From contig CAIPKV010000056.1 in NCBI GenBank assembly GCA_903865745.1, positions 1-39,261 on the forward strand: a DNA stretch of 39,261 nucleotides, read 5' to 3'. Under the pieces are notes generated by a model. It was not told the origin of the DNA. It saw nothing but the letters and a program-made list of their open reading frames with translations, and did not search any database. Made by a program: the position numbers and the translations under genes. Source of the stretch: an uncultured Verrucomicrobia subdivision 3 bacterium. GTDB taxonomy: Bacteria; Verrucomicrobiota; Verrucomicrobiia; Limisphaerales; UBA11358. This document shows, piece after piece, positions 1 through 39,261 of this stretch (the stretch's first letter is position 1; the number at the start of each line of letters is the position of its first letter).

Positions 1-1172
1 ATCAGGCAAATGGATTGACCGGCTGCGCGAACGCCAGCCGATGCGGGAACTCATTTTGGACATGGATAGTTCCGTGAGCGAGACCTATGGCGAACAGGAA
101 GGAACCGCATTCAACGGACATTTCGTCTGCACCAGCTACCATCCGTTGTTTTGCTTCAATCAATATGGCGATGTGGAGCAGTCCCTGCTGCGAGATGGCA
201 ACGTGCATAGCGCCAAGGATTGGCGGGCGGTGCTGGAACCGGTGGTGGCGCGGTATCAGGGTAAAAATATTCCACGCAAATTTCGGGCGGATGCCGCCTT
301 TGCCAACCCGGAGCTCTATGAATATTTGGAAGCCGAGGGATTCGAGTATGCCATCCGTCTGCCGGCCAATGATGCGTTGCAGCGGGACATCGAACCACTG
401 CTGATCCGACCGGTGGGGCGTCCCTCGAACGCGCCGGTGGTCTGGTATGCCGGTTTTTTGTATCAGGCCAAGAGTTGGAATCAGGCCCGGCGCGTGGTGG
501 CAAAGGTGGAGTGGCACAATGGCGAACTTTTTCCTCGGGTCGGATTTATCGTGACCAATCTAACCCGACCAGCCAAACGGGTGGTGCGGTTCTATAATCA
601 ACGGGGCACGGCGGAGCAGTGGATCAAGGAAGGCAAGAACGCCGTCAAATGGACGAGGCTATCTTGTCACGACTTTGTGGACAATCAGGTGCGGCTGCAC
701 CTGTTCGTGCTGGCCTACAATTTGGGCAACTTCCTGCGTCAGGTGGTGCTGCCCCAAGCGGTGCGTCACTGGACGTTGACGACGTTGCGGGAGAAACTGA
801 TCAAGATCGGGGCGAAGGTGGTTCGCCATTCCCGGAAGATCATCTTCCAGATGGCGGAAGTGGCGGTGCCGAGAGAGTTGTTCCAGACGATTTTGGAACG
901 GATTGGACGGCTGAGATCACCAGCTGCAGCAACCGGATGAGGAAAAGTGGAAGGAATCACATGAAAACCACGGCAACAACGGAGGCGGTGTCTTCACCTC
1001 CAGAAGAAAAATGGCATTTGAGCCAACAATGGCGTCAAAACACCTTCCGCGCCGGACAAAAACCAAGGTCAGACTGGAAAAATGACTTGCAAACTTATGA
1101 AGAAGGCAGAAAATCACGAAAACCACCCACGCCGTTCGTGGGCATTAAACCATATGGGAAATCCCAGTTTAC
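1..1172. mobile_element. IS1380-family insertion sequence, right part (left end outside window)
   Basis: The transposase gene runs in from the left edge and is followed by about 230 bp of non-coding DNA. The right boundary is placed near 1172 because the small minus-strand gene that starts at 1253 stops resembling its protein family at about 1173, where the sequence changes into the segment with GGGATTTCCC. The terminal inverted repeat and the target duplication cannot be confirmed because the left end is missing. The boundary is good to about 10 bp at best. Confidence 0.7.
2..940 (+). CDS. IS1380-family DDE transposase, N-terminally truncated by the window edge
   Basis: This DDE transposase catalyses cut-and-paste movement of its IS. 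The frame is open from base 2, so the ATG at 41 is internal and the true start lies upstream. Visible family landmarks are LDMDSS (first catalytic Asp), followed by a stretch on an NGHF...YHPLF pattern and GNVHSA, then FRADAAFA (second Asp) and QRGTAEQWIKEGK (catalytic Glu region). The carboxy end, rich in basic residues and ending at 940, is complete. IS1380 transposases are about 430-450 residues long, so roughly the last two thirds is present. No frameshift is seen, so the copy may be active if its left part is intact. Confidence 0.88.
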   Translation, partial: SGKWIDRLRERQPMRELILDMDSSVSETYGEQEGTAFNGHFVCTSYHPLFCFNQYGDVEQSLLRDGNVHSAKDWRAVLEPVVARYQGKNIPRKFRADAAFANPELYEYLEAEGFEYAIRLPANDALQRDIEPLLIRPVGRPSNAPVVWYAGFLYQAKSWNQARRVVAKVEWHNGELFPRVGFIVTNLTRPAKRVVRFYNQRGTAEQWIKEGKNAVKWTRLSCHDFVDNQVRLHLFVLAYNLGNFLRQVVLPQAVRHWTLTTLREKLIKIGAKVVRHSRKIIFQMAEVAVPRELFQTILERIGRLRSPAAATG

Positions 1173-1253
1173 GGCTTCTTCCTGAGTATTGAACGGTTCG
1201 CAAGAAATCGGAATGCCGTCGGGAGAAATGACATCATACATGGTTTTGGTCAT
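1095..1253 (-). pseudogene. Small-protein gene truncated by the IS (5' part reads into the IS end)
   Basis: The minus strand has an ATG at 1253 and an open frame of 52 codons to a stop at 1095. The first 27 residues, with the pattern YDVISPDGIPISCEPF...TQEEA, resemble the amino end of a family of roughly 60-residue proteins of unknown function that I recall in Verrucomicrobiota and Bacteroidota, usually with a start like YEVISPDG. After EEA the resemblance stops and the frame continues into the IS right end, giving a chimeric tail. A sigma70-like promoter lies upstream (1334-1362). Not recognising the native tail anywhere in the window fits disruption by the IS. The family assignment is from memory and weak. 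Confidence 0.45.
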
Positions 1254-1333
1254 GTGATTTTTATGGTTAATGAATAATCGGACGAAGAAACGAACGGCTA
1301 AACGGGCGGATTCCTTCGGAAAGGAACATCATA

Positions 1334-1362
1334 ACCATAACAAATTCACCGCTATTTTGCAA
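1334..1362 (-). promoter_or_regulatory. Sigma70-like promoter for the interrupted small gene
   Basis: On the minus strand TTGCAA (1357-1362) is separated by 17 bp from TATGGT (1334-1339). The ATG of the interrupted gene is about 80 bp downstream. No strong ribosome binding site is visible before that ATG. Confidence 0.45.
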
Positions 1363-1423
1363 GGGCTTGAAACGGTTTTCAGCCCGTAGAATATGGCTTT
1401 TATGAATTCCCGACGCGTCTTTT

Positions 1424-1780
1424 TCAAACCGCGCCGCGCCGCAAAAGTTCGGTGTTGATTTCGGAAAGTTCCGCCAGCCGCCGCTGCCATTTCAGGTGGG
1501 CGGCGATGCCGGCGCGGGCCTGTTTGCGCTGCGCCGGGGTCTTGAGCAGAAACTTCCGCACCCGTCCGGTGCCCAGGCATTGCACCAGATAGAAAAACGG
1601 GCCGTGCTTAAAACCCCGGCGGCAGCGGCAGTTCTTTTTGCCGCAGGTCAGGTATTGGCGGACATAGGAGGCGCGCACCAGATCGGGTGACAGCCGCGCC
1701 CTGAACAGCAACGCGGCCTTGCGCCGCCGCAAGGCGGGAACGGTCAACTTGTGAATGGCTGCTGTCTTAACCATATCCAT
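1424..1780 (-). CDS. DUF6788-like small basic protein, often IS-associated
   Basis: This 118-residue basic protein has a Cys cluster CGKKNCRC followed by the pattern HGPFFYLV, and an end rich in ISEIN. This matches what I remember of DUF6788, whose members carry RCGKPxCRC followed by HGPYYY and often sit beside transposases. The function is unknown. The Cys cluster suggests metal binding (inference). Two possible starts exist (ATG at 1780 and at 1774), neither with a clear Shine-Dalgarno sequence. It lies 43 bp downstream of the 1052-residue ATPase gene on the same strand and may be read with it. No transposase gene accompanies it other than the unrelated IS1380 copy. Confidence 0.55.
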   Translation of the reverse strand: MDMVKTAAIHKLTVPALRRRKAALLFRARLSPDLVRASYVRQYLTCGKKNCRCRRGFKHGPFFYLVQCLGTGRVRKFLLKTPAQRKQARAGIAAHLKWQRRLAELSEINTELLRRGAV

Positions 1781-1826
1781 AGGTAGGAATAAGCCCGCCC
1801 CGAAAGCAATCTCAGAATCAAACCAC

Positions 1827-4800
1827 TTACTTTTCCAGCGCCTTGCGCGCCGCCTGGTGGACGGCCTGATCGCTCAACCGCTGTTCCTCTGGCGGCAGCT
1901 TCGGGAATTTCCGGGTGACCTTGAAGCCGAGGACGTTTTCCGTTTCGGCCACCGGGTTAGAAGGCGTCAACGCTGCCGCCGACTTCGCCAGTTTTTTCAG
2001 CTCCACCAAAAACTCATCCGGCGTATGGTAAATCACTTTTGCCGCCGCTGCCGAACCGAGCCCGCTTTGCACGGCGGCGGCAATATCGTCCAACTGCTTG
2101 CGCCCGGTGGCAATCACCGCCACACGGGCAAATCCCGCCGCCAGGCACTTCTGCACGTTTTCAAATTCGTGGTTGATGTTGGGGGAAATGGCGATCTCGA
2201 CGGCGATGGCCAGGCCGCCCTGCCGCAACACCAGATCCGCCGCGTCATTTGATCCCTTGGCCAACTGTTTCTCGATGTCGGCCTTGAAACCAAACTTCTG
2301 GGATTCATCCCGTATCCGCTTCTGGATGGATTTGTGCAAGGCCAGACCGCGTCCCAGTTCCTTCGGCTCGGACACCGTTTCTTTTTCCCCGACCGTGGTC
2401 TTCGGAATTTTGGCCACTTTTTGCGGTTCCAAAACCGGCGGCTGTTCGGAAACCTGCGGCATCACCGACGGCAAGGCCGTCACCTCCGTTGCGGCTGGTA
2501 AGACCGGCAAAGCCGGCTCCGTTAGAGTGCCAGCCGGTGATGTCGGCTTGGGTGCCGGCTTGCGCCCGCCATCGGGCGGTTCATCTGAATCGGGCGGTTC
2601 CGGCGGCTTGGGTTTGCGGACATCCGACCGAAGATTTGCCAGCAACATTGCCTCCACTTCAGCACGCGGGGTCGCATACTTGGCGCGGGAAGCCGCAATG
2701 ATTACGGCGGTTCTTTCGGCGTCACCGTCCGGCGGTTCGGGTTTCCGCAAGGCCAGGTTGAAATCAAAATCATTCTGCTCCACGCGGACAATCGCATGAA
2801 ACTTCTCCAGCCGGGTCAGGCTTTTGGCATCGAAGGAGACAAAGCCCTCCCCCAGTTTCTTGGCATCGTCATCACCGACACGCAGGACAATCCGTGTGCA
2901 GGGCTGCGTCATCACCGCGCTGGCCACCTTGGGATCGCTTTGCAACTGGTGCAGTTCCTGATGGGCCAGCGTGAGCCCCAGCCGGTATTTCCGCGCGCCG
3001 GTCAAAATCTTGGCCATGCTCGGCGTGATGAAATGCTGAAATTCGTCGATGTAGAGCCAGAAGTCCCGGCGGACATCCTGTTTCTGCGCCTGCCGCGCCA
3101 TCGCCAACTGCTGGAACTTGGACACGAGCAACGTGCCGAGCAGATAAGAATTTTCTTCGCCGCACAGACCTTCCGACAGTTTCGCCAGAAAGATTTTGCC
3201 GCCGTCCATGATGTCGGCAAATTTGAGCCGGCTGTCCCGCTGCGACACCATGTTGCGGAGCGGCTTCTGGCTGAAGAAATCCTGCAACCGGGTCAGCACC
3301 GAGCCGATGGATTTGCCGCCGCCCAGTTGCGGGAACACTTTCTCCCAGTAATAAATCAATTCCGGGTCTTGGACGGTGGTCAAAAACTCGGTGCGGTAAA
3401 CGGGTTCCAATAGGAACCGGCGCAAATCCGCCAGCGTGCCGCCCCGGCTGCTTTCCAGAATGACCAGAATGGCATTCTGCAATACCGTGTCCATCTGGTC
3501 GCCCCACGACGTGGCCAACCGCCGGAACACGCCCACCAAGTCGGACGCGATGAGTCTTTTTTCCTCTTCGGAATGCGCCTGCAAAATATTGAACCCGATG
3601 GGAAATTCGAAATCGGATGGATCCACCAAAACCACGTCGTTGATCCGGTCTTCAGGGATGCAGCCCAGAATCTGGTCAATCAAATCGCCATGGGGATCAA
3701 GCACAGCCACGCCGTCACCGTTTTCGATGTCTTGCCGGATCAGGTTCAGCAGCAGCGATGATTTGCCGGTGCCGTTGGAACCAATGATGTGGGTGTGGCG
3801 CACCCGCTGGTCGGCCGTCAGGAAGACCGGCACGGTCTCGCCGTTGTGTTCGTTGTCGCCAATGACAAAGTCCGTCGCCTGCCGCAGGCTGGCGGGCGCG
3901 GCCTTGGTCAACCCCATGTCGCGTTGTAAGGCTGGCGAACGCACGGCGCTGGACGGCAGATGCACAAAGCCCGTCAGTTCGTCGCTGGTCAGGATCATCC
4001 CGCTGCGCCGGGACTGGCGGCCTAGCACATCGTCCAGATGCTCTTCAAAAGGATAGTCGTCGTTGTTTAACGGAATGAGGGCGTTGCCCTCCTGGTTGGA
4101 AAACACGCGCAACGAGCCGGCCATGTCGCGGGCAATTTCTTCCAGCCGGGCGCGGCTGGAAGTGCGTCCCATGATGCGAACGACGGCGGCATACAACGGC
4201 CTAGCCGCCTTGTTTTCCGCCGCGCCCGCCAGTTCGGTGGCATTGACGAACAGTGGCTGGCCATCCGGCAGCGTCACGGAATTAACCAGGCTTTCCGCCC
4301 AGGGATTTTGCACCGGCTGCCAGAGGACTTGGAACAATGCCAGTTCACCGGGTTGCAATTCCGCCAAGGCGCCGACGAGGCCGATGAACGGATCGATTTT
4401 GCCGGTGGCCAGCGGCAGCATGAATTCCCGCGCCAGCCCAAACTCGACCGCAAACGCTTCGTCACCGGCGCTCGCGTCCCACGCCTGATCCAATGCCCCT
4501 GCCAGTTGCCGAAATTGAACGTCTGGAAAATGCGCTGCCAATTGTCGCCGAACCGGTGACGCATCCGCCGTGCCGACCGCAAATTGCGCCAGCACCCGTT
4601 TATGCGTGCCCAGCAGCTCGAACGCAATCGGCTCGCGGCACAAGGCCAAGTTGTGAAAAAACTGGTCGAAAGATTCTTTAGCAATGTCGAGCTCGGCCGG
4701 CAAGGAAGCCTGAAATTCAACCAGCGAATCCCGCACCAGCGGCGTCGGTTCGGGTTCTTCCTCAACTTCCTCCACCACTGGCGGCGGCGTGGGTTTGCGA

Positions 4801-4985
4801 AACAGGGAGCTCAAGAAGGTGGGCACGCGGCCATCATCGACAACTGGGGCTTCCGCCGAACGATAACCATTGAAAGCCCGGAACGGCGGCTCGGGATAAA
4901 CCGGCCCCTCAAACACCTGCCAGCCGCGCCCGCGTGATTCCCACTTATAAAACTGGCTGGTCAGTTGTTCGTGGATGGAGGCCAT
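1827..4985 (-). CDS. TraD/VirD4-like conjugative coupling ATPase with a C-terminal nuclease-fold-like domain
   Basis: This is a large P-loop ATPase of the FtsK/HerA/TraD class, the kind that couples DNA to a type IV secretion channel or pumps DNA. Walker A is GSNGTGKS at about residues 402-409, followed by LDPHGDL (429-435). Walker B is LYIDEFQ at about 644-650, and the segment after it (TLAHQ, about 672-676) is the TraM-recognition/TraG-C part. Residues 1-370 are an amino domain of unknown fold. Residues 750-880 are a Pro-rich linker. Residues 880-1005 look like a separate domain with DLVL...VEIAIS, reminiscent of the restriction-endonuclease fold but without the usual E-x-K lysine. The gene starts 3 bp after the stop of the upstream membrane-protein gene, so the two form an operon. 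A shorter relative lies at 17101-18423. No predicted membrane helices are obvious, so membrane attachment may depend on the neighbour. Confidence 0.8.
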   Translation of the reverse strand: MASIHEQLTSQFYKWESRGRGWQVFEGPVYPEPPFRAFNGYRSAEAPVVDDGRVPTFLSSLFRKPTPPPVVEEVEEEPEPTPLVRDSLVEFQASLPAELDIAKESFDQFFHNLALCREPIAFELLGTHKRVLAQFAVGTADASPVRRQLAAHFPDVQFRQLAGALDQAWDASAGDEAFAVEFGLAREFMLPLATGKIDPFIGLVGALAELQPGELALFQVLWQPVQNPWAESLVNSVTLPDGQPLFVNATELAGAAENKAARPLYAAVVRIMGRTSSRARLEEIARDMAGSLRVFSNQEGNALIPLNNDDYPFEEHLDDVLGRQSRRSGMILTSDELTGFVHLPSSAVRSPALQRDMGLTKAAPASLRQATDFVIGDNEHNGETVPVFLTADQRVRHTHIIGSNGTGKSSLLLNLIRQDIENGDGVAVLDPHGDLIDQILGCIPEDRINDVVLVDPSDFEFPIGFNILQAHSEEEKRLIASDLVGVFRRLATSWGDQMDTVLQNAILVILESSRGGTLADLRRFLLEPVYRTEFLTTVQDPELIYYWEKVFPQLGGGKSIGSVLTRLQDFFSQKPLRNMVSQRDSRLKFADIMDGGKIFLAKLSEGLCGEENSYLLGTLLVSKFQQLAMARQAQKQDVRRDFWLYIDEFQHFITPSMAKILTGARKYRLGLTLAHQELHQLQSDPKVASAVMTQPCTRIVLRVGDDDAKKLGEGFVSFDAKSLTRLEKFHAIVRVEQNDFDFNLALRKPEPPDGDAERTAVIIAASRAKYATPRAEVEAMLLANLRSDVRKPKPPEPPDSDEPPDGGRKPAPKPTSPAGTLTEPALPVLPAATEVTALPSVMPQVSEQPPVLEPQKVAKIPKTTVGEKETVSEPKELGRGLALHKSIQKRIRDESQKFGFKADIEKQLAKGSNDAADLVLRQGGLAIAVEIAISPNINHEFENVQKCLAAGFARVAVIATGRKQLDDIAAAVQSGLGSAAAAKVIYHTPDEFLVELKKLAKSAAALTPSNPVAETENVLGFKVTRKFPKLPPEEQRLSDQAVHQAARKALEK

Positions 4986-4988
4986 ACC

Positions 4989-5906
4989 TCACGACGCGGC
5001 GGGCTTTTTATCCGGTGGCAAGGGTTTGTTCAGATCCGAAACCGGCGGCGGCGGTTGAAGATACGGGATCAGTTTGACGCCTTTGGCCGCGCACGTTTCC
5101 TCGGCGATGGCCTGGATGAACTGGGGGAAAAGTTGCAGATACAGATTCCGGGTGTCTTCCCGATAATACGTTTCCACCCGGAACCAATCTTCATAAATGG
5201 TGCCGACCACGGGAAGCTTAAGCAAAAGCGTATCCAGATCGGAACCGCCCTCGGCGGCGGCGTTGTGCAGCACGCCGACCAGGGCGAACACCAGCGCCAC
5301 CGTGGCGATGGCGGCATACTCGGCCCCCAGCGGTTTCATCAATAGCGCATTCACCGCCCCGAAAAACAGGAGCGTTGCCAATATGTGCCACAACCGGACC
5401 AGCGCCGGCACATACACCTTGCGGATGGAAAAGAAATAGAGGTTGCCGAACGGGGCGGCGCAGGTGTCGATGCCCAGACGCTCGCGCATCAGCCGCAGAT
5501 AAACGCGCTGCTCGGACAACAATCCGCCCTCGGCAAATTTTACCCGCGAGATTTCCAGGCCGGGAATTTTCCGGGCCGCCATCTGTTGTTCGACGGTGGC
5601 ATAAAATTCCTGCGAAGAACAGTTGAAGCCATCCGCGTATAACAATTCGGGTTTATCCAATACCTCCCCCCGCTTGTTCTGGAACGTGAAGACGAAGTCA
5701 ATCAGCCACCGTATGGTCTGGCGAAAGATTTCGCTCTTTTTTGGCTTGTCGTTGGCGGCGACCATAGCAAGTATTTGCCATGCAGCATGGCGTTCCTCCG
5801 GCGCAATCGTCAACACTAATCCATAGTGTAGCTGAGCAACCCGGCACCTTATTGACGCATCCGCCCCGCCATCGCCCCCGGATTTCTTCCGCAAGTGAAT
5901 AAACAC
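4989..5906 (-). CDS. Conserved membrane protein encoded with the coupling ATPase
   Basis: I do not recognise the family. The protein has two hydrophobic segments at about residues 171-195 and 200-220, an amino part rich in charged residues, and a Pro-rich tail. Its gene ends 3 bp before the start of the TraD-like ATPase, so it is probably the membrane partner of that ATPase (inference from position). The start is uncertain. The longest frame begins at 5906, only 13 bp from the divergent PEGA gene. A shorter start, ATG at 5765 (258 residues), would leave room for a divergent promoter. A GGAGG at about 5790 sits before an ATG in another frame and does not decide the matter. Confidence 0.6.
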   Translation of the reverse strand: MFIHLRKKSGGDGGADASIRCRVAQLHYGLVLTIAPEERHAAWQILAMVAANDKPKKSEIFRQTIRWLIDFVFTFQNKRGEVLDKPELLYADGFNCSSQEFYATVEQQMAARKIPGLEISRVKFAEGGLLSEQRVYLRLMRERLGIDTCAAPFGNLYFFSIRKVYVPALVRLWHILATLLFFGAVNALLMKPLGAEYAAIATVALVFALVGVLHNAAAEGGSDLDTLLLKLPVVGTIYEDWFRVETYYREDTRNLYLQLFPQFIQAIAEETCAAKGVKLIPYLQPPPPVSDLNKPLPPDKKPAAS

Positions 5907-5919
5907 CCTAGAAAATAAT

Positions 5920-7737
5920 ATGGCAACCTCTCCATCCTCACCGACCCCGGAACAGGGCTTTGGTTATTGGCGGCGCGTCCTGCGTCCGCTGTTCTGGTGG
6001 TCACTGCTGGTGTTGGGCTTGTTCGGCCTCCATCAGCATCAACTGGCGATGGAGAAAACCCGGCTGAACTTCACCGTCACCCTGGCCGGACAAGCTACCT
6101 ACCCGGAAGCGACCGTCACCTTCGACGGCCAGCCAATCATGAGCGGCCAGAAAATTCCGCTGGGCACTCATCAGTTCGCAGCCACTCATCCCAAGGGCGA
6201 TTCCTACGCCACCAATTTCTTCATTTGGTATGGCGCGCATAATCTCGGCACCATTGATTTGAAACGCACGATGTCGATGCTGGCGGTGACGGTCAATCCA
6301 CCGGCTCCCCTGCTTTACATTCACGGCCCGGAATTCAACGTCGAGCTGACGAACAGCTCCGGCATGACTTCCTCGGTTCCCACGGATCATTATGTCATCA
6401 CGTCGCGCTATGCTCACTGGTCGCGCTCGGACGACGTGTCGGTGACGCGAGGTGCGCCGACGTCGTGGCGGATCGCGCCACACTTGGGCGCGGCCCAAAT
6501 CACCTGCAACCAAGCCGATGCCACCGGCCAGTTCCTGCAGGCCGATGGCCAGATGATCGAGTCGGTCAACTTTCCGTATTCAATCTGGGAATTGCCGGAA
6601 GGCACCTACCAGGTCACGGCCCGACATAATAACGACACCCTGACCCAAACGGTGAAGATCACCGCCGGCGCGACCAATCAACTGGCCTTGGAATTTTTAT
6701 ACGGCACGGCCGTGCTGGAAACCGAACCGCCGGGATCCGCCGTGCGGACGGCGGACGGCCGGTATTGGGGGATGACGCCGCTCACGGTGACCGAACTGAA
6801 ACCGGGCGACTGGGCCTTCATGCTGCAGCACGACGGCTACGAAACGGTCACTGCACCGCTGACGATTGCCGCCTACCAGTCGAGTTTCTTTCATACCAAT
6901 CTCATCAGCGTCAATTACACCGGCAGCATGAAGGCGGCACGACAGGCCATGGACGCGGAAAATTATGACGCCGCCTTAAAGTCCGTCGGCGAGGCGCTGA
7001 TCGCCAAGCCCGGCGATGCGGAGGCCTTGACCCTGCAACAAAACGCCACCGGTTTGGGCAGCCTGCAACGGGCGAAGCAACTGGGATTGCAGGGCGATTT
7101 CATAGGCGGTGAAAAAGAGCTGGCCACGACCTTGCAGATTTTTCCGGATCACACGGAAGCCAAGGCGCTGCTTGCCGAATATAAGCGGCGTGAGCCGGAA
7201 CAGCGGGAGAAGCTGCGCTTGGAGCGGCTGGAGCATGGCAACCTCGCCTTAAATCATGCGTTTCTTTACAAAAGCGATGCCGACCTGTTCCCAAGTCATG
7301 AGTTCAAAACCACCAAGCCGGTGGATCAAGTTTACGCGGCGATTCTGGACGCGTTAAGAATCCCGCCGAGCTTTATGATCACCAGAAATTTCTCTCCGCT
7401 GCCGGAAACATATCAAATTGATTTTCGACAGGAGTTTTCGACCTACCTGGCCACCAGTGCCGGTTACCGGAATGGCGTGATTGTGTGCGCGCAGACGAAG
7501 GATGACGAAACGCAGATTCTGTTCAAACTTTTGGAATACAAAACGGAGGCCCAAATCAAGTTCAGCATCGGCAATCTGATCGGAACACCGGTCGCGGTAA
7601 ATTATATTCCCATCAGCCCGGCCCGGTTGGGTCAGTTATCTGAGAAACTGCAAGCGCGCCTGACGGAAGGTGTCAGCAATGTGACCGCCCGGATTCAAGG
7701 TGCGATTGGGCAGACTCCGCCGCCTTCGACTAAATAA
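5920..7737 (+). CDS. PEGA-domain membrane-anchored protein with a TPR-like region
   Basis: The 605-residue protein has a short cytosolic amino end, one membrane helix at about residues 20-40, and the rest is probably outside the cytoplasm. A PEGA domain is seen at about 268-325, with the typical ETEPPGSAV start and GMTPLTVTELKPG middle. PEGA domains are beta-sandwich modules common on bacterial surface proteins. Residues 333-430 have the repeated Ala/Leu spacing of TPR helices. The carboxy part (470-600) is not recognised. The gene is divergent from the membrane-protein/ATPase operon and stands alone. A cell-envelope role linked to the transfer apparatus is possible but only from position. 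Confidence 0.72.
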   Translation: MATSPSSPTPEQGFGYWRRVLRPLFWWSLLVLGLFGLHQHQLAMEKTRLNFTVTLAGQATYPEATVTFDGQPIMSGQKIPLGTHQFAATHPKGDSYATNFFIWYGAHNLGTIDLKRTMSMLAVTVNPPAPLLYIHGPEFNVELTNSSGMTSSVPTDHYVITSRYAHWSRSDDVSVTRGAPTSWRIAPHLGAAQITCNQADATGQFLQADGQMIESVNFPYSIWELPEGTYQVTARHNNDTLTQTVKITAGATNQLALEFLYGTAVLETEPPGSAVRTADGRYWGMTPLTVTELKPGDWAFMLQHDGYETVTAPLTIAAYQSSFFHTNLISVNYTGSMKAARQAMDAENYDAALKSVGEALIAKPGDAEALTLQQNATGLGSLQRAKQLGLQGDFIGGEKELATTLQIFPDHTEAKALLAEYKRREPEQREKLRLERLEHGNLALNHAFLYKSDADLFPSHEFKTTKPVDQVYAAILDALRIPPSFMITRNFSPLPETYQIDFRQEFSTYLATSAGYRNGVIVCAQTKDDETQILFKLLEYKTEAQIKFSIGNLIGTPVAVNYIPISPARLGQLSEKLQARLTEGVSNVTARIQGAIGQTPPPSTK

Positions 7738-7798
7738 ACATCGGCACGAACGCTGGCAGTGTTAAAGTCGGAGTAACCGGCTAAAATCTGTCTCGGCG

Positions 7799-9061
7799 TC
7801 ACTGGCCGAGAATGGTGGCATCCAGAATTTCAAACCGCACGGCTCGGAACCGGCGGGATAGCGTGCTCGCCTGCCAGCCATGGGCCAGATGCTGCTCCAG
7901 TTGCCGGCGTTCGGCGGCGGTGAGCTTCTTGAATTTCACTTCCGAAACCACGGCGGAACCCTGTTCGTCGCGAACGTAATCAAACTCCACGTTGGCTTCC
8001 CAATAACGCGCGGCGTCCGGATGTTGCTGCCGGCAGAAATCCTCAAAAACGGTGGACGCGTGATCGTGGATCAACTTTTCCCGGGCCGCGCGACCGTAGG
8101 TTTGCCAGCGCGTCCGGTGTGGTGAATAGACTTGGAACCAGAACCGCAGGGCCGGGTCTTGAATGCGATAGCGCGACTTTTTGGTTGAGCGCAGGCTTTC
8201 GCCATACGGAATTTCCCGGGCCAGAATCGAGGCATCCAGCAATTGCTGGAAGGTTCGACCCAGATTCGTCTGCGCCGTGCCGAGGCGGGCTGCGATTTCC
8301 GAAGGTTTTTCCGCACCACGCCCGACGGCTTCCAAAACGGACTGGGCCGTCATGCCGGCAATGTTCTCGTCCCGCAGGATGCGCAACGGTTCATCTTCCA
8401 AAAAGGCCGACCGGCCAAAAAACAGTTCCTCCGCCAGATCCAAGGCCGACGCCTTGCGCTCAACAAACTCCCAGTATTTTGGAATGCCACCCACCAGGGC
8501 GAAGCGCGTGAACGACTCTAGGTCGCCCGGCTTGATGCCGCACGCTTCGCAAAAGGCCCGGTAGCTCATGGGTTCAACGTGAATCAATTTGCGGGCGCGT
8601 TGATATAACGGAGCGGCCCGGTTCAAAAAACAATCATTCATTGCGCTCGCGCTGGAACCGGCCAGCACCAGCGTGAAAGATTTGGGTCGTTGATGATCCA
8701 GCCAGCGTTGCAATACGCTGGGCAGCGAAGAATCGGAGGCGACCAGATACGGAAACTCGTCCAGACACAGGATGGAGTGTCCTTTCTGCCGGCTGAACAA
8801 TTCCAGCAGTTCCACCCAGGTTTTGGGGGTAATGTTGGTTTTCAGGGCCGGGCCGATGTCCCGCATTACCTGCTCGATTTGAATGGCGGCGGCGGCTTCT
8901 ATGGCCTGGCTGTAAAGTCCGTTTCGGGGCTTGAGCCAGTGGGTCAGCAGGCGGGTTTTGCCCACCCGGCGGCGGCCAAAGACCACCAGCAATCCGCCGG
9001 CCTTGGCGGCGGCATCCAACTCCCTTAATTCATCAGCGCGGTTCGTGAACAGCAGTTCCAT
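7799..9061 (-). CDS. AAA-type ATPase of the archaeal-ATPase/DUF234 family
   Basis: Walker A is GRRRVGKT at residues 29-36 and Walker B is LCLDEF at about 98-103. A winged-helix part follows (about 235-290), with the typical phrase LVGGIPKYW before it. The carboxy domain is DUF234-like with EFDYV...SEVKFK at about residues 360-378, a PD-(D/E)XK nuclease signature. The length of 420 is in the middle of the family range. Family members are common in archaea and mobile bacterial DNA, and their role is not settled (toxin-like or genome-defence functions have been suggested). The gene has no close partner. Three evenly spaced ACATTATG repeats lie directly upstream and may be its operator. Confidence 0.8.
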   Translation of the reverse strand: MELLFTNRADELRELDAAAKAGGLLVVFGRRRVGKTRLLTHWLKPRNGLYSQAIEAAAAIQIEQVMRDIGPALKTNITPKTWVELLELFSRQKGHSILCLDEFPYLVASDSSLPSVLQRWLDHQRPKSFTLVLAGSSASAMNDCFLNRAAPLYQRARKLIHVEPMSYRAFCEACGIKPGDLESFTRFALVGGIPKYWEFVERKASALDLAEELFFGRSAFLEDEPLRILRDENIAGMTAQSVLEAVGRGAEKPSEIAARLGTAQTNLGRTFQQLLDASILAREIPYGESLRSTKKSRYRIQDPALRFWFQVYSPHRTRWQTYGRAAREKLIHDHASTVFEDFCRQQHPDAARYWEANVEFDYVRDEQGSAVVSEVKFKKLTAAERRQLEQHLAHGWQASTLSRRFRAVRFEILDATILGQ

Positions 9062-9073
9062 GCCGGGAACCTG

Positions 9074-9120
9074 ACATTACACATTATGCGTGTCAAACAT
9101 TATGTTGGAAGAACATTATG
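9074..9120. repeat. Three ACATTATG direct repeats on a 16-bp period, upstream of the ATPase gene
   Basis: ACATTATG occurs at 9081-9088, 9097-9104 and 9113-9120, so the spacing is exactly 16 bp. A partial copy, ACATTAC, is at 9074. The array ends 12 bp before the ATG of the DUF234-type ATPase. Such spacing, about one and a half helical turns, suggests a protein-binding array, for example for autoregulation. No protein can be named. Confidence 0.5.
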
Positions 9121-9146
9121 TTACAGTGGAGAATCCGTTTCCCGGT

Positions 9147-9326
9147 TCACCGGCGTTTCCCCGGTGACGGCCGCCCGGATGCTTGCGAATGATTACCCAC
9201 CGGAATTCCACACAGCGGACACCGTTTCAAACCATCCGGCCATTGGTCGCTCCAAGCAAAAACATTGCCACAGTTATTACAGGTGACCTTGATGCTCGCC
9301 GCCTTGTCTTTGGGGTCAGTCACCAT
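9147..9326 (-). CDS. Small zinc-ribbon protein (59 aa)
   Basis: This small gene has a C-x2-C...C-x2-C arrangement (CNNC and CPLC, 18 residues between the pairs), typical of a zinc ribbon, followed by a basic tail. The start is ATG at 9326 and the stop TGA at 9147. A possible extended -10 (TGCTAGAAT, 9333-9341) lies 6 bp before the ATG, so the mRNA could be leaderless. The gene follows radC on the same strand but is separated from it by a terminator. The function is not recognised. A nucleic-acid-binding accessory role is a guess. Confidence 0.6.
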   Translation of the reverse strand: MVTDPKDKAASIKVTCNNCGNVFAWSDQWPDGLKRCPLCGIPVGNHSQASGRPSPGKRR

Positions 9327-9332
9327 ATGCCC

Positions 9333-9341
9333 ATTCTAGCA
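9333..9341 (-). promoter_or_regulatory. Extended -10 promoter candidate for the zinc-ribbon gene
   Basis: TGCTAGAAT on the minus strand fits an extended -10 (TGnTAnnnT). It lies 6 bp before the ATG at 9326, which would put the transcript start at or next to the start codon. No good -35 is seen at the right distance. Confidence 0.35.
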
Positions 9342-9355
9342 CAAACTCGGAAACA

Positions 9356-9386
9356 ACAAAAAGCCCCGGCCATAAAATGGTCGGGG
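9356..9386 (-). terminator. Rho-independent terminator after radC
   Basis: On the minus strand a 10-bp stem (9364-9373 with 9377-9386, one mismatch) with a 3-base loop is followed by a U-rich tract (9356-9363 region). The sequence is nearly the same as the terminator at 13663-13691. Confidence 0.75.
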
Positions 9387-9393
9387 TTGTGTT

Positions 9394-9861
9394 TTAAAAT
9401 GCAGCAAAATAACCAAGCGAGCGAAGTGACTGGAAACCTGGCCGTCCGATGACGACATGGTCCACCACTTCGATCTTCAGGATTTGACCAGCCCGGATCA
9501 AATCCCGCGTCACTTTGATGTCCGCCTCGCTCGGCGTCGGGTCACCGCTCGGATGATTGTGTAGCAGAATCACGCCCGAGGCGCTTATCAGAATTGCCGC
9601 ACGAAAGACCTCGCGAGCGTGAACCAGCAGAGTATCCATCGTGCCGATGGTCACCAACTGATGGCCCTTCACCCGCTTGCGCGTGTTCAGGAACAACACC
9701 ACAAAACATTCGCATTCCGGGTTGAAATACGGATGGGTTTCGAGGTGCAACCGCCAGTAAGCAGTAGCCTGCTCGGGTGTCTCGCACACGAGCAGGTCAT
9801 TCGGCACCGGACATTCCCGCAGGGACATCACCTTGAACTCCTGCGGATGGATCGCTTTCAC
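9394..9861 (-). CDS. radC: RadC-like JAB-domain protein
   Basis: RadC-like proteins of mobile elements carry a JAB/MPN+ metalloprotease fold. The zinc-binding motif is complete here: HNHPSG at residues 101-106, followed by SEAD (Asp 114), preceded by FLNTRKRV and a catalytic Glu region. At 155 residues it has the JAB domain but lacks the helix-hairpin-helix part of chromosomal RadC, as is usual on plasmids and integrative elements. The start is GTG at 9861, overlapping the stop of the ArdC gene, with a strong GGAGGTGAT ribosome site 7 bp before it inside the ArdC gene. The pair is translationally coupled. RadC function on such elements is unsettled (recombination or anti-defence). Confidence 0.82.
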   Translation of the reverse strand: MKAIHPQEFKVMSLRECPVPNDLLVCETPEQATAYWRLHLETHPYFNPECECFVVLFLNTRKRVKGHQLVTIGTMDTLLVHAREVFRAAILISASGVILLHNHPSGDPTPSEADIKVTRDLIRAGQILKIEVVDHVVIGRPGFQSLRSLGYFAAF

Positions 9862-10760
9862 GCCATCACCTCCGCCGGTTTCGGCGGCACGGAGATTTTG
9901 GGAATGATGGCTTCCGCCGGATACTCCGGTTTATGGCCAAGGATGAAGTCCGCCGCTTTCTGCGCCTGCGCCGCCGCGTGGACGATGAGGGTCTTGTCTT
10001 CCTTCAACGATTTCAGCCAGCCTTCAAGATAGGCCGCCGAACTGTCAATGGTGCGATCCACGATGCCGGCATATCCGCACAGAAATGCGCTGCCCATTTC
10101 GGCAATCAATTCCTCCTTGGCGTAGGGATTGGAACCATAACCGTTCCGCTCCATGATGCTGGCACGTTTCAATCGCTTTTCATGGCCAGTGGCATGCACC
10201 AGTTCATGAAACAGCGTGGCATGATAATGGTCTTCCGATTTGAAACGCACCCGGTCGGGCATGTTCACCACGTCACTGACGGGCGAATAGGACGCCATAT
10301 TCATGCCATGCTTGATGACGGGACGCTGCGACATATTGGCCACGAGCTCCGCTGGCAAGGTCTGGATGAAGGCTGATTCATCCGCCGGGGGAATGTTCTT
10401 CAAGCCGGTGCATTGCGAGATATTGAAGACGTGATACAGGCGCAGGAACGGGATCTTCTTGTCCTCCTTCGTCTCCTTGTCCTGCACCTTCATCGGCTTC
10501 CAGAACACGACCGGGCAGGATTTTTCGCCCGGCTTAATCTGGCCGCCCATGGCATTGGCCTGTCGCAGCGTGAGCCAGTTCGGCGATTCATAATTCATCG
10601 CCATCAGCAGGAACACGTTGATGCCGCGATACGGCTTTTGTGTGATGAGGTTGCGCGGCAGTCCGGTTTGGACGTGCCACGGTTTGTGCCAGGGCACGGT
10701 GCCTTGCGACAGCAGGGACACGATGCGCTCGGTGATGCGGTCATACGATTTGTTGTTCAT
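9858..10760 (-). CDS. ardC: ArdC-like antirestriction / zincin metalloprotease protein
   Basis: The amino half (1-130) is the ArdC N-terminal single-stranded-DNA-binding domain, with the characteristic PWHKPW at 23-28 and the pattern PYRGIN at 43-48. The carboxy half is a zincin-like domain with HELVHATGH at 185-193 and a second Glu in ELIAEMGSAF. ArdC proteins on conjugative DNA protect incoming single strands and counter restriction in the recipient. The 300-residue length is typical. The gene opens an operon with radC and has an AGGAG site 6 bp before the ATG. It is preceded by copy A of the element's shared operator-promoter, so it is probably controlled with five other operons. Confidence 0.88.
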   Translation of the reverse strand: MNNKSYDRITERIVSLLSQGTVPWHKPWHVQTGLPRNLITQKPYRGINVFLLMAMNYESPNWLTLRQANAMGGQIKPGEKSCPVVFWKPMKVQDKETKEDKKIPFLRLYHVFNISQCTGLKNIPPADESAFIQTLPAELVANMSQRPVIKHGMNMASYSPVSDVVNMPDRVRFKSEDHYHATLFHELVHATGHEKRLKRASIMERNGYGSNPYAKEELIAEMGSAFLCGYAGIVDRTIDSSAAYLEGWLKSLKEDKTLIVHAAAQAQKAADFILGHKPEYPAEAIIPKISVPPKPAEVMA

Positions 10761-10815
10761 GATTTACTCCTATGGTTGTTTTGGTTTGTGAATGAACCCT
10801 GTGGTTCCAGGATGA

Positions 10816-10871
10816 AGCGTATGCCGCTGGAGCGTTTTGCTGGAGACGTGTGGACTTGCCAGAACCGGCAA
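10816..10871 (-). promoter_or_regulatory. Shared operator-promoter, copy A (ardC-radC operon)
   Basis: Read on the minus strand: palindrome TTGCC-N6-GGCAA (10856-10871), then 7 bp, CGTCTCC (10842-10848), 20 bp, and TACGCT (10816-10821) as a -10-like hexamer. Palindrome to hexamer is 34 bp. The ATG of ardC is 55 bp further downstream. Confidence 0.75.
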
Positions 10872-10905
10872 TAAAAAAGCCGGCCACACCATTAAGTGTG
10901 ACCGG
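10872..10905 (-). terminator. Rho-independent terminator after the WGR-ligase gene
   Basis: On the minus strand a 10-bp stem (10896-10905 with 10880-10889, one wobble pair) is followed by a run of six U (10873-10878). It abuts operator copy A, so the cassettes are packed end to end. Confidence 0.78.
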
Positions 10906-10912
10906 GTGAATT

Positions 10913-11989
10913 TTACTCCGCCTTGAATTTCAACTGTGACACCAGACATTCGCCGGGGTCAACGTCATCTCGCGGCCCCAGATAAAGCGGCTGATACAGC
11001 ACGCCGCTATCTTTGGCGGCATAGAGATAGCGTGCATCTACCACCGTGCCAACTGTGGGGATTTCATGATTGGCCGGGATAGTGACATTGCCGCATGAAA
11101 CCAAACTCCGCCCATTGAACAGCCCGAGTTCCACGCTGCGCTGGATGTTGATCTTGGCAACCACCGCCGACAACGTGGCGACGAATTTGAACTTCAACTG
11201 CGGCCCGCCGCTGTTCGGTCGGCCCGGCGTGTAAGTCGCGTCCAATCGCTTGAACACGATACCTTCGCGATTCTCCCGCCGTAGCCGCTGATACAACTGC
11301 GTCTTTTGCTGGGTGCTAAACGCAGTTTGAACCAACCGGATGTGTTTGAAATCCGAGCGAGTTAACAGCAACAGGTCAATCAACCGCGCCAAGCGGATCC
11401 GATACGGTAGCACCCGGAGGTTTTCGCCGTTGTATTCGAGCAGGTCAAAGGCGTGATAATCATCGCCGATGGATTCACCATCGGGAATGAAACTGCCAGT
11501 CACACTACGAAGTTCGTTGGCCACGGTCTGTGGCAGGCCGACAACAAATCCTTTTTTGTTGATGCCTTCGAGGTCATCGTCCTGTTTGCGAACCAGCAGA
11601 TGTTTGCCGTCGAACTTTTCCTGCGCGCAATAGTTGTCATCGCGCAAAAGTAATTCGACTTCGGCTTCCTCCACGGGATTCAGGAGTTGCGGCAAGATAC
11701 CAGATGGACGTTTGTCGGTGTGCTGATACGACGTGCCGTTCTCGCCTTCGGTGTAACCCTTGGCTTTCTTTTCGCTAACGAGTTTGCCGTAGATTTTCTT
11801 CGCGGCGGCATAATCCACCGGCGAAGACGTTTTTGTTCCGGTGGTCAGCGTGGTGCCCCGCCGGCCATAAGCGAAGTTGACGACGAACTGGTTGCCCGTT
11901 GGTTCAATCGCGGCCTGATAGACCTTGTCGGATGAACCTTCGCGATAATACAATGCGACCCGTTCGGTCGCTTCATTGACTGCATTCAT
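10913..11989 (-). CDS. WGR-domain protein fused to an ATP-dependent DNA ligase adenylation domain
   Basis: Residues 8-75 are a WGR domain (FAYGRRGTT, followed by a Lys-rich helix), known from PARP-type proteins and WGR-containing ligases as a nucleic-acid-binding module. Residues 110-250 hold the ATP-dependent ligase nucleotidyltransferase core: motif I EKFDGK at 124-129 (adenylated Lys 125), motif III near DGES (170-173), motif IV EGIVFK (242-247) and motif V KFKF (266-269). The end resembles an OB-fold. It should seal nicks using ATP and may act in replication or repair of the element. The gene has a GGA-rich ribosome site before its ATG and is preceded by operator copy B. A terminator follows its stop within 8 bp. 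Confidence 0.85.
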   Translation of the reverse strand: MNAVNEATERVALYYREGSSDKVYQAAIEPTGNQFVVNFAYGRRGTTLTTGTKTSSPVDYAAAKKIYGKLVSEKKAKGYTEGENGTSYQHTDKRPSGILPQLLNPVEEAEVELLLRDDNYCAQEKFDGKHLLVRKQDDDLEGINKKGFVVGLPQTVANELRSVTGSFIPDGESIGDDYHAFDLLEYNGENLRVLPYRIRLARLIDLLLLTRSDFKHIRLVQTAFSTQQKTQLYQRLRRENREGIVFKRLDATYTPGRPNSGGPQLKFKFVATLSAVVAKINIQRSVELGLFNGRSLVSCGNVTIPANHEIPTVGTVVDARYLYAAKDSGVLYQPLYLGPRDDVDPGECLVSQLKFKAE

Positions 11990-12051
11990 GTTTTTTCCTT
12001 TCTATTGGTATTGGTTGTTGTTTTGTGAAGAACCCTGTGAACCCAGCCTGA

Positions 12052-12107
12052 AGCGTATGATTGCGCGGCATTTTGCGGGAGACGTGTGAATTTGCCCGAA
12101 CCGGCAT
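12052..12107 (-). promoter_or_regulatory. Shared operator-promoter, copy B (WGR-ligase gene)
   Basis: Minus strand: palindrome with one mismatch at its outer base (12092-12107), CGTCTCC (12078-12084), 20 bp, TACGCT (12052-12057). It lies between the ligase gene and the divergent Fic pair, 43 bp before the antitoxin start, so it could affect both directions. Confidence 0.72.
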
Positions 12108-12150
12108 GAATTGTATTTGATAATCTGGTGAAGGCGGTTATTTTGCCTGC

Positions 12151-12360
12151 ATGGGTTACCTTGAAGCCATTCAGCGCTGGCAGTTGTTGCCGGCCGCCAC
12201 GCGACAACAGTTGCGTTGGCAGGCCATTCCGCAACAGGTGGCCGACAGCATGGCGTTTGAAGGTGAACCGGTTGACCTCACATGGCTGACGAAACTCCAT
12301 CCGCCCACTCCACCCGCTGGCTTGAAACCAGCCGGGGCATTCTCCGCTACTCGGAATTAG
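12151..12360 (+). CDS. Fic-toxin antitoxin, VbhA-like
   Basis: This 69-residue protein contains S-M-A-F-E-G at residues 33-38. It fits the Fic inhibitory motif [S/T]xxxE[G/N], in which the Glu reaches into the Fic active site and blocks ATP binding. Its gene begins just before the Fic gene and overlaps it by 79 bp in another frame, the usual arrangement for class I Fic systems, although the overlap is long. The tail encoded in the overlap is Pro-rich and may be unstructured. A TTGCCC...TATTTG pair (16 bp apart) lies upstream, overlapping operator copy B, as a weak promoter candidate. No strong ribosome site was found. Confidence 0.68.
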   Translation: MGYLEAIQRWQLLPAATRQQLRWQAIPQQVADSMAFEGEPVDLTWLTKLHPPTPPAGLKPAGAFSATRN

Positions 12361-12896
12361 CTCCCTTGCTGGCCGAGCGCGTGTTGCGCCTTCAGGAGCG
12401 GATCGAGGCCGAGGCTTACGCCGCTGCGCCGCTGGATGAAACTCTGATTCGCACCCTGCACCGGGATTTCTGCGGTGACCTCGTGCCGGAATGGGCGGGC
12501 CAATGGCGCACCATCACCGTCCGGGTTGGCACGCACGAACCACCATCGCCACATCTGGTGCCGATTCAGATGCTGGAATACAGCCTTGATTTACAGGCGC
12601 GGCTGGCTGGCCCGGTTCAATACGAGTTAATGCCGGACACCCTGGCCTTTGCCGAATCCCGGCTGCTGACGATTCATCCGTTTGCCGATTTCAACGGGCG
12701 GTTGGTGCGGCTCTGGCTTTGGGAACTGCTGCGCCGACTTAAACTGCCGCCGGTGCAACTGGCACCCAGAGACAAAGCGGAAACCGAAATTTACCTGGCG
12801 GCTTTGCGGGCGGGCGACCAAAAGGATTTTCAACCGCTGGCCCGCCTCTGGATGCAGCGGCTGGCCACCCCGCCACCGGAATCAATCGGCCAATAA
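12282..12896 (+). CDS. fic: Fic-domain AMP-transferase toxin
   Basis: The Fic core motif HPFADFNGR is at residues 132-140, where the His is the base for AMP (or other nucleotide) transfer to target hydroxyl groups. The DFNGR form, in place of DGNGR, is a known variant of the family. A flap region with the pattern TVRVG...P is at about 79-90. The 204-residue protein lacks its own inhibitory helix, consistent with the separate antitoxin upstream. The gene ends against a hairpin at 12900-12920. The pair is oriented opposite to most of the surrounding cassettes and may act as an addiction module for the element (inference). Confidence 0.85.
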   Translation: MADETPSAHSTRWLETSRGILRYSELAPLLAERVLRLQERIEAEAYAAAPLDETLIRTLHRDFCGDLVPEWAGQWRTITVRVGTHEPPSPHLVPIQMLEYSLDLQARLAGPVQYELMPDTLAFAESRLLTIHPFADFNGRLVRLWLWELLRRLKLPPVQLAPRDKAETEIYLAALRAGDQKDFQPLARLWMQRLATPPPESIGQ

Positions 12897-12920
12897 AAAA
12901 GGCGATTCAAAGAATCGCCT
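12895..12920 (-). terminator. Hairpin terminator between the Fic and 102-aa genes (convergent)
   Basis: A perfect 9-bp stem (12900-12908 with 12912-12920) with a 3-base loop is followed, on the minus strand, by six U (12895-12900). It serves the minus-strand operon that ends at 12926. For the plus-strand Fic gene there is no T-run, so only the hairpin would act there. Confidence 0.8.
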
Positions 12921-12925
12921 GTGAA

Positions 12926-13234
12926 CTAACGTTTGGCTTTACGGTTAAGCACGGCCACTTCAGAATTCGGTGAGATGTAAAACTGGTGCGGTGGTGGCTG
13001 GAACTTTACCGGCTTATCGAACCTAGTTTTGAACTCCCGCACCGGCCGATTCATGATGACGATGGCCGAACTATAGTTGACCCGCAGCACGCGACAGAGA
13101 CGTTCGTTAAACTTGAAGACATCCCCGGCGCGTAATTTGAACGGATAGGCCGACAATTCCCAAATCATGCCGAACTCATTTTGATTGGGATTCTGTATGC
13201 CGTTTTTGCTTCTCGGTGGAGGATGCTTTTTCAT
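12926..13234 (-). CDS. Small protein of unknown function (102 aa)
   Basis: I do not recognise the family. The sequence is rich in basic residues and beta-forming segments, with LRAGDVFKFNERLCRVLRV in the middle, which looks like an SH3-like or OB-like beta barrel. Its start (ATG at 13234) overlaps the stop of the upstream gene by 4 bp (ATGA), so the two are co-translated. The operon ends in the terminator at 12895-12920. It could be an accessory DNA-binding protein of the element, but nothing proves it. Confidence 0.55.
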   Translation of the reverse strand: MKKHPPPRSKNGIQNPNQNEFGMIWELSAYPFKLRAGDVFKFNERLCRVLRVNYSSAIVIMNRPVREFKTRFDKPVKFQPPPHQFYISPNSEVAVLNRKAKR

Positions 13235-13560
13235 AAACGAAAATCCTCCATCGTGGCGGCGATGCCGTCCTCGTCGTCACCCAGTAACTCGACGATGCCG
13301 GCTTTCATGGCCGCCTTGTCTGGGTCGGGCTTGGCGTCCTTGGGACACGCCGGGCAGCGCATGACGTTGAGAATCGAGCCACCGAATTCATAGCCGACGG
13401 CTTTGAATTTTTCCCGGTAACGGTCCAGCAGTTTGACCGGCGGTGACAACTGAGTCCACGCCTTCGCCTCGGCCTGGGACAGGTCGGTTTCGTAGATGGC
13501 TTCATGCCGCAGGTGAAAAACATCCCACGGCTCGCCACAGGTGGTGCAATGAACATCCAT
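13231..13560 (-). CDS. Conserved small protein with two Cys pairs (zinc-binding candidate)
   Basis: The 109-residue protein begins with MDVHCTTCGEPWD (first C-x2-C) and has a second pair, CPACP, at about residue 70, which suggests zinc binding. The end is acidic (LLGDDEDG). I recall closely similar proteins on plasmids and in metagenomic bins, annotated as hypothetical. The gene has an AGGAG ribosome site 7-8 bp before the ATG. It opens a two-gene operon with the 102-residue gene and is preceded by operator copy C. No function can be given. Confidence 0.65.
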   Translation of the reverse strand: MDVHCTTCGEPWDVFHLRHEAIYETDLSQAEAKAWTQLSPPVKLLDRYREKFKAVGYEFGGSILNVMRCPACPKDAKPDPDKAAMKAGIVELLGDDEDGIAATMEDFRL

Positions 13561-13608
13561 AATGAATCTCCTTTCTGGTTGGTGGTTTTAATTTTGAATC
13601 CATCGAGA

Positions 13609-13664
13609 AGCGTAGGACACGGCGGTGAATCGGGGGAGACGTGCAGACTTGCCGGAACCGGCAA
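13609..13664 (-). promoter_or_regulatory. Shared operator-promoter, copy C (109-aa gene operon)
   Basis: Minus strand: perfect palindrome TTGCC-N6-GGCAA (13649-13664), 7 bp, CGTCTCC (13635-13641), 20 bp, TACGCT (13609-13614). The ATG is 48 bp downstream. Confidence 0.75.
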
Positions 13665-13691
13665 AAAAAGCCCCGGCCAAAATGGTCGGGG
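13663..13691 (-). terminator. Rho-independent terminator after the DUF6166 gene
   Basis: On the minus strand a 9-bp stem (13683-13691 with 13671-13679, one wobble) with a 3-base loop is followed by a U-run (13663-13669). Its sequence is almost the same as the terminator at 9356-9386, which suggests duplicated cassette ends. Confidence 0.78.
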
Positions 13692-13697
13692 TTGATT

Positions 13698-14027
13698 TTA
13701 AGATGCGACACAATCGAGCAACGGCTCGCGATCCCGCAAGGAACACAACACCGCATCAATCTGGTCGCTGGTCAGAATCCAACCCCGATGGGGTAGTTCG
13801 GCAATCACCGCCCACTTGAAGCGTTGATAAAAGTTCAATGCCTGATCTGCATCGAAGCAGTGGTCGGCCAGAATGGCCAAGGCCAGTTGCGCCGGCCCGC
13901 TGCCACCGTAGCCCCATTCAAACCCGGTTGGACTGTGATTCCACAAGTCCAGCCGGGGATTGAGCCGCCAGCCGTCCACGGTGACGCTGACGGCATAACC
14001 TTGCCGTTTGCCTTCATACCGTTTCAT
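13698..14027 (-). CDS. DUF6166-like small protein
   Basis: The recognisable signature is DLWNHSPTGFEWGYGGSGP, followed by AQLALAILADH, which is what I remember of DUF6166. Its role is unknown. I choose the start at 14027 (109 residues), because it overlaps the primase stop by 4 bp (ATGA) and removes an amino extension that is unlike the family. The gene is co-translated with the primase and ends in the terminator at 13663-13691. DUF6166 genes are common on plasmids and phages. Confidence 0.7.
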   Translation of the reverse strand: MKRYEGKRQGYAVSVTVDGWRLNPRLDLWNHSPTGFEWGYGGSGPAQLALAILADHCFDADQALNFYQRFKWAVIAELPHRGWILTSDQIDAVLCSLRDREPLLDCVAS

Positions 14028-15061
14028 TGATGGCCCTCCACGATGTCCGCCACTTCTTCGTCGGTGAGGTGTTCCGGTTCCATGTCGGGACGCGGAAACT
14101 GATGCACCCGGACGAAACAGAACTTGGACAGGCGACACGCGATGTCTTCGCGGCCAGCTTTGCCCGCCTCATTTTCGTCGAGCATGACGATGACGTGGCT
14201 GTCACTGGTGGTGTGTTGCCGGATCAATTCCTCCTGCGTGCTGGACAGGGTGCTGCCCATGAGGGCAACCACCTTGCGGTAGCCATGGTCATGGATTTTC
14301 ATCGCATCAAAGAACCCTTCGACGATGAGCAGCGGTTTTTCCGCCGGTTCTTTGATCGCCCGGTCAATGTTGAATAGCTCCTGCGACTTTCTGAATCCCG
14401 GCGGCAGTTTGTATTTGGGTGTGCCTTCCGGCGGCTCGCCGACGAACCGTCCCGCATACGCGACGACTTCGCCCTTGGCGTTGTGAATCGGGATGGCGAT
14501 ACGGTTGGCCATCATGCCTTTGGCGCAATAGCCGATGCCAAAGTCGATGATGGTTTCCGGCGTCAGGCCGCGCTGCTCCGTCAGATACGGATGACTGCGT
14601 TCCAGTATATCCAACCGGAATTTCAACGGCATATTAGGCGCGTTACTTTCCGGTGCTGCCTTCGGCGCTGCGGCTGGCCGTGCCGCCGGCTTCGCTGCCG
14701 GTGCGGGTGTTTTCGGCTCGGCAGCTTCCGCATTTTCGTCACTGACGGCCATGGCCTCGTGATCAAGGTTGAACCATTCAATCGCCTTCAACGCGGCGGC
14801 GTGGATGCTACACTTCTCCATCTTGCAGATGAAGTCGAGCGCATTGCCGCCGTGCTCGCAGTCGCTGAAACAATTCCAGAGGTTCTTGCTGGTGCTGACG
14901 CGGAACTGCGTCGGGTTGCTGCCCTTGTGAATCGGGCACGGCCCATTCAGGCTTTCGCCGGTGCGTTTGAACTGATCCATGATGCCGTAGTGCTGAAGCA
15001 ATTGCTCCATGGTGATGGCCGCTTTGATGGCCTTGAAGTCAACGAACTTGGTTTTTGACAT
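14024..15061 (-). CDS. DnaG-like primase: CHC2 zinc finger plus Toprim domain
   Basis: The protein should make RNA primers on single-stranded DNA of the element. A CHC2 zinc finger is visible: C42, H45, C64 and C68, followed by GGNALDF. The Toprim domain shows VEGFFDAM (Glu 248 region) and MLDENEAG (Asp 295 region). An Ala/Pro-rich linker (about 112-142) joins them. At 345 residues it lacks the helicase-binding end of chromosomal DnaG. I prefer the start at 15061 (MSKTK) because an AGGAG lies 8 bp before it. The longer frame up to 15292 would overlap the upstream gene. It is preceded by operator copy D. Confidence 0.85.
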   Translation of the reverse strand: MSKTKFVDFKAIKAAITMEQLLQHYGIMDQFKRTGESLNGPCPIHKGSNPTQFRVSTSKNLWNCFSDCEHGGNALDFICKMEKCSIHAAALKAIEWFNLDHEAMAVSDENAEAAEPKTPAPAAKPAARPAAAPKAAPESNAPNMPLKFRLDILERSHPYLTEQRGLTPETIIDFGIGYCAKGMMANRIAIPIHNAKGEVVAYAGRFVGEPPEGTPKYKLPPGFRKSQELFNIDRAIKEPAEKPLLIVEGFFDAMKIHDHGYRKVVALMGSTLSSTQEELIRQHTTSDSHVIVMLDENEAGKAGREDIACRLSKFCFVRVHQFPRPDMEPEHLTDEEVADIVEGHQ

Positions 15062-15129
15062 AATAATGCTCCTGTGTATGTGGTTGTGATGAACGTGACA
15101 GCCCGGAATTGGGTCTGCCTCCACTGGCC

Positions 15130-15185
15130 ACGCTAACGCCCGCCGGGGAAAATCAGGAGACGTGTGGCTTTGCCGAATCTGGCAA
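15130..15185 (-). promoter_or_regulatory. Shared operator-promoter, copy D (primase operon), inside the upstream coding sequence
   Basis: Minus strand: palindrome TTGCC-N6-GGCAA (15170-15185), 7 bp, CGTCTCC (15156-15162), 20 bp, TAGCGT (15130-15135). The palindrome and box lie in the last 11 codons of the replication-relaxation gene, which ends at 15153. Confidence 0.75.
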
Positions 15186-16061
15186 GTCCACGAGGGATGA
15201 CATGACAGCGGCTTTGCCACATTGCCAGACGGCGGCGAGCAAATCGCGTTGCAACACAGATTCGTCGGCGAAAAGGAACAGCCCGTGACCACGCTGCAAT
15301 CGCGAGCAGGCGTCCAGCAGTGATTTGACCCGCGCCGCGCCGGTGGTGACGGTCACCACGCGGAATCGCGGGATGCCCAGATGCCGCTGGTGAACCTTAT
15401 TTGACCAGGTCGCCTCGTAGGCGAGCAGCTTCCTGTAAAATGATGTCTGAGATAGTTTTTCCCGGACGACGGGCATGGTGCCGCGGTCGGCTTCGAGGAA
15501 ATAATAAATCCGCTGTGTCGAGCCATGTTGATCGGCGTATTCCAGCGCGAACACGCGGTCGGGGATGACGCCGAGCTTGGAGCCGTCACGGATTTTTACC
15601 CGCCAATGCAACGGTGCTTCGACATGCAGATTCAATTCATCTTCAGGCAACAGTCGGATGCCATGCTGACGGCAGGCGAGTTCAAGCGACACCATGACTT
15701 CGGAGACCAAAAGTGCGTGCGCGAAATATATCTGTCCGATGCCGCGATTCTTTTCGCCCCACGCCGCGGGATTGAGTTGCAGCAGTGAACCGCTTTTATT
15801 TCCTAAACCGTAGGCGATGGTTTGGGAACCGCTGCATTCGTAGTATTGAAGCTGGGCGCGCGGGCGTTCCAAATAGCCGTGATGAAACAGCCATTGCAAT
15901 CGGCGGGATAAATTCTGGGCGCTGCCGCCAATCAAGGCGACGATCTGGTGGGAACGTAAAAAACGATGCCGATGAATAATCCGGATGATTTGGTGGTCGC
16001 GCTCCGTCAACTGGATGGGTGCAACCGTGGTGACACGCTGGAAACGTGGCAGGCGGGACAT
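15153..16061 (-). CDS. Replication-relaxation family protein (winged helix)
   Basis: The 302-residue protein fits the Replic_Relax family (PF13814) found on actinobacterial and other plasmids and integrative elements. It has an amino winged helix (about residues 18-75, TERDHQIIRIIHRHRFL) and a carboxy part with GVIPDRVFALEY and YYFLEADRGTMP, like a nuclease-type fold. Such proteins are linked to plasmid replication and nicking or relaxation, but the biochemistry is poorly known. The start is ATG at 16061. A -10-like hexamer sits only 6 bp before it, so the mRNA would be leaderless. Its 3' end carries operator copy D of the primase operon. Confidence 0.75.
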   Translation of the reverse strand: MSRLPRFQRVTTVAPIQLTERDHQIIRIIHRHRFLRSHQIVALIGGSAQNLSRRLQWLFHHGYLERPRAQLQYYECSGSQTIAYGLGNKSGSLLQLNPAAWGEKNRGIGQIYFAHALLVSEVMVSLELACRQHGIRLLPEDELNLHVEAPLHWRVKIRDGSKLGVIPDRVFALEYADQHGSTQRIYYFLEADRGTMPVVREKLSQTSFYRKLLAYEATWSNKVHQRHLGIPRFRVVTVTTGAARVKSLLDACSRLQRGHGLFLFADESVLQRDLLAAVWQCGKAAVMSSLVDLPDSAKPHVS

Positions 16062-16067
16062 CCCGGC

Positions 16068-16123
16068 AGAATGACGGTGACTAGCGCAACGCGGGAGACG
16101 TTGGGATTTGCCTCATGTGGCAA
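16068..16123 (-). promoter_or_regulatory. Shared operator-promoter, copy E (replication-relaxation gene)
   Basis: Minus strand: palindrome TTTGCC-N6-GGCAAA (16107-16124), 7 bp, CGTCTCC (16094-16100), 20 bp, CATTCT (16068-16073), then 6 bp to the ATG. The hexamer is weaker than in the other copies but the spacing is the same. Confidence 0.72.
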
Positions 16124-16206
16124 ACGATCGGATTATGATTGAACCACAAGGGTTCCCACCCTTCCCGCCAAACACTCATTTATTCAACAAAAATAACGGT
16201 TTTAAC

Positions 16207-16235
16207 TTGGCGCATAGATTCTGAGCAGCTTTAAT
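16207..16235 (+). promoter_or_regulatory. Sigma70-like promoter for the HU gene
   Basis: TTGGCG (16207-16212), 17 bp, TTTAAT (16230-16235). The HU ATG is at 16279, 43 bp further. It points away from operator copy E. Confidence 0.5.
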
Positions 16236-16278
16236 AGGGCTTCGACTAACATTAACACCAAAGAACACTTCTAAAATT

Positions 16279-16566
16279 ATGGCTAAAGCACTTACCAAAT
16301 CACAAATCACGGCGGAACTCGCCACTAAGAATAACCTCACCAAGAAACAAGCCGTTGAAGTCCTCGAATCTCTGGTTCAACTGGCCTATAAGAACGCCAA
16401 GAACAGTTTCACCATCCCCGGCCTCGGCAAGCTGGTCCTCGTCAACCGCGCCGCGCGCATGGGCCGCAACCCGGCCACGGGTGAAGCCATCAAGATCAAA
16501 GCCAAACGCGTCGTGAAGTTCCGCGTCGCCAAGGCGGCCAAGGACGCCATTCTCGGCACCAAGTAA
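16279..16566 (+). CDS. hup: HU-family DNA-binding protein
   Basis: The 95-residue protein matches HU/IHF in length and layout: amino helices (TKSQITAELA), the beta-arm region with MGRNPATGEAIKI, where the RNPxTG motif contacts DNA, and a basic end. HU bends and compacts DNA. Being encoded beside the replication-relaxation and primase genes, it may serve as the element's own nucleoid protein (inference). The start is ATG at 16279 without a strong ribosome site. The gene is followed by the basic-protein gene 21 bp later, probably in one operon. Confidence 0.93.
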   Translation: MAKALTKSQITAELATKNNLTKKQAVEVLESLVQLAYKNAKNSFTIPGLGKLVLVNRAARMGRNPATGEAIKIKAKRVVKFRVAKAAKDAILGTK

Positions 16567-16587
16567 GTCGGACCTAAATATTTTTTT

Positions 16588-17007
16588 ATGAGCTTAATCC
16601 ATCTGACTTCCGCTCAACTCAGGCAGGCCGCCGGGCTCAAGGACCAGATCGCGAACCTGCAAAAGCAACTCACCGCCATATTCGGCGGCAAGGAAACCCC
16701 GGCTCCGGTTGCCGTGGCCAAGTCAGTCGTTAAACCGGTGGTCGCAAATAAAGGCGGCATGAGCGCCGCTGGCAAAGCTAGAATCATCGCCGCCCAAAAA
16801 GCACGCTGGGCAAAAATTAAGGCGGCGAAGACCTCCACTGCCCCGGCTGTCAAGACGGTGGCCAAATCAGTTCCCGTCGCCAAAGCATTCAAGCCGGCGG
16901 CGGCCAAGAAGGGCCGGGTTATCAGTGCCGAAGCCAGGGCCAAAATGGCGGCGGCGGCAAAGCTGATGTGGGTAAAAATCAAAGCGGCGAAGGCATCAAA
17001 AAAGTAA
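16588..17007 (+). CDS. Lysine/alanine-rich nucleoid-associated protein (histone H1-like)
   Basis: The 139-residue protein is very basic, rich in Lys and Ala, with two related segments: SAAGKARIIAAQKARWAKIKAAK at about 58-80 and SAEARAKMAAAAKLMWVKIKAAK at about 112-134. They look like NUMOD3/AT-hook-type DNA-binding repeats. The amino 40 residues form a helix with LKDQIANLQKQL. Low-complexity basic proteins of this kind bind DNA nonspecifically. Being co-transcribed with HU supports a role in compacting the element. The operon ends in the hairpin at 17030-17067. Confidence 0.75.
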   Translation: MSLIHLTSAQLRQAAGLKDQIANLQKQLTAIFGGKETPAPVAVAKSVVKPVVANKGGMSAAGKARIIAAQKARWAKIKAAKTSTAPAVKTVAKSVPVAKAFKPAAAKKGRVISAEARAKMAAAAKLMWVKIKAAKASKK

Positions 17008-17029
17008 TCTGCAGCCTGTCTCCTTAGCG

Positions 17030-17067
17030 AAGGCCACTCTTTTTCAAGAGTGGCCTTTCACTTTTTT
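17030..17067 (+). terminator. Rho-independent terminator after the basic-protein gene
   Basis: A perfect 10-bp stem (17030-17039 with 17048-17057) with an 8-base loop is followed by TTTCACTTTTTT. It sits between convergent genes and mainly serves the plus strand. Confidence 0.8.
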
Positions 17068-17100
17068 AAGGCCAAGGTTGTTAACTGACCGATATAAACT

Positions 17101-18423
17101 TTATAGGGATTTTGTGGGATCGAGGTTGTGGGAAAAGCGGTCATCCAACGAAGTCATCCATCGCCGCAACTTCGCCTCAATTTTCGCACGCGGCATGGCA
17201 AACCGCTCGCGTGACAGCGCGATGAGTTTGTCCCTGCGGCCAACGCGATTTTCCAGCGGCGGCAGCATCTTGGCCCGGAACGGTTCGCGGTTGGTGCCGC
17301 CGACCAGCAATTTCACCACGGCTTCATACTGATTCAAGTCGGCCAACGCCGTCGCCGGAATGGTTTTGCCAAATTCCTTGGTCATCACTTCCGCATCGGT
17401 GTAGCCGATGCGGAAAGCCACCAACGTCCCGACATTTCCGAACACCGCCTGCCGGATCGGTTCGGAAAGCTGGTCAATATATTGGTGCGACAACGTGAGG
17501 CAGAGCCGGTATTTTCTCGCCTCCGCCAGAATGGAAGCAAACGCATCCGTCGAGAAATTCTGAAACTCGTCGATGAACAGATAAAAGTCCCGGCGCTCGG
17601 ATTCAGGTTTGTTGGCACGCGCCATCGCGCCCAACTGAAACTGCGTCACCAACAGTGAACCGAGCAAGTTCGCCTTGTCGTGACCAAGCTGTCCCTTGGA
17701 CAGATTGGCGATGAACAGTCGTCCGTTATCCATCACGAACGGAAGATCCACTTTCTTTTTCACCTGACCCAAAATATTTCGCACCACGGGATTCAAAAGG
17801 AACTGACCAATTTTATTTTGAATCGGCGCAATGGCCTCGCGTTTGAACCGCTCGTCGTAGTTTTCATATTCCTCCGCCCAGAATGCCCGGATGAACGGGT
17901 CTTTGACCTGGCGGATGATCTTGGCCCGGTAGTAGTCGTCGGTGAGCAGGCGATTCACGCCAAGTAGAGTTTGGTTCCGAGATTCCAACAACGCGGATGC
18001 CGCGTTGTAGAGAATGTATTCGAGTCGCGGCCCCCACGAGTCGCGCCAGATGCCCTTGAATGCCGCCACAATGCCCGAGGCGACGAGGTGCCGGTCATCT
18101 GGGGCCACGGAGCCAATGACATTCAAGCCGATGGGGAATTCCAAGTCGCCCGGATTGAAATACACCAGATGATCCGCCCGCTTCGGCGGGATGTGATTCA
18201 ACAGTTCTTCGGCCAAATCGCCGTGCGGGTCAATCACGCCAACGCCGTGGCCCAGCGCGATGTGCTGCAAAATTAGGTTCCGAAGCAACGTGGTTTTACC
18301 AGTGCCGGTTTTACCAATGATGTAGAGGTGCTGCCGTTCATCAATCGCCGCAACGCCAAAAGGCTGGGGATCGCCCCAGCTAGTTTCCTCGCCGATGATG
18401 ATGTGTGGATTTTGGTCGTTCAT
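17101..18423 (-). CDS. TraD/VirD4-like coupling ATPase, short form
   Basis: This 440-residue P-loop ATPase is a shorter relative of the one at 1827-4985. Walker A is GKTGTGKT (residues 37-44), followed by IDPHGDL, and Walker B is LFIDEFQNF (about 282-290). The tail holds the TraG-C/TraM-recognition segment (TLSHQY). It probably feeds DNA to a secretion channel or packages it. I choose the start at 18423 (MNDQ) because it overlaps the stop of a small upstream ORF by 4 bp (ATGA). The longer frame starts at 18501 with a Pro-rich stretch that fits no family. It lacks the amino domain, linker and carboxy domain of its larger relative. It is not preceded by the shared operator. Confidence 0.82.
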   Translation of the reverse strand: MNDQNPHIIIGEETSWGDPQPFGVAAIDERQHLYIIGKTGTGKTTLLRNLILQHIALGHGVGVIDPHGDLAEELLNHIPPKRADHLVYFNPGDLEFPIGLNVIGSVAPDDRHLVASGIVAAFKGIWRDSWGPRLEYILYNAASALLESRNQTLLGVNRLLTDDYYRAKIIRQVKDPFIRAFWAEEYENYDERFKREAIAPIQNKIGQFLLNPVVRNILGQVKKKVDLPFVMDNGRLFIANLSKGQLGHDKANLLGSLLVTQFQLGAMARANKPESERRDFYLFIDEFQNFSTDAFASILAEARKYRLCLTLSHQYIDQLSEPIRQAVFGNVGTLVAFRIGYTDAEVMTKEFGKTIPATALADLNQYEAVVKLLVGGTNREPFRAKMLPPLENRVGRRDKLIALSRERFAMPRAKIEAKLRRWMTSLDDRFSHNLDPTKSL

Positions 18424-18545
18424 GGTGCCAGAACCAGCCGCCACTCCTGGACGTCCCGGTTGTGGTGGACGTAGTGACACCGGCAGTAGTGCTTGGGGCA
18501 CGCCGGCGAGATAATGGCGGCTGGTTTTGAAATCCGAACGGGCAA
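18420..18545 (-). CDS. Small Cys/His-rich ORF overlapping the ATPase start
   Basis: This 41-codon ORF uses a TTG start at 18545 and ends in TGA overlapping the ATG of the ATPase gene (ATGA). It has a compact C-P-K-H-Y-C-R-C-H cluster, which suggests zinc binding. The overlap points to translational coupling. Against it: a non-ATG start, only a weak AGG-type ribosome site, and a 12-bp inverted repeat covering the same DNA. It may be a genuine small partner or a chance ORF. Confidence 0.42.
   Translation of the reverse strand: MPVRISKPAAIISPACPKHYCRCHYVHHNRDVQEWRLVLAP
18432..18526. repeat. 12-bp perfect inverted repeat
   Basis: AACCAGCCGCCA at 18432-18443 is matched by its complement TGGCGGCTGGTT at 18515-18526, with 71 bp between. 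It lies just before the short coupling ATPase and inside the 41-codon ORF, so it could form a stem in the mRNA leader. Confidence 0.7.
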
Positions 18546-18619
18546 TCAGCCTACCATGCGGTTCGGAAATCGGACGCGCCGTGGGCGCGGCGGAATTAAA
18601 ATAGCGCCCAGTCGGGCGA

Positions 18620-18899
18620 CGCTTTCTCCCTGCGAGTGGTAAAAGCTAGTGTCTTGACCGGTCTGGTCGTAACACTCGTTGCACCCGTCGTCCTTGCTCC
18701 GCGCTTCGGCGCGAGCCGGTCGCGTCAGCGAACTCGTGGTTGGGCGGTAGCCCTGATCTTAAAACCCGTCCCCCAACGTGTCGGCGATTCCGGCCGACTT
18801 ATCGCTTTTTGGTAAAGGACAACGGCTAGGTGTCATTTACCCGGATAGCCCGCAGGGAGAAAGCGATAAGTCGGGCGGTAGCGCGACGACACGTTGGGG
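18620..18899. other. Structured non-coding region with stacked inverted repeats
   Basis: No ORF of note is present. Perfect stems: 15 bp (18620-18634 with 18851-18865), 15 bp (18794-18808 with 18860-18874), 13 bp (18771-18783 with 18887-18899), and a local hairpin CGCGC-TTCG-GCGCG in 18690-18715. The first two stems share bases 18860-18865 on their right arm and so exclude each other. GGGCGGTAGC occurs twice (18742-18751 and 18873-18882). It may be a structured RNA with alternative folds, an oriT-like or origin region, or a recombination site. The sequence alone does not decide. Confidence 0.6.
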
Positions 18900-18940
18900 A
18901 GCTAGTGGTGCGGCGGTTAAGCCGTAGAAGTAAATAGTCA

Positions 18941-18977
18941 CGGGCAAATTGCCCCTACAAACCATGTTTGTAGCCCG
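18941..18977. repeat. Nested small inverted repeat, REP/MITE-like
   Basis: CGGGC...GCCCG encloses TACAAAC-CAT-GTTTGTA, giving a compact hairpin. It directly follows the structured region and precedes the 64-residue gene end. It may be a terminator-like structure or a REP remnant. Confidence 0.5.
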
Positions 18978-18987
18978 TCGTTGGAAA

Positions 18988-19182
18988 CTAATATTTTATA
19001 GCAGTGGATTTTTCCGCAGCTTTCCGAAGCGATGCGACTTTGTCCAAGCTGTGTTCTTGGTCGCAATAAATCTGATTGCCGGGTCCGATCCAAAGTCTGG
19101 CTCCATCCAGATCACAAGTTTCCTTGCTTTGATTTGGCACTGGCTTCGACCAACCCTTGGGAATCCGTAAATATATCTGCAT
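18988..19182 (-). CDS. Small protein of unknown function (64 aa) with a strong ribosome site
   Basis: The start is ATG at 19182 with GGAGG 6 bp before it, the best ribosome site in the region, which makes this a real gene. The protein has IPKGWSKPVP near its start and two Cys, C23 and C40, the second followed by QEH. This may be a partial metal site, but the family is not recognised. The overlapping frame starting at 19193 begins within the ribosome site and is rejected. No partner gene is adjacent. The structured region lies downstream. Confidence 0.65.
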   Translation of the reverse strand: MQIYLRIPKGWSKPVPNQSKETCDLDGARLWIGPGNQIYCDQEHSLDKVASLRKAAEKSTAIKY

Positions 19183-19233
19183 GATACCTCCATTTAAGCA
19201 TGGTTTGGCGGCCTTGAACAGGGCGTCAACAGC

Positions 19234-19262
19234 TTGACAAAAACCTAATATAATGGTATGAT
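19234..19262 (+). promoter_or_regulatory. Near-consensus sigma70 promoter upstream of the XRE regulator gene
   Basis: TTGACA (19234-19239), 17 bp, TATGAT (19257-19262). The predicted start is near 19270. The shared operator copy F then lies about 40 bp inside the transcript, so the regulator could block or modulate its own synthesis. Confidence 0.75.
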
Positions 19263-19307
19263 AATCAAGTAGTTAAATAGCCATATTCTTCCAACTACAA
19301 CACACGT

Positions 19308-19363
19308 TTGCCAGTTTTGGCAAATCCTCATGTCTGCCTGATTTTTCGTCTGTCGGTTAGGGT
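19308..19363 (+). promoter_or_regulatory. Shared operator-promoter, copy F (XRE regulator operon)
   Basis: Plus strand: palindrome TTTGCC-N6-GGCAAA (19307-19324), TGTCTGC (19331-19337, versus CGTCTCC elsewhere), 20 bp, TAGGGT (19358-19363). Palindrome to hexamer is again 34 bp. This is the only copy on the plus strand and the only one preceded by a separate sigma70 promoter. Confidence 0.7.
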
Positions 19364-19368
19364 CACGC

Positions 19369-19401
19369 ATGAACCATCTTCGGTTCACTTCAATCCCATG
19401 A
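19369..19401 (+). CDS. Possible 10-residue leader peptide before the regulator gene
   Basis: An ATG 5 bp after the TAGGGT hexamer opens ten codons (MNHLRFTSIP) whose stop TGA overlaps the ATG of the regulator gene (ATGA). If transcription starts from copy F, the leader would be leaderless and the regulator translationally coupled to it. The short length means it could be chance. Confidence 0.35.
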   Translation: MNHLRFTSIP

Positions 19402-19745
19402 AATCATTACCCAATTATCTTCAAGCCCAACGCAAGCGCCTGGCCCTCTCGCAAGAAGAGGTCGGTTTTTTGCTGGGTCTGAACGGGATGAACAAGGGAA
19501 ACAAGGTGTGTCGCGACGAAACCTTCGCCCGCGAACCGTCACTGCTAGATGCACTCGCCTACGAGGTGATCTATGGTCGCCCCGTGAGCGAGCTTTTTGC
19601 CGGCCTGCATCATCAGGCGCAACAAAGAGTGGCGGAGCGGGCCAAGGTTTTGTCCTTCCGCAAGGCTCGGAAGACTTATCCGCGCCGCGAGCAAAGTATT
19701 ATTCAATTGGCGGAATCAGCCCGCGTTAATCCCATCAACCCATGA
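19398..19745 (+). CDS. XRE-type helix-turn-helix regulator, candidate master regulator of the element
   Basis: The 115-residue protein has an XRE-like HTH at about residues 1-60 (YLQAQRKRLALSQEEVGFLLG), a second motif LDALAYEVIYGRPVSELF, and a basic helical tail. XRE proteins bind short palindromes as dimers. The gene has its own copy (F) of the 16-bp palindrome found before five other operons, plus a strong sigma70 promoter, which suggests autoregulation and control of the group. This link is inferred from position. Family members can be repressors or activators. The start at 19398 fits the leader overlap. Its stop overlaps the start of the next gene (ATGA). Confidence 0.75.
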   Translation: MKSLPNYLQAQRKRLALSQEEVGFLLGLNGMNKGNKVCRDETFAREPSLLDALAYEVIYGRPVSELFAGLHHQAQQRVAERAKVLSFRKARKTYPRREQSIIQLAESARVNPINP

Positions 19746-20236
19746 CCCAAAACAAACCTGTTCGCATATTAGCCATCGCACCGACTGCTCGTGGTTTCGG
19801 CTATGCGGTCATGGAAGGTCCGCGCCGACTCGTCATGTTCAGCAACAAATCCATTTTGCAAAACAAGAATGAGCGCACATTGGTGTGGGTGGAGAAATTT
19901 ATCCGCCGTTATGAACCAACGGTGATGGTGTTGCCAGCGGTGAACGCCGCCGACACGCGCCGGGCAAAACGGATCAAGCATTTGCACCAGCGACTGGTCG
20001 CGTTAGCCACCCAACATGATTTGAAAGTGAAACTCATCACCGGCACCAAAGTGCGGGAGCGGTTGCTGGGGCAGATCAAGGGCAACAAGCAATCGTTGGC
20101 GGAAGCGTTAGCCGGGTTGTTTCCCATCGAGTTGGCGCCGCGCCTGCCACCGAAGCGCAAAGTGTGGAAGAGTGAAGATCCGCGCATGGATATTTTTGAT
20201 GCGGCGGGGTTGGCGGTGGCTTTCTGGCCGAAGTGA
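19742..20236 (+). CDS. RuvC/RNase H-fold protein, apparently lacking catalytic acids
   Basis: The sequence follows RuvC-like topology: ILAIAPTARGFGYAVMEG at the amino end, a VMVLPAV strand in the middle, and MDIFDAAGLAVAF at the end. In active RuvC the first strand carries ID-P and the second a Glu. Here the positions are Ala (AIAP) and Pro (VLPA). The carboxy Asp pair is present. So the catalytic site looks incomplete, and the protein may bind junction DNA without cutting. It overlaps the XRE gene by 4 bp and should be co-expressed. The operon ends in the terminator at 20261-20295. The fold call is from motif reading only. Confidence 0.6.
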   Translation: MTQNKPVRILAIAPTARGFGYAVMEGPRRLVMFSNKSILQNKNERTLVWVEKFIRRYEPTVMVLPAVNAADTRRAKRIKHLHQRLVALATQHDLKVKLITGTKVRERLLGQIKGNKQSLAEALAGLFPIELAPRLPPKRKVWKSEDPRMDIFDAAGLAVAFWPK

Positions 20237-20260
20237 TAACCGTCATTGAATCATCCCGTG

Positions 20261-20295
20261 AAGGTCGCGCCGATTTTGTGGTGCGGCCTTTTTCT
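20261..20295 (+). terminator. Rho-independent terminator after the RuvC-like gene
   Basis: An 11-bp stem (20261-20271 with 20280-20290, two G-U pairs) with an 8-base loop runs into TTTTT. Confidence 0.75.
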
Positions 20296-20366
20296 TAAAA
20301 GAAATGTCCCCCTGTATTATTCATTAGGTTATTCATTGTATTACTATGCATGACACTTTTGGCATG

Positions 20367-20417
20367 GGGGGTATGCTATTTCTGTCATACCCCCTATGAC
20401 AATTTTGTCATACCCCC
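20367..20417. repeat. Tandem 23-bp repeat and 9-bp inverted repeat at the end of the HTH gene
   Basis: Two 23-bp units (20372-20394 and 20395-20417) share a 12-base tail ending in CATACCCCC. GGGGGTATG (20367-20375) is the exact complement of CATACCCCC (20386-20394). The second unit codes for the last residues of the HTH protein. Two tandem units at the end of a replication-type HTH gene resemble iterons. Confidence 0.6.
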
Positions 20418-20786
20418 TTTGCCACCCAATTTGAACTTGTGGACAAGTCGAATGCGATCGTCTTGTAGACGGCGAACTTCGTTGTCAGGCACGCGAGCGT
20501 AGCGACCAACAGTCCGAATGACACGCTCATTCAAGTTATGAACCGTCACACTAATATATCCTTTCTGCTTCAACGATGAGATATGCCCGGCTATTCGACG
20601 CGGGTGTAGGCCAAAGAATTCAGCAAAATAGCGGTTACCCGCAAAACAGCCACGCTCGTTGTCGAGCGAATGAATTTCTACGAACAAAACTTTTTCCATA
20701 AGCGAAAGCTCCTTCGACAACCAGATGTCTTTCGGAATCCAAATACCCTTGAAGTCGCGTGAGGGTTTCTCCATGTCTCCCATCAT
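20394..20786 (-). CDS. HTH protein, replication-initiator-like (HTH_36 type)
   Basis: The 130-residue protein has IWIPKDIWLSKELSLMEKV, followed by NRYFAEFFGLHPRRIAGHISSLKQKGYISV (about 50-80), a winged-helix DNA-binding domain like those in phage/plasmid replication proteins. It is shorter than most relatives. Reading the repeats past the stop in the +1 frame gives a second copy of GGMT, so a longer ancestor may have been cut by a frameshift. It could be a replication initiator binding the repeats at its own 3' end. A divergent gene starts 65 bp away with an inverted repeat between. The start is ATG at 20786, with AAGG 7 bp upstream. Confidence 0.65.
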   Translation of the reverse strand: MMGDMEKPSRDFKGIWIPKDIWLSKELSLMEKVLFVEIHSLDNERGCFAGNRYFAEFFGLHPRRIAGHISSLKQKGYISVTVHNLNERVIRTVGRYARVPDNEVRRLQDDRIRLVHKFKLGGKGGMTKLS

Positions 20787-20840
20787 AGCAAGCCTTTCCG
20801 AATCACGCTAATCCACAGGTCGAGTTCACAAGAAATTTTC

Positions 20841-20868
20841 GGCATGATAAAATGAGATTAATCATGCC
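20841..20868. promoter_or_regulatory. 8-bp inverted repeat between divergent HTH genes
   Basis: GGCATGAT (20841-20848) and ATCATGCC (20861-20868) are exact complements 12 bp apart. They cover the start codons of the plus-strand gene, as expected for an autoregulatory operator. Confidence 0.6.
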
Positions 20869-21502
20869 AATAGAAAATCAATCATCACCGCAGCCAGAAT
20901 CTTTCGGTAATGTTCCGCACATTGCGGAAGGTGGTTTTGATATTCCGCAGACTTCGGCAGAGTTCCGCACCGTGCCGAATACTGCCGAAACTTTCGGCAA
21001 GATTCCGCAGGCTGCGGAACGCAAGGAGAACCACGCCCTAACGGTGCGGGAAACTGCTCGGAAGTTTGAAGCGGCGGGTGTGGCGCGGACAGAGCGTAGC
21101 GTCATCAATTGGTGCCAACCCAACCGTCAGGGAATTACGCGGCTGGATAGCTACTACGATCCGAACGAGCGCAAATACTACATCGCACCGCAGAGTGTGG
21201 AAGCGGTGATTCAGGAGGAAATTTTGCGAGCAAAGAAATCAACAGAGCCAACGACTTCAGAATCGTTCGGAAGTGCTATGGAATCCGTGAAACATCCGCG
21301 CAACGCCAACGCTGCTGACGAGAAACGGATCAAAGAACTTGAACACGAGATTTTAGATTTGAAAATTGCTAATCGCGGGAAGGATTACCTGATTGGTGAA
21401 CTGAACAAGGAACGAAAATCATTCTTCGACCAACTCCTTTTTGCTAACCGAACCGTAGGCCAATTGGAGGCGAAATTAAATCAGTTGGATGAGCCAAAAT
21501 AG
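20852..21502 (+). CDS. HTH/coiled-coil DNA-binding protein, plasmid-segregation-like
   Basis: Three parts are visible. Residues 1-60 contain 10-residue repeats with the pattern F-x-x-V/I-P-x-x-A-E, encoded by the 10-bp-phased heptamer array. Residues 62-125 form an HTH-like domain (LTVRETARKFEAAG, then ERSVINWCQPN, then YYDPNERKYYI). The tail is a coiled coil (KRIKELEHEILDLKIANRGKDYLIGELN). HTH plus coiled coil is the layout of plasmid partition adaptors such as KfrA. I infer that the protein binds the array in its own gene. The start is 20852 or 20864, with no good ribosome site before either. It is divergent from the replication-type HTH gene. Confidence 0.65.
   Translation: MRLIMPIENQSSPQPESFGNVPHIAEGGFDIPQTSAEFRTVPNTAETFGKIPQAAERKENHALTVRETARKFEAAGVARTERSVINWCQPNRQGITRLDSYYDPNERKYYIAPQSVEAVIQEEILRAKKSTEPTTSESFGSAMESVKHPRNANAADEKRIKELEHEILDLKIANRGKDYLIGELNKERKSFFDQLLFANRTVGQLEAKLNQLDEPK
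20903..21019. repeat. 10-bp-phased heptamer array, in-gene centromere or origin candidate
   Basis: Words TTCCGCA/TTCGGCA and their complements TGCGGAA/TGCCGAA start at 20903 (variant TTCGGTA), 20913, 20923, 20943, 20953, 20963, 20973, 20983, 20993, 21003 and 21013. The slot at 20933 is degenerate but in phase. Orientation reads F F R - F F F R R F F R. The 10-bp period is one DNA turn, placing the sites on one face of the helix. Confidence 0.85.
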
Positions 21503-22136
21503 GATAATTCTGTTGCACTGATCCAGATGCAAGTAATATAGCGTATTTATTGAGGAATTCAAGGAATTGTTGCCTGAAATTCGCTTAAATTCCGGCTGTG
21601 TGCGTAATACCTGACTGACAGTTTCTCTGACAGTCGCTTCCTGCCAAGGGGCACTGTCAGTTGCCCGGACGGGACGAAAATCCGAAGGGCAAATTTTCGG
21701 ATGAGCGGCCTGGTCCGGGCCGTGTGATAATATGGCGCGTGCGTAGGCGATTCGCTTCGGCACAGATTTCAACGGTGGGTGAAACAGCAACCCATCGGAC
21801 TACCTCGTCACAGCTCTTGTTTGGAGGTTTTTGGTCCACTTTGGCTGCCACTAAGCATTCGCAATGGCGTGGTTACATTTCTGCGTTGTCGATTTTTTGC
21901 TTGCGAGTCTGGGGCGGATTGTGCAGAAAATTATATGAAGGCTGGTATAGCAGTAATGCTAATCAGAAGCATGATTACATGCGAAGGAGAAAACTTGTCC
22001 TTGGGGCCTTCCTCTCTTGCCATTGATCCGCCAGGTGTTTCTGAGTTCCGTGTTCAACTTTTTCGATCTCATTATCCAAGGGTGCCTATTTTGAACGGTT
22101 CACGACATTAACTGCATAAAACAAAAGGAATCCATT
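21503..22136. other. Gene-poor stretch, no supported gene
   Basis: Two plus-strand ORFs of 110-121 codons overlap here but have no family resemblance or good starts, so none is called. The stretch contains CTGACAGT repeats (21615-21660) and a 7-bp inverted repeat ATCCGAA...TTCGGAT near 21684-21706. It separates the element backbone from the secreted-protein genes and could contain its boundary. No integrase site can be proven. Confidence 0.5.
21615..21660. repeat. CTGACAGT repeats: two direct, one inverted
   Basis: CTGACAGT occurs at 21615-21622 and 21627-21634, and the complement ACTGTCAG at 21653-21660. The cluster could be a recombinase- or regulator-binding site near the end of the element. 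Confidence 0.5.
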
Positions 22137-22429
22137 ATGAAAACTATCCGGCAGGGCATGGTTGGAAGTTTAGTTTTGATGGCAATACTCATGGTGGTGA
22201 CCGGCCCCGTCGCGCTGGAGACACGAATCTCGTATCGTGCCCGCTGCCAGTTCCAAAAAATAGAAAATTTAGTTTCAGTGACGGCACTCAAAGTTGGCTG
22301 GTGGACAACTCAACTAACACAAGTGATATCTACGTCGTCGGCCATTCCGGCCTGACCATCAATGGGTGCAAGCCTCAATACGATAACCAATTCGTTTCAC
22401 CGGTGGACGTTCCACCAAGAAAAAAATAG
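22137..22429 (+). pseudogene. Secreted-protein gene with a frameshift
   Basis: Frame 1 from ATG 22137 gives a clean signal peptide (residues 1-26, MVGSLVLMAILMVVTGPVA). The frame starting about two bases later gives a good protein tail (FSFSDGTQSWLVDNSTNTSD, then YVVGHSGLTING) ending in TAG at 22429. The two join if one base is lost near 22205-22230. Read without a shift, frame 1 ends at 22355. It may be a real pseudogene, a sequencing error, or a -1 programmed shift. The next gene starts 4 bp later, supporting a former operon. Confidence 0.55.
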
Positions 22430-22432
22430 CTT

Positions 22433-23326
22433 ATGAAAACATCCGCAATTGAATTTTACGCGAGCATATCAAGGAAAATATGTGCGTTTGGTGTTGTGCT
22501 TACACTTGCGGCAACCTCATTGCCTTGCCGTGCCGATGATTCCAATACGAATGTCATTGTGGGCAGCATCGGAGCGGGCCAAGAGGCGATTGCGTTTGTA
22601 ACCGACTACGGCCAGCCTGAACCCAAATATGACGGGGTTCTGATAAGCCAATGGCTACAGATCCACACGCTGGTCAATCCAAACCATTTATCGCTGTCGG
22701 CCTTAATGACGGTAAAACAAATATCTCCGCCTGACCGGCTGGGTATCACCAGGTTTGATCTGCCTATCAACTTTAGTGCTTTCAACACGAATTCGCCCGA
22801 CCATGCCTATGTGCAATTGGGAAGGCTGTCTGTAAGCAACGATTTCATTCAATGCACATTTCAAGGCATGGAAAGAGGTCGAAATGGGTGCCTGCAAATG
22901 TGGGCCAATATGAACTATGAGCCAGACAAACAAGACATCCGGGCGAGGCTGACATACGAGACAAATTCCGACTCCATCATTGTAATCGGGCCATCTTTGC
23001 CCTTTGACTCCAGCAACGCCTGTTATTTTCTTGAAGGGGATGCGTTGTTCAACTCAGATGGGGCCACGCTCCATGCTGAATTGCGCGAGCAAAATGCAAA
23101 GTATCGCATTGAACTGACAACCCCCAAAGGCAAGCACCTTAAAACAATCATTGGCATCGTCACCAACGCCGTCATTAATACGCAATGGGAATTGAAGGAC
23201 GACCGGGATAAAATATTCAAGGGCGATACTTTTGAGGCCGCTTTTTATGTCGCATATCCTGGCGACACTCATACAAACGCACCCGTCAGAAATATTTTTA
23301 GCCGAGTTCCCAATCGGAACCATTGA
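22433..23326 (+). CDS. Secreted protein of unknown function
   Basis: The 297-residue protein has a signal peptide: a charged start, then a hydrophobic stretch (FGVVLTLAATSLPCRA), with cleavage near residue 34. The mature part is probably beta-rich and has no recognised domain. Few Cys and many Asn/Thr residues fit an extracytoplasmic protein. The coding DNA is more AT-rich than the sugar-degradation genes downstream, hinting at a different origin. It overlaps nothing and is followed 7 bp later by another secreted-protein gene. Confidence 0.55.
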   Translation: MKTSAIEFYASISRKICAFGVVLTLAATSLPCRADDSNTNVIVGSIGAGQEAIAFVTDYGQPEPKYDGVLISQWLQIHTLVNPNHLSLSALMTVKQISPPDRLGITRFDLPINFSAFNTNSPDHAYVQLGRLSVSNDFIQCTFQGMERGRNGCLQMWANMNYEPDKQDIRARLTYETNSDSIIVIGPSLPFDSSNACYFLEGDALFNSDGATLHAELREQNAKYRIELTTPKGKHLKTIIGIVTNAVINTQWELKDDRDKIFKGDTFEAAFYVAYPGDTHTNAPVRNIFSRVPNRNH

Positions 23327-23333
23327 GGACGAA

Positions 23334-24119
23334 ATGCTGAATTCAAAGCCAGAACGTCGGCTGCCGTTGATTGTCTTATCGCTGGCCTGTGTCGTAATGC
23401 GGACAGCGATAGCCAATGGGCTTCCGCCCGGCGTGCCAAATCCTATCGGGCCGGATGGCAAATATACACACGCGTTATTTTTTACAACCAAAGCATATCA
23501 GGACGAGGCTTTGAAACTGGTGATTCGAGAGGCAAACCAAGTGGCTAAAGAATTAAAGCTGTCAAATGAGTCGCCCATCACGGAATCGAACATCGTCAAG
23601 TCGTTCATCAACCCGTTTGGCTACGCCTACGCAAAAAAGGCCATCGGAAATATCACCACCTCGAATTACTGCTATTACGTCGCCCAAGGAAACAAGTTTT
23701 CGTATCTGGAAAGCCCGCATCAGGACAAGCTTTGCCGGAAATTCCAAGTCGCTTACACGCTGCCCGTCAGCGAGATTGACACCAACGAGGCATTGAAACT
23801 GGCGACAAGATGGTTGAAGGCTATCTCTATGGACACAAAGGCGCTGAACCGAGATTGTTCTGTGACCGTGGAACTTGACCGCGCCTATGTCCACCCGCCC
23901 GTAGGGAAAATTGTGCCGTTGTATTATGTGTGCTGGTTCAACAACCAAAAGCAAGGGGTCGCGTCCGTCAGGGTTTTTACTCCAACGAAAACGCTATTGC
24001 AGTTGCGGGTAGAGGATTCAAAATACATTCGTCGTCCGCAGTTCGAATTTGCGAACCTTGATTTTTTGCTCTCGCAGACGAATGTGGTTGAAAGTGGCAA
24101 TGTGCCCAGCAAACAGTGA
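23334..24119 (+). CDS. Secreted protein of unknown function, second of the trio
   Basis: I use the ATG at 23334 because it has GAGGA 5 bp upstream and avoids a long overlap with the previous gene. A hydrophobic stretch (LPLIVLSLACVVMRTAIA) follows, a likely signal peptide or anchor. The 261-residue mature part has repeated Lys-rich helices and a segment on the KIVPLYYVCWF pattern that might be a beta strand. No family is recognised. It is AT-rich like its upstream neighbour and lies 10 bp before the next gene. Confidence 0.55.
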   Translation: MLNSKPERRLPLIVLSLACVVMRTAIANGLPPGVPNPIGPDGKYTHALFFTTKAYQDEALKLVIREANQVAKELKLSNESPITESNIVKSFINPFGYAYAKKAIGNITTSNYCYYVAQGNKFSYLESPHQDKLCRKFQVAYTLPVSEIDTNEALKLATRWLKAISMDTKALNRDCSVTVELDRAYVHPPVGKIVPLYYVCWFNNQKQGVASVRVFTPTKTLLQLRVEDSKYIRRPQFEFANLDFLLSQTNVVESGNVPSKQ

Positions 24120-24129
24120 GGATGCGCCT

Positions 24130-25293
24130 ATGAAAACGATGCGACTACTTTCTACACGGCTGGTTTTGGAGGCATGGGTTCTGTTTTTGCCGGCCCTGGG
24201 ATTTGCCCAAATCCCGCCGTATTACCCCAGCCCGGTTTCGCCGGTGCGGATCACCAGCCCGGCCAATCATGCGACGTTTTATGCGCCGGTGGAAATCCCC
24301 ATTTTTGCGTATGCCAGCCTGACTTATTACACCAGTCCGTTCTCACCGGTGCCGGGCGGCATCACCAATGTGGAGTTTTACGCGGGCACGAACGATCTTG
24401 GTTCCGCTTTCAACCTGGGCGCCGGCACGCTGCCGAGGTCGGCGACTTACGCCAATTTTGTCACTACCAGACCGATTCCGCGGCTGGGAAACACCTACTG
24501 CCTGACCTGGACCAACGCACCGACCGGCACGTTTGCCCTTACGGCCGTGGCCAAAGGCGCAGGTAGCTTGTCCAAAACCTCCGCGCCGGTGAACATCACC
24601 ATTCTGGCGGCGGGCACCAATGCGAATCCGGCGGATGTGGTGAGCATTGTGGCTACTGATCCCATTGCCATCGCGGGGACGAATGCCTGGGTTTGGCGCG
24701 GGGTGACCAATGCCGTGCCGACTTGGACGAATTGGGGCCAAACCGGCTGGGTGTGGTTCACGAATTGGGGGCCGAAAAATGCCCTGTTCACCCTCCAGCG
24801 GTTCGGCGATGCCAGCAGCAACTTGACCGTGAATTACCGCCTCGGCGGCACGGCCAGCAATGGCGTGGATTATGCCGCGTTGCCGGGAACCGTAACGGTG
24901 CCGGCGGGGTCAGGCTACGCGCTGATTCCCATTGTGCCAATTGACAACGGCGTGACGAACATCACGAAAACGGTCACTTTGACGCTGACGGCCGCGACCA
25001 ACGTGCCGCCGGATTACACGGTGGGCTGGCCCGCCAGTGCCGCCGCACTGATTTATGAAAACTGGCTGCGGACACCATCCGCCGTTTTGCCCGGCGGCAG
25101 TTTTCACCTGACGGCCACCGGGCCGGACGGGGCGTGGTTTTATATCCAGTATTCCACGGACATGGTGAATTGGTCCGTGGCCAGCACGAACCAGGTGTTT
25201 CAAGGCTCGATTGATTTTGTGGATCCCGAGGCGGCGAGCCAGGCGAGCCGGTTTTACCGGGCGGTGCCGGTGGACCATTCACCGGGGCAATAA
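24130..25293 (+). CDS. Secreted Ig-like / Calx-beta protein
   Basis: Start at 24130 (387 residues). The protein has a signal peptide (LVLEAWVLFLPALGFA), then a bacterial Ig-like domain (about 35-180, VRITSPANHATFYAPVEI, then NVEFYAG). A Calx-beta domain follows at about 220-315 (VNYRLGGTASNGVDY, then GTVTVPAGSG). A short carboxy part contains WFYIQYSTDMVNW. Calx-beta and Ig modules are typical of large Verrucomicrobiota surface proteins, probably for adhesion or substrate binding. It may form an operon with the two genes before it. Confidence 0.75.
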   Translation: MKTMRLLSTRLVLEAWVLFLPALGFAQIPPYYPSPVSPVRITSPANHATFYAPVEIPIFAYASLTYYTSPFSPVPGGITNVEFYAGTNDLGSAFNLGAGTLPRSATYANFVTTRPIPRLGNTYCLTWTNAPTGTFALTAVAKGAGSLSKTSAPVNITILAAGTNANPADVVSIVATDPIAIAGTNAWVWRGVTNAVPTWTNWGQTGWVWFTNWGPKNALFTLQRFGDASSNLTVNYRLGGTASNGVDYAALPGTVTVPAGSGYALIPIVPIDNGVTNITKTVTLTLTAATNVPPDYTVGWPASAAALIYENWLRTPSAVLPGGSFHLTATGPDGAWFYIQYSTDMVNWSVASTNQVFQGSIDFVDPEAASQASRFYRAVPVDHSPGQ

Positions 25294-25758
25294 GCGGCGG
25301 GCGATTTCAGCCATCATTCGTTTGACGGTTCGTGGCAGGATGCGCACATGGTAACCACCAAAACATCATTCCGAAGAAATCCGGCGGCGGTGGCGCTGGG
25401 ACGGTTGGGCAGATAGAAGGGCGGGCCGGCACGGACGGGCACTACATGCCCGTTACACATCTTTATGCGTATAAGGTAGAGACTTCAAAAATGCTAGAAT
25501 TTACCAAATGAACCAGACAATCCCGCCCGCCAACCGTCAACCGCCGACCGATCAAGTATTTTCTCATGGCCAAAAAAGATCGGCGGATGCCGAAGATGGG
25601 CTGGGTGGAATCGGACAGACTCACTCAATTCAGCACTGGCCGCCCTCAATCCCGTCAGAAACTTTCCATGTTCAACGATCCGACTTGCCCTTGGAATCCA
25701 TGTTTTTCCGGCCAATCGTCAATCCGCAAAACCGGCTATCAGCCTCCTCCTCCAAACT
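25294..25758. other. Leader region of the sugar-degradation cluster, no supported gene
   Basis: A 94-codon frame starting at 25566 overlaps the GH27 start and has no family resemblance, so it is not called. The region contains ACGGGCA-CTACA-TGCCCGT (25435-25453), abutting the shared 18-bp palindrome at 25454-25471. These are candidates for control of the cluster. Confidence 0.5.
25454..25471. promoter_or_regulatory. Shared palindrome TACACAT-N4-ATGCGTA, copy 1 (before GH27)
   Basis: An imperfect palindrome (one G-T mismatch) 288 bp before the GH27 start. The same sequence except one base in the spacer occurs at 28998-29015 before the GH78 gene, with nearby bases also shared (GTAT next to it). 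Confidence 0.6.
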
Positions 25759-27360
25759 ATGAAACTCCCAATCTTGTTGCTGGCCGTAATCCTTCACCTT
25801 GTAAATGGAAGCGTGGTTCGGGCCGGTTCCACCGCCCCGATTCCCGATGAGGCTATCATCCTCACGCCGCAATCCTCGCCTCGCCCCGCCATTCACAGCG
25901 CCAAAGTTTTTGGCGTGCGCCCTGGCGCGCCGTTTCTTTACACCATCGCGGCGACGGGTGACCGCCCGATGACATTCGCGGCGGACGGCTTGCCTGCCGG
26001 ACTCCAACTTGATCCGCAGACGGGCATCATCACCGGCAGCCTGAAAGACAAAGGCGAACACGCCGTGAGCTTGCGTGCGAACAACCGGCTTGGTGAGGCG
26101 ACGCGGCAGTTGAAGATTGTTTGCGGTTCACAGATTGGATTGACGCCGACGATGGGCTGGAACAGTTGGAACTGCTTTGCCAATTCGGTGACGGAAGAGA
26201 AGGTCAAATCCGCCGCCGCCGCGATGGTGAGCAGCGGGTTGATTAATCACGGCTGGACTTATGTCAACATTGATGAATTTTGGACCCGGAACCCGGGCCT
26301 GGCGGGGAAGGATCCCACGCTGGACGGGCCGGGGCGGGATTCTCATGGCCGCATCGTGCCCAACCCGAGATTTTCGGACATGAAAGAGCTGGCGGATTAT
26401 GTGCATGCCAGGGGATTGAAATTGGGCCTTTATTCCTCGCCCGGTCCGGTGGGCTGCGGCGGATCTCTGGGAAGCTTCGATCATGAGTTGCTGGACGCCC
26501 AAAGTTTTGCGGCCTGGGGGATTGATTATTTGAAATACGACTGGTGTTCCTATCTGCCGGAACTGGAAAAACAGCGCACGCGACCCGTTGATTTTTCGCC
26601 GATGAACCGGTTTTTGACGAACGGCACCCCGGAGAAGTTGCTGGAGTTGATGCGGCCTTACGCCGTGATGCGCGCCGCGCTGAACAGCGTGAACCGCGAC
26701 ATCATTTACAGCTTCTGCCAATATGGCAACGGCAACTCATGGGAATGGGCGGGCGAATTGGGCGGCAATTCGGGCCGCACGACTTATGACATTGTTGACA
26801 AATGGCAAAGCCCCGACGGCTTGAGTGTCTCCGACATCGGCTTCAGCCAAAATGGACATGAGAAATTTGCCGGGCCGGGACATTTCAACGACCCGGACAT
26901 GTTGGTCATCGGCAAAGTCGGTTGGGGGCCGGCGCTGCATCCAACGCGACTCACGCCGAACGAACAATACACGCACATCTCGCTGTGGTGCCTGCTGGCG
27001 TCGCCGCTGCTCATCGGCTGCGACATGACGCAGATGGACGATTTCACATTCAGCCTGCTGACGAACGACGAGGTGCTGGAAGTGGACCAGGACCCACTCG
27101 GCAAACAGGCGTCGCGCGTGGCGCAAGACGGCGCGCTGGAAGTTTGGGCCAAAGACATGGAAGACGGATCGAAGGCGGTGGGACTGTTCAATCGGGGCGA
27201 CAAAGCGGCGACCGTTACCGCCAAGTGGTCCGACCTCGGCCTGACGGGTAAACAAAAAGTGCGCGACCTCTGGCGGCAGAAAGACCTCGGCAAATTCAAC
27301 GGCGAGTTCAAAACCGAAGTTCCTTGCCACGGCGTCGTCCTCGTCAAAATCGGGAAATAG
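25759..27360 (+). CDS. Secreted GH27 alpha-galactosidase
   Basis: The enzyme removes terminal alpha-linked galactose. The signal peptide covers residues 1-22. Residues 50-120 form a putative Ig (PIG-like) domain (FAADGLPAGLQLDPQTGIITG pattern). The GH27 barrel follows from 128 (TPTMGWNSWNCF). The nucleophile is Asp 261 in YLKYDWC and the acid/base is Asp 380 in NDPDML, matching the GH27 pair. The tail (about 450-533) is the usual antiparallel beta domain. Length 533 is normal for the layout. It heads the cluster of eight genes and is preceded by the shared palindrome. Alpha-galactosidase here and the GH110 at the end both point to galactose-rich glycans. Confidence 0.93.
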   Translation: MKLPILLLAVILHLVNGSVVRAGSTAPIPDEAIILTPQSSPRPAIHSAKVFGVRPGAPFLYTIAATGDRPMTFAADGLPAGLQLDPQTGIITGSLKDKGEHAVSLRANNRLGEATRQLKIVCGSQIGLTPTMGWNSWNCFANSVTEEKVKSAAAAMVSSGLINHGWTYVNIDEFWTRNPGLAGKDPTLDGPGRDSHGRIVPNPRFSDMKELADYVHARGLKLGLYSSPGPVGCGGSLGSFDHELLDAQSFAAWGIDYLKYDWCSYLPELEKQRTRPVDFSPMNRFLTNGTPEKLLELMRPYAVMRAALNSVNRDIIYSFCQYGNGNSWEWAGELGGNSGRTTYDIVDKWQSPDGLSVSDIGFSQNGHEKFAGPGHFNDPDMLVIGKVGWGPALHPTRLTPNEQYTHISLWCLLASPLLIGCDMTQMDDFTFSLLTNDEVLEVDQDPLGKQASRVAQDGALEVWAKDMEDGSKAVGLFNRGDKAATVTAKWSDLGLTGKQKVRDLWRQKDLGKFNGEFKTEVPCHGVVLVKIGK

Positions 27361-27365
27361 CAGAA

Positions 27366-28964
27366 TTGAAAAGAACAAACAAAACCTATACAAAATTGAA
27401 AATCATCCATCGCTCCACCTTTCTCGCACTTTCGATCTCTGTCTTGCTCTGCGGTGGCGGCATTGCCGTCGCTGAACCCGTCGCATCGGCGGCGGAGCCG
27501 GCTGCGAAATCCCAGCCCCAAACGGACAAAAAAGAACCAGCTCCCGGAAATCCTTCCGCCACCATTCTCCACTACACGGAGGCTGCCCCCGGCCATGTTT
27601 GGGACACCATCCCATTCTGGTGGCACGGCGAGTTTCATCTCTTCTTCCTCAATCAGGCGAAGTGGAGCCACGCCCGGACGTCCGATTTCGTGAATTGGGA
27701 AAAGCTGCCGGATGCCATTTTGGCCGGGGGTATGGATGCCGCTTGCTGGACTGGCAGTGTGATTGAGAAGGACGGAACCTTCTACCTTTTCTACACCGGT
27801 AAGAATGGTAAGAATCATCAAGACCCCAAGGCGGATCAGAAGGTGAAGCTGGCCACGAGCAAGGACTTGATCCATTTCGAGAAGCGTCCGGACTTTACCC
27901 TCTATGCCGACGGAAAGTTCTACTGGAACAAGACCATCAATGGCCCGCTCGACAAGAGTCTGCCGATTGATGGTCAATCCGATGAAAGCTTTCGCGATCC
28001 CGAAGTATCCTGGAACCCGGAGCATAAGGAGTATTGGATGCTACTCCACAGCCGAGATGCCCAAACGCAATATCACAACTTCGGACTTTACCGTTCGGAT
28101 GATTTGTTGAACTGGACGCCGCGTCCCGCGTTGACTACGTCCATGCCCGTCCACCATCGCAATATTGATTGTCCCGTCCTGTTCCCGCTCGCTGGAAAAT
28201 GGTATCTGATCTTCAGCGGCGGCCGGTATTCCATAGCGGATAAATCCGATGGACCTTATAGCGCTCACCGTTCGTATGACTTCAATAATTATGTCGACAA
28301 GGTGAGGTTTGATGGCCAGGGCCGCGCCCTGACCGTCGGCACCGCGCGTTCGGCCACGGGAAATCCAGATGGCAGCCGCTCCACAATGGTGCGAGAGTTC
28401 TACGCCGGTTCCGACGGGCGCCTGCTCCAGCGGCCCTTGCCCGAAGTGATCGCGGCGTTTCCGAAGACAACGCAGTCCCTGTCAACGTTGTCCGGATGCC
28501 CTGCCACCGGCCATGTGGATTGCAACGGCAAAAACATTCGTTTCGTGCGGGAGGAGCAGGATGCCCGAATAACGATCAGCGATGCACCGCAGGATTTTCT
28601 GGCAGATTTCACGGTTGAGCTGGCGGCGGACTCGACCTTTCGCCTCAATTTTCGCGGCGATGCCCGGACGGTCGGCTACACGCTCGAAATCAGCACCGCC
28701 GACAATAAGCTTTGGGTGGGAACGGCTTCGAAAAACACCGAAAGCAGTAAGGAATTTGCCGAGCGTGGCATCAACGTGCCAGCGAACCATCCGCTCAAGG
28801 TGAAACTTTTCATGGTCGGCGACTTGATTGAATGTTTTGTGGAGGATGTCTGCGCCTTGACCATCAACGCCTATGACCTTAAGGGTTCAAAGATGACGAT
28901 TGAAACGGTCAAAGGCAGCGCCAGACTCGATGCGTTCGAGCTGAAAGAGCGGGTGAGCAAATAA
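27366..28964 (+). CDS. Secreted GH32-like glycosidase with an altered acid/base motif
   Basis: It follows 5 bp after GH27. No ATG is available, so the start is a guess: TTG at 27366 or 27396, both giving a signal peptide (STFLALSISVLLCGGGIAVA). The protein has the five-bladed-propeller pattern of GH32/GH43: DTIPFWWHGEFHLFF (first acidic residue), GSVIEKDGTFYLFYTG, and FRDPEVSWN (the RDP motif of GH32). The third motif, usually EC-P in GH32, reads IDCPVLFPL, so the acid/base Glu is an Asp. A carboxy beta-sandwich follows (about 420-530). Fructan activity is therefore doubtful. A related or inactive glycan-binding role is possible. Confidence 0.7.
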   Translation: MKRTNKTYTKLKIIHRSTFLALSISVLLCGGGIAVAEPVASAAEPAAKSQPQTDKKEPAPGNPSATILHYTEAAPGHVWDTIPFWWHGEFHLFFLNQAKWSHARTSDFVNWEKLPDAILAGGMDAACWTGSVIEKDGTFYLFYTGKNGKNHQDPKADQKVKLATSKDLIHFEKRPDFTLYADGKFYWNKTINGPLDKSLPIDGQSDESFRDPEVSWNPEHKEYWMLLHSRDAQTQYHNFGLYRSDDLLNWTPRPALTTSMPVHHRNIDCPVLFPLAGKWYLIFSGGRYSIADKSDGPYSAHRSYDFNNYVDKVRFDGQGRALTVGTARSATGNPDGSRSTMVREFYAGSDGRLLQRPLPEVIAAFPKTTQSLSTLSGCPATGHVDCNGKNIRFVREEQDARITISDAPQDFLADFTVELAADSTFRLNFRGDARTVGYTLEISTADNKLWVGTASKNTESSKEFAERGINVPANHPLKVKLFMVGDLIECFVEDVCALTINAYDLKGSKMTIETVKGSARLDAFELKERVSK

Positions 28965-28997
28965 AAAAATGCTTATCCGCTTATGCTTTTTTCACAC

Positions 28998-29015
28998 TAC
29001 ACATTTTTATGCGTA
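28998..29015. promoter_or_regulatory. Shared palindrome TACACAT-N4-ATGCGTA, copy 2 (before GH78)
   Basis: Same imperfect palindrome as at 25454-25471, except for one spacer base, 47 bp before the chosen start of the GH78 gene. It suggests a second entry point for the regulator of the cluster. Confidence 0.6.
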
Positions 29016-29061
29016 TCAGTTGTCAGCCCAAACCATGCTAAACTCCCGAATCAATAATATA

Positions 29062-31488
29062 ATGAATTCCATACCCGTTTGCTTCCTGCGTGCCCTGCTT
29101 TTTTTGGCGTTGTCTTGCGGCGGCATGGCCCGCGCTGCGGAATCCGCCGCGCCCTTCGTTCATCCTGACACGGTCGCGGATAAAAGCTGGGCGGCGTCTT
29201 GGGTGGGCGTTGCTACGCCCGCCACGAGTAACCAATGGATGGCGTTTCGCAGGACGTTCACCGTGGGCAAAGTTCCCGCCCACGCCGTCGCGCGCATCGC
29301 GGTGGATACGAAATATTGGTTGTGGCTGAACGGCGAAATGGTCGTGCGCGAGGGCGGCTTGAAGCGCGGGCCGACGCCGACGGACACCTATTTCGATGAA
29401 GTGGAGCTCGCACCTCATCTCAAACCCGGCACGAACACACTCGCCATTCTCCTCTGGCATTTTGGCAAGGAAGGTTTTACTCACAAGGATAGCGGCCAAA
29501 GTGCGCTGCTCTTCCAGCTTGAAACGAGGGGGTTGAAGCTGTGGAGCGACGTCTCGTGGAAGGCGCGGATTCACCCGGCGTTCAGTAATACCGGTGCGCC
29601 GCATCCAAATTATCGTTTACCCGAATCCAACATCCGGTTTGATGCAACCCAAGATCTCGTTGGTTGGGAGCAACCCGGCTACAATGATGGTGCGTGGCCG
29701 AATGCCGTGGTCTTCGGCCAGCCGCCGTGTGCGCCGTGGCATCGCCTCGTGCTGCGCCCTGTGCCGCCGTGGAAAGATTACGGGTTGAAGCCTTATGAAA
29801 ATGCGGCCGATCTGCCGAAAGTTTCCGATGGCAACGTCATGGAAGCCAAATTGCCTTACAACGCCCAGGTCACGCCGTATCTGAAAATCGAAGCCGCCGC
29901 CGGCCAACTCGTCAAGATTCAGATGGACAATTATATGGATGGCAGTCCGACCAACGAGCCGGCGCCCAATGTGCGCGCCGAATACGTCACGCGTGACGGC
30001 GTGCAGGAATTCGAGTGCCCCGGCTGGATGAACGGCAACGCAGTGCATTACGAGCTGCCCGCCGGGATCAAGTTGCTCGACCTGCGTTATCGCGAGAGCG
30101 GCTTCGACACGGAATTCGCCGGCACCTTCGCCTGCGATGACGATTTTCTGAACCGGCTGCGCGTCAAGGCGGCGCGCACGCTTTACATCACCATGCGCGA
30201 CACCTACATGGATTGTCCCGACCGCGAACGCGCGCTGTGGTGGGGCGACGCGGTGAACGAACTGGGCGAATCTTTCTATGCGCTGGACCGTCGCGCCGAC
30301 CGGTTGACCCGCAGTTGCATGCTTGATCTGGTGGGCTGGCAAAAACCCGATGGCGTTTTGTTTTCGCCGGTTCCCTCCGGCAATTGGACGAAAGATTTGC
30401 CGTTGCAAATGCTGGCCAGCATCGGTCGCACCGGCTTCGGGACTTATGGCCTTTACAGCGGTGACACGGAAACGCTCTGCGCCGTTTATCCCGCCGCCAA
30501 ACGCTATCTGGAAATCTGGGACATGCAAACCAACGGCCTCGTCGTGCCACGTCCAGGCGCGTGGTCTTGGGGCGACTGGGGCGAGAATGTGGATATGACC
30601 GTTCTCTACAACGCCTGGTATTACATCGGCCTGCAAGGCCTTGAACAGATGGCCCGGGCGACCGGCCACAAAAAGGATTTGCCGTGGATCGCCACGCGCA
30701 AGGCATCCATCGAAGTCGCGTTCAACCAAACTTTTTGGAACGGCAAGGAATACCGTTCTCCCAATTACGGTAACAAGAAAACCGATGACCGCGCCAACGC
30801 CATGGCGGTGGTTGCCGGACTGGCGCAGCCGGAACAATATCCCGCGTTGCTTGAAGTTTTCCGGCAGCAGGAACACGCCAGTCCCTACATGGAGAAATAT
30901 GTGCTCGAAGCGCTCTGCCTCATGGATCAGCCCGCCTTCGCGCAGGAGCGCATTCATCGTCGCTTTGCCACGATGGTGAATCATCCCGACTTCACGACCT
31001 TGTGGGAAGGCTGGGGCATCGGCAAGGAGGGCTATGGCGGCGGCACGATCAACCATGCGTGGAGCGGCGGCCCGCTCACGATCATGTCGCAATACTTCGC
31101 GGGCATCGTGCCGACTAAAGCGGGTTTTGCGACTTATCATGTCCTGCCCCAGATGGGTTCGCTCCGGCACATCGAGGCGAAGGTGGCGAGCGTGAAAGGC
31201 GACATTAAAGTGGAGTTGCAAAATTCGGCGGAAACTTTTTCATTAGACCTGACTTCACCCCGTGACACGGTGGCGACCGTGGGCATTCCCATAGCGCCGG
31301 GCGAAACCATCACGGAGGTGTGCGCCAACGGCAAAACTGTCTGGGCGGCGGGCGTGAAAAAAAATACGGTTAAGGGTTTGGGTTTTGTGGAGGCCACCCC
31401 CCGCTTCATCGTCTTTGAGGTGAAGCCGGGCGAATGGAATTTTGCCGCCACCAAACAAAACGGCATGGGCAGTAAACAAGGCCAATAA
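29062..31488 (+). CDS. Secreted GH78-like alpha-L-rhamnosidase
   Basis: I choose the ATG at 29062, because it gives a standard signal peptide (VCFLRALLFLALSCGGMARA) and leaves the shared palindrome upstream. A longer frame begins at 28969. The 808-residue protein has the amino beta-sandwich regions of GH78 (with WLWLNGEMV and WHFG) and an (alpha/alpha)6 barrel starting near DCPDRERALWWGDA (about 415), the family's DCP-x-R-x-E signature where the acid residues lie. YNAWYYIGL and WEGWGIG are also as expected. It should release rhamnose. The next gene starts on its last base. Confidence 0.85.
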   Translation: MNSIPVCFLRALLFLALSCGGMARAAESAAPFVHPDTVADKSWAASWVGVATPATSNQWMAFRRTFTVGKVPAHAVARIAVDTKYWLWLNGEMVVREGGLKRGPTPTDTYFDEVELAPHLKPGTNTLAILLWHFGKEGFTHKDSGQSALLFQLETRGLKLWSDVSWKARIHPAFSNTGAPHPNYRLPESNIRFDATQDLVGWEQPGYNDGAWPNAVVFGQPPCAPWHRLVLRPVPPWKDYGLKPYENAADLPKVSDGNVMEAKLPYNAQVTPYLKIEAAAGQLVKIQMDNYMDGSPTNEPAPNVRAEYVTRDGVQEFECPGWMNGNAVHYELPAGIKLLDLRYRESGFDTEFAGTFACDDDFLNRLRVKAARTLYITMRDTYMDCPDRERALWWGDAVNELGESFYALDRRADRLTRSCMLDLVGWQKPDGVLFSPVPSGNWTKDLPLQMLASIGRTGFGTYGLYSGDTETLCAVYPAAKRYLEIWDMQTNGLVVPRPGAWSWGDWGENVDMTVLYNAWYYIGLQGLEQMARATGHKKDLPWIATRKASIEVAFNQTFWNGKEYRSPNYGNKKTDDRANAMAVVAGLAQPEQYPALLEVFRQQEHASPYMEKYVLEALCLMDQPAFAQERIHRRFATMVNHPDFTTLWEGWGIGKEGYGGGTINHAWSGGPLTIMSQYFAGIVPTKAGFATYHVLPQMGSLRHIEAKVASVKGDIKVELQNSAETFSLDLTSPRDTVATVGIPIAPGETITEVCANGKTVWAAGVKKNTVKGLGFVEATPRFIVFEVKPGEWNFAATKQNGMGSKQGQ

Positions 31489-33005
31489 TGAAATGGATCA
31501 ACCGGAAAATCAAATTCAGGTTTGGTCGCTGCATATTCATCAGCCCCGACTCCCTGAATACGACAATCAAAATCCATTGTCTGTTCATCGCCTTGTCCCT
31601 GACGCTCCTCGCCGGCCAGACCCCGGCCGATCTCGCCGCCCACGCCGAAGTCACACCCACGCCGGCGTCTCGAAAAACCCATGTGCCGCGCATGAGTTAC
31701 ATTGAGAACGGCGCCATCCGGTTGGGGATTGATCTGAATCTTGGCGGCGCGATTACTTACCTAGCGCCCGCGACCAATCTCGAACTTAACGTCATCAACA
31801 GCTCCGATTGGGGGCGGCAGGTTCAGCTTTCGTATTACTCTGGCCCTGTCCCTTACAATCCGTCGGGAACGACCATGAACCAGTCGTGGCATTTCATCGG
31901 CTGGAATCCCATCCAGTCCGGCGATTGCTATGGCTTCGAATCGCAGGTGCTGCAACACACCAACACCGGCAAAATGCTTTACACCAGGCTCATCCCGATG
32001 CACTGGCCGTTGAAGAATGTCCCGGGCGAATGCGAATGCGAAGTCTGGCTGGAACTCGATGGTCCGGTCGTCAAGGCCAAGTGCCGCCTGACTAATCAAC
32101 GCGGCGATACCACGCAATATCCCGCTCGCACCCAAGAGCTGCCGGCCGTCTATGTCAACGCGCCGTTCTATCGGTTAATGACCTACGGTGGTGACCGGCC
32201 GTTCACGGGCGGTGCGCTCACGCAAATCAAAAGCCGGCTCGAAAACGGTCGCTGGGGTAACTGGCAGGCCACCGAAAACTGGGCGGCCGAGGTCAATGAT
32301 GCCGGCTGGGGCCTCGGGGTCTGGAATCCTGATGCGTATGCCTTCAGCGGCGGCTTTGCTGGCAAACCCGGCGTTGGTGGCCCACAGGATTTTCCGACGG
32401 GCTACATCGCACCCAACCGGTCGGACATTCTCGATCACAACATCGTCTATGATTATCGCTACGAGTTGATTCTCGGCAGCCTGGCGGAAATTCGGGCACG
32501 CGTTTACAGCCACAAGCCACAGCCCGCGCCGCTGACGTTCCAGTTCAGGCACAATCGGCAGGGCTGGCATTATCAGGATGCGTCAGATCAAGGCTGGCCG
32601 GTGGGCGGTGAACTTGATGTGCGGTCAACGGGGAAAGCTCCGCATATTGACAGCCCCGATTTTTTCATTCGCGCGGCGGATGCGCCGCAACTCACCATCG
32701 AAGCCGCCTTCTCCACCGGCCAGAGCAATGCCTCGGTGAGGTGGCAGACGCTGGATCGTAAAGGTTTTGTCGGAACGCAGAAAAAATGCTTTCCGGTGGT
32801 GCCGGACGGACAGTTCCGTCGTTATGAAGTCAACTTGAGCGCTTCCCCAAAGTATGTCGGGATTATCACCCAGCTACGATTGGACGTCTTGTCTGCCAGC
32901 CACCCAGCGCACGTGCGCTTGAAATCACTGACGCTGGGACCGGATGTTTTGCTGCGCGAAACAAAAGCAACTTCTGCCGCAGCGTTGCCAAACAGTCTTA
33001 GATAA
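31488..33005 (+). CDS. Secreted protein of an unrecognised family, enzyme candidate
   Basis: The 505-residue protein has a long amino region with a signal-like stretch (about 29-45). The mature part has striking conserved-looking segments: INSSDWGRQVQLSYYSGPVP, NQSWHFIGWNPIQSGDCYGFE, and ECECEVWLELDGPVVKAKC. Many Trp, Tyr and acidic residues suggest a carbohydrate-binding or -cleaving surface. A carboxy module (about 370-500) looks like a beta-sandwich. I cannot name a family. Its start overlaps the GH78 stop by one base, so it is expressed with the rhamnosidase and is a candidate novel glycosidase or binding protein. Confidence 0.6.
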   Translation: MKWINRKIKFRFGRCIFISPDSLNTTIKIHCLFIALSLTLLAGQTPADLAAHAEVTPTPASRKTHVPRMSYIENGAIRLGIDLNLGGAITYLAPATNLELNVINSSDWGRQVQLSYYSGPVPYNPSGTTMNQSWHFIGWNPIQSGDCYGFESQVLQHTNTGKMLYTRLIPMHWPLKNVPGECECEVWLELDGPVVKAKCRLTNQRGDTTQYPARTQELPAVYVNAPFYRLMTYGGDRPFTGGALTQIKSRLENGRWGNWQATENWAAEVNDAGWGLGVWNPDAYAFSGGFAGKPGVGGPQDFPTGYIAPNRSDILDHNIVYDYRYELILGSLAEIRARVYSHKPQPAPLTFQFRHNRQGWHYQDASDQGWPVGGELDVRSTGKAPHIDSPDFFIRAADAPQLTIEAAFSTGQSNASVRWQTLDRKGFVGTQKKCFPVVPDGQFRRYEVNLSASPKYVGIITQLRLDVLSASHPAHVRLKSLTLGPDVLLRETKATSAAALPNSLR

Positions 33006-33014
33006 AGGACAACC

Positions 33015-33779
33015 ATGAAGCACACCCTCATACTCCTCGCCGCCCTGCTACTGGCGCCGATAGCCGCACCGCTGGCCGCGCAGACCGCCCCCCAAGCCCA
33101 ACCCCAAAACTGGTCGGAACCGCCCGTCGTCGAGCCAAAGTATGACGGCACTCTGATTCCGCCGCCGAAAGGAGCCGTTGTTCTTTTTGACGGCAAAAAC
33201 GCCAGTGGCTGGGTGGCAATCCCAAATAAAAATGATACCAACCAGAGCAGCCAATTTATCTGGAAAGTGGAAAACGGTTACATGGAAGTAGTCACTCCGC
33301 CCGGTGCCCGCGAGCAACGACTGGCCGGCACCAAGGAAAGCCCCATCACCAGCGGTCATCTGCACATCGAATGGGCCACGCCCGCCCAAGTGAAAGGCAC
33401 CGGTCAGGGCCGGGGCAACAGCGGCGTATTTATCGAAGGCTTTCCCGAATTGCAGGTGCTCGACTCTTTCAACAACCCGACCTATTTCGACGGCCAAGCC
33501 GCCGCGTTTTACAAAAATCGCCCGCCGTTGGTGAGCGCCTGTCGTGGCCCCGGTCTCTGGCAGTGTTACGACATTTACCTTCAGCGCGCCAAGGTGGCCG
33601 GCGGAAAAGTTGTTCAACCGAGCGTCATCACGGTTTATCACAACCATGTTTTGGTGCAGGATCACCTAACCTTTTCCAACGCCATCCAGACGAGCACACT
33701 CCGGCTTCAGGATCACCTCAATCCCGTGCGCTTCCGAAACATCTGGTTCATGCCGGGTGAAACGGTCTCCCAACCCTGA
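33015..33779 (+). CDS. Secreted DUF1080 (3-keto-disaccharide hydrolase-like) protein
   Basis: DUF1080 (PF06439) is a lectin-like beta-sandwich linked to breakdown of 3-keto-glycosides, often beside Gfo/Idh/MocA oxidoreductases as here. The signal peptide is residues 1-22. Typical segments are VVLFDGKNASGWV (about 55-67), GNSGVFIEGFPELQVLDSF (about 136-154) and HNHVLVQDH. The 254-residue length is usual. The first 32 bases including the start are the same as those of the remnant ORF at 35231, a sign of local duplication. It is 9 bp after the previous gene and 20 bp before the oxidoreductase. Confidence 0.88.
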   Translation: MKHTLILLAALLLAPIAAPLAAQTAPQAQPQNWSEPPVVEPKYDGTLIPPPKGAVVLFDGKNASGWVAIPNKNDTNQSSQFIWKVENGYMEVVTPPGAREQRLAGTKESPITSGHLHIEWATPAQVKGTGQGRGNSGVFIEGFPELQVLDSFNNPTYFDGQAAAFYKNRPPLVSACRGPGLWQCYDIYLQRAKVAGGKVVQPSVITVYHNHVLVQDHLTFSNAIQTSTLRLQDHLNPVRFRNIWFMPGETVSQP

Positions 33780-33799
33780 ACCCCTCACCACCATTATAT

Positions 33800-35206
33800 A
33801 TGAAACAAATACAGTCGATTAAGCCATCAGAAGAAATCTCTGGCGGCCATTGGTCGCGCCGGCATTTTTTGCAGACCGCCGCCTTGGCCACCGGGGCCGC
33901 CGTCACGGGTTTTCCCAGCCTGCTCCGCTCGGCCGAAACCACTAAAAAAATCAATGTCGCGCACATCGGTTTTGGCGGCATGGGTAAAGGACGGCTCACG
34001 GAGATGCTTGGCTGCAAGGCGAACATCATCGCTCTGTGCGACGTGGACGAAAACCAATTTCCCGCCGCCCGGCAGATCATCGCGAAGGCGGCTTTCAAGC
34101 CGAAGGAATATGTGGACTTTCGTGAGATGCTGGAAAAAGAGAAGGATTTGGACGCCGTGGTCATCACCACGCCCGACCATTGGCACGCGCCCATCACGAC
34201 GGCGGCGCTGAAAGCGGGCAAACATGTGTTTTGCGAGAAGCCGCTGACCCACACGATTTCAGAAGCCCGGGCGGTGCGTAAGCTGGTCAAGAAATATCCA
34301 AACCAAGTCACGCAAATGGGCAACCAAGGCAGCGCCTCGCCGAACCTGCGGCGCGGCATTGAAGTCATCCAAGGTGGCGCGCTGGGACAGATTCATGAGG
34401 TGCATTGCTGGGCGCCTGCCAGTGGCATTCATCCCGGCTTGGCGACGCCGTCGGTTGGCGATCCGATCCCGAATGGTTTGCACTGGGATGGCTGGTTGGG
34501 AGTGGCGCCCGCCCGACTCTACAAAAAGGGCTATTATCACCCAGCCAATTGGCGCAATTGGTATGATTTCGGCAGCGGCACCATGGGCGACTGGGGCTGT
34601 CACGCATTGAACTTGCCTTTCCATGCACTAAAACTGGATTACGCCAAGCGCATTTACGCCAATGGCGAATTGGCCGGCCTGCCAACTTACTCGGGAAAAA
34701 ATCACATCCGTTTCGAGTTCGACCGGCGCGGGAATCTTGATCCGGTCACGGTGCATTGGTATGACGTGGGCGCGAAGCCGGCGGACGGCGTGGTTCCGGC
34801 GGAACTGCTCGCGCAATTGGGCGAATTGCCAGAAACCGGCGTTTTGATCCTCGGCGAAAACGGCTGGACCTACGGCGAGGCTCACTCAAGCTCGGACTAC
34901 GTCATGCTGAAGGGCGACAAGAAAATGTCCGGCATTCAAAAACACGAAGCCACCCAAAACATTCCCGTATCCCTCCCGCGCGTCCACAACCATGTCGCGG
35001 AATGGGTGGACGCATGCACCGGCGGGCCGGCGACGTTTTCCAGTTTTGAAACCGGCGGCCATCTCACCGAAATCGCCCTATCCGGCGTGGTTGCATTGCG
35101 GACCCAGAAAACCCTGGAGTGGAATGGTGAGAAAATGCGCTCCGAAAATGCTCCGGAAGCGGATCAATATATTCAGGCACATTATCGCCATGACTGGAAG
35201 CTATGA
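33800..35206 (+). CDS. Tat-exported Gfo/Idh/MocA-family oxidoreductase
   Basis: The amino end has a twin-arginine signal, WSRRHFLQTAALATG (about 18-32), so the enzyme is exported folded with its NAD(P). The Rossmann motif GFGGMG (57-62) and the EKP catalytic Lys (CEKP at about 145-148) are present. The 468-residue length fits the secreted members common in Verrucomicrobiota and Planctomycetota. The likely reaction is oxidation or reduction of sugars, perhaps making the 3-keto sugar handled by the DUF1080 protein next to it (inference). Confidence 0.9.
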   Translation: MKQIQSIKPSEEISGGHWSRRHFLQTAALATGAAVTGFPSLLRSAETTKKINVAHIGFGGMGKGRLTEMLGCKANIIALCDVDENQFPAARQIIAKAAFKPKEYVDFREMLEKEKDLDAVVITTPDHWHAPITTAALKAGKHVFCEKPLTHTISEARAVRKLVKKYPNQVTQMGNQGSASPNLRRGIEVIQGGALGQIHEVHCWAPASGIHPGLATPSVGDPIPNGLHWDGWLGVAPARLYKKGYYHPANWRNWYDFGSGTMGDWGCHALNLPFHALKLDYAKRIYANGELAGLPTYSGKNHIRFEFDRRGNLDPVTVHWYDVGAKPADGVVPAELLAQLGELPETGVLILGENGWTYGEAHSSSDYVMLKGDKKMSGIQKHEATQNIPVSLPRVHNHVAEWVDACTGGPATFSSFETGGHLTEIALSGVVALRTQKTLEWNGEKMRSENAPEADQYIQAHYRHDWKL

Positions 35207-35230
35207 CGCTGAATTCTTAAACGATCAACC

Positions 35231-35359
35231 ATGAAGCACACCCTCATACTCCTCGCCATCTTGCCGCTGCCCGCCATGGCGTTTGCGCGGACGATTCCGA
35301 CGGAGCTTTTTGCCGGCCACGCGGTGTTTCACCGGAACAAGCTGATGGCAATCCGCTAA
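35231..35359 (+). pseudogene. Truncated gene remnant, SGNH/sialate esterase-like start
   Basis: A 42-codon ORF with a signal peptide whose first 27 coding bases are identical to the DUF1080 gene start. The mature part, TELFAGHAVFHRNKLM, loosely resembles the amino end of sialate O-acetylesterases (LFSDHAVLQRDKP pattern). A stop cuts it off, and nothing of the catalytic domain follows. I read it as a degraded duplicate or fusion remnant. Confidence 0.5.
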
Positions 35360-35370
35360 AAAATATTAAA

Positions 35371-37449
35371 ATGAAGATCCGAACAGTAATTCCCTATTTG
35401 ACAATAACAACTCTGATTGCCTTGGCCGCGCTCTCAACATCGGCGCGCGACAATCAATTATTGCTTGATGACTGGCGTTTTCAGAAAGGGGATCAAACCA
35501 ATGCGGCGGCTACAGATTGCACCGATACCGGCTGGCAAAAGATTTCCTTGCCGCACTGCTGGGGCTGGGAAGAGGCGCAGGTGACGAACAAATATTATCG
35601 CGGGCCGGGTTGGTATCGGCGCGCGTTGGAATTGCCGGCGGAGACGGGGAAGCGCTACTTTCTCCGTTTCGAGGCAGCGTCCACGGTGGCGGATGTTTTT
35701 CTCAACGGTCAAAACCTGGGCGAGCACCGTGGTGGTTTTGGAGCGTTCTGTTTTGAAATAACCGATAAGTTGAACGCCAGCGGCACGAATCTTCTCGCCG
35801 TGCGTGTGAACAACGCCAAGGCGACGGACATTGCCCCCCTCAGTATCGATTATTGTGTCTTCGGCGGTTTGTATCGCCCGGTGCATTTGCTGGTGACGGA
35901 AGACGTTTGTTTCACGCCGCTGGATCACGCCTCGCCCGGCGTGTTCTGGCAGCCGACACAAGTTTCCAAAAATGAAGCCGTCATTGACTTCACGGCGGAA
36001 ATTTCCAACGGCGCAAAAACCAATGCGGATCGCGTGCTGGTTGCCAAAATACTGGATGCGACGGGGAAAATGGTCGCCTCGCAATCATGTGCCATTGAAA
36101 TACCTGGACGCGTCACGCCGCCGTTCGCGTTGCAGCTCAAGTTGAAAAATCCGCATCTCTGGAACGGTCGCGCTGACCCGTATCTTTACCGGGCGGTGGC
36201 TGAGTTGCAGACGACAAATGGCGTGGTATGCGATTCCATTGAGCAGCCGCTTGGCCTGCGCTTTTACCGCGTGGATCCGGACCAGGGATTTTTCCTGAAT
36301 GGCGAGCCGTATCGGATACGCGGGGTGTGCCGGCATCAGGATGTCTGGAACAAAGGCTGGGCCTTGAGTCATGCCGACCATGAGCGCGACGTGCAGTTGA
36401 TTTGTGAAATGGGCGCGAACGCCGTGCGTTGCTGCCACTATCAGCACAGTGATGAATTCTATTCGCTGTGCGACCAAGCCGGCTTGCTGGTCTGGGCGGA
36501 AATTCCGCAGGTTAATGAAATCACGGCCGGTCCGGAATTTGCCGAAACCTCGCGGAATCAACTGCTCGATTTGATCCGGCAAAATTTCAACCATCCGGCG
36601 ATTTTTGTGTGGAGTCTGTTTAATGAAATCGGCTACCGAACCGGCGATCCGCACCGGTTGCTTAAGGATTTGAAAATTGTGGCCAACGGCGAAGATCCGA
36701 CGCGGCCAACCATCGCAGCAACTTGCATAATGGATCGGCCCCAGATGAACAAAATCCCCGACCTGCTTGGCTGGAATCGTTATCCCGGCTGGTATCCGCC
36801 GGTGGATGGCGGAATACCCAGCAAACCGGAGGAGTGCGGGTCGCTGTTGGACGCCATTCGTTACACCAGCCGGCATGGCGGCATTTGCCTGGGTGAATAT
36901 GGCGCGGGCGCGAATGTGTCCCAGCACGAGGACAAACCCCAACAACCCAAGCCCGCCGGCCAGTGGCATCCGGAAGAATGGCAGGCCATCGTCCACGAAG
37001 CCGACTGGGCCGCGATCAAGGCGCGTCCGTTTGTGTGGGGCAGTTTCGTTTGGAACATGTTTGATTTTGTCGTGGCCGACCGCCACGAAGGCGGGGTGCC
37101 CAGCCGCAATGACAAGGGCTTGGTGACCAACGACCGGCAGACGAAGAAGGACGCCTTTTATTTTTACCAGGCCAACTGGTCGGACGAACCGGTGCTTTAT
37201 CTTACCAGCCGCCGTTACACGGAACGGACCAATTCGCTGACCGACGTGAAGGTTTATTCCAACGCGAAACCGGTTGAGTTGTTTGTGAACGGCAAATCAC
37301 TGGGCAAATCGAGCGCGGCGACGAACTGCGTTTTCATCTGGAAAAACATCGCGCTTGCACCCGGCGAAAATCATATCGAGGCAAAAGCCGTTCGCAAACA
37401 TCAGGTGTTGCGCGATCAATGTGTTTGGCATCTCGGCGGACCACCATGA
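35371..37449 (+). CDS. Secreted GH2 beta-galactosidase / beta-glycosidase
   Basis: The 692-residue enzyme has a signal peptide (1-25), a GH2 sugar-binding domain (about 30-180, with WYRRALELP and FLNGQNLGEHRGGF), an Ig-like domain (180-300), and the TIM barrel (300-600). The acid/base Glu 419 lies in SLFNEIG. The nucleophile Glu 509 lies in GEYGAG. A short beta domain follows. It should cleave beta-linked sugars, most likely galactose, but glucuronide or mannoside activity cannot be excluded. Its stop overlaps the start of the GH110 gene by 4 bp. Confidence 0.9.
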   Translation: MKIRTVIPYLTITTLIALAALSTSARDNQLLLDDWRFQKGDQTNAAATDCTDTGWQKISLPHCWGWEEAQVTNKYYRGPGWYRRALELPAETGKRYFLRFEAASTVADVFLNGQNLGEHRGGFGAFCFEITDKLNASGTNLLAVRVNNAKATDIAPLSIDYCVFGGLYRPVHLLVTEDVCFTPLDHASPGVFWQPTQVSKNEAVIDFTAEISNGAKTNADRVLVAKILDATGKMVASQSCAIEIPGRVTPPFALQLKLKNPHLWNGRADPYLYRAVAELQTTNGVVCDSIEQPLGLRFYRVDPDQGFFLNGEPYRIRGVCRHQDVWNKGWALSHADHERDVQLICEMGANAVRCCHYQHSDEFYSLCDQAGLLVWAEIPQVNEITAGPEFAETSRNQLLDLIRQNFNHPAIFVWSLFNEIGYRTGDPHRLLKDLKIVANGEDPTRPTIAATCIMDRPQMNKIPDLLGWNRYPGWYPPVDGGIPSKPEECGSLLDAIRYTSRHGGICLGEYGAGANVSQHEDKPQQPKPAGQWHPEEWQAIVHEADWAAIKARPFVWGSFVWNMFDFVVADRHEGGVPSRNDKGLVTNDRQTKKDAFYFYQANWSDEPVLYLTSRRYTERTNSLTDVKVYSNAKPVELFVNGKSLGKSSAATNCVFIWKNIALAPGENHIEAKAVRKHQVLRDQCVWHLGGPP

Positions 37450-39245
37450 AATACGCCCTCACACTCCTCACCGCCCTGCTGCTGACGCCGCTAGCTGCAC
37501 TGCCCGCCGAAAATTCCATCCCGGTTCAACTGAAGGTGAACAACCCGGATGGCCCCATTAAACCCAATAGGTTCGCGCTGGATGTGACCCAATTTGGCGC
37601 GATTCCCGACGACGCCAAAGACGACACGGCGGCATTTCTGGCCGCGTTCCGCGCGGTGCAAACCAACGACACCAAGATGATTGAAATTCCCCGGGGCGTT
37701 TACCAATTACGCGCGGATGGCAATCCCGGCGACCACAACTCGCTCTTTCCCGTGACCGGGATGCAGGGACTGACGATTCGCGGTCACGGCGCGGAACTCA
37801 TGATGAGCGGGACGGGCACCGTCTTTAGTTTTACGAAATGCCAGAACCTCGCCGTTGAGGGATTGACCATGGACTGGGCCCGCCCGGCTTTTTCCCAGGG
37901 AACCGTGATTGCCGCGGCGGCCAAACAATTTGATGTCCAAGTCGAGCCCGGGTTTCCCGTGTCGGGCGGCGAGCCGGTCGGCGCGTTCATGAGTTATGAT
38001 CCGGTCACCCGGTTGCCCGACGGGAAAGAGGTGGATGTTTATGATGGTGTGGAAAAAACGGAACTGGTGCGTCCGCAGGTGGTGCGCGTTTTTCTGAAAC
38101 GCAAGGTTCCGGCGGTGAAAGTCGGAACGCTCCTGGTGCTGCGCCATGAAGTTTACGGGCCGGGCATTTTTAATCTCCAGCGTTGCGCCGATGTGCGGCT
38201 GCGCGAGGTCACGCTTTACACCGGTTCCGGCATGGCGGTGCAGTGCAGTCTCAGCACAAATATCAGCTTGAATAACTTTGCTGTCCGCCTTCGGCCGGGT
38301 TCCGGCCGCCTCATGTCCACCACGGCGGACGCCACGCATTTTGGAGGTTGCCAAGGAACGATTACGCTGGAGGATTGCATCTTTGAAGGTATGGGCGACG
38401 ACGGCGTCAATGTGAAGAGTGGACTTTATCTGACGGTCAAGCAGCGGCTTGATGACCACACCGTGCTCTGCCAGCATAATCTGAACATGGTGGACCTGCC
38501 GGATGCCGGCGACAGCCTCGAATTGTCGCATCCGGAAAATCTCCTGCCGTTCGCGACCAACCGGGTGCAGGCCGCAAAGCTTCAGCCCGGCGTGGAAAAA
38601 ATTCACCGCGTCACCTTTGCCGAACCCTTGCCGGCGACGCTTCGCGTCGGCGATGTCCTGGGCAATGCGACCCGGGTGCCTAAATTGCGAATGAGCCGCT
38701 GCACCGTCCGCGCCAACCGGGCGCGCGGTGTGCTCTGCCAAACCCGCGATGCTGTCATTGAGGACTGCACCTTCAATCACTGCACCGGGGCCGGGGTGAT
38801 GTTGATAACCGAGAATGTTCAATTTTACGAAAGCATCAGCCCCCGCAACGTGACGGTGCGCCGCTGCCGGTTTGAAAGTTGCAATCAGGGTGCAGCCCGC
38901 GCCGAGGCGGCGCTCGCAGCGGTGGTCTGGTTGAAAAAAAGCGCCTATCCGCCCCAGCCGGGCGTGATTCGGGATGTGAGGTTTGAAGGCAACCAGATCA
39001 TCAGCACGCCGGGCAGCGCCATTTTTGCGGTGGCGGTGGACGGCCTCACCATTCGCAGTAATATCATCCGGCAAGCCTGCCTGAATCCCGTCAACCAGGA
39101 CGCGCGCAGCGCCGTTCGGGTGCTGAATTGCTCGCGAGCGGTCATCGCCGGCAACGACATTGCCCGGGAAAATCAAGGGCCGAGAATGGAAACCCCGGTG
39201 AAGGTGTCGCCGGCGGATGGATTGAGAAAGCAAACTGAAAAATAA
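37446..39245 (+). CDS. Secreted GH110 alpha-1,3-galactosidase-like beta-helix enzyme
   Basis: The start is ATG at 37446, overlapping the GH2 stop (ATGA). The signal peptide is residues 1-20 and resembles that of the DUF1080 protein. The rest is a right-handed beta-helix with repeated strands. Key GH110 segments are GHGAELMMSGTGTVFSF (about 113-129), TADATHFGGC (Asp 295) and MGDDGVNV (Asp 318, 319), the Asp residues proposed to be catalytic in the family. GH110 enzymes release alpha-1,3-linked galactose, as from B-type antigens or branched galactans. With GH27 and GH2 it makes the cluster strongly galactose-directed. Length 599 is normal. Confidence 0.88.
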   Translation: MKYALTLLTALLLTPLAALPAENSIPVQLKVNNPDGPIKPNRFALDVTQFGAIPDDAKDDTAAFLAAFRAVQTNDTKMIEIPRGVYQLRADGNPGDHNSLFPVTGMQGLTIRGHGAELMMSGTGTVFSFTKCQNLAVEGLTMDWARPAFSQGTVIAAAAKQFDVQVEPGFPVSGGEPVGAFMSYDPVTRLPDGKEVDVYDGVEKTELVRPQVVRVFLKRKVPAVKVGTLLVLRHEVYGPGIFNLQRCADVRLREVTLYTGSGMAVQCSLSTNISLNNFAVRLRPGSGRLMSTTADATHFGGCQGTITLEDCIFEGMGDDGVNVKSGLYLTVKQRLDDHTVLCQHNLNMVDLPDAGDSLELSHPENLLPFATNRVQAAKLQPGVEKIHRVTFAEPLPATLRVGDVLGNATRVPKLRMSRCTVRANRARGVLCQTRDAVIEDCTFNHCTGAGVMLITENVQFYESISPRNVTVRRCRFESCNQGAARAEAALAAVVWLKKSAYPPQPGVIRDVRFEGNQIISTPGSAIFAVAVDGLTIRSNIIRQACLNPVNQDARSAVRVLNCSRAVIAGNDIARENQGPRMETPVKVSPADGLRKQTEK

Positions 39246-39261
39246 AACCAAAAAGGAAAAT

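Follow-up and report, generated by a model that had tools for sequence, protein, structure and literature searches.

A 10-bp heptamer array inside the coding sequence of a winged-helix protein from a Verrucomicrobiota genome: conservation at the DNA level and candidate roles

Why a short DNA word should recur at a fixed spacing within a protein-coding sequence, and which protein might read it there, is the question raised by a locus in a 39,261-nucleotide stretch of an uncultured Verrucomicrobia subdivision 3 genome (hereafter the window). A first-pass annotation, made from the sequence alone, had described eleven 7-bp words on a 10-bp grid, with all sites on one face of the helix. The grid was confirmed (Table 1), with exact TTCSGCA or its complement, TGCSGAA, in 10 of the 12 slots (20913, 20923, 20943, 20953, 20963, 20973, 20983, 20993, 21003 and 21013), a near match with one mismatch as the eleventh word (TTCGGTA at 20903) and one degenerate slot (20933). 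These words pass through all three reading frames of the open reading frame and result in a 10-residue peptide repeat. The turn of B-DNA is approximately 10.5 bp, so that a pitch of 10.0 bp is slightly short of one turn; neighbouring sites drift by approximately 17 degrees and the whole array by approximately half a turn, and placement on the same side of the helix therefore holds locally, as an approximation, and not across all 12 slots.

Table 1. Features of the array locus and neighbouring genes, in window coordinates
Feature	Position	Strand	Basis or remark
Mobile-element genes: DnaG-like primase, Replic_Relax protein, VirD4/TrwB-like ATPase	14024..18501	-	Profile matches
HU/IHF gene	16279-16566	+	Profile match
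Divergently oriented HTH_36 gene, commonly found beside the array gene; product resembles replication-initiation PHROGs	20394..20786	-	Profile matches
TTCCGAA, intergenic	20796..20802	+	Sequence
DnaA-box-like TAATCCACA, one mismatch to TTATCCACA	20809..20817	+	Sequence
Promoter-like TTCACA-N17-TAAAAT of the array gene, sigma-70-like	20825..20853	+	10/12 consensus bases
TTCGGCA in the spacer of this promoter, possible operator for autoregulation	20838..20844	+	Sequence; no binding data
Array gene, 216 codons as listed	20852..21502	+	Open reading frame with the heptamer grid in its 5' part
Heptamer array, 12 slots of 7 bp at 10-bp pitch	20903..21019	+	Inside the array gene coding sequence
Winged HTH domain, residues 58-130	21023..21241	+	MerR/BldC/Xis-like in the predicted model
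Extra TTCGGAA in the low-confidence linker	21266..21272	+	Sequence and model
C-terminal long helix, predicted coiled coil, residues 153-212	21308..21487	+	Structure model

Within its own 3.63-Mb genome, the array is the only place at which three TKCSGMA words (the consensus of the family described below) occur in a row at 10-bp pitch, with none in a backwards-read control. Two such words at this pitch occur at 13 places, 8 of them in the array (backwards-read control, 3), and the pairs beyond the array comprise two in the window (2445 and 19012) and three in the remaining genome. The second of the two window pairs, TTCCGCA-GCT-TTCCGAA at 19012-19028, lies between the VirD4-like gene and the next genes.

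Relatives of the array protein were found by protein search in 16 of 97 near-kin genomes, the source genome counted, and by profile search in 35 of 320 genomes of the order, 15 of 384 of the class and 2 of 387 in a sample of the phylum, these last being the source genome and one weak match. Protein searches of IMG/VR returned no viral relatives, and in PLSDB the window protein had no plasmid relatives. When one genome for each of 84,980 species was scanned on DNA alone for runs of six words at 10-bp pitch, 40 stretches were returned, of which 26 were assigned to the array family, 23 by profile hit and three by eye (L071, an array remnant without the core, and L072 and L101, which are cut at contig or locus ends). 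The other 14 had no profile hit, and inspection of 11 of these showed simple tandem repeats or other sequence. A Verrucomicrobiota label is carried by 20 of the 26 assigned stretches, and the remaining labels could potentially reflect mislabelled metagenome-assembled genomes (MAGs): L074 and L101 (one MAG) and L087 are labelled Proteobacteria, with the L074 and L087 contigs belonging to genomes of the window's own order, L078 is labelled Defluviicoccus, L072 is similar to L078, and L088 is labelled Acidobacteriia.

The N-terminal part is covered by 35 distinct genes, L100 having been removed from all counts as a duplicate of L017, and 32 of the 35 came from the protein search, i.e. independently of the DNA grid. 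The grid is present in 31 of these 32 members, the window's included, with the consensus TKCSGMA and 4 to 13 sites in one phase, mostly 6-13. The exception, L131, has a single TKCSGMA, yet a strong periodicity at 10, 20 and 30 bp with a CSG core. The HTH of L131 reads TKWC, versus INWC or VNWC in most members, and drift of the array to a C-S-G core together with this HTH could represent a change of specificity; L082 has VKWC yet a normal grid, against a simple reading of this kind. Partial homologues without the N-terminal part, such as L134, L135 and L137, were left out of the counts. No run of more than two sites occurs in any of these three, and the unrelated sequence that replaces the N-terminal part in L135 is read as a putative insertion; L136, also partial, has four sites in one phase within 150 bp.

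Whether the grid reflects selection on DNA or on peptide was addressed by synonymous resampling, in which the protein was fixed and codons were redrawn 2000 times from pooled usage and from the usage of the rest of the same gene. For the window gene, 10 grid sites were observed against a mean of 2.2 and a maximum of 6 in the resampled sequences, and across the 35 genes 313 were observed against 69 expected and a maximum of 93. No draw reached the observed count for 31 genes, one draw did so for each of L012 and L013, 22 for L028, which is a weak case, and 876 for L131. In the 34 genes other than L131, 315 of 357 slots match TKCSGMA, with slots counted from the first to the last matching site and end slots therefore matching by construction. 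The wobble bases inside the heptamers are near-fixed in all three codon phases, with T in 126 and A in 124 of 127 slots in the x-S/A-E phase, T or G in 123 and G in 123 of 123 in the V-P phase, and C in 103 of 107 in the F-G/R phase, unlike the spacer wobble bases, which are mixed and appear free. Non-synonymous changes that preserve the site are common among the array genes; the central base, which decides between Arg and Gly in the F phase and between Pro and Arg in the V phase, is C in 48 and G in 52 of 107 slots in the former and C in 106 and G in 14 of 123 in the latter. The array genes are related, so the wobble counts are not independent events, although the per-gene resampling nulls are unaffected by this.

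The array and its conservation at the DNA level are thus shown, and, with sites kept while the peptide changes, it is very likely that a DNA-level signal shaped the array protein. The alternative, that the pattern arose from selection on the 10-residue peptide repeat or from plain tandem duplication, has in its favour that the 21 aligned array proteins show the peptide repeat and that simple 10-bp tandem arrays of such words exist elsewhere. It is, however, very unlikely in view of the resampling result and wobble pattern, the central C/G swaps that exchange Gly with Arg or Pro with Arg and the differences between spacers from unit to unit. Peptide repeat or duplication as the sole cause was rejected on the resampling and wobble evidence. 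The first-pass annotation had likewise proposed that a DNA-level constraint shaped the protein, and had named as its refutation homologues that keep the peptide repeat with other codons while the heptamers vanish; that comparison was run and the refutation was not met, with homologues retaining the heptamers, synonymous positions included. Among the variants of the word, TGCSGCA is depleted (8 seen against approximately 30 expected from the margins; Fisher within phase p 0.0016 and 0.0008), which could potentially indicate that at least one TTC half-site is required.

A role at the RNA level, in which alternating words would pair with their complements and fold the mRNA, also appears very unlikely. 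The RNA of six arrays that were tried folded better than dinucleotide shuffles, with z of -2.1 to -4.7. However, real arrays had no folding advantage over versions in which the order of the 10-bp units was randomised (34 arrays, without L131; mean z +0.44), only one of the 34 falling below 5%, and mRNA folding would leave both the exact 10-bp pitch and the heptamers at the promoter unexplained. Rfam at gathering scores gave no match in window positions 18000-22500, and this negative and the unit-shuffle test together disfavour an RNA-level role.

The true start of the array gene is likely the ATG at 20864 (M5), which is invariant in the alignment, the -10 hexamer overlapping the first ATG. In an AlphaFold2 model built with 21 members (mean pLDDT 72), residues 1-57 are of low confidence, without regular structure, and are read as disordered; the winged HTH (wHTH) domain has 10-residue pLDDT means of 79-91, residues 131-152 form a low-confidence linker and the C-terminal part is predicted to be helical. 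The array lies in the first of the predicted-disordered segments, the N-terminal tail, and more heptamers lie in the linker region, with one in the window, two in L008 and six in L017, relatives having up to 6 linker sites, several at 10-bp pitch; this placement is shown, given the predicted model. When the model was compared with solved structures by VIA-align, two BldC-DNA complexes ranked first (Z 6.6 and 6.5), 51 of 51 residues aligning with 6amk at 1.5 A, with phage Xis/excisionases, MerR proteins, RacA, TraN, RdfS and the pSK1 Par-centromere complex (Z 4.2) at lower ranks. Long helices of unrelated proteins are interspersed in this ranking, one of them ranking third, and Z values below 8 indicate the fold class only and are no proof of kinship. 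Foldseek with the model returned no match at E <= 0.001, PHROGs no match to the protein, and Pfam and NCBIfam only weak matches, chiefly to coiled-coil families.

Close relatives share the promoter arrangement of the window array gene. In 33 promoter regions of 110 bp there are 22 heptamers, compared with 3.3 in shuffles (maximum 10 in 1000), distributed over 15 of the 33 regions and often located at the -35 hexamer or in the spacer; 13 is the safer count, the word in L131 and L132 falling within the HTH_36 gene or on its border. The other 18 regions lack heptamers, among them those of six of the eight members with a type-2 HTH_36 as their only partner, and in the remaining two of these eight the word is within or borders the HTH_36 gene. 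Owing to short flanks or the lack of an ATG, L015 and L139 were left out of this count and L015 out of the DnaA-box count given below. The promoter heptamers are shown as sequence features, and their enrichment points to self-binding, i.e. binding of the array by the protein that it encodes. A narrower possibility is that the array serves autoregulation alone, as a roadblock to transcription early in the coding region, and plays no part in maintenance. The location of the array directly downstream of the promoter, the enrichment of promoter heptamers and the precedent of KfrA of RA3, an autoregulator with an iterated operator (PMC7783346), are consistent with this, but it is considered unlikely, as the number of sites in one phase together with linker sites in many members would seemingly exceed what simple repression calls for, and the element backbone and DnaA-box context also speak against it.

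The main rival explanation, which remains possible, is that the array represents origin iterons bound by the divergent HTH_36 initiator-like protein, placed in a neighbouring gene somewhat as the lambda iterons are placed in gene O. The window HTH_36 matches replication-initiation PHROGs, one of them 'replication initiation O-like', and its identity as an initiator is inferred from these matches. Two HTH_36 families, of which one relative each was checked by Pfam, occur beside array genes, type 1 within 1.5 kb upstream in 23 and type 2 in 11 of the 35 members, three having both (L088, L089 and L105), so that one of the two is present at this distance in 31 of 35. With the HTH_36 of L106 found in the longer stretch L159, and L015 having too little sequence for the check, 32 of 34 testable members have an HTH_36 nearby; neither family was found in the 11.5 kb (L154) or 19 kb (L158) around the arrays of L013 and L139, respectively. 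Across the genus, 9 of 10 matches of the window HTH_36 adjoin an array gene. DnaA boxes with at most one mismatch occur in 17 of 34 intergenic regions, five of them exact, compared with 1.3 expected and a maximum of 5 in 200 shuffles, the counts including close relatives that share one box.

These four observations, i.e. the PHROG matches, the proximity, the distribution in the genus and the DnaA boxes, favour the origin explanation. Against it, two distinct HTH_36 families share one word and sometimes co-occur, the array stays with its own protein in L154 and L158 where HTH_36 is missing, and the promoter heptamers fit regulation of the array gene itself. Since HTH_36 is nearly always near, an HTH_36-bound origin stays a serious rival; its proximity in 32 of 34 testable members fits that rival as well and counts against self-binding alone, and it is possible that the array protein and HTH_36 both act at one locus. 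A ParD-like ribbon-helix-helix frame, identified by eye, is divergent to the array gene in L076, L083, L106 and L139, which may be indicative of a nearby toxin-antitoxin pair, an inference that rests on sequence.

Self-binding is the most economical reading of the array, in the absence of binding data, because the array remains with the array protein even where the partner family differs or is absent, because the same word occurs at the promoter of the array gene, and because the fold belongs to wHTH proteins that assemble in rows on DNA (BldC and RdfS). Further support comes from the rarity of site pairs elsewhere in the source genome and in the element stretches. Both BldC and RdfS are oligomeric wHTH proteins, with approximately one DNA turn between subunits in BldC (PMC5859096, PMC11963761), and BldC binds cooperatively to variable numbers of repeats (PMC5859096). 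Under self-binding, the array would be a DNA-binding platform inside the gene of the protein most likely to bind it, and each 10-bp unit, composed of a near-palindromic TKCSGMA and three free base pairs, would take one BldC/Xis-like wHTH per helical turn, with the coiled coils linking neighbouring or distant subunits. The array protein would then coat the first 120 bp of its own gene and the promoter sites as a cooperative complex, which would repress the gene and form the locus that maintains a conjugative-type element, either in a centromere-like manner or through coupling to a replication origin next to it. The identity of the binder, the one monomer per unit, the autorepression and the maintenance role are all inferred. 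A counterpoint is that heptamer orientation is mixed in the arrays, versus the need of BldC for polar direct repeats, and only near-palindromy, by which either orientation of the word may serve the same subunit orientation, would reconcile the two. Without binding data, the complete reading as a self-binding, autoregulated maintenance complex is the preferred one, but at little better than even odds.

The maintenance role, whether in partition or origin control, rests on context only. The window also contains ArdC, Fic and transposase genes, and in 27 relative stretches (two contigs being present twice), with representatives of neighbour clusters identified by Pfam, the Replic_Relax cluster occurs in 5, the primase in 5 and the VirD4-like protein in 10. 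This gene context is shown, and it places the array locus in a conjugative-type element. The first-pass annotation had additionally claimed an HTH and a coiled coil, which the predicted structure supports, and a centromere or origin role, which is plausible from the gene context with no binding or function shown. None of the 30 window ORFs scanned matched a ParA family, the sole exception being a weak match of the VirD4-like ORF to CbiA (E 0.05). The window contig has no exact terminal overlap, and the element may be integrated rather than a plasmid. Outside the array gene, 18 two-site pairs were listed in the 27 element stretches (reversed control, 0), 12 of them in L155 and L158, at or near array genes hidden by overlapping ORFs. 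A wider regulon of heptamer sites was rejected, as such pairs are few. The right half of the window consists mostly of glycoside hydrolases, and 22433-39245, which adjoins the mobile-element genes, resembles a polysaccharide-degradation cluster with GH32, GH2, rhamnosidase and alpha-galactosidase families.

Several known systems share individual properties with the locus. The BldC family of Streptomyces (6amk, 6ama), the first-ranked solved match, has the same MerR-like wHTH fold, but BldC has 68 residues and no coiled coil, whereas the array protein has the C-terminal helix 153-212 and a low-confidence N-terminal tail, and BldC repeats are described as AT-rich, polar and in promoters (PMC5859096, PMC11963761), whereas the array words are of mixed orientation and in coding sequence. 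KfrA of the IncU plasmid RA3 is similar in its HTH with a long helical tail and, as far as these are inferred for the array protein, in its autoregulation, its iterated operator and its role in plasmid stability (PMC7783346). The RA3 operator consists of five 9-bp repeats in both orientations (PMC7783346), and KfrA sites overlap the promoter, in contrast to heptamers spaced at 10 bp within a coding sequence. The array protein is predicted to have an HTH followed by a long coiled coil, and promoter heptamers occur in 15 of 33 members and are absent from 18; the Pfam families matched by the window protein, and 25 of the 26 matched by 21 members, do not include KfrA_N.

In SCP2, the site of a partition protein (ParT, acting at parS) is within its own coding sequence (PMC12260392), an arrangement like that proposed for the array gene, but it is one 18-bp inverted repeat, bound by a sliding clamp with a ParA partner, whereas the array protein has a wHTH and coiled coil and no clear ParA in the scanned ORFs. 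Phage lambda O resembles the array gene, if self-binding holds, in that the iterons of ori-lambda lie inside the gene of their own binder (PMC6022878), but there are four of these, with 18-bp inverted repeats, for an initiator, whereas members of the array family other than L131 have 6-16 slots of 7 bp that recur exactly every 10 bp. pSK1 Par (8csh) is a partition protein with a solved DNA-binding domain on centromere DNA, and is known to combine an HTH with a coiled coil; its sequence match to the array protein is not significant (E 0.65), and the likeness is limited to the structural Z of 4.2.

Sites inside the gene of their own binder (lambda O, SCP2 ParT) and iterated autoregulatory operators with a stability role (KfrA of RA3) are therefore already known. 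The open-access literature searched contained no description of heptamers on a 10-bp grid within a gene for a wHTH coiled-coil protein, which is weak evidence of novelty with subscription journals mostly outside its scope. The array shows with unusual clarity a DNA code taking precedence over a protein code, in that one 7-bp word runs through three reading frames and the peptide takes whatever residues the word yields, and it offers a natural, recodable test of a coding sequence that doubles as a nucleoprotein scaffold. Few plasmid systems are known in Verrucomicrobiota, and the array suggests that mobile elements of this phylum carry a locus for maintenance or control that has not been described. 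A bolder reading is that such arrays form a separate class of self-encoded centromere or origin, providing autonomous, ParA-free maintenance across Verrucomicrobiota mobile elements, with the two disordered segments largely being space for a DNA lattice of 10-bp pitch. This is judged less likely than not; if it were true, the coding sequence would be a regulatory DNA platform first and a peptide second.

A 4-site grid occurs in 37 IMG/VR contigs, for which all 37 arrays and the neighbours of 15 were viewed. These grids are likely mostly other things, i.e. operator-like clusters by phage regulators, simple tandem arrays and arrays by RepA-like genes. On the viral contig L062 (8251-8790), inspection by eye revealed a different short protein, wHTH-like in sequence, with five TKCSGMA sites on such a grid in the DNA that encodes its C-terminal tail; this may reflect convergence or a distant relationship. 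Two TTCCGAA followed by two TTCGGAA at 10-bp pitch occur in phage contigs L038 (5167), L041, L044, L046 (3695), L049-L054, L059, L064 and L065; where neighbours were viewed, this four-word cluster adjoins a short regulator-like gene (L038) or an XRE-like gene (L046), and it may be a phage operator. TTCCGCA words at 10-bp pitch occur in L032 (1625), L047, L048 (4692), L057, L061, L066 and L067, and in L032 and L048 they were seen by eye at one end of a RepA-type-ATPase-like gene, where they are possible iterons.
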